Of a DNA stretch of 64,000 nt, positions 1-64,000 are shown one piece after another; the first letter of the stretch is position 1, and each line of letters starts with the position of its first letter. Source of the stretch: Clytia hemisphaerica (lineage: Eukaryota; Cnidaria; Hydrozoa; Leptothecata; Clytiidae). A program made the translations under genes and the position numbers. The stretch lies in NCBI GenBank assembly GCA_902728285.1, contig CACVBU010000053.1, positions 1,545,000-1,608,999 on the forward strand, written 5' to 3'. The notes beneath the pieces were generated by a model. The model saw only the letters and a list, made by a program, of their open reading frames with translations. It did no database searches and was not told where the DNA came from.

Positions 1-105
1 TCTTTTAATTGAAAACAAAGAAAAATTACACTGCAATGTTTTCTTTTTAAACACAAAAGAAAAAAAGGAGGTTTTCGAATGTTTATATTATGACGATTAC
101 CTCGG

Positions 106-258
106 AATCGTATGTTTTGTCGTGCAATTAACGATTAATCACTCGTAACAAAGGAGAAAATACCGTAATTTGCACTCGTCCTTCGGACTCGTGCAAATTA
201 CTATCTTCTCCTTTGTTACTCGTGATTAATCGTTAATTGCACTCCAAACCATACGATT
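106..258. repeat. 153-bp imperfect palindrome
   Basis: AATCGTATG..GCAATTAACGATTAATCAC pairs with its complement; centre near CACTCGTCCTTCGGACTCGTG (around 173-193). Confidence 0.75.
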
Positions 259-833
259 ACTAGTACTCATTGATTATTTTGAAACGAAGTGAAATCACAG
301 TATAATTGTTTTTATTGAGACGATAAGCATATTGAACTTATATTGCCTTTGTTATTTTTAAGTAATTAAAGAGCTTTGCTAAGCACAATTTGGCTATAAG
401 GTCATTATCGTAAAAATATCGTAAAATGTGTTATGATTGAAAAACTGTTTTATCATCACTACCCCCGTTTTTGTTAAAAAATTGGAGATTTGATATTTCA
501 CAGAAAAGTGCTAGCAAAGGGTATCTCGGGTCCCGTATCTTCCGAAGGACTTTTCCGTTTGTCTTGAAATTTCACAACCTTCTTAACTTAAGGTTGAAAT
601 ACCACTGGTGTATAAAAATGAACATTGTAGCATAAGTAGAAAAAAAGCTCAATTTTTGCAATCGCAAATTGAACCGCTAAAAATCGCGAATTTTTCAACC
701 AAAAATACATTCAAATATAGCGCTTTTGATTCTCTAAAACAAACAAGAAAAATTTTCGAAATTATATCGGACTATCAAAAGTTACAGGCCTTCTTGTTTT
801 CACTGCCAATTATATCTGGATACACTTTAGTTC

Positions 834-1037
834 TAAAATATTAAAAGATATCTTTCATCACAAAAAATAAAAGAGTACACTACTCCGATTTTCGTGCTAC
901 TGCACTTTTTAAATGTACAAAATAAAATCGTAAAAATATCAGATTTTATTTTGTACATTTAAAAAGTGCAGTAGCACGAAAATCGGAGTAGTGTACTCTT
1001 TTATTTTTTGTGATGAAAGATATCTTTTAATATTTTA
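834..1037. repeat. 204-bp near-perfect palindrome
   Basis: The arm starting TAAAATATTAAAAGATATC is matched exactly by the inverse complement on the other side. The loop is a few tens of AT-rich bases near 930-945. Confidence 0.88.
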
Positions 1038-1743
1038 CTTGGCTCTGGTTTTCATTGAGCACTCTGCAACATCAATCACAAACAATACTACACTTTAGTT
1101 GTAATAAAATTCGCTAAGAGTTAATCACCATGGTAATAATCTCAAAACGAGGTAAGTGATGTTCGTCGTGACGTAATTTATGCAAAGGTCTATTATATTA
1201 TGCGTTTTTTTATAAGAACAAACAACATAAACAATATATGAAGCTTCGATGGCCGAAATATTAAGAATAATTTAAGAACCTTTTAGGGCTTTTCGGTTTT
1301 TTAAAAGACACAATTTCTGAGGGAATTGCACAAAAATGCTTACGAAATGGTGTAAATATAAGAAGATGTTTAAGAACATTTTTAGGCTTAAAGCTCAAAA
1401 TGTCGTGAACATTCGAAGGCCTAAAAAAGGTTGACCTTTATATAAAAAACATGTAAACTAAAGAATAGTATGCGACAGTGAATGCGGATAAAATATCAAC
1501 CAGGCCGTCATAATACTCAAACATCTCAGATTTGCCTACAAAGAAATTTCAAAATTCAAATAATTTAAAAACTGAACTATCTTTCGCTGCTCACAATTTA
1601 AAAAAATTTATAAATCACTCAAACTTCGAAAAGTCTTCAAGACTCATCGTCACAGTAAGACAATCAAAAATAAAGCGACAGCAAAAATTATTTAAAACCC
1701 AGCATACATGAAAAATTATTTTTAAAAGAATTCTCTTCTGTCC

Positions 1744-1934
1744 AATAGATCTTATCAGAGTTTTTGATTTTTCTAAAAAAGCGATGCATTGTGGGATTGT
1801 TTCAGGAGTATTACAATAGAATTCCCCTGAAGAATTCTTAAGAGATTTCTATTGTAATACTCCCGAAACAATCCCACAATGCACAGCAATGTATCGCTTT
1901 TTTAGAAAAATAAAAAACTTCGATAAGATCTATT
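1744..1934. repeat. Palindromic element, family also at about 56.8 kb
   Basis: AATAGATCTTATC..TTTTTCTAAAAAAGCGATGC pairs with its complement. The block ACAATCCCACAATGCA recurs at 56810-56900 as a shorter copy. Confidence 0.75.
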
Positions 1935-3358
1935 TTAAATAAATTTTAAGTAGATAACATTATTACACCAGGTCCTAGCTACATAAACAAATATGTATTG
2001 CATTTATGTTTTTCAGTGCGGACAAAATTGAGAAAAGCCTTGAGCAACAGGCGGCTTTTATAATAAACACAAGCTGTTCTAACAAGCTGTTTTAATACCA
2101 TAACATCTCAAAACAATACTTATTAATCTGCACCCTTATCAAAGAAATTATAAAATAGATTACCGCAAGAAAGTTGATTAGAAAACCACTAAATATTTTC
2201 ATATAATAGCTAGAGCTACAATACCAATACACTGTTACCGATGAAACCAATAAATTACTTGACTTACTCACTTCCCTCCCCCTAGAGCTGTAGAGGCAAA
2301 CTTTTTGAGATTATTGTTGTGATTTTAGTATTCAGTGAACATAGCGAGCGTACCGTGAGCAATACAGTTTAGCTTTCCTTAAAATTGACCTGTGAAGACG
2401 GACTATGAGAAATTGATTGCATCTTGACGGAGATCACAAATCGCCATGTTAAGCTTAAGTAGGTTTACTAGAGTCTACGTTTGGCTGAACTTTGCTTTTT
2501 CATATTTTTTTATGACGCTGAGTCCACTGAGTAGACTAAGAGCGTTTGGCGAGGTCGCCATTTTGAAAAAGAATGTTTAAAATCCAAACAACAATAGTCT
2601 AGCAAGCTAGACGACTAATTTATACATAGTAGAAATAAAGCAAAAAGTAATGAATGGAACAATTTTAGTCGTCTAGAAACCTTTGTGCACTAACTCCAAA
2701 CAAAAGAAAAGTGTCAATATTGCAATTATAATTTTTTCCTGCTCAAAATAATTCTTGAGAAAAAAAATATGTGTGGATTTGTGTATTGAAAGTTTTTCAT
2801 TTGAGTTGATTTCGTTTTGAGAGTTTGTTGTTGCTTGATAAATTGTTTTCTCGCTACGCAAGTTGTATCTATAAGGCTGGAACACCGGATTCTTCCAGTC
2901 GTTTATACAAACTAAATCCCGTATTATTATTATTATTATTAGTATTGGTATTATTAGTATTACACGCATTATAAACGACTCCAGTCTAAAACAACAATGA
3001 AACTACTTGGAGTTGAAAGATATAATCAAAAATGAGAAACGAACAATCATCAATAACAGATTTGCAATCCCTTATTCTCAAATAAAAACATTGCGTCATA
3101 CTGTTTTTACCTTCCAAAAACAATTAAAATCTGGCGGCTAAGCTATACCGGGCCACTTAATCGCGCCATCCAGTCTATAAAAAAAGCTTTAAGTGGACCC
3201 TGGGCTAAAAGGTTGAAAAATCACATAAAGCTAGTTTAATTCTTCCTTTCCACCAAAATGTGTAACAGTGATCACCACGTGATTAATAATTTTTAATTTT
3301 CAAAAGTTACTTTAATCGATTCCTTATTATAGAAAGATAGTGTAAAATATTCATGTAA

Positions 3359-3628
3359 TACACGCTTTTTTTTATAAGAATACACTTTATAAGAATGTCC
3401 ATGTTGAAATTGGCCTAAAAATTAAGAATATACTAAGAATATCACCATCATGGAATTTTGCTATTCAAGCAAAGAATGTCATTTTTAGAGCATTTTAAAT
3501 TATAAATTACCAATTACCCCCAAGTAATAAGAATGCTGTAAGAATATTTTAGGATGATTTTCCCAAAAAAGTTAAGAATATCCATGATGAAATGGATTTA
3601 CACCATTCTTATAAAAAAAAAGCGTGTA
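3359..3628. mobile_element. 270-bp TA-flanked MITE
   Basis: Ends TACACGCTTTTTTTTATAAG and CTTATAAAAAAAAAGCGTGT(A). The interior is rich in AAGAATA. Related termini (GCGTTTTTTTATAAGAAC; TTCTTATAATAATAAAAAAC) occur near 1200 and 4910. Confidence 0.65.
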
Positions 3629-5045
3629 ATCATGGTATAGCGAGCGTCCAGCAGAATACAACGATAAAGTTTACCAGTCTATTCCATAGTCCGTATAAGA
3701 AACCCCGGTCTGGAAGCCTTTTATTTCTTTCTATTATTGCGAATTTGAACTTGCATTGAGAAATTATTTTGTTTTGCTAACTTTTTGATTATGAGATTAA
3801 CTTTTGAACCAAACCCAAGAGGAGTATTTAGTACCGTGATCAAAAACTGAGCAAACCGATTTTTATAATCTTTATCAACAAATTATTAAAAGTTACAACA
3901 ATAGGCTTCCAAACCAGGCTTTTTTATACGGACTATGTCTATTCTCACTTGCACACATATGATAAACTTTTTTTAAGCCTCATTTTGCTTGTGCTTGTGC
4001 TCATGCACATGTCATGGGATTGCAAACTATGTATGTATATATACATTCTTTAGAAATTTCATAAACTGTGACTTTGCATACACATTTTTTATGAAAACAA
4101 ACTATATAAGAACATGAGGCTTTGATGGCTCAAATATTAAGAACAAGTTAAGAGCCAGTCTTTTTAAGAATGGGGCAGTTTGGGGCAGTTCCAATAGTTT
4201 GAAACTTAGATTTTTTTCATTTTTGGATATGTTGTTAAGTACAATGAACTGAGTAAAATCCCAAAATATTTTGGTCTGAAAATCCATAATGGCGGATTTA
4301 TGCCAATTTGAAGTTTTTGACATTTTTGGGCATTGCACTTAAAAAGTTTTTTGATATAGAACCATGCTTTCTCAAATCCAAATGAGGAATTGATTTTTGG
4401 TGATTCTGAAACTATGGCCAGTAAACTATACAATTTTCAAAAAAAGTCAAAATTTTCAAAATGGTAGCTGGAATTATGACGTCACAAAAACACTGCAAAT
4501 TTGATTTCAGGGGTATTTTAGAGCCATCTGACCTGTCCTAGGGGAGTTTGTTACTGCTCAAAACAATAATTTCTGGTAGTTTAGTCCCTGGTCTATTCAT
4601 TTGAAATGATTGCAATAAAAAATTCTGGCCCTACTGGCCCTTAGAGGCCATCAACCTTTGCCATCAACCTTTCACCCCTTAAATACTTAGAGATAAGCCC
4701 AAAAGTACAAAATATTCCTAAAACTTTCCTTCTCTTTTGATAATTTGAACTTTGGGCTCATTTAACTGCATTTGAGAGAAAACAGGTTGTTAGCAAAATT
4801 GTTTTATGGGGTTGGTAAAGTTCACTTTTGAATATTTGAGAGTTTAGAAGCACATAAAATTATTAGGCAAATTTAAGAACATCAAAAGACTTTAAAAAAT
4901 TTGGATGTTCTTATAATAATAAAAAACGTGTAATATGTTTAGGCAAAAGCTATTTTCCCCCAGATTTCAGCCTCGATATATCTAGAAGCGTAATGCTTCA
5001 AAAAAAAAATTTGTAGAGTGAATTTTTAATGAAATGATATCTTAC

Positions 5046-8000
5046 ATGGATTCGATGGAGGTCGACACATCCGTCATACAAATGTTTGAAGTACACTGGT
5101 AAAATGACCTGAAATATGAACAAAATAAAAAGTAACAAGCGATACTTTTATGGACCTACCTGGTTATCAAACTAATCAGTGAACATTGAAACAATGAAAC
5201 ACATAAGACATAACTGGTCAAAATACAAAAAAATAAAGAAAATGAAAGCATATCTATTGAGAGAAACTATTATTGAAAAAGATTTTTGAAAAAGAAATAA
5301 AAAAGCTATTAAGCGCTTTTCTTTATAAAAACCACTATCAGAAAAATGCACAGCTTAATAAATAAGGTTTCCAGAAAAGTCAAACCGTCGCACTCTACCG
5401 TGACACTTTCTTCTATTAGAAAAAATAATAATAAAAAAACAATTTGGCTAATAACATTGATATATGCTCATAAATAGTGATTCTTATAGATATAGATTAA
5501 CCATTACCCTCCACCGTGACATTTTCATCGTAAAAAAAATAATAGAAATAATAATAATAATAATATGGCTAAGAACATTGATGTATTCTTATTAAAGTGG
5601 TTCTTATAGATAAAAATGCGATTTTTGAGCCAAAAAAATTTTTTTGCAAAAATCTGCTTGAGCCATCCTTTAACTAAGATTGTACCCTACTTTCATGCTA
5701 AAAATCAGAAAAATTAATGATCTAATTTTTCACAAAGTCCAAAAAACCCGTTTTTAAGCCGTTTTTTGGCCCAAATTTGCCCAAAAAATTTTTTTTTCGA
5801 AAATCGGGCTCCGTCACATTCGAGGGTTTATGGTCATGCACCTTTGTGCCAAAAATCAGAAAAAACTAATGAGCCAATCTCGAGAAAAGCTGGTAACTAA
5901 CACACTAACTAACGAACGAACGAACATGGGTTAATTTATAGGACCTCCACCCCACCGGGGTAGGTCCAAAAAGTATCCACCCATAGGCGTGGAGAGATAC
6001 CCTGCAAAATTTATGGATGAGAGCGGTTTTATACTGTAATTATTGTCTTTGTTTTATTAAAAGATAATCTTTATGTCATAAACGTCTGCACTCCCTCATA
6101 AATTTTGCAGGGAATCTCGCTACGTCTATGCCATCCACCCGGGGGGGGGGGGTACTAGGGCAAGATGGGTTACGGGGATGCTCCGCTGGTCAGGGTACCT
6201 TTTTTGACCTCCACGAGTCCCAGGTAGGGTCGCAAAAACACCAAAATAGAAAAATCAGTCCCCCGTAGGGTGCCTATTTTTGGAAAATTTGGGGAAAAAG
6301 TAGAAAATTTGAGAACCTCAGCGGAGCACCTCCGTCGGTCGACAAGGGTAGTACCCCCCCGGGGCCATCCAGCCTCTTTCCCTATATATCATTCGCTTTT
6401 TTATACTTAATGCTAACGCCAGGGTATCGAGCTTGTAAAGTACTTCGTCTGACTAGCGTGGTGGTCATATAGAGGTTTTTGATGGACTGCTCGGCGTTAT
6501 TAGTATTAGGTCACTTTGCTGGACTATGCGACATCGTGCGGGACCATGAATAGAAGCGCCGTTTTAATCTACAGATCAAAAAAAGAACAGAAATCTCACC
6601 TTGTGAAAGTAGAGGAAATTGCAATTGGTAGCTTTGCGAAGATGAACTCTCAAGTTAAGAATGACATCCATGTTGGTGAATGCTACTGATAGATTGGTTA
6701 ATTCTTCATCTCGCATCCATTTCTAATGATAGAATCAAAGAAGAGTATGACAATGGTGAATGCAGTTTCACGCTAGGCTGCTGCTGGCATCCATTAACGG
6801 ATTCATGCTCCTGCAGTTTTGTAGAGAGAGGTTTGCGATTCAGACTAGTTTCACACTGAACAAATCCCTATGTTTATAGAGGTAATCAACTGCACAATGG
6901 ACTGGATATTTATTTTTTATTCGCCATGGCTATAGTTTTAGGCCAAGTTTTATGTTAAGAGGTCATTTTATGCATTCATTTTTATTGATAGAATCAAAGA
7001 AGAGTATGACAATGATGAATGCAGTTTCACACTAGGCTGCTGGCATCCACTAACGGATCCGTGCTCCTGCAGTTTTGTATAGAGGTCTGCGATTCAGACT
7101 AGTTTCACACTGAACAAATTCTTATGTTTATAGAGGTAATCAACTGCACAATGGACTAGATATTTATTTTTTTATTCGCCATTATTATAGTTTTACGCCA
7201 AGTTTATGTTAAGAGGTCATTTTATGCATTCATTTTTATTGATATAATCAAAGATGAGTATGACAATGATGAATGAGTTTCACACTAGGTTGCTGGCATC
7301 CATTAACGGATTCGTGCTCCTGTAGTTTTGTAGAGAGAGGTTTGCGATTCAGACTAGTTTCACACTGAACAAATTCTTATGTTTATAGAGGTAATCAACT
7401 GCACAATGGACTGGATATTTATTTTTTATTCGCCATGGCTATAGTTTTAGGCCAAGTTTTATGTTAAGAGGTCATTTTATGCATTCATTTTTATTGATAG
7501 AATCAAAGAAGAGTATGACAATGATGAATGCAGTTTCACACTAGGCTGCTGGCATCCACTAACGGATCCGTGCTCCTGCAGTTTTGTATAGAGGTCTGCG
7601 ATTCAGACTAGTTTCACACTGAACAAATTCTTATGTTTATAGAGGTAATCAACTGCACAATGGGCTAGATATTTATTTTTTTATTCGCCATTATTATAGT
7701 TTTACGCCAAGTTTATGTTAAGAGGTCATTTTATGCATTCATTTTTATTGATATAATCAAAGATGAGTATGACAATGATGAATGAGTTTCACACTAGGTT
7801 GCTGGCATCCATTAACGGATTCGTGCTCCTGTAGTTTTGTAGAGAGAGGTTTGCGATTCAGACTAGTTTCACACTGAACAAATTCTTATGTTTATAGAGG
7901 TAATCAACTGCACAATGGACTAGATATTTATTTTTATTCGCCATGATCATACGCCAAGTTTTATGTTAAGAGGTCATTTATGCATTCATTTTTAGTCATA

Positions 8001-11000
8001 GAATCAAAGAGGAGCATGACTTTCTCACTAAAGACTAGAATCAAAGAACAGTATGTGATGAACAATGATATTCGCAGTGATTTTTATATATCAACCGTAC
8101 AATGGACAAGATCTTTATTCGCCATGGCTATAGTTTAACCCCCTTTTTTACTTTTTTTGAAATTTTAGAGACCCTCTTTTGGTTTCTCACGAATTGCACA
8201 AAATAGTGAGGGGATTGGTAAAGAGGTTACAAAGGAGATTTCTTTTCGGCGACGGTATATGAGATACAACCGCAGAAGTTCTAATACAGCTTGTCAATAA
8301 TTGCAACTCGCACTTTCAATTTGCAACTCGCAATTTCAATTTGCAACTCGCGAATTTTGTGCGTTAAAATGCAACTCGTAACTCGTAACTCGTGAAAAGT
8401 AACTCGCAACTCGTGGTTCTAAATGCAACTCGTAACTCGCAACTCGCAAATGAAAAATCCTCATTGTATTGAGGTGAAAAATGTCACTCGCAGATCTATC
8501 TTTGTTTTTCATTATAGCAAACAAAAAAGGACACGTGTAAAGAACTGCTTGGTGATTCTTGCCAGTGTAAACCAAAAAGCAGGAAAGTAAATCATTATCT
8601 ACCAACCTTTTGTCGAACGAGGTGGGAAGCTATTTTGGTCAACAGATTTCTTTCTTGAGTGCCTAAAAAAATGAACGTTTACAATCAAAGTCATAAGATT
8701 TGTTCCAATAGGAGGGCTGAGAATATGGGCTGAGAATATGGGCTGAGAATATGGGCTGAGAATATAGCCTAGAGTCTAACGAACTCCTCTGAAATCAAAA
8801 TATCCCATGGAAAAAGTGTAAAGTCTCGTCCATTCTCGTCCAAAATTTTAATTCTGAAAAACGACAAAATACCCAGCAATCTCAGTATAATGAACTAAGT
8901 GGAAAAAGGTGATAGGAATAACTCAAATTGAACAAAAACTGTATTACAACTTAATCTCAAATTTTCCGCGAACGTATTTTGGGCGTTTTTCGGGCAAAAA
9001 ATCTTAGATTATGTATGAATTATCCCCATGTTGCTTCTCCTTAACCCGAAAAGCCCTACAAAGAGCTTAAAATCCTTCTTTACTTAAAAAATCTTACCCC
9101 CTGGGTGAGATTAGAGCCAAAGCTAATGACAAAACTACAAACTATATTCCCATACCAGTATAAAAACATTGTAAACTTACCAGGGCCATTCAGGGAATTC
9201 TGTAATAACATGATCGCTCCCAGAACATCCTGAGTGAAAACAAGAAAGACAATAAAGTGGAGTCTTCATAATTTGAGCCTCTATAGCTTGAATGTCTCCT
9301 TAACTCGAACAGGTTTTCTCGTCCTTTCAGCGAACAATATCTCATAAACCAAGCTTTACAACTCGAAATTACCTTAACTCGGACGAGTTTGTGTTCCCCG
9401 TGCGCGTTCAAGTCTTGGAGACTTAACTGTATAACAAACCGTTTTAAGTTATTTATTTTATTTTATTTTTTTTTATTTATTAATTGTCTTTCAGGCTCTT
9501 CCATATTTTACAATGGCTATTCGTCCTATGTAAAAATAATCATATTTAAATAAAAAGATAATTATATTCTATGAAAAAAAATATGCTGTAGAAACAAAAC
9601 ACACAAAAAAAACAACTGAAGAATACTGACAGAGCTCACAAAATTTCAGATTATAAAACCGTAAAACTGTAGAAACAAAACACAAAACAAAACTCAAGGA
9701 TACTGACAGATCTCGCAAAATTGCAGAAAAAAAAAAACAGAAAGTATAACTTGTTGGTGTTGTAGTAGATTAGGAAAAGTTCGGTTGAGTTTTAATAGTA
9801 TTGAAGTGGCTAATCCTGCGAAAATTAAGTGTTGATCAGACCACCAGACTAAAATATCAAGTAAATATTGTAAGGTAAATATTAATAATATAACCACTAG
9901 ACCTCATGATCATAGAATCTACAATATATTGGCTTGAAATAGGATAAACTGGCACGACCCGAAAAACGTTGCTAAGACTTGAACATGATGAGAAATTGTA
10001 GAGTTGAATACTGCTAACTCGAACGAAGAAAACTATAAGATTAAGTAATGTATAGATTGCTGTGAGGTTACCGATTGTAAAAAAAAAAATTAGATATAAC
10101 GTGTATAAAATATTGCCAGACTACGATCTAATAAATACTTTTTTAAAATATTGCGAAATTTTTTGTGATCAGGTTCTTCCCTGATCGCTTTTGGAATATC
10201 ATTCAAAAGGCGACTTGCCTTGCCAACAAATAATTTTTCCGATACATTAGTCTCATATTTAGATTCAACTTCCTCAACATTACGAGTATTACGTCCCGCG
10301 ACTCTAATTTAAAACCTTTTAAGTACGATGGAAACTCATCCTGGTGAATCGATTTGTGTGCGAGTTTCAAAAGTTCAAATTAATTTGCTGCTGGATCGGT
10401 AACCAACCAAGCTGTACTACATCCTCGATTGTAGAATATCTCAGCGTCACAAAAGCTGCAATTCTGCATAGCAGTTTATCAAGTTTTTCAACTGGATTTG
10501 TGGTAGGTTCCAGAACAATGAACAACAGTAGTGTAACTTCGATATAAGAAGGGCTTCGGCCAGTTGCTTCCGCAGACGAAAAGTTGCTGTACGACGAAGA
10601 TAGCGTAGCACGTATAATTTTGCGTAAACTGATTGACAGAGTTTATCGATATGAGTTTGCCAATTTAGATTTTGATCGAATTGGATGCCAAGAAGTTTAT
10701 AAACGGTAACTCGTTCTATCAGTTGGTCTGTGTGATAGATATGAAAGGTTGCGTGATCGGGGTTCATGAAATCGTGAAGGTTTGACATTCTCAGTGTTGA
10801 CAGTAGCATGATTTTGGTTTTTTTGTTATTAAACGCCAGATTATTAGTGCTTGACCATTCTCTAAGTTGGTTTAAACGATGTGTTAAGTTGACGATTGAA
10901 GCTGGGAGGTTTACTACCTTACAGTGTTCATAGATAGTAGTGTCGTCTGCATATTGGTTTTTACTCCCACCATCAACGTTATCTTGTAGGTCGACGGTAT

Positions 11001-14000
11001 AAAAGCAGCAAAGATACTGGGTTTGAGTTTAACAAGAAGGAATGACGTCATCGTTTTTGTTAATACAGTGTTTTCAGACGAGTTCAAGAATGACTTGACT
11101 GGTAACCTCGAACCCAGCCTCCTTTACTTTAAGGGTTAACATGGGGTAAAATTTTAAACCCTATCAATTTCTTATCTATGAATGCTCCAATAGATTCCTG
11201 GTCGACGTAAGGGGAAGAGAAGATTGGAAACATTTCCAAAGATACGAAACCCTCACTTTTTAGTAGAAAGAGAGCTATTTCTTATTGGAGTTTGTCCAAT
11301 CTTTTAACTCCGGAGAAGAGCTTTCCCTTTTCTTTAGTTTTTCAAAAAATCGGACTTCGCAACACTAGATCCATTTCGAATACTTGCTTAGAAAACCATC
11401 ACTTAATTAGTGGAAAGAGAGATATTCATTAAGAAAAGTTAGCCAGTGCGTTTTAAATCCGAAAATGAGTTTTCCTTTTATCTTTTCTAAATACGTATTC
11501 AATCTCACTAGATTAATTTCAAATGCTTTCGTTAAAAGACTTGTCATTGCATTGTCTTTGCAATCAAAAGCCTAGCTAAACTGCTTCTTGTGAACAGCCA
11601 ATGAGGAAGTTAATAGCTTCACAAGTAGAAATATTTTTCTTGGTTTACAACAAGGCTTTCAAAATGTGTGATACATACCAGTCTTTGGTCAGTGAATCGC
11701 TTGTCTTCGATGATTCGTTTCTAAGTAAAAGAAATTTACCAAAGCTTATCTCGTGAAGAAATTGAGAAAACACTTCGATGAGGTTTTCAAGAGGAAAAGG
11801 AGTCGCTTCATTTTTCTTTTGACCAATAGTTTGGAAGCTTTACTCGAAAAAGTGCGATCAAAGCGCGCGCAAGTGGAGACCGACCCTAAGACATTTTAAT
11901 CTAAATACGTACGCGCGAGCACATAAATCATGAAATTTTTCTTCTTACAAATCCTACTCTACTTTATTCCAAACATGATTCATAGAGGGAAGGCGAAGTA
12001 CAGAAAAACAAAAAAAAACGTAATTCCACACCTTGACCGTGTCAATGACAACCATGGCTTTGAAGGAGAGATGTTGACAGATATGATTGATGCTCTCTGC
12101 TATGTACATACTTCTTCGATGAAAAGTATATTCGATGCCCTTGAAAGAAAGAAAAGAAAAAGGAAAGGGTCATTAAAGCTACACTGGTTCTCTAAACATG
12201 AAAAAGGGAACACAAATTTGTTCGAAATTTTGAATTATGGATGCTGGTTTATAATACATTGTTGTTAAAACTGAAGGGACGAGAAAACTTGTTCGAGTTA
12301 AGGAGACATTTGAGTTATAGAGGTTTCGGGTTACATATAGACCATGTTCAGATGTTACGGTTTCGTGTCGCTCCGGTATGATTTCCGTTACGGGTCGAGC
12401 TGGGTCAAGAGTGTTCCTATGATTGGTTTCGGAACGTTTTGGAGCAAGAAAACGTAGCTGTTCCGTTCCGATGAAAAAATTGGAGCGAAACCGTTTCCAT
12501 CCATTTTGCTTTGTAACGTCTTCTTTTTGACGTTCACACTTGTTTCAGAACCGTTTCGTATCGGAACAATACGGAACCATAACGTCTGCATGTGGTCTTG
12601 GACTTCACTGTATGTTAGAGCGTGCTATCAATTCTGTGCTTTTTGAAAAATATTTCAAATGCAAAATCTTCTTCAAAATCTGTTTCGTCGTTTCAGTCAT
12701 ACGAATTTTCCAAATAATGAAAAGATTCCCCGACCTTTATCATAGAGATTAAATGGAACCGGAAGAAAGCAGCCTCGGTGGGTGTGAAAATGTAAATACC
12801 TTCAATAGACCAATCAGTCGGCAAAAAGCGATGACAGCTCCTTTGGTCATTGGTTTGTTCAACGAGACGTGAAGATTCATCACAGTACGAATGGTGTTGC
12901 TAATGTTGTACGCGTACCGTACACCCTGAAATCAATCAGAGTTTATTAGTTTATTCTCGGTTAGCTTTGGTTCTTTTCATGTCAATTTAATGACTTTTTA
13001 AATATTTGGAAGAACCGTCCGCTGTCTTTTACATTAAACGAAGGTTTGTAGGTAGAAAGTTTGTCTGTACACAGACCCAGTATCTACAGCTAATTTCAAA
13101 ATTCATTGCTGTAGTGGGTCTGTTGTCATTGTCTTTTCTCATTTGATATTTTTCAAACTGACCGCTACGATGGAGTGTTGGTGAGAGAGGGGAGGCGATA
13201 AGAGAAGTGTTGGTTATCATACTTCATCGCAGAGTTCTCCGTACGTGATTTTTTTATGAAACAGACAATGCGCACATAGTGTATTACGAAGCGATAAACG
13301 TGAGATCACTCTGGAACAGAGTAGTAGAAAGTCGGCAGATAGACGAAGAGTTCGGTTGAACAGTACATTATATATAAAGTACATCTTGAAAACAAGATTC
13401 GAGGCCTGGTGCTTTTTATAGTCCCTACCTCATATGTGTTTTTTGGGTTTCAGAAAATCTACTAAAGTATCATTATCATTCTTTGAGAGCTTTACCTGAA
13501 TGAAGAGGGCTGCTTTCTTGTTCAGCATTTCGCCAAGGTTGTTGGTCTTGGATGCAGCAGATTCCATTTCGATCATCCAACAGCTCACTTGAAGGTAATA
13601 ATTGTGTGCATCCCTGAGATTGAGGAAAATATTATTTTAAAGCTTTAACAAGACATCGTTTTATATTGTATCTAATCAGAACAGGTCTCACCTGGATGCC
13701 ACTATGTATTACTAATTAGTACTCTCAGGTACCTAATAAGCATCCTTCGTTAATTAATTTTCAAAAAATTTTCACCCAGGACATTCTTTATTCCAACGGA
13801 AGGTTGGAAAAAACGTCCTTAATTTCCATCAACTTTTAGGAAAATGTTTTTGAAAGTTCCCTCTTTTTCCATAATTCTCCTGTATAGCCTCTTTTTCAAT
13901 TTTTTTTATCAATATTTGAGAGTTTTTCTACCAACCCCGCTTATTCCAAAGCCCCCGTTTATTAGGTAGCCGAGAGTAAGTAGCCGAATGCTACGGTCGC

Positions 14001-17000
14001 TAAAGTCAGCCCAATGGAAAGATTATATTCTTGTCTTACCTCAGGTATGCTTTCGCATACAGGTCGAGCTCGAAAAGTCGTAGGATCTCACAAATTAAAA
14101 TCCTTCTCCGGACGAAATTTCACCAATACACTGCCAACAAGAACTAATCAAAACATATATGGAGTTGTTTGCTGATCTTGCAAAAGCAATGCAAATTTTG
14201 GACCATCAAAAATGCAGAACATTCGTTTCAATTCAACATTTTCAAGTCAAAACGTTCTAAATTGTTGAGGGTCTGCATTATTTAATTTTATAAAGAAGAC
14301 ATTCCATTGTCAAGTAAAACAAAAATTAAAGGCCGGTCTCCACTCAATTCTTTTTGCCTGGAAAAAAGATTACGTCATAAAAAAAAACTTGAACACATTT
14401 CAACTTTGTTCAACCGTTATGTCAGATCGCACCAATGGAGTTTCTTCATTTTACTTTTGACCAATAGCGTGGATGCTTTGCTCGAAAAAGTGCGATCGAA
14501 GCGCGCGCAAGTGGAGACCTGAAGGCCTTCTGCCGTAGCGCACACTTTTTTGTTTTGATGACTCGTTTTAACAACTGCAATGCTTTTGCAAGCTCAGTAT
14601 TATTTCATAGTGGTTCAGACCTCACTTTGAATATCGTTAACCTGACTTTATGACTTACTTAGTGAGATTGGTATTATTGGCGACCAAGTATGCAAGTCGT
14701 GCGTTGATCACAGCATCTATTTGTTTCTTGTCAATAAATTTCTCGCAATGTGGAATGTGATCCAATAAGAATTCGTCGGGAAATATCAAGATGTTCCCAC
14801 ACAGGTGAATGGCTGGCACCTTAAAAGAATGGGGAAATCATCAAGTATACATAAGGATTTGAAAAAAAAAAGGTTTTAAATTTAGAGTCAGTCCTAGATT
14901 AGAAGGGAGAACTCGATTCCGAATCCGAATTAGAGATTAATTTGAATAATTGAAGTTCGAATTAGAAAGAGTTCACTGTCTGTTAGTCTCTGTTAGTTTT
15001 TTTGTAGATTAAAATTTCAAAATGCAAAAATAATCCAAATCAAAACAAGAAAGAATATGCTTTCAAATTTTTCAAGGCTTTCTAGATTTTCCTTGGACAG
15101 TTAGTTAACCCTTTAAGTGCCACGGTCAAGTTTTTTAAAGAAAATCTCTAGTTCAAACTTTAAAGGCTTATATCTCCGGATCTAGAAGGAGTTAGAGGCT
15201 TGTTCATAGCTCGTTGGATAGCTTAGAGTCTCCTCTTTCTTTTAGGCGCCTTCGGCGCCGCTCGATTTTGGAAGGGCGGGGTGGGCGGCGGCTAAGGTGG
15301 GGGGGGGGTAGGTAAGGGAAATTAAAGCAGTCGCGGACCTGCCTGAATGATAGAAAAGTGCCCAGTAGTAAAACTCCAAACTAATTCGCTGGAAGGCAGA
15401 ATCAAGTGAAGCAGGGCCAAATTTGGAGCTGTTCTTGGATCACTCGTTGACCAAAACTGGTCAAAAAAACTGAAAAACGGTCAAAATCTTTAAAAAGTGG
15501 ATTTTTGCTAAATTTTTGCAGTTTTTGACTTTTTGGCTTAAAATCTCGCTAGAGACTTCCTTTTGATTTTTTTTGCTTGACCATGAAGCACAATCCAATT
15601 CCTACGAGTTCGACCAAAAATGACGATTTCTAACTCAAACTGGGCATTACAGGAGGATTTCTAACTCAAACTGGGCATTGCAGGAGGATTTCTAACTCAA
15701 ACTGGGCATTACAGGAGGATTTCTAACTCAAACTGGGCATTACAGGAGGATTTCTAACTCAAACTAGGCATTACAGGAGGATTTCTAACTCAAACTGGGC
15801 ATTACAGGAGAATTTCTAACTCAAACTGGGCATTACAGGAGAATTTCTAACTCAAACTGGGCATTACAGGAGAATTTCTAACTCAAACTGGGCATTACAG
15901 GAGAATTTCTAACTCAAACTGGGCATTACAGGAGGATTTCTAACTCAAACTGGGCATTACAGGAGGGCTTCGCCCTCCTACATAACCCATGTCTGATATA
16001 TACGACATTGGCACTTAAAGGGTTAGTTTCCAATGTTTTCAAGACACCCTTTTTAACGTACATAACGTACAAAATTTACCTTCTTATAGACGTCCCATAG
16101 TTGTTTGAAGAACTTCTTGTCCAATGTTTGGTAGATGTTGAAATAGAGAGTGAATAAACCCAACAATCCTACGTATTTCATACGCTGGTCAATTTCACTT
16201 TTGTCTCCTAAAAAGAGTCATGAAAAGAGGGGAAGTCTTGCAACCAGTTTTGATGAGTCTGTACAGAATGGGTATTGGGTTTTGAACGGAAATCCACGTT
16301 TTAAAGCTCAACGGGACGGATTCACGTATACAGACGAGAAAGCTGCGACACTGAGAGAATTGATTAAACAACATAATATATTAAGAGCCATTTTCTGTAA
16401 AAATCAGACAAAATCAGGCAGGTCGAGGAAGTGATATCCTCAGATTTTGCCAATTTTTGGATATTTTGCTCAAATACATGAAAATAACATCCTGTGAAAA
16501 TTTTTTTGAAAAATCTTTTTTCGTTCCCAAGATATGGGCCTTTAAAATTTTGGCCAATTTGCCCAAAAAAGTGCACTTTTGATAAATCTTTGACTTCAAG
16601 AGCAATTTTAGACATGATCAAGCTTAAGATTCATTTCAAAACATATTTTCCTGGAAGAAATCCATGGGTACTTTGAAAAAATGGCATTTTGAGAAAAATT
16701 TTTTGACCCTATGGCTAGAAATCATTGCCTGAAATCACAACATTTCTAATTTTGAATAGATTTTGAGAGCAATTAGCTGGCTTGGCCACAAGTGTCACAT
16801 TGATATTTTTGTATATTTCTGAAGTCTCTATGGTCATCTTTAACTTTCAATTAAAATTGTCATGTGACACTTAAGGCCACGCCCTAAAATGGCGGTTAAA
16901 CATAGCTTTTCGCTCAATTTTTAGTATTTTCAATGAGCTTTTAAAGCCATGGCCCTAAGTTCCACCACTGAAACAAACCATTTTTAGTTAGTGTTTTGGC

Positions 17001-20000
17001 CATATTACCCAATCCTAAAATCAAACCCATGTGTTCTAATACCATTTTTGCACAATTTATCTTCGAAAATCTTTTTAAGTCATCAAGACTTAGCCAATTT
17101 TTCCCTTAGCAACGCATTGTTTTTCCCTAGCAACCAGGCATCCAGCTTTATCAAAATTTTCCAAACTGTTTCCTAGTGGTTCCAGACCATGGTAAATGTC
17201 TTAGATTGCAATATCAAAGTCTTGGACACAATTTTCACTGAATTTTAGGGCAAATTAGGGTCGCAGAGACAGAAATAGCAGACCCCAACAGGTAACGAGG
17301 AAGCAACTTTGGCTGATGCCTGTTACAAAACCCTAAATCAAATCAAATTGATTCTAATGTTTTTAACATTATTGCAGAGGAAATACTAAGATAAAATTAA
17401 GTGGGAGTACTTAGCATAGAAGTTGAAGGTTCTTTTAACAGGTGAAATGAGGCTTTTAACAAGAAATTTCACCACTAAGGAAAAACGCTAAGTCTCTTGT
17501 TTTTCTTTGTTTTTAAATGCTAAAAAATTATTTGCCATTGATCTTTGAAGGGAAGTCTCTTCTTGCATTTCATACCTTTGTACTGTTTTATCATTATAGA
17601 CACTACACAGACCTAGAAAAGAACTTTGAAGAAAGTTATGCTGCCTTACAGATGAACTCTAACTACAGTACTTTACATAGGATCGTACAGAATTTCAGTG
17701 CAACATTGATTTTTTAGAACCATTTATGCTAGATTCCACCCAATTTCATTAGTTGAATTTTGACTCTTTGATATTAGTTTTGATCAAAATATTGAAATAA
17801 TTTGACTTGAAATGATCATGCTTGATGAAACTCGATTAAAATGGTTCTAAAAACTCAGTGTTGCACTGAAGGTCTGTATCCTCTCCTCCTCTTAGAGTTC
17901 GTCTGTAAGGCAGTATAACTTTCTTCAAAGTTCTTTTCTAGGTCTGTGTAGTATCTATAATGATAAAACAGTACAAAGGTATGAAATGCAAGAAGAGACT
18001 TCCCTTCAAAGATCAATGGCAAATAATTTTTAGCATTTGAAAACAAAGAAAAACAAGAGACTTAGCGTTTTTCCTTAGTGGTGAAATTTCTTGTCAAAAG
18101 CCTCATTTCACCTGTTAAAAGAACCTTCAACTTCTATGCTAAGTACCCCCACTTAATTTTATCTTAGTATTTCCTCTGCAATAATGTTAAAAACATTAGA
18201 ATCAATTTGATTTGATTTAGGGTTTTGCAACAAGCATCAGCCAAAGTTGCTTCCTCGTTACCTGTTGGGGTCTGCTATTTCTGTCTCTGCGACCCTAATT
18301 TGCCCTAAAATTCAGTGAAAATTGTGTCCAAGACTTTGATATTGCAATCTAAGACATTTACCATGGTCTGGAACCACTAGGAAACAGTTTGGAAAATTTT
18401 GATAAAGCTGGATGCCTGGTTGCTAGGGAAAAACAATGCGTTGCTAAGGGAAAAATTGGCTAAGTCTTGATGACTTAAAAAGATTTTCGAAGATAAATTG
18501 TGCAAAAATGGTATTAGAACACATGGGTTTGATTTTAGGATTGGGTAATATGGCCAAAACACTAACTAAAAATGGTTTGTTTCAGTGGTGGAACTTAGGG
18601 CCATGGCTTTAAAAGCTCATTGAAAATACTAAAAATTGAGCGAAAAGCTATGTTTAACCGCCATTTTAGGGCGTGGCCTTAAGTGTCACATGACAATTTT
18701 AATTGAAAGTTAAAGATGACCATAAAGACTTCAGAAATATACAAAAATATCAATGTGACACTTGTGGCCAAGCCAGCTAATTGCTCTCAAAATCTATTCA
18801 AAATTAGAAATGTTGTGATTTCAGGCAATGATTTCTAGCCATAGGGTCAAAAAATTTTTCTCAAAATGCCATTTTTTCAAAGTACCCATGGATTTCTTCC
18901 AGGAAAATATGTTTTGAAATGAATCTTAAGCTTGATCATGTCTAAAATTGCTCTTGAAGTCAAAGATTTATCAAAAGTGCACTTTTTTGGGCAAATTGGC
19001 CCAAATTTTAAAGGCCCATATCTTGGGAACGAAAAAAGATTTTTCAAAAAAATTTTCACAGGATGTTATTTTCATGTATTTGAGCAAAATATCCAAAAAT
19101 TGGCAAAATCTGAGGATATCACTTCCTCGACCTGTCTGATTCTTACAGAAAATGGCTCTTAAAGGGCTGAAACATAATAAACGAACATGGTCCCTGAAAA
19201 GAATTGATTTCCTCAATTGGATCACTCCTTGACCGAATACGGCATGATTTTCATATTGCAATAAATAAAATCATCATGTCCTTCAAAAAGGGTAAAGTCC
19301 ATTTATTTATTGGTCAGATGTGTTCATTTTCTTGTTTACTTTGTGCATTCCCAGACTTTTAGAGAGAACTTTTTAAAAATAAAATTTCTCAAATTCCTCT
19401 AAAAAGGCCTGCAAAGTCTTCTAGATTGGTATTTATCATTGTCATTGCCATTCTTAATACCTTGCTTTGTCAACAGAAGACCTCAATTAGCCAGTAGTCA
19501 GGACACCATGGTTACAAAAACTCTCTAATCGACAAATTTAAAGGGGAGCTTAACCATGGATAACAAAAGAAATCAAAACTTTAAAAGAGTTAGCACCAAG
19601 AAATAAGTATCCTTGAACTACTTCTGAGTTAGGAATTCATTAAATTTAAATAAACATTCTTGTGGGTTGGGTATACTTAATTGATAGTGGACTAAGATTA
19701 CTGACTATAAATAAGTTCGTCTTTATACAAAAAAACTTTAAAAAACCATACCTAATTTGGGCTCAATAATTGTGAACATAGCTTTCAAGCAAGTGATCAT
19801 TTCCTCTGCTAACAATGTATTTCGGGTAACATTAATGGAACGTGTGTCAAAATGAAGGTTCAAACAGTTCTGAAAGAAGAAATGATTCAATGAGTGACGG
19901 ACGAGTGGTCTAATACAAAAGCACCACAAACCAGGGTTCCTTGGGCAAAGCCCTTCTCCTTCCCAAGGTCCTTTCAGCTCATAGATAACCAAATCGACTG

Positions 20001-23000
20001 AACGTGGACCCCGTGAAAACAATCATAAGACTGCCTAAAAGTCCTAGAGTAACAATATTCAATGGAGAATTTCTAATCGGACGAAAAAATCGATTTTACT
20101 TAAATTACATTCAGTCTATAAGGAATCATAATTTTGTTAGTATTTTTATAAAAAAGTGCCTTTTTTACAAGCAGGATTTATCATGATAAGCTAACACAAG
20201 ATAGCTAAGTACCACAGACATAATCACATTCCTCAAGATTGAAGTTTTGTTCTAACTAGGCGTTAAAGAACAGAAAGAAAAGCTTACTGCGAAAATACGG
20301 CCATGCATGACTTGACCTTCAAGAGATAAAAGTAATTTCTCAAAAGGTCTTAGTTTGGTTTCATCGACATTGAATCTTTGAGAGTTGTGGTGCACTGACT
20401 TCAACATTCTATAAAGTAAAATAATAGGTTCAGTAGAGTCTCTTTAACTTAACCCTCGATAACTTGCATGTCTTCTGAACTCAAATAAGTTTCTCGCTCC
20501 TTCAGTTAACAATGCCTTATAAACCAAAATCTCCACAACTTAAGATTTCCTTAACTCAAACAGATCGGTGTTCTCCGTGTGGGTTCGGGTTATGGAAATT
20601 CCCTTGTAGAATGAAATGCCTCAAAAGACTACTAGTCGCGCGGCTGAGGTCGAAAAAAGTGGCTAGAAAATGATTTTCGTGATACACCTCTTAGAACTAA
20701 CTTTTTTTGGTGGAAACTCGCAAATTAGTATATGTAGATTCCAAAATCAAAAAGTTTCCACGATATTATCGTGCAAGTAACGACTAATTGGCGATTTTTT
20801 GCGTTTCCAGGCAAAATTGCAAGGCCTGGAAAACTTCTCTAGATCAAAAGTTATGGGCCTATTTGTGGTCAAAAAGGTGTTTAATTTTGCATAAATTAAT
20901 GCAGATTGTGGGGAAATTCCCTGTTTTCCATCAGTTTTTCACCACAAATAGGCCAATAAATTTTGATCTAGAGAAGTTGGGACTTTGGTGTAATACACTT
21001 TTTTGCTCAGTTTGAAGAGCTCTATCATTTGATATAGGTTTTTTTTTAATTTGAAGACCCCCCAAAAATCATGAATTTCCAGGCCTTGCAATTTTGCCTG
21101 GAAACGCAAAAAATCGCCAATTACTCGTTACTTGCACGATAATATCGTGGAAACTTTTTTGATTTGTAATCTACACATACTAATTCGCGAGTTTCCGTTG
21201 TTTTTTTTGGAATCTAAAAGATGTATCACGAAATGAAACGTTTTTCGACCTCAGCCGACTATACTGGGTACGGTATACCACGTTTTGAAGAAATATTCTG
21301 AGCTCTGAGGCTTAAAAAAAATCACTTTACATTTGAAAGAAAAACGATAAATTTTGATGGGCTTTTTATTAAATTTGGTTCTTTTGATCAAATGTTACGC
21401 ACCATTGGCAGTCGGCATACCGGATAAGTGGGATGGGGGAACCTGGGAACCTAAAGTGGGAACCTAAATGAACACCTGAAAAGTGGGATGGGGGAACCTA
21501 AGTGGGAACCTAAATGAACACCTGAAAAGTGGGATGGGGGAACCTAAGTGGGAACCTAAATGAACACCTGAAAAGTGGGATGGGGGAACCTAAGTGGGAA
21601 CCTAAATGAACACCTGAAAAGTGGGATGGGGGAACCTAAGTGGGAACCTAAATGAACACCTGAAAAGTGGGATGGGGGAACCTAAGTGGGAACCTAAATG
21701 AACACCGGAAAAGTGGGATGGGGGAACCTAAGTGGGAACCTAATTTTTTATTTTTTTTATTTTATTTTTTTATTTTTTATTTTTTTATAGCAATATATTT
21801 CGCACGTCTATTGACCTCCTATGAAACAGAACTTTTGATTTAACATTTTATAAAGTTTTTTCTCCCTTTCTTTTATCAAACGCTCTTTGAAGACTTGTAA
21901 GGATGGTGCTTCAACAATATCTTCTTCTAGATCATTCCAAGGTTTCACACTTCTGTAAAAAAGAGAGTTGCTTTGGTAGCCTCTCATACCGTCATTAGTA
22001 AAGTTCCTTTGAAGCTCGTAATCATGCTGACGTCGTGGTCGTGTTCGAGGAGTAAATTTCTCTGATCTTATAGACTCGTCATAAATGTGGAGGTTCTTGG
22101 AAACTTCCACCATATCACCAACTTGCCGCCTGGTCTTTAGGCTAGGTAGATTGATGAGTCGCAGCCGATCTTCGTATGAGTAGTTTCTATAGCAACTAAC
22201 TAGCCTTGTAGCTCTTCGTTGGACGCCCTCGATTGCATTGATATGTTTGATTAGCCTTGGAGACCATACTACATGTGCATATTCCAAATGGGGTCTGACA
22301 AATGCAATGAAAAGCGTTCCAAACATATCTGGTGAGAGAAATTCGAAGCTCCTGCTAATCAAGCCAACGATAGAGTTAGCTTTCTTGATTTTACTGAATA
22401 TATGGGCTTCAAAGGTCAGGTCACTATCGATTATCACTCCTAGATCTTTTTCTTGGTCAACATGTTCTAGAACAGATCCTGATAGGGATGGACATATTTG
22501 ATGTTCCAAAATTTACCCAGTGTTAAAACATGACACTTGTTCGGATGAAATTCTAAAAGCCGGACTGGCTTTGACCAAATTTTAAACCCTTAGAGTGCAC
22601 TTATTCTCATTTTTGCTAATTTCCGCCCTTACAGTGTACTTTGGGAAGCTTGGAAAAAAGGGCCGCACGTATGGTAGGTCGTTTACCTTGAGTGCACCCC
22701 CCCCGTGGATCTATGCTTATGTGTATTGAAACGTGGCAAGCCGTGCAATATGTTCTATTTTACTATCAAACATTTCTAATTATTGAAGTGTATTCACACG
22801 CTGACTGTTTGGTTGGTACAGAAAGAAAAACGAGCTAGAATCCGTTAAATGCTAAGCGACCCCAGCCCTGACCCGAAAATTGGAGCTGCTAATAAAAAAC
22901 AATGTGTATTGCATCAAGAGTGAACAAAAACTAGATCGTAAATAATGTTTTACTAGATTCTGTATTCAAGCAAATTAAATCCGTGCAAAAGAAAGAAGAG

Positions 23001-26000
23001 GCTCTAAGTTATACATCGAGCTATGAACGAACTTCTAATTCCTTCTAGATTTGAAGATATGACGGTTTAAAGTTTAAAGTTTAAAGTCAATTAAGTCAAT
23101 TTACTAAAAAGAACCTTTCAAAAAGATACACTATAAAACTGCTGATAAATAAACATGCTTTTTTGAGCTAATTGAATAAATAAATTCCCTTTGTTTTATT
23201 TTCAACATTATTGTTGCGAACCGTAATGTAAAAAGTAAATAACTGGTGTTCTTATATGATAAAAGGTTTTTTCTTTCCTTGCATATAATATCCTTCTTAT
23301 CTTTATGTATTTGTTTTTAAAGAAAAATTAAATAATAACAAATTAGGTTCCCACTTTAGGTTCCCGGGTTCCCCCATCCCACTTTTCAGGTAAAAAATAT
23401 GTGCTCATCTTTTCAAATTTTCAAAATTTGAAAAGTAAACACAAATCGCCATTTTCATAGACCTATTTATTTAAACATAAAGGAATTCTTCTTAAACTAC
23501 GATAAGACTTGCTATCGAGCAATTTTATTTTTCGCTTATGTATTTGTTTTAAAGAAAAATATTTCAATTCTATAATAATTAAACAACTTAGGTTCCCACT
23601 TAGGTTCCCCCATCCCACTTTTCCGGTGTTCATTTAGGTTCCCACTTAGGTTCCCCCATCCCACTTTTCCGGTGTTCATTTAGGTTCCCACTTAGGTTCC
23701 CCCATCCCACTTTTCCGGTGTTCATTTAGGTTCCCACTTAGGTTCCCCCATCCCACTTTTCCGGTGTTCATTTAGGTTCCCACTTAGGTTCCCCCATCCC
23801 ACTTTTCCGGTGTTCATTTAGGTTCCCACTTAGGTTCCCCCATCCCACTTTTCCGGTGTTCATTTAGGTTCCCACTTAGGTTCCCCCATCCCACTCCCAC
23901 TTTTCCGGTGTTCATTTAGGTTCCCACTTAGGTTCCCCCATCCCACTTTTCCGGTGTTCATTTAGGTTCCCACTTTAGGTTCCCAGGTTCCCCCATCCCA
24001 CTTATCCGGTATGCCTTGGCAGTCGAATGAGAGAATGATAAATGTTTTTATGAATCAAAACCAAAATATACTCAATCACAAACCTTTTATACTTCTTCCA
24101 GTGTTCTTTGAGTAACATATTATTGTTAATAATTTCATCCAATGTGATCAAAGTTGCCAACAAATCACCCAAATGTTCAAATAATGTCTAAAGAAGGGGA
24201 AAACAATCATAAAAATATACATTAAAACTTTTCAAATTATGGGCTTTGGATAGACCAGGTAACTAGGTAATTCTTCGTCACGGCATGACGTCAGAACTGG
24301 GGTACAACAGAACACTTACTAAAGATTTTAATTATGTGTTTTCAGTAAACATAATCTTTTAATGAGTTAAACCATAGTGTTTGTTTTACCCTCGAAATTA
24401 TTAAATCTTATTGGTTGAAAAAGATGTCACATGACTTTCTGTGGCAAAGAATACAGAGAAATTTACATAAGATATAAGCACTAATCTCTACTTGACTGGA
24501 TCCCAATTCCCATTAAAAACATATAAGTGTATCAAGTTTTAGAGACAAGGAGCCTGTCAAACTTTGAATTTGAATGTTTTTAAAATTATCAAAAACAGGA
24601 AGGCATCAAGGCGCCTTCGGTATAACCTGACCGCAATACTATAGCCGTATGTCCTACTTTGTGCTATGGTTGCTTATGATTAACAAAAACTTACCAAAAA
24701 GTGAACATCAGTTATATCCATCACTTTTGGACCAGCCCTAAATGGAAAAGATTATTATTATTATTTTAAAATGCTAATATTATTTCAGTAAAGACACAGT
24801 TCTTTCTACTCACCATACTCCAATACAATTGCTTCTGAATCAAGTATCCCAAGAATCTCAAAAAAATCATTAATTACTCTACAATAGATTTTTCACATTA
24901 TTAAGGTGTTATTTGCAAAATAAAAGAGCTTTAATCCTTGCGTCAAACTGACCTTGTGTACAATGAAGCAAATTGATGAATAACATGTTGAATAACCTCA
25001 TAAGATCTTTGTACAAAAGTTGATGCATCCTTAAATGAAAATTGTTTGTCTACATGAGCCGTATTTTAAATATATTAAAGCTTAATCTTGAATCCGAGAT
25101 GTCCTTTATTGTAATAAATTAGCTTTAAACATGTTGGAATCCTTGAGAACAATGAGGCTCAACCCCACCCCCAAAAAAAGGTAATCTCTGAACTACAATC
25201 AATGTAAGGGTCAGAGTGGTAAAAGTTTGAGCCTAAAATACCTCTATTTTGCGTTATAAAACAAAAACAGAATTAGAACAAATTGAGCCTACCTACAAAT
25301 TGAGTACCAATAAGAAATTAATAATTGGGTCTCAACAGCTATTTACTGGTCCTTATAAAAAAAGAGCCTACTTGAAGAGGTTGTAACATTCGTCCAAGGT
25401 ATTCTTCGGGTTTGCCTTCTTCCAAAGATTTCTCAGACACTTCAATAAAAAGAAAAAAGTATTCACTTTCCAATAGAGCTTTACATACCCAATTTTTTAA
25501 GATGAGTTTTTCAAAAGAAAAATCAAACATCTTTCTCAGATGTTTGTTTATGTTTATTTTAGGTCTAGGTATAAGATCTTTCTTTTAAAATAAAGAAATC
25601 ATTTAACAGAGAGAAGTTTATACCTTAACCTATAATTTTACTCCGATTTTTATACTTCAACCTTAACCCGAACACAGGTCAAAAATAATACCAATAAGGG
25701 CCAGCAGCGTAAAAGGTGCTAAGATTTATTTTCTCAGGACATAATTTCATTTTCAAACATACCAAAATAATTTGAGTGGAAAAGAGTAAAAGCAAAAAAG
25801 AGGACGTACATAATCAAGCTGTGAATATCTATAAAACTAGCTTCTGGGTGATTAATTAATTGAGATTCACCTCGTCATAAAATAAAGTACTCACAAGCTT
25901 CATCGTATAACATTAATGGATCATACAGCTTTGTTTTGGCCTAAAACAGCAAATAGTCGCGATGTAAAGTATTCTACACAATTTTTAATAGACAAATAAT

Positions 26001-27722
26001 ACCTAACTAGTGTTTAATGATCTTAACGAACTGAACGAGTAAACTATATAGTTGTGTAGGAATAAGAAGAGTACCAGTTTGAAATAGATTTGCTCGAAAA
26101 CTGAGGAGATACCATAACACATAACGGCATCAGTATTTCAGAGTTATTATGTCTGCCATACCAGCTATTACTGGTTGTTTGTAAAATGCTTAAAAATTCA
26201 TCTCAAGTATGTAGAGAATCTTTTACACTTTACTGTGCGGGAAGAACTTTCAAAGATTATATATAAGGAATTAGGCAAACAGATTGTTACCTCATGAACC
26301 AAAGCCTTCAGCTCACTGCACAGAACACCAATCACAATGATAACTTTGTTTAAAACCTAAATTAAAACAATAGGAATAAATCATTAAACATTTCAAACAA
26401 GAACTAAAGTATACGAGAGCAGATCAAACTGTTATTGGGTTTGATACAGTCAAATCTATGAGGGCTATGAAGGGTTATACAATGTGAGTTCTTTTTATAA
26501 CTTTAACAGATTTTTTTCAAGCTGGCAAGCTTTAGTTGGCAAGTTTTAAACTTGTTGCTGTTCCCCAGAAACAGCCTTGTTTTCAAGATCTGCTGTGATT
26601 TGATCAGAATATGATCAGATGAAGATGGGTATATTTTTTTTTTTAATTGAGTTAATTAATAAAATGTTTTGTTTTTTTAATTAATGATTTGAAAAAAAAA
26701 ACATAAAGAAATTGAATTTAACACACTCTAGTGAGGTTGCTACCATTTGTAACCCTCAAGTAAATGAGCCATACTTTCTCTTTTTCCCAGATGGTGTCAA
26801 GTTAGTAGCTGGAAATCATTTTTCCACTTGCAATCAAATTGTAAATTGTTGTTTTTTTTCACTTGACTTAGCAGCCTTAGTAAACTGGAAAATCCTTTTA
26901 CTTTTTAAATTAAAGTCAGTTATTCTTGAAAAAAGACATATCTGTCAACTCTATTTAAAAAAAAAAGAATAATGAAAAAAGGCACCATAATAATTATTAC
27001 TGTAAATCTAAATGTTACATTACCTTATTGTCAGTATTAACCAAGTCAAATAGCTGGGCATGTTCGTACGGCAAGATCTAAAAAATTTAAATTTTTAATA
27101 TACCTTGCAAATCAATACAATGTTTTATTAATATTGTCTAACTTAATTGCTGAAGCTGATATTTCAAGCACTTCATCACCTTGACACCAAAATGACTAAA
27201 AATCTACAATAGCAGGATTAAATGCCATAGAAATAATCCCAGACTCCTAAATGTCCTCGAATGCTAAAAAATTGATATCTACTCAAGTTGCTCCGAGAGG
27301 ATCGACCTATTGAGAAATTCAAAACTTTTAAATTGCAGAATAATATACTTGTAAAGAAATGGGATCCAGAGTGAAATCCCAGCTATCTCCTGCTTCTTCA
27401 TCCAAGGCATCTTCAATAGCCTTCAATGAACTTGCATATTCATCGAGAAAGTTGCCATACTTCTTAAGCTGAATCTCCCCAACCATTTCTTCAAATAGAG
27501 AAAAATAAAAAAAGTTCTTTCTGATTCTCAAAATTTTTTGGACACTTTTTAAAATGTTAAATTGAGTTTAAAAAATGATAATGATTTAGATGAATTAGAA
27601 ATTCCTTCAGTTGATAGAATTAGTTTTTTGAATGCTTATTGTCTAGAATTAAAATTCTTACTGTTGGTTCCATCGTCAAATCTGTCAAATCCCCAACTCT
27701 CATCTACAGGTGTTGAACCCAT
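5046..27722 (-). CDS. WASHC4: WASH complex subunit 4 (SWIP), N-terminal half, 19 exons placed; continues off the left end
   Basis: WASHC4/SWIP is a core subunit of the pentameric WASH complex, which activates Arp2/3 on endosomes for retromer-linked sorting. Exons, in transcription order: 27722-27662, 27488-27349, 27077-27024, 26356-26291, 25940-25895, 25439-25372, 25029-24953, 24737-24695, 24187-24084, 20408-20288, 19869-19752, 16207-16080, 14819-14659, 13613-13496, 12925-12800, 11720-11679, 8662-8607, 6722-6600, 5108-5046. All have AG/GT borders, and the phases of the first 15 chain without a break. Fragments such as [95 protein letters not shown] and [10 protein letters not shown] follow animal WASHC4 in order, from my memory of the family. 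ATG at 27722-27720 matches the family N-terminus. About 35 residues after 12800 and about 16 after 11679 are unplaced. About 570 codons are assembled, against roughly 1,170 usual for the family. Later exons lie left of the window or in 1-5045, where I found none. Confidence 0.93.
5385..5612 (+). repeat. Two tandem copies of an about 110-bp unit
   Basis: Each copy has ACCGTGACA, a run of AATAAT, TGGCTAA(T/G)AACATTGAT and a TTCTTATAGATA end. Confidence 0.65.
5976..6137. mobile_element. Small inverted-repeat element next to the poly-G element
   Basis: The segment starting TCCACCCATAGGCGTGGAG pairs with its complement near 6095-6137, including the paired block CCCTGCAAAATTTATG/CATAAATTTTGCAGGG. 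Confidence 0.6.
6138..6363. mobile_element. 226-bp poly-G-ended element, 8-bp TSD GCCATCCA (hAT-like)
   Basis: Ends CCCGGGGGGG..TACTAG and GTAGTACCCCCCCGGG. GCCATCCA is repeated at 6130-6137 and 6364-6371. An 8-bp duplication is typical of hAT elements. Confidence 0.78.
6725..8140 (+). repeat. About 254-bp tandem repeat, five to six copies with dimeric higher-order pattern
   Basis: Copies start at about 6725, 6988, 7241, 7497, 7749 and (degenerate) 7995. Copies 2 and 4 share one set of variants (GATAGAATCAAAGAAGAG, TATAGAGGTCTGCG); copies 3 and 5 share another (GATATAATCAAAGATGAG, a missing GCA in GAATGAGTTT). So the recent expansion unit was a dimer of about 508 bp. The array abuts the acceptor of the WASHC4 exon at 6722-6600. 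Confidence 0.88.
8299..8452 (+). repeat. Degenerate AACTCG-rich tandem repeat
   Basis: GCAACTCG(C/T) or GTAACTCG is repeated over a dozen times with spacers such as CAATTT. Confidence 0.85.
8714..8765 (+). repeat. 13-bp tandem repeat, 4 copies
   Basis: Unit GGGCTGAGAATAT. Confidence 0.9.
9190..9430 (-). repeat. Dispersed repeat family (also about 12265-12330 and 20430-20600)
   Basis: Shared blocks, read on minus at this copy, are CGAGTTAAGGAGACATT, GAAAGGACGAGAAAACCTG and TTCGAGTTGTAAAGC. Apparent coding frames here (for example 9411-9190) come from the repeat. Confidence 0.6.
10100..11005 (-). pseudogene. Reverse-transcriptase fragment with frameshifts
   Basis: Read on the minus strand, 10995-10447 encodes [20 protein letters not shown] (catalytic YADD box), then [40 protein letters not shown] and [13 protein letters not shown], the usual palm-thumb series of non-LTR RTs. 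Past 10440 the homology goes on in other frames (GWLPIQQQ; then [20 protein letters not shown] down to about 10100). At least two frameshifts are needed, so this is a dead fragment in a WASHC4 intron. Its residues differ from those of the copies at 21.8 and 34.5 kb, so it belongs to another lineage. Confidence 0.78.
11810..11892. mobile_element. Partial third copy of the GGCCGGTCTCCAC MITE
   Basis: Only the right half is visible: CGAAAAAGTGCGATCAAAGC, then GCGCGCAAGTGGAGACCG. Confidence 0.55.
13063..13345 (+). repeat. Dispersed repeat, copy 1
   Basis: About 85-90% identical by eye to 52349-52625, including CAGACCCAGTATCTACAGCT and GGTGAGAGAGGGGAGGCGAT. Same orientation. Nature unknown. Confidence 0.75.
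14328..14527. mobile_element. Second copy of the GGCCGGTCTCCAC MITE
   Basis: Left end AAAGGCCGGTCTCCACT; right part GCGCGCGCAAGTGGAGACCT. Shares the CGAAAAAGTGCGATCGAAGC block with the copy at 51.8 kb. Confidence 0.65.
15109..16022. mobile_element. TTAA-associated element with internal minisatellite (piggyBac-like ends)
   Basis: Termini are CCCTTTAAGTGCCA on the left and its complement on the right, next to TTAA (15105-15108) and TTAG (16023-16026). TTAA plus CCCTTT-type ends fit non-autonomous piggyBac elements. The interior has a GC-rich patch with the palindrome GGCGCCTTCGGCGCC (about 15243-15257) and the 31-bp tandem array. Confidence 0.6.
15624..15966 (+). repeat. 31-bp minisatellite, about 11 copies
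   Basis: The unit begins GATTTCTAACTCAAACTGGG and continues CATTACAGGAG. Copies differ at one or two positions (GGAG/GAGA at the junction; one copy has CTAGGCA). Confidence 0.93.
16385..19158. mobile_element. 2.8-kb near-perfect palindrome flanked by TTAA
   Basis: Two arms of about 1.3 kb, 16385 to about 17715 and about 17860-19158, are inverse complements with only scattered differences. A 61-codon open stretch at 16991-17176 is repeated without change in translation at 18562-18377. The loop is about 140 bp. Both ends start GAGCCATTTTCTGTAA and are flanked by TTAA (16381-16384, 19159-19162), a piggyBac-type target. No transposase is encoded. The arms differ locally near 17650-17700/17870-17895. 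It lies in a WASHC4 intron (19752 to 16207). Confidence 0.85.
20641..21257. mobile_element. 617-bp palindromic element
   Basis: The ends read CGGCTGAGGTCGAAAAA and its complement. The arms stay complementary for about 200 bp on each side (for example the paired AATTGCAAGGCCTGG segments at about 20813 and 21080), and a second inverted pair built on GATCTAGAGAAG lies in the middle. No convincing target-site duplication. Confidence 0.75.
21414..21743 (+). repeat. 46-bp minisatellite, left foldback arm (about 7 units)
   Basis: Units are near-identical. All but the innermost read CACCTGAAAAGTGGG at the unit junction; the innermost copy (about 21705) reads CACCGGAAAAGTGGG. Confidence 0.9.
21790..22570 (-). 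pseudogene. Reverse-transcriptase C-terminal fragment of a CR1/L2-like element
   Basis: The open stretch 22509-21808 (minus) holds the RT thumb and tail: [63 protein letters not shown] and a C-terminal [11 protein letters not shown]. Upstream the frame shifts, but [17 protein letters not shown] residues are recognisable to about 22560. The finger/palm domain and the YADD box are missing, so this is a 5'-truncated dead copy. An A-rich tail (read on minus, about 21791-21744) marks its 3' end. It lies inside the spacer of the foldback element. Confidence 0.8.
22590..22715 (-). repeat. Copy of the poly-G repeat also found at 37946-38060
   Basis: The inverse complement begins GGGGGGGG then TGCACTCAAGG, GACCTACCATACGTGCGGC; at 37946 the plus strand reads GGGGGGGCACTCATGG, GACCTACCGTATGTGCGGC. 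Confidence 0.65.
23585..24015 (-). repeat. 46-bp minisatellite, right foldback arm (about 9 units)
   Basis: Inverse complement of the left array. The junction variant here is CACCGGAAAAGTGGG in all units checked. One unit near 23880-23910 has a small internal duplication of CCCACT. Confidence 0.9.
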
Positions 27723-27926
27723 ATTGGGTTGATAGTTAAGTTATTTTACTAATACGAAAAAAAATAACTTTATCTTTTATGTTTATAAGAAAGAGTTGAC
27801 ACCATATCAAACTCAGAGTTTTATGGTGCTCAGGCACTAATCATCAGTGGAATGAGAAACGTTAGAAAATAAAATACAATATACATTGTCTTCAAAAAAT
27901 GTTTTTGACGTCACATTCGAATGTCA

Positions 27927-28330
27927 TCAGGTAGTATCAAGCTGAAATTTTCGTCTGTGTCTACATTTGGCAATAATTTCTACTCTTTTATTCAGTAAGT
28001 TCTTGCTTGGGTAGTTCGCGATCTCGAATTTCTCGGCAAGACACAAATTGCAGCGTTTGGTATCTGGAGTGAATGCTTTGGATCTTTTATGTTTATAAAC
28101 AAATTCTATCAAAGTTCTTATCTGTAAATAATTGCACCAGGATATGTCCAAGTAGCACAACTCACACTTTTGACCCCCTATGTAGGACACATTAGTACAT
28201 GAAGGATATTTGTGACCATCCAAGTGATTAAAAGGACATGAAATTCTTGCTGGCAAATAGCCAGCTTTGTTTTTGCCGGCATATTGCCGGTTATCTGTTT
28301 GGTGTAGGCGACAATGTAATAACAGTAGCC
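27927..28330 (-). pseudogene. 3' remnant resembling a Penelope-like element endonuclease tail
   Basis: The minus-strand frame contains SYIGGQKCELC, VYKHKRSKAF, DTKRCNLCLAEKFEI and LLNKRVEIIAKCRHRRKF. A Cys-x2-Cys knuckle followed by a 'LNKR.E...KCRH..KF' ending is common at the C-terminus of Penelope-like elements carrying a GIY-YIG nuclease in invertebrate genomes (from memory of the family). The frame stays open upstream to about 28330, but no reverse transcriptase is present. It ends about 200 bp upstream of the WASHC4 start codon. Confidence 0.55.
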
Positions 28331-28494
28331 TTAAATAAACTTAAAAAAATAAGTTAATAATATTCAATACACTATTTGTATCTCTCAGAAAATAAACACT
28401 TACAGAACGACATGGTTTATCATTTGGAATACCCCCGTATTTGGACCATTCTATCGTGGGCGTAAAATAAGGCGGAAACTAAGAAGTGAGGGCA

Positions 28495-29720
28495 CAGGGC
28501 TGCAAATAACTATTTTTAGTCAATCGGACATCATGTCCAACAGAAATGAAATCCTGTTGGTCAAACTCAAAATCCTGTCGGTCATTCAGTGTATATTTTT
28601 TCTGAAATTATGCAGTCTTGAGAGTTACGGAGAAAACGAGTAGGTAAACTAAAAGTTACCTTGGAACAGTTTGTTACTGTAACAGAGAAATTGATTCGAT
28701 AAAAGTGATCTTAGAAACACCCTTGGAAGTTACGAAGAAAGCAAGTTGATAAAAGTTAACTTAGAAACACTCTTGAAAGTTACGAAGAAAGCGAGTTGAT
28801 AAAAGTTAACTTAGAAACACTCTTGAAAGTTATTAAGTAAGCAAGTTGATAAAAGTGGTCTTAAAAACACTCTTGAAAGCTACGAAGAAAGCGAGTTGAT
28901 AAAAGTTAACTTTGAAACACTCTCGAAAGTTACGAAGCAAAAAAGCAATCTGATAAAAGTGATCTTAGATACACTCTTGGAAGTTATGAAGAAAGTGAGT
29001 TGATAAAAGTTAACTTTAAAACATCGTTGAAAGTTACGAAGAAAACAAATTGATAAAAGTGATCTTAGAAACACTCTTGAAAGTTATGAAGTAAGTGAGT
29101 TGATAAAAGTTAACTTAGAAACACTCTTGAAAGTTATGAAGTAAGCAAATTGATAAAAGTGATCTTAGAAACACTCTTGAAAGTTATGAAGAAAGCGAAT
29201 TGATAAAAGTGATCTTAGAAACACACTTGAAAGTCATGAAAAAAGCGAGTCGATAAAAGTTAACTTAGAAACACTCTTGAAAGTTATGAAGTAAGCAAGC
29301 CAATAAAAGTGATCGTAGAAACACCCTTGAAAGTTGCAAAGAAAGCAAATTGATAAAAGTCATCTTAGAAACAAAGGAGGTTACGAAGAAAGCAAGTTGA
29401 CAAAAGTAATTTTAGAAACACCCTTAAAAGTTACAAAGAAAGCGGGTTGATAAAAGTGGTCTTATGGAAACAAAGAAAGTAACGAAGAAAGCAAGTCAAT
29501 AAAAGTTAACTTAAAAACACCCCGAAAGCTACAAAGGAAGCAATTATTAAAAGAATACGCTAAGTAAGAGACAGCATGTAAGAAATTTATTTTCAGCTCT
29601 CAAGTTAATGGTTTATTCCTTTTTTTATTCGGACATCATGACCGACACAAAGGATTTTCAGTCGGTCAAATGGCTTTTTCAGTCCGACATTGACCAATGA
29701 CCGACGCTTTTGCAGCCCTA
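28495..29720. mobile_element. CAGGGCTGCAAA-ended element carrying a 50-bp minisatellite
   Basis: Left end CAGGGCTGCAAA (28495), right end TTTTGCAGCCCTA, then paired CGGACATCAT blocks (28527 region and 29630 region). hAT-like ends, but no 8-bp duplication was seen. Confidence 0.55.
28640..29540 (+). repeat. About 50-bp minisatellite, roughly 18 copies
   Basis: Unit core GAAAGTTACGAAGAAAGCGA followed by GTTGATAAAAGTTAACTTAG and AAACACTCTT. Two main versions alternate irregularly (GTTAACTTAG versus GTGATCTTAG). Confidence 0.9.
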
Positions 29721-30360
29721 CCCTCAGTGCAAGATTGCCGCCTCATCTTTATTCGCCTGCGCGAAAACGCACTCAAGGGGAAAAGGAAAGTAATCAATAT
29801 TCTTTGAAGGCAAAACGTCAGAAACAAACCCAAAGATAGACCAAAAGAAGTATTTTGTTGTTGAGAATCGATCCTTGTTAGTATGAAAAAATTTCTGCGA
29901 TGCGTTTTTTTTGAAACGCTGAAAAACTCTAATTTCGATCTTCCTTAAGGTATGTAAAGAGGTTGCGAGATTTGGGTTAGCGAGGCAAAAATCGCTAAAA
30001 AGCTGGTAAAATCGTAATCCTCAAAAATAGAAGCTCCAGCCTCACTGCCCTTTATTTTCATTCTTCTTCTATGTGGGCAGTGGGGTTTTTTGCAAACTTC
30101 AAAAAACTGATTTTTGTCCTGCTTTTGGCAGGATTTTAGCTGAAGTGCTTACGTGCAGCATGATGGTACAAAAAGTCCAAATATGCGTTTCCCGTAACTT
30201 TTGTATGAAGAGTTAGGTCTATACTGACATGCTGATTAGTGAAAGGTCTATTTAAAGAAAAGGATCAAGAGTATAAAAAGGAAGAAATCCAGCGTGAGAA
30301 TAAAGAAGTTGACCTACTCCTTCCCCTAACTTTACACCCTACCTTTTGGCTGTTTGGGTT
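29721..30360. other. Intergenic stretch, nothing recognised
   Basis: No reading frame with family resemblance, no tandem array and no inverted ends were seen here. Confidence 0.4.
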
Positions 30361-30366
30361 ATAATA

Positions 30367-32369
30367 CCAGACGGTACTAATCAAACGTTTGATTGTAAAC
30401 GAAGTAATTAATAATGATCGATAATAATCGAAGGTGGTCAGTGACCATCTATCTATTTTATCGGTGATTGAATACTCACTCGACTCCAGATTATGGCATT
30501 TTCTTCTACCATTTTCGATTTATTCAATCATTTCGATTACTTTTCGATTACCTTCAATCATATTGAATACCTTTGATTGTATTGAGTACTTTCCAGCCTT
30601 CGATTTTATCAAATATGTTTCCAGTAGCAGCGCGTCAAAATAATCTGAAACCAAGTTTACTTCGGCCAATTAAAACACACGATTCACGCGCGAAAACCAT
30701 TATCGTTTTCTCCAACCAATCAAAATGCACAATCAGTCTAAACTTAAACTCCTATATCAGGATTAGAAACTAGGCTAGTCTTACCTCTTTTATCTTTTCT
30801 TTTACAACAATATAATGCTGACAAATTGACACAACACATGTGTACATGTACAGTGACAAGTAATTCCTGGGATGAGTGAGAGAAGTTTTTATAGAAATCT
30901 GCAACAAAAAAAACGAAAGTGGTCTCTTCTACTGATTGCTTCCCAGCGCTCCTTCACAGCTGTTTATCAAATTTCCACCAATGAGGTTGCCGCATTTCAA
31001 ATGGCCCTTCTTTTAGCACTCGTGGCCTTTCAGTGCCTTGCACGAAGGGCGGTTGTAAAATCCGACCCTTCATATTTGTTTCAATCCATGATCCGTGGCT
31101 TAGGTTTTTTCTCATCTTCAATTTACTGAAGAAAGCGGGAATTTGATGCGAGAGTTAGATTGTCAACAAAGTGCCGCAAAAAATCATTGAATAAAAGAAG
31201 AACTTAAAAAATCCTAAATATTTTCATTTTGAAGAATAGGTGCAAAAAAGTGAAACATAGAAAAGTTTCATTTTTCATTGCATTAATCGAAATGGGGGAT
31301 CTCGCACAAACCCCTGTAACTATGGGTGAGCACCCCGTTGCTAAGATGTTGGGTTGAAATCGAAAATGAAACCACTCAAAACGAAAGTAAAATGGGCCCG
31401 TGCTCTAAACCCCGTAATCTTGATATACAAGTTTAAGTCTGATGCTAATCAAAAATTAACCCCTGTTTTGTGACATTTTTGATGTCATCCACTATTTTGC
31501 TCATAGAATGAGGCCATCATGTGGCTTACATGTCAAAATACATCCATGGTTAAGCTGAATAATTTATCTACCTGTTGCAAAAAGAAGGAAATTTTGTGGC
31601 TTACTCAACTTAAATATATTAAAGCATGAAATGTGAGTAAAATAATGTGGCTGACAAAAAAGCCACAAAAAAGTACATTCAACAACGCAAAAGTATGTAC
31701 ATTTAACAATTTTTGGAAAATTCAGCCTTTCTTCTTTCAAGTCTAAAAGGTCCCATTCAGAGATCACATTTCAATATCGTATGGCTTACATTTAAAAAAA
31801 AACTAGAGTTTTTGAACTGCAGCCACAATTTTGACTCAAATAACAAAATTTTATTTTTTAATCATCTCCATGTTGAGGTCTATTACCCAGTGAAATCTCT
31901 ATGGCTGACTCAAAAAATATATGAAGAGTTATTCCAGAAAGTTGATTTTGAGCATTTTGTATAATGTCACACTATTTTTTATTAGCATCGTCTATACTGA
32001 CGATATGAGTTACTTGAGGAAACCCAGGGCGAAGGCAAAATGACAGGGGAGGAATGGCTGGGAAATAAGGGGGTCAATCTTTATGGCGGGGCTTCTTTTT
32101 GTGCTTTGGTTTTAGGTCATTTTTTTTGGTTTTTCTTAAAGATATATTATAGTAATTGGTTATCGAAGTACAATTGGTTATCAAAATTATCAAAGTTATC
32201 GAAAGTAATCAATAAAACAATCAAAGTACTTGAACGGTTATCGAATCTTCAAAGGGTTGTTAAGAAAGTGATCGAATACTCACAATTTTTTTGAAATTTT
32301 GGTACTCGACATTCGATCATTATTGATTACTTTGATAATCGAATTTATCTATTAGTATATACCGTCTGG
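30367..32369. mobile_element. CCAGACGGTA-ended element, likely TSD ATAATA
   Basis: Ends CCAGACGGTA and TACCGTCTGG, with ATAATA directly outside each (30361-30366, 32370-32375). Subterminal AT-rich repeats with ATCGAA and ATACTCAC recall the element at 32.8 kb. Contains the younger insertion 31441-31989. Open frames such as 30872-31129 resemble no known protein. Confidence 0.6.
31441..31989 (+). mobile_element. 549-bp element, TSD GTCT (family of three, copy 1)
   Basis: Ends GATGCTAATCAAAAATTA and ATTTTTTATTAGCATC. GTCT is duplicated (31437-31440, 31990-31993). Internally TGTGACATTTT near one end, GTCACACTATTTTT near the other, and several TGGCTTACA/TGGCTGAC blocks. Confidence 0.85.
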
Positions 32370-32803
32370 ATAATAATTTCAGAAGCAACAGTTTAACTTT
32401 CATACTGTCAACTGCTCTAACTTGGGACTATCTGACAAAACATGGGACGGCAATTCGGCCAGCATTTCACCGAACCTCCAAAGTCATTCGATTTGAGTTA
32501 AGGAACGGCATATTAAAAAATACACGATTTCTCTTTTGATTTTACAGTAAATGAAAATACAGACCAGATATGCAACAGGGCGGCAATCAAAAATATGTTG
32601 TGTTCGGGTCGTCCGACCGACTGTTTATTTACAAGAAAACCTGATTCGGAAAGTCGGTAAAATCATCGGGTTTTTTTGGGCGCTGTTCGCTGGTTCGGAT
32701 CTTTCCCATAATGGCGGGCACGGGCGAACGGAGCAAGTCTTTGAATCATTATTTTTTGTTTACTTACGGTAGGGTCGCTCGGGGCAAAAATAGCAAAAGT
32801 AAT

Positions 32804-33897
32804 CCAGACCCGATCAATCGAACTTGTTTAACCAATCGAACAATCGAACTAATCGAACTCCATCGAACGATTAAAGTTCAATTAAAAAAATTAATCGAAC
32901 CTAATCGAACACTCACAATTTTTGAAGCAATAGCAGTTCGATTAGTTTGGTCAGTAAAAAGTTTGATTAGTTTGATGATATTAAAATCCTCATATCTTCC
33001 CTCTCTTGCAAAAACTTTGTCCTGGCACGCGATTGCCATTTCGACAGTTCCCAAACTTAACAGCTTGACCTTTATTGTACCCGGATATTTGTCTATCCGG
33101 GATAAAGTCCATAGCGTAGCCCCTCTGTTGCGATTTTGCGCATGCGGACGAGTGTGGCGGAATACTACACCCCAACAAACCGCCTCTGGCGCTAAAAGGA
33201 TACAGGAAAAGTGTGTAATCCGTTATCAGAAGTAATTTCCTGATTCAAATTTCGAATTTGGCTTTAAAAGAAGCTATTATACGGTCAGTCAAGCACATCC
33301 TGGCAAATAAACGGGGTGAGCATTTGCATGGGGTATTCGTCACCCAGTGTAAATGAGATAGGACGTCTCAGGCTAAAAGCGTGAAAATGAATAAAAATGA
33401 ACTTCAAACTGAAAAAGGGAAAAAAGGAAGAAAACTGGGCACTTTATTTTTTCATTAAAAGTTTCTTCAATCTTCGAAGACAAAATTGACCCATGGAGAA
33501 AAAAAATTCATCTATGCAGTTCTTTGAAATGAAGCAAAATATTTCCAACCCGGTTCAATTAAACTGGGTATTCAGCGCTATTACGTCACTTTCGTTTTCG
33601 ACCCCGTACATTTGCCAACGGTCCTAAGTGAAAAATACCCCGTTCATTTGCCAGGATGTGCCTGACTGACGGTGGCGGAGCAGCACAAACTTGTTGAACA
33701 AAATTGGTTTATCGAACCAATCGAACCGAAACCCATTGATCGAACTTAATCGAACACTCACAATCTTTTAAAAAATCTTAGAGTTTGATTAATTTTTTTA
33801 ATCAAACTTTAATCGTTCGATGGAGTTCGATTAGTTCGATTGTTCAATTGGTTCGACAAGTTCGATTGGTTCGACAAGTTCGATTGATCGGGTCTGG
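32804..33897. mobile_element. CCAGACCC-ended element with AATCGAAC subterminal repeats
   Basis: Long inverted ends (over 100 bp each) start CCAGACCCGATCAATCGAAC and contain many copies of AATCGAAC, closing with an ACACTCACAAT motif on both sides. Without the nested 383-bp element it is about 700 bp. No target-site duplication seen. Confidence 0.75.
33286..33668. mobile_element. 383-bp inverted-repeat element, TSD ACGGT, nested in a larger element
   Basis: Termini CAGTCAAGCACATCCTGG and CCAGGATGTGCCTGACTG. ACGGT is duplicated at 33281-33285 and 33669-33673. Same CAGT start and 5-bp duplication as the elements at 38-40 kb. Sits inside 32804-33897. Confidence 0.85.
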
Positions 33898-34446
33898 GGT
33901 CGACCCCCAAATATAAAAGTTAATCATCTATTTTCCAATTAAGTTAGGAAAATTATTAAAAAGAATGATTTGAATCTTACATAAATAATGAAAATATTTA
34001 ACAATGGATGATGATAAACCAGGAAAGGTAGATAAAATTAAATTCAATTGTAAATACATGGCCCGAACATGGTCCAAACAAAATGTTCGGGCCGATTCAA
34101 TAATACTTTTTTGTGGCCCGAGCATGGTCCGAACAGGCCCGAACATGTTCGGGCCATGCCGTGGGTCGTGTCTCTGGACTAATGACCAAGTTGGGGCCAC
34201 AGAATTTTTAGCCTTTGGCCTCCCTCCTTCCCTTTTACCTTGATGCACATGGGCAAAAAGCCCTTCTCCTAAAAGTTTGTCATGGATCTCCTTTATTGAC
34301 TGCTATCTTTCAGTAAGGCTATCTTTTAGTAAAAGTGCACTCATCTCACCTAATCTCTCTGCTGCTCTGTCTCTGATTTTTTCTGTCCATCTCAATCAGT
34401 CAAGGGTATATTTCAATTTAGCTGATCATCGGTTGTTCAGCCAACC
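33898..34446. other. Intergenic stretch before the retroelement
   Basis: Contains GGCCCGAACATGG repeated in both orientations around 34058-34160 (short palindromic cluster). No gene seen. Confidence 0.45.
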
Positions 34447-37400
34447 ATTAGTTATTTAGACGATATTAGATAGATTATTCATTTTCAATTCTAAACGTTC
34501 AAGGACTTAAACCACAAACAGTTCAATCAACAGTACCATATATCAAAGACAAGTTGATTGAGAATAACTTTTTATTTATGATTTTAACAGAAACTTGGCT
34601 CAAAGACCATAATGATGCTGAGTTACACATAGAAGGCTATGAAATATTTCGGTCCGACAGAAAAAGACCAAAGTCACGATTTGGAAGATGTAGTGGTGGT
34701 GTCGCTATATACATGAGAGAAGATATTTCATCACACTTCAAACAGACCGTTACACACTCAAATGGCGTTATCGAAGTCATCTGTCTGAGCTCGACTACAT
34801 TGGATATCCAAATATGGGGAATATACCGACAGCCAGACGACTCATCAAACGGGAATCCATCTAAGAATGAACAATTCAAACCAGTTACAGAGTTAATTAA
34901 ATCAGAACTAGACAAAACTGAAGGAAAAACACCAGACATCTTCATAGCAGGTGATTTTAACCTGCCACACGCAAATTGGGACAGCAAGTGCTCAAACCCT
35001 GGGGCATCTACAGAGGAACAAAGAATGACTAGTGAAATATTCACTCTTATGAATGACCATAATCTGATTCAACACATTAGAGGAGCCACACACAAAGCAG
35101 GAAATACACTGGATTTAATGCTCACAAATAACCCTCTACTAATACACAGCTATGAATCAGCCCCATCACCAGATTACATATCCCATCACTCAATGATCAA
35201 TGTTAAAATTCACTTTGATTTACACTCAAGTTTCCAAAAGGAGGATCCCTTTGTTGTGCGTAATGTATTTGATGAGTACAATTTTCATTCAAAAACAATA
35301 AACTGGGTATCAATCAAGGAAAAAATGAAGGATAAATTGTGGACAGACCTTCATGATCAACCGACAGCTGACCAATTGTCAACAATCACAGACTGGATCA
35401 TAGACATAATTAAGGAATATGTACCAAAACGAAAACCAAACACTAAAAAATTTCAGAAGATACCACGCGAGCGAAAGATTTTATTCAGAAAAAGAAAAAA
35501 CATTTTTAGAAAATTTCCAAACCCAATGAAAAATGCAAAATCCAAACAAAAATTAATAGACATTGAAACTAAACTAAAGCTATCCTACGAATCAGAGAAG
35601 AAAAGCCAGGAAAGGAAGGCAACAGAATCAATAAAAAACAATCCAAAATTTTTTTATGCATATGCAAAAAAGCATAGTAAATCAAAATCCAAAGTTGGAC
35701 CACTGCGTGACAAAAATAATTCTTTGATATATGATGCTGACCGTATTGCTAATATACTCCAAGACCAATACACATCGGTTTTCAGTGTACCATCGGAAAA
35801 TGACGTCACTCATCCAACAATATGTCCAAACGTGCTAAAAGACATAGACTTTGACGAAAAAGATTTCATTGAAGCAATCTCAACATTGTCACCAAACTCT
35901 GCTCCCGGTCCTGATGGATTTCCTGCGATTTTGCTGAAAAATTGCAAAGAAGAACTTGCTAAGCCACTCGCAATATTCTGGAGGAACTGTCTGAACCATG
36001 GAGTAACAGAGGAGATTCACAAAAGAAATCATATCACACCAATATCAAAGGGTGGAGATCAAGGAGAGCCATCTAACTACAGGCCAGTATCACTTACGTC
36101 CCATCTCACCAAGGTGTTTGAAAAAATAGTTCGAAAGAAGATAGTCGAATTTATCAACAACAATGACTTGTTCAACCCAACACAGCATGGTTTCCGGGAA
36201 GGGCGATCATGCCTTAGTCAATTACTCAGCCACTATGACAGTATCCTATCAAAACTAGAAGAAGGATTGGATGTAGATGTTGTATATCTCGATTTTTCAA
36301 AAGCATTTGATAAAGTCGACCACAGGATACTGCTATCAAAACTGAAATCTATTGGAATAACAGACAAACTACTTAAATGGATTAAGTCATTTCTTCAAGA
36401 CAGAAACCAAGTAGTATTTGTAGACGGTCACAAGTCGTACCAGGCAAAAATTCAATCAGGAGTACCTCAAGGATCGGTTCTTGGGCCATTATTCTTCATC
36501 ATCATGATATCAGACATTGATGAAGGGACAACCAAAGCAGAACTTGCAAGTTTTGCTGATGACACACGAGTAAAGAAAGGAATCCAAAACATCATTGACC
36601 AGTTTCACCTACAAAACGACCTTAACAATGTTTATCAATGGTCGACCATAAACAAAATGATGTTAAATGGAAAAAAGTTCGAGCATCTCCATTATGGAAA
36701 CGGACCAGCCACCAGTTATTTCACAGGTGAAGGAAAGATAATCCAAACCAAATCTTCAACAAGGGATCTTGGTGTTACCATGTCAGACGATGCGAAATTC
36801 AACCAACATATTCTAACCATTGTAGAAAAAGTACAGATACTCATTGGTTGGATTCTGAGAACATTCAGCTCAAGAGAACATGATGTCATGCTCACTCTTT
36901 GGAAGTCTTTAGTCATACCACACATCGACAACTGTTCTCAACTATGGTCACCCAATGAAGTTAATCTGATCCAGCAGATCGAAGATCTCCAAAAATCATT
37001 CACAAGGAGGATTAAAAACCTACACAACCAAAACTATTGGGAAAGACTACAAACATTAAAACTGTTTTCACTGCAGAGAAGGCGTGAAAGATATATTATC
37101 ATATACACTTGGTGTATTATTGAGAAGCTTGTCCCAAATCCTGGGACAATCACGTTCTATGCCAATCCCAGACAAGGAAGAAAATGTCACATACCACTAG
37201 TGAAAAGGGGGCCCTGGCAAAAAGTCATATACTCAAGTTTTAAAGTCCAAGGACCAAGGCTTTTCAACTCGCTGCCAAAACGTCTGAGGGATCTCACTGG
37301 GTGCAAGAAATTGAAATTCAAAGCTGAGCTGGATAAATATCTTTTTACAGTTCCCGACGAGCCACTCGTGACTGGCTACACTATGATGAGACGAGCTGAA

Positions 37401-37543
37401 ACAAACAGCATCATCAATATGAAAATTTACATCGGTCCTCACAGGATGGATGCGTAAAGATATTACGAAACAAGCTCAAGGTAACTCAAGGTAAGGTAGA
37501 CGACCGGTTATTTAGCAGATATAATATCGTCTAAATAGCTAAT
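34447..37543 (+). mobile_element. Non-LTR retrotransposon (CR1/L2/Jockey-like), nearly complete coding part
   Basis: A single long ORF for apurinic-type endonuclease plus reverse transcriptase lies between two 22-bp inverted segments (34447-34468 and 37522-37543, 21/22 complementary). After the stop codon comes a short tail of CAAGGTAA-like repeats (about 37473-37497), as in CR1/L2-type elements that lack poly(A). No upstream ORF1 is visible. No target-site duplication could be fixed. Assignment to the CR1/L2/Jockey group rests on motif style, not a tree. Confidence 0.75.
34470..37457 (+). CDS. Endonuclease-reverse transcriptase polyprotein of the non-LTR element
   Basis: The frame is open from just after a TAG at 34467-34469 to the stop before 37458. 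Numbering from the TTG at 34554 (967 codons): endonuclease motifs LTETWLKD at 11-18, AGDFN at about 132-136 and a SHHS core near 210, then RT motifs SAPGPDGFPA, NYRPVSLTS, YLDFSKAFDKVDH near 576, GVPQGSVLGP near 635 and the catalytic FADD near 667. A C-terminal thumb/tail follows, with the pattern LQKSFTRRI. No stop or frameshift interrupts the ORF. There is no ATG before codon 9 of this numbering (34578), although endonuclease homology (ILNVQGLKP, about 34488 onward) begins upstream, so translation may use a non-AUG start or the true start may be lost. Product: reverse transcription of its own RNA at a nicked target. Confidence 0.85.
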   Translation: MDYSFSILNVQGLKPQTVQSTVPYIKDKLIENNFLFMILTETWLKDHNDAELHIEGYEIFRSDRKRPKSRFGRCSGGVAIYMREDISSHFKQTVTHSNGVIEVICLSSTTLDIQIWGIYRQPDDSSNGNPSKNEQFKPVTELIKSELDKTEGKTPDIFIAGDFNLPHANWDSKCSNPGASTEEQRMTSEIFTLMNDHNLIQHIRGATHKAGNTLDLMLTNNPLLIHSYESAPSPDYISHHSMINVKIHFDLHSSFQKEDPFVVRNVFDEYNFHSKTINWVSIKEKMKDKLWTDLHDQPTADQLSTITDWIIDIIKEYVPKRKPNTKKFQKIPRERKILFRKRKNIFRKFPNPMKNAKSKQKLIDIETKLKLSYESEKKSQERKATESIKNNPKFFYAYAKKHSKSKSKVGPLRDKNNSLIYDADRIANILQDQYTSVFSVPSENDVTHPTICPNVLKDIDFDEKDFIEAISTLSPNSAPGPDGFPAILLKNCKEELAKPLAIFWRNCLNHGVTEEIHKRNHITPISKGGDQGEPSNYRPVSLTSHLTKVFEKIVRKKIVEFINNNDLFNPTQHGFREGRSCLSQLLSHYDSILSKLEEGLDVDVVYLDFSKAFDKVDHRILLSKLKSIGITDKLLKWIKSFLQDRNQVVFVDGHKSYQAKIQSGVPQGSVLGPLFFIIMISDIDEGTTKAELASFADDTRVKKGIQNIIDQFHLQNDLNNVYQWSTINKMMLNGKKFEHLHYGNGPATSYFTGEGKIIQTKSSTRDLGVTMSDDAKFNQHILTIVEKVQILIGWILRTFSSREHDVMLTLWKSLVIPHIDNCSQLWSPNEVNLIQQIEDLQKSFTRRIKNLHNQNYWERLQTLKLFSLQRRRERYIIIYTWCIIEKLVPNPGTITFYANPRQGRKCHIPLVKRGPWQKVIYSSFKVQGPRLFNSLPKRLRDLTGCKKLKFKAELDKYLFTVPDEPLVTGYTMMRRAETNSIINMKIYIGPHRMDA

Positions 37544-37945
37544 CTTACAAAGCCACCGTCAATCGACTAATTTGAACATATTCCTCACTGGCTATCGGCT
37601 TACCTTACCGCTTAAATCCGGAGGACAAAATTACCGGAGTAGTCCCCTTTTTTTGAAATCGAAAGTGAACTGGAAAAGAGCAGTCACTGCAGAATTAGGT
37701 TTTCCCTGACAGCCAGCAGTCAGTGTTTGATCATGTGATTGAGGTAATTGATTTCTTCACTTTCCTTTACAAGTTTTTAGGTGAAATGATTTTGAATCAC
37801 TTTTTGTAAAACAATCATAGGCTAGGATTTTACAGTGCATCAAAAATCTTCAACAACATCCTTACAAAAAATGTTTTTTTGATTTCCCAAAACATTTGTT
37901 TTGAGCGTTCACTTTTCCACAATAATTTATGTAATTACACTTTAT

Positions 37946-38060
37946 GTCAGGGGGGGGCACTCATGGTAAATGACCTACCGTATGTGCGGCTGTGAGGGTA
38001 TATTTTGCAAGATTTTCCCAAAGTGCGCTGTAAACCTTTTAAGGGTAGAAAAAATCAGCA
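37946..38060 (+). repeat. Copy of the poly-G repeat also found at 22590-22715
   Basis: Starts CAGGGGGGGGCACTCATGG and continues into AAAGTGCGCTGTAAACC and TTTAAGGGT. The other end is not defined. Confidence 0.6.
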
Positions 38061-38225
38061 AACCAAAGATGTGAAAATTTGCACTCTCTAACTAAGCGAT
38101 CTAAGGGTGTAAAAATCTGACCATAATTTGCCTGAAAATGGTCAAAAACTTACAAGAAAATACACCATAAGGGTCGATTTTTTGCTCAAATTTGCTCAAA
38201 TTTTGCAAAATTTTCTTTGCACTGG

Positions 38226-38838
38226 CAGTTAGACACACTAGCGTCCCGCCAAAATGCGTATCAAAGATTAATGCTGCGAAAGCGCTATATCGTTTACTTG
38301 AACTCTCAAGCAAAAAAATGCGCCGCAAAACTTCTGAAGGGATTCATGAAAAAATAACCCGGCGCTTTTTAATGAAATTTACATTTTCAAAAACTTTGAG
38401 AAATTGCCTAAAATTTGAGCCATAGATGAAAAAATTTGAGCCAAGCCAACCTTGAAAACTAATTTGAAGATCAACTTCCCAAGAAAAAGATCTACGGGGG
38501 AGGCGGAACCCACCTAGATCCGCGCACCACCGGATAGGCTGTTTCCCGGAAATTTTGCCGGACCTCAAACAATGACCCATTTACATGTGCAGAATTATTT
38601 TTACTTTAGCGTATAAACAAGGCCTTAAAAATCGAAGCGCTGTCTCGGGAATTGAATGACAAATTTTGGTTGGTTGATTTTGGCTGCTGCACGTTTTATT
38701 TTGTTTCAAACTTTCAAGTTTTAATTAATTGTCTTGCGAACTTGATTCAGGTAACTCTCCTCCTTGTTGTGCAAATACATCCTGTAGATGACTGATGTTG
38801 TTTTTTCTGAAAGCTAGATTTCCTAGTGTGACTAACTG
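38226..38838 (+). mobile_element. 613-bp inverted-repeat element, TSD ACTGG (copy 1)
   Basis: Ends CAGTTAGACACACTAG and CTAGTGTGACTAACTG. ACTGG directly flanks both sides (38221-38225, 38839-38843). Nothing coding. A second copy lies in reverse orientation 320 bp downstream. Confidence 0.88.
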
Positions 38839-39160
38839 ACTGGATTTCAAAGGCCTAATTTTTGGGCTGCATGTGTATTATGGTTGTTTTTTGATCAAGT
38901 GCCCCTCGGGGGTCAGTCAGGTTCATCATATCTGCTTGTTTTTAGTTCACGTGACTGAAATGCCTACCGTGAGATCGGGTAACTTGCATCAGTGGAGGCT
39001 AACATGCATAGTCCTCAATTGAATGACCTGGCTGGTCATTAAAATACAAAGTTAAATCAAAGACAAATTCTCCTAGTCATGAAAGTGATGTCATGCATAG
39101 TTATGTTTAATATATCTTTATTAAATTTAGGACCCTCCCGGCGCTCTGAAAACGTTCCGG

Positions 39161-40149
39161 CAGTTATTCACACTAGGAAATTAAGCTTTCAGAAAAAACA
39201 ACATCAGTCATCCAGTCAGGGAAATCCCTCAATTGCGGTAGTAAATTTTTACTGCAATTGCAGTATAAACGTCAATTTTACAAATTTCATATACCGCAAT
39301 TGCAGTACATTCAAGAATCAGAATTCAAGATTCAAGGAAAAAACAGGCAATTTTTGTACATAATTGATCATATCTTTTTAACGCACAGACAAAATATTTT
39401 TTCCGTAGATCAGATTCTTTTAATAAAGAAAAGCTTTCTTCTCGTACGATTTTTTATAGTCGATGTTTGTTTATCTTTGTCGACCAGCACTATATGTAGT
39501 CGTTATAAGCCTTTGTAGGCTAAACACGAATGAAAACTACCGCAATTGCAGTATACCGCAATTGAGAGATTTCCCTGACTGTCATCTACAGGATGTATTT
39601 GCAACAACAAGGATGAGAGTTACCTGAATCAAGCTCACAAGACAATTAATTAAAACTTGAAAGTTTGAAACAAAATAAAACGTGCAGCAGCCAAAATCAA
39701 CCAACCAAAGTTTGTCATTCAATTCCCGAGACAGCACTTAGATTTTTAAGGCCTTGTTTATACGCTAAAATAAAAACAATTTCGCACGTGTAAATGGGTC
39801 AGTGTTTGAGGCCCGGTAAAATTTCTGGGAAATAGCCTATCCGACAGTGCGCGGATCTAGGTGGGCTCCGCCTCCCCCGTAGATCTTTTTCTTGGAAAGT
39901 TGATCTTCAAATTAGTTCTCAAGGTTGGCTTGGCTCAAATTTTTTCATCTATGGCTCAAATTATATAGGCAATTTCTCATAGTTTTTGAGAATGTTAATT
40001 TCATTAAAAAACGCCAGGTTATTTTTTCATGAATCCCTTTAGAAGTTTTGCAGCGCATTTTTTTGCTTGAGAGTCAGGTAAACGATATAGCGTTTTTGCA
40101 GCATTAATCTTTGATACACATTTCGGCGGGACGCTAGTGTGACTAACTG
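39161..40149 (-). mobile_element. Same inverted-repeat family, TSD TCCGG (copy 2, interrupted)
   Basis: Ends CAGTTATTCACACTAG and CTAGTGTGACTAACTG, with the 5-bp duplication TCCGG (39156-39160, 40150-40154). The interior is the inverse complement of copy 1, split by a 369-bp insertion at 39213-39581. Confidence 0.88.
39213..39581. mobile_element. Nested 369-bp inverted-repeat element, TSD TCATC
   Basis: Termini CAGTCAGGGAAATC and GATTTCCCTGACTG, followed inward by CTCAATTGCGGTA-type inverted repeats. TCATC is duplicated (39208-39212, 39582-39586). Copy 1 of the host element shows the unoccupied site with a single TCATC. Confidence 0.88.
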
Positions 40150-40154
40150 TCCGG

Positions 40155-41370
40155 TGTTCCGGAAATAAATTTTCGCCGATTGGTCTGCACCAGAACTCCG
40201 GAACGTTCCGAAGAAGATATCCGCGATATAATTACGATAGCGCTCGCTGTGCTAATCATGTGAAAACTAACTCTGCACACACATGTTATTTAAAAAAATC
40301 AGCCAACTCATGGAAGTGAAACCTCGCATTTTTTAATTTTTTCAATATTTCTACCAGTGATGCAACCAAATATAATGTCACAAATTCAATTTCATTAATG
40401 GCTGAACCATCATATCAATATTTTGAATATTTTGTTGTAACCATGTTTAAACAGTTTTTAGAACGTGTTAAAAATCACTTGCTCCGGAAGCACCGGAAGA
40501 GCTCCGGAACTTTCCAGATAGAAAAATAGTGAAAAAAAAACTCAGGAAGTTTCCAGAGCGCCAAGAGGGTCCTTTAAATTTGAGATTACATGTCCAGCAG
40601 CCATCTAGAAACATCTGAATTCCTGGTGCCTCTTAAAATTTATGATCTATATGATTTTTTATTATCCAACCACGCTATTTTATTTACCCACAGTTCTGTC
40701 GGCGAGTAACTTGCCAAAAATACTTGCGCGACAAATATGAGATTCTAAAATGATAGAGTAGGGCTGCATCTTGCAATGTTACATTTGTTTTGAAATTTAC
40801 TGATTTGGTCGGTCCGGCATTTGATGGCTGCAAGTTACCCGACTTCACAGTACTAAAACTGTTGGCACACAATATCATACTCCAGGATTTTCAATCTGCA
40901 GACCTAGATGGGGGTTCGGTTATTATCAACTAGGGTTAGGGTTGGAGCTTGAGAGTCACAATAAAAGGCTGAAGGCTTTCCTAGGGGCATTCAAACCCTG
41001 AAACTTAACTTTGGATCCCGTAGATATCCCTTTTGGGGCACCAGTAGGGTTTGGAGCTTTGTTAATTGTAAGGACTATAAATTACATGCTAAAACTATCC
41101 AGCGGTAAAGTGTCGAAGCAACACAGATTTTTCTTAAAGTAAAGAAGTATCTTTTCGCATTGACAATCAAATATAATGAGTCAGCCCTATGGGTGCCATA
41201 AGATGGTGCATAGGTTGCAGCCCTCTTAGGTCCCTACTGGGAGTATCAAGTCAAATATGAGCATGATATAACTTACCCTCCTCAGGAATGGCTGTGCATA
41301 CTGACATGGGATCAGAATATAAGGAAGTTTGTTTCAAAATTATGACCCTAGATGGACCTCTGAATTTTCA
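40155..41370. other. Upstream region of the RCC1-repeat gene
   Basis: 40155-40560 holds several half-sites and one full copy of CCGGAACGTTCCG; the rest has no recognised feature. 5' UTR exons and the promoter of the downstream gene may lie here, but no element could be assigned. Confidence 0.4.
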
Positions 41371-41519
41371 CCAAAGGTGTATATTGATGAAAGAAATCAA
41401 TTTATTGGAAAAAATTGAGATTTTTTGCTGACGTAGCAGAAATTGCAAAAAATCCATTTTTTCTGAAAAATACTGACATCAATAAAAAATTTCTCATTTC
41501 ATCAATATACACCTTTGGT
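41371..41519. repeat. 149-bp inverted repeat overlapping the duplication
   Basis: CCAAAGGTGTATATTGATGA at the left pairs with TCATCAATATACACCTTTGG at the right. The right arm doubles as the start of duplication copy A. Confidence 0.75.
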
Positions 41520-41917
41520 AAAATTTGTTGAAGTCAAAAGTTGTATACTACTAGAAGTTGGTCAACTTTTTATTTCTGTGACATCATCAAAATCAAGAAA
41601 ATTGTCTGAAAATTGAGAGGCTTTTTGGAAATAATATTTTCAGGATAAACTTGCAACAAGGTGGAGCTGAAAATAGGATGTCCATCACACCTATACCATT
41701 ATCAAGTTTCATCAATATACACCTTTGGTGAAATTTATTGAAGTCAAAAGTTGTATACTACTAGAAGTTGGTGAACTTCTTATTTCTGTGACATCATCAA
41801 AATCAAGAAAATTGTCTGAAAATTGAGGCTTATTGGAAATAATATTTTCAGGATAAATTTGCAACAAGGTGGAGCTGAAAATAAGATGTCCATCACACCT
41901 ATACCATTATCAAGTTT
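41497..41917 (+). repeat. 210-bp tandem duplication that includes the start codon of the RCC1-repeat gene
   Basis: Copy A 41497-41706 and copy B 41707-41917 are over 95% identical by eye. Both contain a TATTTTCAG acceptor-like site, GCAACAAGGTGGAGCTGAAA and ATGTCCATCACACC. Only copy B leads into the long reading frame; in copy A the frame from ATG 41678 stops at TGA after 17 codons. Confidence 0.88.
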
Positions 41918-44900
41918 GAAGAGAGGGCAAACAAAATCTCAAGTTAATAGTTTTCAATACCATTTGTACGAATGTGCCCATTTGTTATCAGTAAAGAATG
42001 GAAGACCTGACTCAATAAAACATCTGCCAGGTAAAATCATGGTTGGATCTGATTTGATTCTTTTAAAAATTATATGAAGTAATAATTATTTTAATTATAT
42101 TTACATATCAGGTTTGCCTTGAAAAATCTTCTTTTTTTAACTTAACTTTATCAGCCTAAATAAACCAGAATGGACAAGGTTTTTTACACTGGGAAGAAGA
42201 AAGGTGAACATTGTTTTGTGTTCCCAAGAGAAGTGCTCCTATTCTATATTAAAGCAATAAAATAAGAAAGCGTAAAATTGTCATTTTCAATTACTTGCAA
42301 AAACTCTCAATATATCTGATTTGAAATGTGAAAACAAGCCACAACAAGAGTTTTTATATGTAATCAGGAGTTTGTAAGTAAGTATATAAGTGTATAAAAA
42401 ACTTTTGCGCAACAAAGGTTATACATCACATCTGGCACTCTGGTTAGGCTAAAAATATTATGCTGGGGTTCATTATCAATTTGGTGTATGTTTTTTAACT
42501 TGTTATTTTTTTCAATAAAGATTATTGCTTTTTAGCTGGCATAGATGTTTTGAAGAGCAGTTTCTATGAGGGAAGTGGACGCTCTCTTATTGCACTTGTT
42601 TGCTCTAATGGTACGTTTATCAAAACTCCTTATTCCCAAATTTATATTATGATAGCTTTTATTTTTAAGATAAAAGTACCTTTTCCATAGCACGACTCAA
42701 AATAATGATTCAGACGAAATGTACCATCAGAAGCAGTCAGAAGTGCTTTTGCTTGAAGTTTATGCTTTTTGGTAGACAATGTCCCATGACTGTCTGACTG
42801 TTGTTAAGTCCTGTAATCCTGTATACGTTTTACACTACAGTGTGCCTAGATCGTGTTCAAAAATAAAGGCCTGTTTTGTGACATTTTCAAATTGGCTGAC
42901 AATTTTGTTAATAAAATGAGTATTTTTGGTGGCTAACAGTTTATTTTTTCACCAAGCATAAGTAAACCGATTAACCTTTCCAATTGTTTTGGAGCGAAAT
43001 TAAGTGGCTCACTAGGTTACAAGATATTTCAAGATAAGCTATGAGTCGTTTATGTGGCTGACAACACTGGTGGCTTTTTGAAACCAACCAGTTTCAAAAT
43101 GTTGCTCCTTTATCTGTTTTGAGATAATATGATACCTCTAGTTACCGATTCAAGTGTCATTTTCAAACAAACCATTTCCTCCTTTGAGGTGGCTGACAAA
43201 ACACATATTTGGACATATTTGGACCTGGAGCCACACATTTTACTCATTTTACCATTTTTTTCATCAAAATATGTTCTTTGTGTAAATACCGATCATCATA
43301 TAAAATTTCAACGTTTTATTTGAAATATGTCCCAAGTTATTCAAGAAATACTATATTTTTATCAATTTTTGAGTTCCCTAAATGTCACACTATTTTTGAA
43401 CATGATCCCTAGTATTTGGCCTGTTATGTTTTTGCTCTTATCAAAACAATAAAATCAAATTGTGAATGTAATTTTATCATTTCATTTTGTAGGCCACCTT
43501 TTATTTTATCTCCGTGAAGGACAAGCCACAAAGCCTATTGTTAAACAGTTAAACTGGTTCCAGGTAATGAATAATTATACTGTAATTTCACTCTATGTAT
43601 GAACAATCCAAAAATTCCAGTGGAAAGGTATTTCATTTGAAGTGAGATGAGATCTCACAGTTGTTTTATTCTTTTTGTGAGGAAGATTATGGTCTATTTT
43701 GCCATACGGAATGGGAGGAAGGTCCAATCTGGTCCAATTGGTTCTTGAATGTGTTGTTTGAGTATAGCTCAAAATGCATTTTCCAACAAACTTTTAAAGT
43801 CAAAAGCTCTGTTTCTGGAAAATCTAGTTTCCAATTTTTTAACATTACCTGAAAATAGTGAAAATACTAAATATAAATTTTTATCGTTTCCTCACTTATG
43901 AGATCTTTTTATAATTGAAACTATGTTTTCCAGAATCCAGGAAAACAAATCACTTCATTATGTATCGATCCTATCAGGGGATCATGGATCGTTTGTGCAT
44001 GTGCAGACTCAAGTGTTTATCTTGTCCCTGCTCTAACCCAAATGAAAGTAAGTATCTCAGAAAAAAAACTGAACAAACAGACGTCAATACTTCTATATAT
44101 AAGTTTTATTAATAACACAGGCTTGATGATGTTCATCATTCTATACAAAGAAACATTCTCAGCATATACAGAATAATTGAAATTGAATTTAATCCAATGT
44201 ATAATTATAGTGGAAATGCTATTTTGGAAATTTTTTTTTGTGTTTCATTTTAATTCTTTCTAGGAGGTCAAGGTTTACTGCCTCAATAATGAAGATATAA
44301 TAATGTCTGAGTATAGAAATGATTGATTGGTTTCTTTTTTTTTCTAAGGATTAGAAAGCATTGTTGAAAATGACATCTTATTTATTTTCAGGATTCGATC
44401 AAAGACATCAGTTTATCTTTACCAGCATCAACCACAGATATCTCTCGTGTTCAATATGCAAAGCCTCTAAAAGGAAAAGGTTCGAAAAAAATATGATTGT
44501 ATTGCTTCTAATTGGTTCGGAATTGTAATTTCGAGGATCTTTAAAGTACAGCAATGGCTTAGGGAAAAACTTCAAATCATTTTCCTTCAAAAATACATCT
44601 TTCAAAATAATTTAAAAATACAGAAAAGCAAGAAAGGAAGTTTTTGTAAACCAAGTATTGTAGTATTGACTTACTTTTTAGGGAAACCAACCTGTGTGAT
44701 TTGGTGGCATACAATAGATGATCAAAATGTGGGGATAGTGGGAACAAAGGTAATTGGTATAGAAATTATTAAGTATAAGGACTTTCAGATCGTTTTTTAA
44801 GTTTGTCTTTGCTTCTTACATTAACTTTGCTCAATATACTCGCTTTCTACCCTTACCTTTGGGTTTGGCTCTACTAACATGGACATCAAAATGCAATCGA

Positions 44901-47900
44901 TCAATGCAATACCTTTAGAAATTTGGTGTCATTCAATCCATATAAACTCTAACCCTATCCCTTTTAGAATTGATATATTTCATCATAAACAACCTCTTAA
45001 GTTTTCTCAAATCCTTTATTTATTAAAGGCTGGAGAACTTGTTTTCCTTGATTTATCGCAAAGGATCGAGCTATGTCGAACTGTATTGAAAGAGAAAATC
45101 GTAGATTTGGAGCTACTGCAGGACATCCATGAGAGAACAACACACCTTTTTGTAAGATTCTGTTTTTGTTATCATCCCCTTTGCGAGTGGAGCTAAATTG
45201 AAACTCGATTCTATGTTTAAGATTATGAAACTTCCAGTAGCAGGGACACTGAATATTGATCTTATGCTGAATAAAAGTTTGACCCAAAAAATTTAACATA
45301 CTATCATTGTTCAAAATGGGATTTGTGTTCAAGGCAGAAATAAAATTAATTTTTGAACTCTGAGTTATCTATTTATATCATACTGCTAGATGAGTGTTAA
45401 AAAAATGTCTAATATCAGCAGCTGGGAAAGACAAAAGGATGGAAGGGACGGAACAATGTTAATATAAGAACTCCTTCAAGTTTGAGCTATTGAGCAGTGA
45501 AATATCCTTAAAGGTTCTCTCAGGGGGGAGAGAGTTAAGGAGATCAAAATCATAGATTTGGAGATTTTGCTGTTATTAAATTAGAATGTGTTACGCATTT
45601 AACAGAAATTTATCCTAATTAAGGTTCGAACAGACAAAAACTGGACATTACAGCTCCTTCTCGAACAACCTTCACAGACAACAAACTTTTCATCAAGTTT
45701 AACACAAGGCTATGATATGGGTTATGACATGTTAACAGAATGCAGTATGGAATCCATTTTAACAACGGAGAGAAAAGACAGTAAAGATGATCATATTCCC
45801 ATACAAAACCGTGTTGAGGTGAGACTATTTTTACAATTCACATTTTTGTATGTATTGTTCTCAAACAAAAGCTGAAAATTCTGAACATTTCCTTTTCTTT
45901 ACTTGTTCAGGAACGCTCCCTAACGTTCCTTTTGGTGTTCAGAAGCGTTTTTGAAAGTTTTAGAACGTTCAGGAACGATCTGAGAATGTTCCTTAATGTC
46001 AAGAGAAGAGGTCCTTGCTAATACACATGCCAGGAATGTTCAGGAGTGCTCTCAAAACGTTTTAGAGGTCCCAGAACGTCCTATTTCATTTCGTATTTAA
46101 AATAGCTTGCTATATCCCAAATGTCCAAAGATGCTAATCAAAAATAGTGTGACATTGTAAAAAATGCTCAAAATCAACTTTTTGGAATAAGTCTTCATAT
46201 TTTTTGAATCAGCCATAGAGATTTCACAGGGTAATAGACGTCAACGTGGAGATATGATTAAAAAAAAAATTTGTTATTTGAGTCAAAATTGTGGCTGCAG
46301 TTCAAAAATTCTAGTTTTTTTTTAAGTGTAAGCCACACGATATTGAAAAGTGATCTCTGAATGGGACCCTCTAGACTTGAAAGAAAAAAGGCTGAATTTT
46401 CCAAAAAGTGTTAAATGTACATACTTTTGCGTTGTTAAATGTACTTTTTTGTGACTTTTTTGTCAGCCACATATTTTACTCACACTTCATGCTTTAATAT
46501 ATCTAAGTTGAGTAAAGTCACAAAATTTCGTTCTTTTTGCAACAGGTAGATAAATTATTCAGCTTAACCATGGATGTATTTTGACATGTAAGCCACATGA
46601 TGGCCTCATTCTATGAGCAAAATAGTGGATGACATATAAAATGTCACAAAACAGGGGTTAATTTTTGATTAGCATCCAAACGCAACGCGTTTATATAGTG
46701 ACAAAAAGCAAATGAAAAAAAAACTAATTCTAGACCAAAATTTCAAAAATAAGTTGAATTTATCACTTTTTTAACTCCTAAGCCATTGTTGAAATCATCC
46801 TTCCATTCTTTCCATCACATTTTCAGGTGTTACCACAAGACTTCCAATACAGTGCACAACCGGTCAAAGATAATATCTGGATCACTAAACTTGATTCTAA
46901 ATTCAGTGCTGTTGAAATCTTCAGTGATATCAAACGTGTTCCAGAATTTGTTTATCATGTTCCTTCGAGTACCAAAGAGATTGTTCTTTGCACTAATTTG
47001 ATGTTTGCTGTTTTTGAGAAAGAAGAAAAGGTATGGAGAGCTCTTTATTTCTTTACTCCTTTAGTAGCCAAGTTTTTGGTCTTGGGACTTACTGTGGTTT
47101 TATAGCTACAACCATGGCCGAAACTTATTACTGAAATATTTGTGTATTTTAAATGGATAATCAGATGATTCTTTTATATTTCGCTTAGAGATTTTATGAT
47201 CTAGAGAGACACCTAAATCTTTTGACCCAATTCTTTTTCAAAGCTGAGAAATTCGACTTTGAAATCTCTAAAAATGAGTCTTTACACAGTTTTTACGTTG
47301 AAATTCTATTGTTTTCAAGTAAAAATCTGAAAGTCGAATATCTCATCTTTAGAAAATAATTGGGTCAAAAACTTTGGAGGTCTTAGGACCATAAAAGGTA
47401 TCTCTAAGCCATATATAAAAAAATCATCCCTTAAACGTTTAATCGGAGTTTCGAGTTTTCCACTTTATTTCATTGAATAATTCAATCTCGGTGGGGTTCA
47501 GTGGCTTCTATGCTATCCACAGCCTTATTTGAATTATTTTGAGCTTTTGAATCCTGAGATCCTAAGGTCCTAAGTCTTAAGTCTCGTGTAAAAACTTGGA
47601 GTTAAAACTGTACTTTCCAGCTGTACTTTAACACGCTTAAAGATCATTTGTGGTGTTTAAAATTTTGCAGAGAAATCCCCTTTGTCTCAAATACTATGAA
47701 AGATTTAGATTACAGATTTAGATTACAGATCACACGTGTTTTTACGACCAGCAAAAAGAAACAATATTTTTTTGTTCTTTATTCTCGAACATGATTTGTT
47801 TTCGTAAAGTATAGATGAGGTACCATTACCAGTTGATGTTTTTCGTTTTTGGTTAAAAAATGTTTCTTAGTTGCTTGAAAGCTCAAATTTTTATTTCATT

Positions 47901-50900
47901 TGTAGTTGACGATGTCATTGTTATCCCGTCAATTATCAAGCACTTCCTTTGGTCGCCAAGGTTTGAAGGTAAGTCATATTTCCAAGCTGTACTTATTACA
48001 CTTATATAACTAATCTAGTATTTAATGCGGGAAAAGTGAGGGCAACAATTTATTAATGTTTAATATATACATGTAAAAATGTAGTTTGAAAGATATTCCA
48101 GAGCACTTTAACTAAGATCCTACCACCCTTCCTGAAAACGAAATTTGCCACAGTCAACACCCTTTCAAATTCGATTCGAAAAATTATCGAATCTCTGTGT
48201 AATCTGTAGTAAAATATTTGGCCCTTCAATGGAAAGTCGAAAAAGTTGTAATTCGAATCTTAGTCTATTTCGAACGTGCGATTCAAGACCCTGATTACAA
48301 TATTTAAAATTTTCTTTGTTTTCGGTCTAAAAGTGATTATTTTTCCTCAGAAACCTGACCCATCAATGAGAGCTGATTTACAGACATTCCAATTAGGAGA
48401 AAATCAAACACTGATCAACTGCTTCAAATCCAAATTTGCAAGCTCAGCCAGTTGGGAGAATTTATTCCCACACAATGTGGGCTATGATGACGTCAGCGAA
48501 TTGAATTCTTTCTTTGTGGTGACCAATAATGGAATCTTCGAATGCAGGCCAAGGTTTGTATCTTATGACTTGTTAATAATTTCTCATGGTCTTCAATTTA
48601 GATCCCCATCCTTACCATAGATATCTTATATAAAACACTAGATAGAGCTACTCTGTATTTCCCAAGCAACGGCAGGTGAAGCAAAATAATGCGCCATTTT
48701 GCTGAAAGTAGCTCACAGTTCAATACCGACAATTTGTTCAGCCAAGCAAAATAACCTGAATGGGGCGAATGAAGATAGGCTTGATCGATCAAATTGCCGG
48801 CACCGAACTTTGGTCTACCTATCAAAGATGGTGGATTATTTTGCTCCAGCTAGGGACAGAATCATCTACTGTTTTATCTGGTTTTATATAAGATATCTGT
48901 AATCCTTTTACCTCATCGTGAAAATCAGTATTGTTTTGACCCAATGTGTCTTGAGTGAGTAACATAGGGTACTGGCGTGTCGAAGGCTTCTATATAGCTT
49001 TTTCTTACCCTAAGGTAAAGGACAGGGTGCAACTCCTCTCCCTTGATTTCTCCACTCACCTATTAGCCTTCGCTTTATAGTTGCTGAGCTTCAAGTGGAA
49101 AGGCATAACGTTCCCTTTGTATCCCTTTGATATGACTCGACTAGATTGGAACTCACAAAATTGCACACCATTAGCCGAATGCTCTAATTTCTGTTAGGCT
49201 CGCTTGACTCATTTTTTTTCCTGATAACTTTACATTTTTTTCACTTCGTAGGATTTCTCCGGAGCATTATTTCTGCGAACTTGCAATCAAGAACGAAATC
49301 GATGTAGCTGAGAGGCTCGGTATCACTTTGGATCTTAACGTTCCTCTTTTGTGCGAGGTATCTATACTATGTGATTGTTTTTACCAGCAATAGCGTTGAC
49401 AAAGATAAAAAAGCAGACTTTATTTTGATAGAGCACTGAACTTAATGCCCAAAAAGATGGCGACACTTTTTTCATCAAGATCAATGGTTAAAGGACAACT
49501 CCAAAGGTTCTTACTGAATTTTATGCTGTCAGATTTTTCTCGGATAATTGTTTTTTCCTAGGTTTTGATATTCAGGATGACACGAGGGCTTGTTATATTT
49601 TTTAGTATATAGGTGACAAAGTAATCCAAGGCAAAGATATTCCAGCTGCTATGAAGTTTTACCACCTTTCTAAGGTACGTATATCACCATTCGTAACGAC
49701 GTTGTGTTGCGTGTGACTGCATGAAATGCCAACTCGAAATCTGTATCATTTTTTTGTATAAGAGCACACCTTAAAGGGATCTTACCAAAACTGTTACTAT
49801 TCTCATAAAGTTTTAATTTTAAAATGTTTTTAATCATACGGCTATTTAAAATGACGTATCTTGCGGTTATACTTGAGACTTTTATTCCAACTGTTTTGTA
49901 TCTTCAGTGTTCAGTGATCAAACGAGCAACAAATATAGTAGAATTTGGATCCGTCACCGATGCCCTCATTTACATCAAACAGGTAAAGAATACATATGGT
50001 ACACAATTAGCTCAGTTTTCACACTCATTGCTGGACTGAAACACCCTTAGAATATTGGTGGTAGTTTGAAACATTGTTCAAAAACACCAGGAATTTTAAT
50101 AACAGTGTCTTTCCAATCGGAGGTGGAAATTCTGCGCCTAATTAACTATCCCGATTATAATATAATCTTCTATTCTCCATGACGATCTAGAGATTTTTAA
50201 AGACTTCTCATTTTAGTGGAGAGTCTTTTTAACTCTAATCTCGACTTTAACTTTAGGTATTAAAGAAACAACAAACTTCGCTAGCGTCTAAAGAGAAAAA
50301 GTCATTAGCTGACATGGCAATTGCTTGTTATGTGGAGCAGGTATTCCAACTTTTTGTTTAGCCATGACAAAATTGAGAGATCGCCAAGTTTAACAGACTT
50401 TTACAGACATCCTGAAGTTTTCTTCTTATAAGTTACGCTCTGAAACATTGTTGTTTTTTCCTTTCAAGGTACTTGAATGTCAACAGGGAGGTTCTTTCTC
50501 GAAAAACCTTGCCGAGTCATTCAGGTAAATTAATTATCTAGTATCAAACATGCGTGTTTTTTTATCAAAATCAAATTTACCAGGTGATTTTAATTACAAG
50601 TGATTACATTGAGAGCCCATAAGGCTAAATAGGTTTTCTCAAACTTAAGTAATCCTTTTTCTGACCAGAATTGTAAACATAATCTGGAAGGGTCTAAAAT
50701 CTACAAATATTTGGCAACAAACTTCCTCTATAAAGGTCGTTTTCTTCTAACATGCCCCCTCATCTCGTAAACTTTGTAACTACCTCCCATTGACACCAAT
50801 AAGCTCCTGTGCATAAAGAGCTTAAAAAGTACTTTTTAACATTTTAAAATTATTTTCAGGTCATTTCTTTGCGACAATTTCGATTATGACGAGAAGAAAG

Positions 50901-53900
50901 CCATGCAATTGTTAGTCGAATACGGAATGATCAACAATCTCTTTGAAGTTGGAAAGGTACCCTATCTTATTCATTCAGTTTACAGATTGGCCTTTCCTGG
51001 AAACATGTAACAGTGCTGCCAAAAACGACCGGTGTCCGGTAAATATCGGCCATTTCGTAGTTTCATCCGGCCATTCTGAAGAGTAGAGCTCAAAGCATTC
51101 TCGTTACGCTCGAAAAATTACCGGCCAAATGAAATTTCCTTATTTGCAGCACTGTGGAATTTCCACTTCTCCATATCAGCAACCCCAATATTATTTAGAT
51201 TCACCTTTGCTGCACACTTTGTCCGTATGCGAAATCCCAAAACACTATATCTATTCTACCTTTGCTTAGATACAATTTAGATTGATCTTTCCTGGACACT
51301 TTAACTTTTAACGACCTTTCGTTAAGTACTTTTAGGTCAAATGTTTCTGTTCACCAAGCCATGGTAATTTTACTTCTCCGTATGTGAAATCCCAAAACAC
51401 TATATCTATTCTTCCTTTGCTTGATATTCTTTAGATTGACCTTTCCTGGACACTTTAGCTTTTTATTGATCTTTCGTTAAGTGTTAAATGTTTCTTTTCA
51501 CCAATCCATGGTAATTTTACTTCTCCGTGCGCGAAATCCCAACAAACTCTGTGTTAAAATTTCTTTCGTCCCAGACGGATTTCCGTCTCAGTGAAGTATA
51601 TAAGGAGGTTTCCCGTCTCAAATTTTGGCTAAATTCACCAAAATTTCAAGATAATGTGCTAATTTTTTGTGTAGAATCCATTTTCTGTCTCAGACGAAAA
51701 ACCTTATTTTGACCACTGCAAACTATCCATTCTGCTGCGAAGTTAAGGAAGGAAGGTTTATCCCTTAACGTCATGTTCTTTTGAGGCTTTCTTAAGGCCG
51801 GTCTCCACTTGCGCGCGCTTCGATCGCACTTTTTCGAGCAAATCTTCCACGCTATTGGTCAAAAATAAAATGAAGCAATTCATTGGCGCGATCTGACGTA
51901 ACGGTTGAAAAAAGTTGAAATGTGTTCAACTTTTATTTCGAGCGCGCGCTACATTTTTATGACGTAATCTTTTTTCGAGCAAAAAGTATCGAAGCCAAAA
52001 GGTGCAATCGCAGCGCGCGCAAGTGGAGACCGGCCTTTATTATACTTTTGAGTTTTTTTTTATTCTACTTCAGGCTCGTGGTAAAATCGAAGAAGCTCTT
52101 GCATTGATGGCATCTCGAGGATTCTTTCAACTTTCGACCAGTATTCAGAACAAGTTGTTAGACTGTGGCTATGCTGAGAAAGTGTGCAAAGCTTGTAACG
52201 GTAAGCAGTAAAACATCGTAAAATATCATCCAGCTAAGGTGTGCAAGGTTTTTGGTTTGTTCAACCCCCAGCCGGGTTATACCAAAGATCCCTAAATTGT
52301 ACTCGACGCCTCTCTGCGTGATGCTCAGCAACTAAAGAAAAGACCCCTAGTTCGGATTGTCTGTACACAGACCCAGTATCTACAGCTAATTTCAAAATTC
52401 ATTGCTGTAGTGGGTCTGTTGTCATTGTCTTTTCACATTTGAGATTTTTCAAACCGACCGCTATACTGTGATGGAGTGTTGGTGAGAGAGGGGAGGCGAT
52501 AAGAGAAGGGTTGCTTATCATACTTCATCGCAGAGTTCTCAGTACGGGAAATTTTTTATCAAACAGACTATGCGCACAGAGTGTATTACGAAGCGATAAA
52601 CGTGAGATACACTCTGGTACAGAGTATAGTTCGGGTAGATTATATAGGAAATTGGAGAGCCTTCGTGCTGTTGTTAACGGTCTGTCTCAAACTTATTAGA
52701 AGGGGACACAAAAAGTCCTTTTTAGAATTAGTCAGGGAAAAATTTCGTAATCTGTTAAAAAATATTCGTGACGCAAAATTTCGCTGGCTTTCCCTGGTCA
52801 TTTACCAACGATAAAATATTTCGATAACTGTATCTCAAAGAGGAGCGAATAGAAAGTAAAATTTTTCTTTGCTTGAAAATTTTGCGGGGTCATTTCCTTG
52901 TATAATGTTGGAGATTTTTTGTATTACTACTTCTTTAAAAATCTTCCTCTGTCGCAATCTGTTTTTTGAGCTTGTTTTTGCATTCGATTGACCCTTCAAA
53001 TTATTTCAGCTTATTTCAGCTTATTTTGTCTTTCTCAGGGTTGTTTGTTAAATTTATGGCGCCTGAAGACGCTGTCAAGTTTTTATTAGCTCAGGTAAGC
53101 TTAAAATGATACAAGCTCGTTTTTTAATGAGAGCTGCATAAATCGAAATTTTTCAAATTTGAGCTTGTATTCCTCATAAAAAGAATTCTTATAAAAAAAC
53201 TTTGTATTGATCAGTTTCAACTGCCAGATACTAATTTAAAACTAGCTAAATATCTGTACACCAATTTGTGACACTAATCATAGAATTAATATCATTTCTT
53301 CTTTCTGAACAATTTAAAGTTCAACTATTCTGCTAGCTCTGTATAACAGACAAGCATATTTGAATTCCTTTTTCGCTCACTCAGCCAGATGTTTCCAAAC
53401 CATTCATCAAGAAGTTAAAGGCTCTGTTACCCAAACTCAATGAGACCTCTTTGCTTTTGGTTGCAAGAGTGTTCGACCCATCGAGGCAATTCATCAAACC
53501 GTACTTGGAAAAATCAGACGCCTTTAAACGACAAAGGTAATAATTCTTACGCCACAAGGGGGGTGGGTTTTAGTTCTCAACTTCAGTCGAGCTAGAATCT
53601 GACAATGTCTGAATGTCCGTCCGAAAACTTCTGCCCCTGGAGACTTCAAAAATTGTTCGATTTTGCTGAAATTTTGCATACTTGTTCCTTGGGTGAATAT
53701 CTGGGGGTATACAATTGGGCCTATGACTAATTTGAAGCCACTGAAGTTGAGCCCAGTGCGTTGCGCACGTTCGACTATTTATCAGGGTCGAAGATAATTT
53801 CAGACCTATTGATTGTTGTTTTTAACTTTTAAAGTAGTCGAAAACAAAATCTCCATTTAGTGCTAGCAGTTTGTTAGCTCTTTCTAACAGGTCAAAAGTT

Positions 53901-56900
53901 CCACCGTCTCGGTAAAGTATATAAAGAGGCTTTTCCGTCTCAAAATTCAGCATGATTCACCAAAATCCCCATGTATTAATGTATACATGTAAGTACATGT
54001 ATTAATTTTCTCCTTAAAATCCATGATCGATCTCAGACGAAACACCTTGCTTTGACCGCTGTTTAATCATTTAGCATTTTTTACTCAGAACTGGTTCTCG
54101 ATCATCCTTGGTATCGATGCAATCATCTTCTGTGCAAACTGAGGTGAGAAAATCCCATAACATTAAATTTAGACTTCAACCTACTGTAATGTTTTGTTGG
54201 GATATTGCAAATCTAGCTTGTAATATAGACATCTTATCAATATCAATGGGCTTTTCCAGAAAAAAAGATTTACCCCCACTGTTGAGGATATTGATTTTTC
54301 GAACTATCGAACTCCCTGGATATCCTACTTTATTAGTAAAGACCCCCTCCTCTGGATATCCTCTCTTATAAAGATGCTTACCCCTGGATATCGTATTTTT
54401 TACTTGAAAAGACACTTTACCCACTGGATATCCGCTCCCTTGTAGATGTTTTAACCCCCTGGATATCCACTTTTGAACAGAAATCGTTAATCCCCTGGAT
54501 ATCGGATATCCTCAACAGGAGGGGCAAGGACTATTTCTGGAAAAGCCCAATATATTGTGAGCACTGAACAATATATTATCCGTACTTACAGGGGGGGGGG
54601 TCAACATCCAGATACCAGACCCATAGCCGGGTGGTGGTGTCTTTTTTTCCTTTAAAAGTCTGAAAAGTCAAGTTGGTATTGATGGGGGTGGGTCTTCCTT
54701 TTTTTAGAAAAAAGAGTTATCCTCAGTTGGTATTGATACCAAAATAGGGGGTGGGTACCCCTTTTTTAAATAATATGATTCAGAAAGTTGGTATCCATAT
54801 CAAAATGACAGCAAAACTTTCCTAATTTTTGCCCTTATAGCTAGAAAATACCCCGGGGTACATATCAGTCTAAACATGTTTCAATTGGATTTGTTTTAGC
54901 TTTTGAGTATAATGACTGTAAATGAGTAATAAGTTTAAATGACTTTGAAGTTTGTTTATTTTGGACTTTTTCGATATTTTCAAGTTTTATTTTTGATCAA
55001 GCCTGAAGCAAAAGCATTTTTTCTGTGATAGCATTTGGTAATGAGTGAATCTATTCTGTTCTAAAATTATGTACTAATGATAGCTTCTCCTAGTTTTTGC
55101 ACATCAATTATATTCAGATAATATTGATTCAGATTGATTTTGCTAGCTTCATTGGGTTTGTTTTTATTATATTGTCAGTTTTTAGTCATTTTCTATTTTA
55201 GCATATATATATGACATTTTTTGTGTTGTGTTGAAGAAAGAGTATTTCAAAAATTAGTTTTTTTGAAGTTTCTCTTAGTACCCTGTTTGTGTGGGAGGGG
55301 GTGGGTTCCCTTTAAACAGCTTTAAACTCAAATTTGTCAGATTGGTATTGGTACTAAATTAGGGGGTGGGTCCCATGATATTTTGTCAAATTCAAAAAGT
55401 CATGTTGGTATCGATACCAAATTAAGGGGGTGGGTCCCCCTTTTTTCTGAAAATTATGATTTTCAAGTTGGTATCGATACCAAGACAAGGGGGTGGGTCC
55501 CCCCTTTTTCTGAAAATTATGATTTTCAAGTTGGTATCGATACCAATTTTGGGGTGGTGGTGTTAACTTAGCTCAAAAGGTCAAAAGTTAGGTTTTTGGG
55601 CTATGGGTTGGTATTATAAATGTTGACCCCCCCCCCCCCTGGTACTTACCGATAAATTGTCTGACAATTATTTTGTGTACTATGTAGCCATAGAGTGCGT
55701 GCCTTAGTTGAATTATGTGTGAAAGTTACACAATGTCATTCAACATTGCCAGAAGACCGCTATAAACGCGTCACGACGTTTGTTATCAACAAACTACCCC
55801 ACCTGTTAGACGATTGCCCCATCGAGGTGTCCTTTCCCATAGAGTTTGCTGTAGTTCTAGGTATTTAAGATCTACTGATTGATATTTCACTATCGCAGGA
55901 GGATCCTTACACGGCAACAGCCAGTGATATCATTGCCATGTTTCTAACGACAATGATCTATTTGAACTCTCGAAGAACCTGGAAGAAGTTCCCGGATATG
56001 TGAGTATATTTGATATTCGAGCAGTACCTCTTGGATACATCATTCAGCCTGATTGTATCTTCCTTTTGAGTTCACTCTTTAATATCCTGGCAAATTATAC
56101 CTGATTTTTATTTATATTGACCCTAGCTCATAAGAGGCTAAAGGGCAACTAAAACTACACAATATATTGGTGAGCAATATTCGACAATATAGTTTTCAGA
56201 CCGTAATGTACGGAGTAAACAACAGGTGCTCTTTTATAAAAAGGAATAAACAATCCCCCTATATTGTTGGAATATTGCAAATTAAGCTGACAATATATTG
56301 CAGCAAGGACACTTGTATAGCGAAGCTACGCTATACAAGTGTCCTTGATTGCAGACACCTTTTCAATATATTGCCGGCATTCAGCAATATATTCTCAATT
56401 TTTGGCTCGACAATATTGTTTAGTGTATGAAACCCTTAAAAGTTAATTACTCATCAACTCCCAAGTTGGGAATTCGATTTTGCCATCATTATTAGATATG
56501 AAGAATGTATTTGAACAAGTATAATTTGAACTTTCCCTACCTGTAAAGTTGATGAGTAATTAATTCAAATTACTTCAAGTTATTTAGATTTATAAGAAAT
56601 AAAAAAATTGGTTCAAGAATAAATATTCCCTCTTTTAAGTCTAGAATTCACGAGTGAATTCATAGCTGGCCAAACGAGTTAACTTAAACGGTGAATTATG
56701 TTCAAATACTGTTTGTTTTATGACGCTTTTGTGGACGATAATTAGACCTTTTCATAGATTTTTGGTAATTGCGATTTCCAGTGGAGTTCATAAGAAGTTT
56801 GCTCTATCTAGTTTACTCGAGTGTATTACAAGTTGTAATACACTCGAAACAATCCCACAATGCATCGCTTTTTTAGAAAAATCGAAAACTCCGATGAGGG

Positions 56901-59571
56901 CTATAACCAGTAGTCTATAATAAAAAAGCGGAATGTAGGTTCATAGGAAGCAAAAATCAGAATCTTTATATTGTTTAACAGGCGCGTGATTTCCAAATCA
57001 TTGTCTGGTCAGTTCAGTTGGACTGGCTCCTTTGGTCGAAGAGTGAGTACACCTTAACCTTTCGTTTTCGAGTTATTCTGGAAATCTAAATGGCGTGATG
57101 ATTGAATTGGACACAAAAAATCTTGATCTTCCTTGGAACATTTAGCATCAAAATGAAATTCTCTTCACTTGCAAACAACAAATAATTTTTCTATCTCCCA
57201 AAAGAAATTTGTTTTTCCTTCAAAAATACACAAGGATTTACCCTCTTTCACGAAAATACCTGAAAGTATAACTTTACATTAATTTTCCTTCAAAAATACA
57301 TTAAAGGCATAGAATATTCCCTAACAACGCACAGTCTCTTCTTGACTTCTTTAATATCTTTTAAAGTCGGAGAGCCTTGGCAGCAATGAGATTGTCTTTT
57401 CGGAGATCGCACAAAAGAAAATCGACTGTGGAAGATATCATAGCGCTTTTGTTACTGCCGAAAAAGAACTGTACACATGGGGTCACGCAAGCTTCGGAAG
57501 GTATGATAAAAAACATTCTCTCTTCTCAGGTTATCTTTGCATTTGTAACAAGTCTGAGACCTTAGTCGAATGCGACCCAAAGGCTGCTTTTTCAGTAGGT
57601 ATCTAAACAGAATAGCAGGGGAGGGCGTATCAGGGGAGGGCGCCACTGTCTTCACTGGATTCTGAATTGCTGTGAATTAAGTAGAGAGGCATCTAGGAAC
57701 ATTTCTTTTACCAAGTACGAACTCTTTGATATGACTTGGCCGGGGATTGAACCCGCACTCTTGCGCACCGTAGCCGAACGCTCTTCAATTGCAATAGGTT
57801 ATATGATATTACTTTGCATGGATACTTAGAGAAATTTGAACAGTAGCTAAAGGAAATTAGTTCTAGTTTTCAGGTTTTCAGGCTTACTTAATTAAGATCT
57901 TTTGGGAATATCTATTTTATTTCTTCCATTCTGAAACCTTTTTAAATGCAGGAAAACTCTACTTAGCATGTTAATTAATATTTAAAGGTGTTAAAAAAAT
58001 CGCAAACTACAAAGGCTTGAGTTGAGATCTAGTTTGGTTCAAAATTTGGAAAGACGAAATAGTTCACATAGTGTGAGCCCCCCTTTTTTTTAAGGGGGGG
58101 GGGGTCCAACTTTTCAAAAAGTGCTTTATAGGGGGATAGGAGATTTTAGGTAGGGATCAAGTAAATATATAGGGGATAACAACTTTTGGTCAAAATATCT
58201 ATCATATTTTATAATGATTTAGATATTTGGTGTGGGACATCTAAAACACAAGTGTAGCTAAATTTTCGCCTGCGGCGCCATGCTAAACCCTTTTTTATTA
58301 ATAATTTTTAATGCAAATTTCAATGTTTTGGGTTTTGTATGACTGGTGGACTACTGCTGAAAATAGCGTGGGCTCGAAATTTTTCTAAAATAGGGGGGAT
58401 ACACGCATAAAGGGGGGGGGGGGATGAAATAAAAATGAGGGAGGGTTCAGACCCCTCTGCACACTATGGTTCATTTGTGGGATAAACATTCTTTGGTTAA
58501 CGATATTCACTCTCTCATTCTTTATCAGATTGGGACATGGCGATTTAATGGATGAAAATGCAACAAGTCAACCGATGCGCGTTGAAAGTCTTCATATGCA
58601 CGGGTAAGGAGATTACAATTCATTGCAAAATGATACCATTTCTACCATAGCAATTTCATACCTTCATTTGTCAAATATTTTTGTAATTTGAACGTAATGA
58701 TGCTTTAACAAAGACTTTTCGTGATTTCGAATCTTTAGCTCATTGGAAGGCAACTATTTTGTCAAATTGACCGAATTAGAAATTGTAAACTTTTTATCAT
58801 GTAAGAATGTAAAACGCAGAGTAACGCGACGATTTTGCCACAATGTTTTTCCGCTAAATGTTTTCGTTGTCTTTTGATCTTTTTGACTGATCGTAATTTT
58901 TTGCATCTTTCCTTTTGCATGAATTTGGCTTATTTTGAATACAGCTGATGCTCTCTTTTATTCGACGTTCTACTATTCGATAGGCTCCCTTATTCGATGA
59001 AATTTAAAGTTCTCGTTCAACAAGAAACTCTCATAAACGACGCTTATTCGATGAAAATCCAACTCCCCTTGAAGATCGAATTAGAGAGCGTATTTTCACT
59101 TTTTCAGGATCCAAGTGATGTCAGTCTCATGTGGAGCAATGCATACCGTAGCCCTCTGCCAAGAAGGGGTAAGGATCACCTATATATAATTTCGAATTTT
59201 CAAAGATTTCAAAGCTCCTATCACCAGAAGATAGACCATTAACGCTATTAGCCCCAGGGGGAGGGCAGAATCTACCACGCTGGAGTTCTTTTGTTTATAT
59301 CTCGGAGAAAACCTTTTTAACGACTAGAGAAACTTTCTGACTTTTAATAAAATCTTATTAAGAGTACTTGTGCAAAACTTTAGGGCTGGTCGTCCAGGAC
59401 CTTTTTTAAGTCATTGTTTGAATCAGATTCTATGTTAATATGAAAGTATAGATACCCTTTATAATAAGGCATTAAAGCATTTCGTTTGAGCTGAAGGAAG
59501 CCAGATGTATTTTATTTTGTCCGTTTCTTTTTTTCTAGGTATTTGCGTGGGGTCACAATCGTTATGGACAG
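41886..59571 (+). CDS. Large beta-propeller / helical-solenoid / RCC1-repeat protein, 28 exons, 3' end not found
   Basis: Exons: 41886-42030, 42536-42610, 43493-43563, 43934-44047, 44392-44479, 44682-44749, 45029-45151, 45624-45818, 46827-47030, 47906-47968, 48351-48553, 49252-49357, 49606-49674, 49908-49982, 50257-50340, 50469-50524, 50860-50956, 52074-52200, 53039-53094, 53385-53536, 54089-54143, 55688-55826, 55899-55999, 56982-57042, 57367-57500, 58529-58603, 59108-59168, 59539-59571. Phases agree at every junction except 54143/55688, where 2 nt are missing; a small exon there was probably overlooked. About 943 codons. Residues 1-360 look like propeller strands (GHLLFYLREGQ, SLCIDPIRGSWIVCACADSS, GIVGTKAGELVFLDLS). 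Residues about 450-790 are helical, with ARGKIEEALALMASRGFFQL typical of clathrin/VPS-type repeats. From about residue 860 come RCC1 repeats: IDCGRYHSAFVTAEKELYTW, GHASFGRLGHGDL, SVSCGAMHTVALCQEG, VFAWGHNRYGQ. Start: ATG 41886 is the first ATG in the open frame. Function unknown; trafficking or small-GTPase exchange is only an inference from the domains. The last placed exon ends inside an RCC1 repeat, so the gene continues. Confidence 0.85.
42849..43407 (+). mobile_element. Diverged member of the 4-bp-TSD family, TSD CCTA (copy 3)
   Basis: Ends GATCGTGTTCAAAAATA and TATTTTTGAACATGATC, flanked by CCTA (42845-42848, 43408-43411). It shares CCTGTTTTGTGACATTTT, GTCACACTATTTTTGA and repeated GTGGCTGACA blocks with copies 1 and 2, but the rest has diverged. 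Confidence 0.82.
46130..46676 (-). mobile_element. Same 4-bp-TSD family, TSD CAAA (copy 2)
   Basis: Inverse complement of 31441-31989 with few changes; CAAA flanks at 46126-46129 and 46677-46680. Lies in an intron of the RCC1-repeat gene. Confidence 0.85.
48619..48899. mobile_element. About 280-bp MITE with AGATATCTTATATAAAAC ends
   Basis: AGATATCTTATATAAAAC at the left and GTTTTATATAAGATATCT at the right; further short inverted pairs around TTTTGC inside. In an intron after the exon ending at 48553. Confidence 0.65.
49010..49200 (-). mobile_element. Older copy of the same tRNA-derived SINE
   Basis: Read on minus: GAGCATTCGGCTAATGGTGT, a decayed B box GAGTTCCAATCTAG, then GAGTCATATCAAAG. 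Confidence 0.5.
51222..51530 (+). repeat. About 155-bp tandem repeat, two copies
   Basis: Each copy contains GAAATCCCAAAACACTATAT, TTTCCTGGACACTTTA, CTTTCGTTAAGT and CCATGGTAATTTTACTTCTC. Confidence 0.8.
51545..51725 (+). repeat. Dispersed repeat related to 53885-54062
   Basis: Both contain CCGTCTC..GAAGTATATAAGGAGG-like sequence, a CACCAAAAT block and CTCAGACGAAA..CCTT. Confidence 0.6.
51795..52036. mobile_element. 242-bp MITE, TSD TTA (PIF/Harbinger-like)
   Basis: Ends AGGCCGGTCTCCACTTGCGC and GCGCAAGTGGAGACCGGCCT, flanked by TTA. It ends 37 bp before the exon at 52074. A second copy lies at about 14328-14527 and a partial one at about 11810-11892, both in WASHC4 introns. Confidence 0.65.
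52349..52625 (+). repeat. Dispersed repeat, copy 2
   Basis: Counterpart of the repeat at 13.1 kb; carries TATTACGAAGCGATAAACGT and ATACACTCTGG(T/A)ACAGAGTA-type ends. In an intron of the RCC1-repeat gene. Confidence 0.75.
53885..54062 (+). repeat. Second copy of the 51.5-kb dispersed repeat
   Basis: Contains CCGTCTCGGTAAAGTATATA, GATTCACCAAAATC and TCTCAGACGAAACACCTTGC. Confidence 0.6.
54247..54551. mobile_element. Element with TGGGCTTTTCCAGAAA ends and TGGATATC array
   Basis: Inverted ends TGGGCTTTTCCAGAAA and TTTCTGGAAAAGCCCA. The interior has six or seven CCCCTGGATATC-type repeats spaced about 36-43 bp. Confidence 0.65.
54589..55641. mobile_element. 1.05-kb poly-G-ended element, 7-8-bp TSD (hAT-like)
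   Basis: Ends CAGGGGGGGGGGGTCAACAT and ATGTTGACCCC..CTG. GTACTTA is repeated directly outside (54582-54588, 55642-55648). The interior has several degenerate repeats of GTTGGTATCGATACCAA next to GGGGGTGGGT. In an intron just before the exon at 55688. Confidence 0.72.
56304..56347. repeat. 44-bp perfect hairpin
   Basis: CAAGGACACTTGTATAGCG is followed after 6 bp by its exact inverse complement. It is the core of a larger AT-rich segment with repeated CAATATATTG. Confidence 0.85.
56443..56566. repeat. Small inverted-repeat element
   Basis: TTAATTACTCATCAACT at the left pairs with AGTTGATGAGTAATTAA at the right. Confidence 0.65.
56805..56905 (+). repeat. Short copy of the 1.8-kb palindromic family
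   Basis: Contains GTGTATTACAAGTTGTAATACAC (hairpin), then CAATCCCACAATGCATCGC and TTTTTTAGAAAAATCG. Confidence 0.65.
57655..57795 (-). mobile_element. tRNA-derived SINE
   Basis: Read on minus: GAGCGTTCGGCTACGGTGCG, then the B-box-like GCGGGTTCAATCCCCGGCC, then AAGTCATATCAAAG. The acceptor stem is not restored, so it is not a functional tRNA gene. Confidence 0.6.
58067..58468. mobile_element. 402-bp element, TSD GTTCA
   Basis: Outer ends CATAGTGTG and CACACTATG; GTTCA is repeated at 58062-58066 and 58469-58473. G-runs lie just inside both ends. Confidence 0.72.
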
Positions 59572-60689
59572 GTAAAGAAAAATTTCCTTTAAATTTAATA
59601 TCATCACAATATTTTAGTACAATTTTATCCCGAGTTCTATTCTCAGAAATGTTTTCTGTCTTCCATACACAAAAAAACATGTTTTGATATTTTTAATGAC
59701 CATTCGAATCACTTTCGAATTTTTTATTGATCACTAAGATTCAGGAAATGAAAATAAAACAAAACAAAGAAAAGCAGACACAAATGGAGAGAGAAAAGTC
59801 TGTTGATATTTTTCAAGTTAACGATAAACTAGTTTTCACACTCTTATTGATAAAATATTGGATATATTTTTCTCGGTCAAAGTTTTCTATACTTTCCTCG
59901 CTTAAAGGCGCGGAAAATATGACGAAAAATCTGAATTCGAAAAATATATCCCATATTGAACCCGTTACGGTGTGATTTTACATAATGACACTTAACCGAT
60001 AGAATTAGCAAATTATTGCGCCCGTCAAGGGCGCCTTAATGAGGAGTACCTAGGGAAAATCTCACGATTCAGTTTTCCGGCTCGATTATTCATGTTTGTT
60101 CTCGATCATTCATTTTTTATTTTGTGTTTTTTTTACGCATGTTAATGTTAACAGAGACAAGAGCCTTGCTCGATTAAACTACTTTTCGTAGTATTTCCCC
60201 GATTTCCTATCTTTCTTCCGATCGGATTCATTAAAAGGTTATTCAAGATGGCTACCGAAGCGATAGTGTTTTTGATCATTTGCATGCTGGCATTGCAAGT
60301 TTCATCTTTTTGAATTAGCTCTAACTTGGCAAATTAATTCTTGCATCAGAGACATGCCTTTTTGCATCATGTAAAGACTTTATTTGCTCTAGTTTTCGTT
60401 GATTTTTATGAACTATTTTTTACCAAAAGTGAGACTTATTTTTTTGCTTTGTTTTGGTTTGTTGTTATGATTCCATGACATTCCAACCATTCCATGATGA
60501 TGCGATGGTTGATTGCAATAAAAAACATATTTTCCTGTTGGGCTTGGAGAAAGTTATGGATGGATTATTGGATGAAGTATCCTAACGTATACATTTCCTA
60601 TTATGTAAATAAGTAAATGTAATGAAGAAGAAGAGAGAAGTAATTTTCACCAAATTATGGCGGCTTTCAGCACTGCAATTCGATTGAAG
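59572..60689. other. Downstream of the last placed RCC1 exon; no further exon recognised
   Basis: The intron opened by GTAAAG at 59572 has no acceptor-plus-RCC1 continuation that I could find up to 64000. Open frames at 59505-59975 show no domain. Confidence 0.45.
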
Positions 60690-61560
60690 ACGAAAATGTG
60701 ATGAACAATATTCGATGAACTTTTAGATCGTATACTGGATTTTTGTCCATAATTCAACAAATTATTGACAAAAATCCAGACGGTGCGATTATCGATTTGC
60801 AATTGATGCATTGGAGTTTTTTCACCACTGCTGCGATTTGATATTTAATACGATGATGCGATAGATGATTTGATGAACTTTTAGATCATTTATTATCATA
60901 AAGTGTTACTGGGATTTGATTAAGTAAGACCAAAGTATTTTTCAACAAATTATGGACAAAAATCCAGACGTTGCGATTATTAATTATTGTGATTGCGATT
61001 GATTGATGCATGGGTTGGGCGGCAATCGAAAATATGTTCCGTTCGCGTAAAAAATCTTCTTAAAATTGAGTCGGTCGGTCGGTAGTAAATTTAGTCGGGT
61101 TTTTTGGAAAATGGTTTCAAAGTATATATAGTTTTTAATATTTATTTGTCGCTTGATGAAAAATTCCGACAATTTTCTGACTCATCTGACTAGGAATTTT
61201 TGTCTGCCAAGTTGGTCAGTCGGCTGAACTTTTGGATCATTTATTATGATAAAGTGTTACTGGAATTTGATTAAGTAAGACCAAAGTATTTTTCAACAAA
61301 TTATGGACAAAATCCAGTTCTTGTGGTTATTAATTGCGATTGCGATTGATGCATGGGTTCGAGTTTTTCACCACTGCGATTTGCTATTGAAGACAATGGG
61401 TGGTTTGATGAACTTTTAGATCATTTATTATGATAAAGTGTTACTGGAATTTGATTTAAGTAAGACCAAAGTATTTTTCAACAAATTATGGACAAAAATC
61501 CAGATGGTGCGATTATTGATTATGATTGATAAATAATCAATTATGATTAAATATCGATTG
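60690..61560 (+). repeat. Irregular tandem repeat, about four units
   Basis: Units start near 60700, 60885, 61225 and 61405 and share GATGAACTTTTAGATCAT, AAGACCAAAGTATTTTTCAA and CAAATTATGGACAAAAATCC followed by AGA(C/T)G. AT-rich DNA with many ATCGAT motifs continues to about 61760. Confidence 0.7.
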
Positions 61561-61874
61561 CAGTCGATCAGTATCAATTTAAGTACATTACATCGATTAC
61601 CTATTGATTTTTACTGACTTAATAACTAATTGATACATTAACGCAATCGATAGATAATTAATATATACTCACAATTGTTTCAATAAACTATGTATCAATG
61701 CAATCAATATTTTATAGATTACTCATTGATTGCAATCGATAATCGATTTTATCTTTTTTTTATATTTTATTTATGTTTTACTGAAATAAATTTCTTCTAG
61801 ATGACTTTGAGTGAATTATGTTTTAAAAAAAATATTGATTTTTGTTGTTCTGTTGTTAACAGGAAAAAATGTTA

Positions 61875-62430
61875 AAAACCCAGGCCTGGGAACAGGGCAT
61901 TTTCGGGGTGGGTTTTCATCAAAAAAATTTTTGCCTTGGGATTTTCATTTTGCTATAAGTTGAATAAAAATGTGGGTGTCTTTTTAGCTATTTTACAGAC
62001 CTGAAAAAATTTTCGGATGAAAAACCCACCTGGGATTTGACCATTTCCCAGGCCTGGGTTTTTTAAAATGAGGATTGGATTGGGATTTGGCAATTTCCCA
62101 GGCCTGTGTTTTATAGCTCAAAAATGAAAATTGTCTAAAAAGCAAACCCAAAACCCACCCTTGTATACAGGTCATTTCAAAGGCATGGGTTTTTTGAAGT
62201 CGGGTCCGAAAATGGCCAAATCCCAGGCCTGGGTTTTTCAAAGTGAGGACTCCATTGGGATTTGGCAATTTCCCAGGCCTGCGTTTTTATAGCTCAAAAA
62301 ATGAAAATTGTCTAAAAAGCAAACCCAAAACCCACCCTTGTATACGGGTCATTTCCAAGGCTTGGGTTTTTGAAGTCGGGTCCGAAAATGGCCAAATCCC
62401 AGGCCTGGGTTTTGGGGCTGTAAAACAGTC
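61875..62430 (+). repeat. Tandem repeats built on the palindrome CCCAGGCCTGGG
   Basis: Two near-identical units of about 180 bp (about 62040-62220 and 62220-62400) plus diverged parts before them. Each holds CCCAGGCCTG twice and ACCCACCCTTGTATAC(A/G)GG. They produce spurious open frames on both strands. Confidence 0.75.
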
Positions 62431-63327
62431 GTTTTCGGGTGGTTTTTCCATTAGCCAAATTCTGGAGCCGCTCGCTGCGCTGCAGTTGATGTGCGTGTCG
62501 GGACAAAAATCAAGGCGGAAGCCATTTTGTTTACATTTTTGGCTGGGGAAGCACTGCAAAACAGTGCTTTTTGAGTAGATTTGGTGATTCTTGGTAAGAA
62601 AGAAGAAGAATACTACTTGGAACCAACATCAAATGTATTTGAATAGACTTCTATCATACATTGGAATAAAAGACAATACTTTTTTAACATAATGAATGTG
62701 TGAAACTTGCTTTTTTGTTTACAAACTTCACTCAAGTAGTTTCGTCGATTTCGCTGCTTTCGAAAGCTGTTGATGGAGACTACTAACTTGCAGAAGTAAC
62801 TTTATATTGGTGCAAACAATGACTATAATAGCTTCACAAACATTCCCTATCATGGAATTCAGCTGAGAAAGATTTTTTTCGATCGCATTGAACAGTTTTG
62901 ATATGAGGAGAGATATCCAAGATATAGGCTCATTCAAACATGGTTTCACCCATCCCTTTAGATAACAAAGATTTCATGATTCATTTTATTCATCTCAAAA
63001 ATGGCTGAAGAGGCACTAACGGTCAGATCGGATTCATCGCTGACTGCGCTGAGGGATAAACTTTACTTTAACTCTCAAAATTTTGACGTTGAATCTTCCC
63101 AGTCGTCAAAGACGGAGTTATAATGTTATAAACGTGACTGATTTTGGGGTATGTTTTACGTGCAGGTTTAGATTGGATCCAGGACAAGAAAAGGATAAGC
63201 GAGTGCAAAGAAAGTGCCCAAAAATTCTGAAATTTTGAAAGTACCGCAAAAAATTGAAAGTACCTTATGACATTGACATGATTGTGTACATCATATAATG
63301 GGTTGTTATTGTTTTGGATATCCGGCA
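62431..63327. other. Unassigned stretch
   Basis: A minus-strand frame at 62949-62728 (about 74 codons, hydrophobic/helical, containing SLHQQLSKAAKSTK) has no known match from memory and no ATG in frame. I do not call it a gene. Confidence 0.35.
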
Positions 63328-63552
63328 TACCGTCAACGGCTCTAACTTGGGACGAATGTCATATCATGGGATGGTTGACTTTCTGAACTGTTTTTTCACT
63401 GTTAAATCTCTGTTGACAACAAGTTTGTTTTCTATGATTTGGGACTATGTTAATTTAAAATGACTTTTAATAGGTAGAGGTTCGGTAAAATGATTGCCGA
63501 ATTGCTGTCCCATGTTTTGTCAGACTGTCCCAAGTTAGAGTCCTTGACGGTA
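63328..63552. mobile_element. 225-bp TA-flanked MITE
   Basis: Ends TACCGTCAACGGCTCTAAC and GTTAGAGTCCTTGACGGTA. A relative (ACTGTCAACTGCTCTAAC) starts near 32401. TA ends suggest a Tc1/mariner-type target. Confidence 0.65.
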
Positions 63553-64000
63553 CAAATCCACTTTGTAGTCATTGCATTTTCAGGCAAAGTTATGATGCCT
63601 ATAGCACTGTCTGAAATTATTTTTTTATTTGGATTATTAGTTATCAGTGCTCAATTCTGTTCGGTGGAAAGCTTCCAACTTCCCAACAGAAAAAGTACTG
63701 TCACAAAGGATTATAATAAAAAAATTTTGAGATGTTTTTACTTTATCATTTAAATATATAAAATTTGTACAAAGTTTGCTTCAGCCAAATATTTTTATGC
63801 TTGAAAATAGTTTATAAATTCTATTATGTTGAATAATTTTGTGGTGGTAAAGATAAGAAAAACATAACATGAAGTCAAGTCAAAATACTCTCAAACACTC
63901 AAACATGTTTATGTATAATTTACGATGTTTTCATTATCGCAAAGTAACTCTTTACGAAGATAGAACCTCTGTTAAAATTTTGTTTTATTATTGCTTTCAT

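Follow-up and report, generated by a model that had tools for sequence, protein, structure and literature searches.

The window, a stretch of 64,000 nucleotides of Clytia hemisphaerica DNA, holds the first half of a single gene and ends within it. The part of the gene in the window, at 41886-59571 on the + strand, comprises 27 exons, all joined GT-AG, which together give 2691 nt, a length divisible by 3, and translate without a stop into an open chain of 897 amino acids. The preliminary description had read these phase-compatible exons as one protein, in line with the finding that the chain aligns with residues 1-895 of a Hydractinia protein of 1620 residues (P0001) in a single BLASTP alignment at 58.6% identity; the peptides that it quoted are likewise present in the sequence. 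Furthermore, tblastn with P0001 gave collinear + strand matches at 26 of the 27 exons, with some short exons scoring weakly when taken alone (E = 0.13 at 49606, 0.60 at 56971 and 0.70 at 59539). The one exon with no P0001 tblastn match of its own was exon 21 (54089-54143, 19 residues), in which 7 of 16 residues are identical in the protein alignment. Between 59571 and 64000, tblastn with five relatives as queries found no convincing additional exon, at a sensitivity that a very short exon could escape, so the remainder of the gene most likely lies past the window end. An Rfam scan of the window at gathering scores returned no match.

The encoded protein begins with a beta-propeller, continues as an alpha-solenoid and then enters an RCC1-like propeller (RLD), of which the window has the start. 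Exon 1 (41886-42030), which starts with ATG and ends at a GT splice donor, opens the propeller region (P0001 tblastn E = 1.8e-10). This region continues through exons 2-11 (42536-42610, 43493-43563, 43934-44047, 44392-44479, 44682-44749, 45029-45151, 45624-45818, 46827-47030, 47906-47968 and 48351-48553), and a propeller profile built from relatives only scores the window protein at E = 5.4e-154. The solenoid (profile E = 1.6e-131) is encoded by exons 12-21 (49252-49357, 49606-49674, 49908-49982, 50257-50340, 50469-50524, 50860-50956, 52074-52200, 53039-53094, 53385-53536 and 54089-54143), and within this part (49252-54143) exon 18 carries ARGKIEEALALMASRG. Exons 22-23 (55899-55999 and 56982-57042) encode the end of the helical part and a linker to the RLD, with P0001 tblastn matches at 55899-56000 (E = 8.4e-5) and 56971-57042 (E = 0.60). 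Finally, exons 24-27 (57367-57500, 58529-58603, 59108-59168 and 59539-59571) encode the first part of the RLD (RLD profile E = 6.4e-43); the RCC1 profile check proposed earlier for the spliced protein gave matches to Pfam RCC1 (E = 2.4e-16) and RCC1_2 (E = 2.2e-16). The three parts described for this chain are thus all present, but the RCC1 repeats are not C-terminal as had been stated: in P0001 they are internal, at about 809-1190 of 1620, and the window spans only their first part.

Across full-length relatives the RLD is internal; a helical region comes after it, and most members other than those from copepods then carry a C-x-H...C-P-x-C tail. The predicted structure of the Holothuria ortholog (P0021) contains a beta-rich propeller, with a mean pLDDT of at least 80 in 32 of the first 47 ten-residue blocks, and helices at 471-781. 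For the first 742 residues of the window protein, Pfam returned only DUF1048, below the cut-off, and a sequence search of the PDB returned nothing at E up to 1; NCBIfam gave no match on two relatives.

Since the 27-exon model was built from genomic DNA, we considered whether two adjoining genes, one encoding the propeller and solenoid and the other the RCC1 repeats, had been misjoined by reading their exons serially. A gap of 1.75 kb with a tandem repeat separates exons 21 and 22, and the exon on its upstream side is the one that tblastn did not match. However, the direct splice from 54143 to 55899 is in phase and agrees with P0001, and P0001, P0003, P0007 and others hold both halves on one chain in the same order, which makes a misjoining very improbable. 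The exon-like stretch within intron 21 at 55688-55826 (+, 139 nt) had been counted as part of the gene. We rejected it as an exon because it clashes in phase with the preceding exon, breaking the frame, and has no counterpart in P0001; the stretch matched none of 240 retrieved proteins at better than E = 1.0, and Pfam returned no family for it with an E limit of 0.1.

The nearest relatives (P0001, P0002 and P0003) have the C-terminal helical region and the CxH...CPxC tail, which in Clytia would lie past the window. The tail motif consists of one CxH plus one CPxC only, and the tail profile found no match in any retrieved copepod member. Pfam matched Vps8-RING weakly in 2 of 14 members, at best with E 0.0043 and 17.3 bits where the cut-off is 27.3, and we accordingly rejected the reading of the tail as a settled RING. 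The best PDB match of the tail profile (9ycf_G, E 0.0094) was discarded, as it aligns to an expression tag at the start of the chain, a histidine run with the residues that follow.

The Clytia gene is not new, since it is a further member of a gene family that already has a name. The preliminary description knew of no named gene with this order, while pointing to Claret/GLO-4 for the RCC1 part, and would have been refuted by orthologues from a characterised family, which is the case here. The pointer to Claret/GLO-4 was right: at least 14 insect members among the matches listed bear the names 'claret', 'ca' or 'Glo-4', and they share with the Clytia family the same regions in the same order, including the N-terminal propeller, the solenoid and the C-terminal part. 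Profiles were built for the propeller, the solenoid and the C-terminus, leaving out the RLD and all arthropod sequences. They matched 14 of the 14 listed claret/ca/Glo-4 proteins and not one of 112 other proteins with RCC1 repeats, and the same 14 also matched the RLD and tail profiles. On this basis the Clytia gene is very probably the hydrozoan ortholog of insect Claret and worm GLO-4, with the architecture described above; the link to Drosophila Claret and C. elegans GLO-4 themselves runs via the database names of other insects' proteins and the literature. Sequence identity to the insect proteins is low (for Neodiprion ca against the window, 103/426 or 24% in the propeller and 65/290 or 22% in the solenoid), and many of the insect proteins are longer, at 1800-1930 aa versus about 1600.

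The names attached to the first 21 matches listed (14 'uncharacterized protein', six without a descriptive name and one HERC2) might have suggested a new gene fusion limited to the Clytia lineage. This is refuted by the span of the family, whose proteins of about 1600 residues occur in cnidarians, deuterostomes, molluscs, a nemertean, copepods and insects, and by the claret-named insect copies, so that we give it next to no probability. In the gene tree the window sequence is nested in the hydrozoans, with support of 99/98, 100/99 and 100/100 for the groups of 4, 5 and 6 rows containing it, and the deuterostome rows do not form a single clade. Neither vertebrates nor nematodes were among the named-organism family matches listed (best 120 of 181; 8 of 8; and best 120 of 232, the last from a search in which scoring was restricted to the 7990 candidates with the most words in common).

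The trafficking context given in the preliminary description appears sound. The HOPS/CORVET subunits VPS8, VPS41, VPS39, VPS11 and VPS18 have a propeller followed by a solenoid, as in this family, and share with it a C-terminal cysteine/histidine motif; several of these subunits end in a RING. Unlike these subunits, the family has a second propeller, of RCC1 type, in mid-chain. Run against the chains of the PDB with an E limit of 10, a full-length profile found no sequence similarity to a VPS or HPS chain. Foldseek gave long but loose matches to IFT-A, nucleoporin and COPI chains (rmsd 18-29, TM 0.11-0.25 by query), and HOPS/CORVET and BLOC-2 chains were absent from the best 50 matches listed per search, an absence that excludes nothing; the matches listed likewise contained no sequence relation or specific fold relation to BLOC-2 (HPS3/5/6). 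A tether-like build is supported as an analogy, at the level of fold class only. In the literature covered, which included few subscription papers, 'propeller' occurred with Claret or GLO-4 in just one of the seven papers listed out of eight that matched, a nuclear-pore review (PMC11289042, one GLO-4 occurrence), and we make no claim that the architecture is unpublished.

The RLD has the propeller fold of RCC1, the Ran exchange factor, but forms part of a much larger chain, of about 1600 residues, and its best structural and sequence matches are UVR8, HERC2 and RPGR. The 112 controls included HERC2-named and plant RLD proteins, none of which matched the family's non-RLD profiles. With the RCC1 register taken from the structural alignment by blade counting, the equivalent of RCC1 Asp182 is Asp in none of 42 members (A in 31, S in 5, C in 4, G in 1 and T in 1). 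The equivalent of His304 is His in 16 of the 42, and 38 of the 42 have D/E at the analogous position of the last blade, leaving room for some catalytic chemistry. The GEF role of Claret/GLO-4 is given as fact in PMC4947924 and PMC3279429 and is called only 'putative' in two other papers. According to PMC6268011, GLO-1 remains on puncta in glo-4(-) worms, and it is CCZ-1 with GLO-3 that shows GLO-1 GEF behaviour. As none of the 42 members has Asp at the Asp182 equivalent and the worm data fit a GLO-4 GEF poorly, we regard exchange activity of Claret/GLO-4 as doubtful; the earlier suggestion of a tether plus exchange factor in one chain is half supported, by the tether-like build. The same observations weigh against the gene being a true Rab32-family exchange factor whose RLD catalyses exchange while the propeller-solenoid does no more than bring it to the membrane, a reading assumed by part of the literature and which we consider unlikely.

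Claret/GLO-4 is known in insects and worms for making pigment granules and similar organelles, and the vertebrate Rab32/38 pathway uses BLOC-3. Judging from the literature on its relatives, the Clytia protein may act in a Rab32-family pathway that makes lysosome-related organelles and also has a part in autophagy. Its N-terminal propeller and solenoid would form a long arm for tethering membranes or for scaffolding, comparable to other trafficking proteins of the propeller-solenoid type. The central RLD could serve to bind partners, perhaps Rab or its regulators, instead of catalysing exchange in the manner of RCC1. We tentatively favour, at somewhat less than even probability, a Claret/GLO-4 that works in the Rab32 lysosome-related-organelle pathway as a tether or scaffold made of one chain, its propeller-solenoid arm resembling HOPS/CORVET and its RCC1 propeller being catalytically dead and serving as a hub for partner binding. 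In this reading it arose before cnidarians and bilaterians split, and vertebrates perhaps lost it. The span of the family dates this Rab32-pathway factor back at least to the common ancestor of cnidarians and bilaterians. The claret-named members exceed an RCC1 domain, the tether-like arm making up most of the chain, and the Rab32 GEF role thereby becomes open to simple tests. In addition, a set of 'uncharacterized' animal proteins is now tied to Claret/GLO-4, and the HERC2-named P0021 of Holothuria, which matches the family profiles, is a misnamed member of the family.

Reading the plus strand exon by exon between 41886 and 59571 yielded 27 exons with GT donors and AG acceptors, which together make up 2691 nt and an open frame of 897 residues. 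When the 1620-aa Hydractinia relative P0001 was used as a tblastn query, it matched 26 of the 27 exons, in order and on the plus strand; some short exons scored weakly when taken singly, and exon 21 had no match. Window residues 1-897 and P0001 residues 1-895 share 58.6% identity overall, far beyond chance, which bears out the single protein from phase-compatible exons proposed in the preliminary description. Because tblastn on the window found no convincing counterpart of P0001 residues 896-1620 upstream of 64000, the gene most likely runs on past the window's end; the part encoding the C-terminal tail is absent from the window. Directly before the gene, at 41497-41917, a segment of about 210 bases occurs twice in succession, the copies being 97% alike; the second contains the start of exon 1, and the first also carries the ATG and initial codons (MSITPIPLSS) but diverges after them.

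The stretch 55688-55826, once taken as exon-like, does not belong to the gene: its inclusion breaks the frame, it is absent from P0001, its best match among the retrieved proteins was no better than E = 1.0, and exon 21 (ending at 54143) and exon 22 (starting at 55899) are in phase once it is left out. The stretch lies in intron 21, in a 67-codon exon-like frame with acceptor and donor (55665-55868) that matches neither the family nor Pfam and is possibly left over from some other gene or element.

Searching 5.8 billion proteins turned up 181 matches, of which the best 120 were listed. The first 21 rows constitute the family, with full-length relatives of about 1600 residues; the organisms named there are Hydractinia, Actinia, Montipora, Acropora, Xenia, Branchiostoma, Ptychodera, Glandiceps, Gigantopelta, Octopus, Tubulanus and Holothuria. 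Fourteen of these rows are called 'uncharacterized protein', six lack a descriptive name, and one, the 1016-residue Holothuria model P0021, is called 'HERC2'. Profile searching (8 matches) added Hydra and the copepod Tigriopus. With the copepod protein as query, in a search whose scoring was confined to the 7990 candidates with the most words in common, the best 120 of 232 matches listed included a sea louse, many insects and a land snail. At least 14 of these listed rows bear source names of the claret kind, such as 'RCC1 and BTB domain containing protein claret', 'uncharacterized protein ca' and 'Glo-4_0' (P0163, P0175, P0183, P0185, P0187, P0188, P0190, P0192, P0194, P0196, P0205, P0208, P0211 and P0217), although none of the claret-named rows has a BTB domain listed. 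The remaining insect rows among the matches listed are named uncharacterized, RPGR-like or UVR8; RPGR-like and UVR8 for several insect members, like HERC2 for P0021, are misleading.

Since RCC1 repeats occur widely, likeness in the RCC1 part proves little. A separate profile was therefore built for each of five regions, given here in P0001 residues: propeller (1-480), solenoid (450-795), RCC1-like propeller domain or RLD (800-1190), C-terminus (1225-1620) and tail (1530-1600). They were trained on the 14 members of alignment A1, none of them an arthropod and three without a named organism that group with hydrozoans in the tree, and were run on all 240 retrieved proteins. At least one of the propeller, solenoid and C-terminus profiles matched 128 proteins, the 14 training rows included. 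All 14 claret-named proteins matched the propeller (weakest E 1.5e-17), solenoid (3.0e-34), RLD, C-terminus (4.4e-20) and tail (5.9e-10), and the other 112 proteins, controls comprising plant PH-RCC1-FYVE, HERC2-like, bacterial RCC1 and other proteins, gave no propeller, solenoid or C-terminus match at E up to 10. This division indicates that the whole architecture, beyond the RLD, is common to the window gene and insect claret. In identity and architecture, the gene is very probably a new member of the known Claret/GLO-4 family, and the order of parts that the preliminary description could assign to no named gene is that of insect claret proteins. The listings and excerpts from the literature searches gave no description of a propeller-solenoid-RLD architecture for this family.

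A maximum-likelihood tree built on 27 rows, with 16 of its 24 inner branches starred, recovered arthropods, molluscs plus a nemertean, and cnidarians as clades and placed the window protein within the hydrozoans; deuterostome rows formed no single clade, and the Holothuria row, on a long branch, was placed unsurely. The tail of relatives reads F-[ST]-C-[GN]-H ... A-C-P-x-C-V, C-x-H and C-P-x-C being kept in 8/8 members picked for having it, and could bind one zinc ion. Among all 240 retrieved proteins, family and controls taken without distinction, 85 carry the pattern in their final 160 residues; the early-ending Xenia model lacks it, and the copepod rows did not match the tail profile in the scan of 240. 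The Vps8 RING model matched the tail weakly (2 of 14 members, best E 0.0043), and for this reason we did not adopt the name RING.

Claret/GLO-4 is called a putative GEF in excerpts of two papers (PMC4806438, PMC5068940), and its GEF role is given as fact in excerpts of two others (PMC3279429, PMC4947924). In RCC1, according to an excerpt of PMC2898669, mutation of Asp182 inhibits exchange, weakening the Arg147 contact with Ran. Asp182 immediately precedes the conserved His of the third G-x-x-H-kind motif of RCC1. Our structural register (model 294..815 on RCC1 21..421), obtained by blade counting between aligner-reported ends, the aligner giving no residue pairs, puts its equivalent at P0001 residue 978. 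Among 42 family members selected from the 128, this position is A in 31, S in 5, C in 4, G in 1 and T in 1, and never D; an alternative register from sequence profile search, placing it near 1098 by estimate, also finds D in none. More in keeping with exchange, the RCC1 His304 position is His in 16/42, the analogous last-motif position (P0001 1150) carries D in 20 members and E in 18, and the second-motif position (875) is D in 3. According to excerpts of PMC6268011, GLO-1 keeps its place on puncta in worms lacking glo-4, and CCZ-1 with GLO-3 behaves as the GLO-1 GEF. Together with this worm pattern, which sets GLO-4 with trafficking machinery and not with the exchange factor, the missing Asp makes the classical GEF reading unlikely. 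A non-catalytic tether is a tentative but somewhat likelier alternative: the family protein would act as a tether or scaffold on the Rab32 pathway towards lysosome-related organelles, its RLD serving as a binding hub. Of the tether-plus-exchange-factor proposed for this gene, the union of propeller, solenoid and RLD in one chain stands, whereas the Asp182 position speaks against exchange. The conserved acid at 1150 (D/E in 38/42), specific to the family, immediately precedes the usual histidine position, here F or Y in 39/42, and could be a contact for a partner or GTPase.

Elsewhere in the window, an uninterrupted open frame of 995 codons at 34470-37457 (+) encodes endonuclease (PF14529, PF03372) as well as reverse transcriptase (PF00078, E 1.2e-30) domains and marks a LINE-type retroelement. 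A 46-base unit forms arrays at 21445-21743 and 23588-23984 that are, by eye, in mutually opposite orientation; they flank about 1.8 kb and may be the two ends of a mobile element. Between them lies a 234-codon reverse-strand frame (21808-22512), by eye like a reverse-transcriptase end, without a Pfam match. Tandem repeats were found at 6713-8020 (254-base unit, about five copies), 15625-15966 (31-base unit, 11 copies) and 28698-29541 (50-base unit, about 17 copies).
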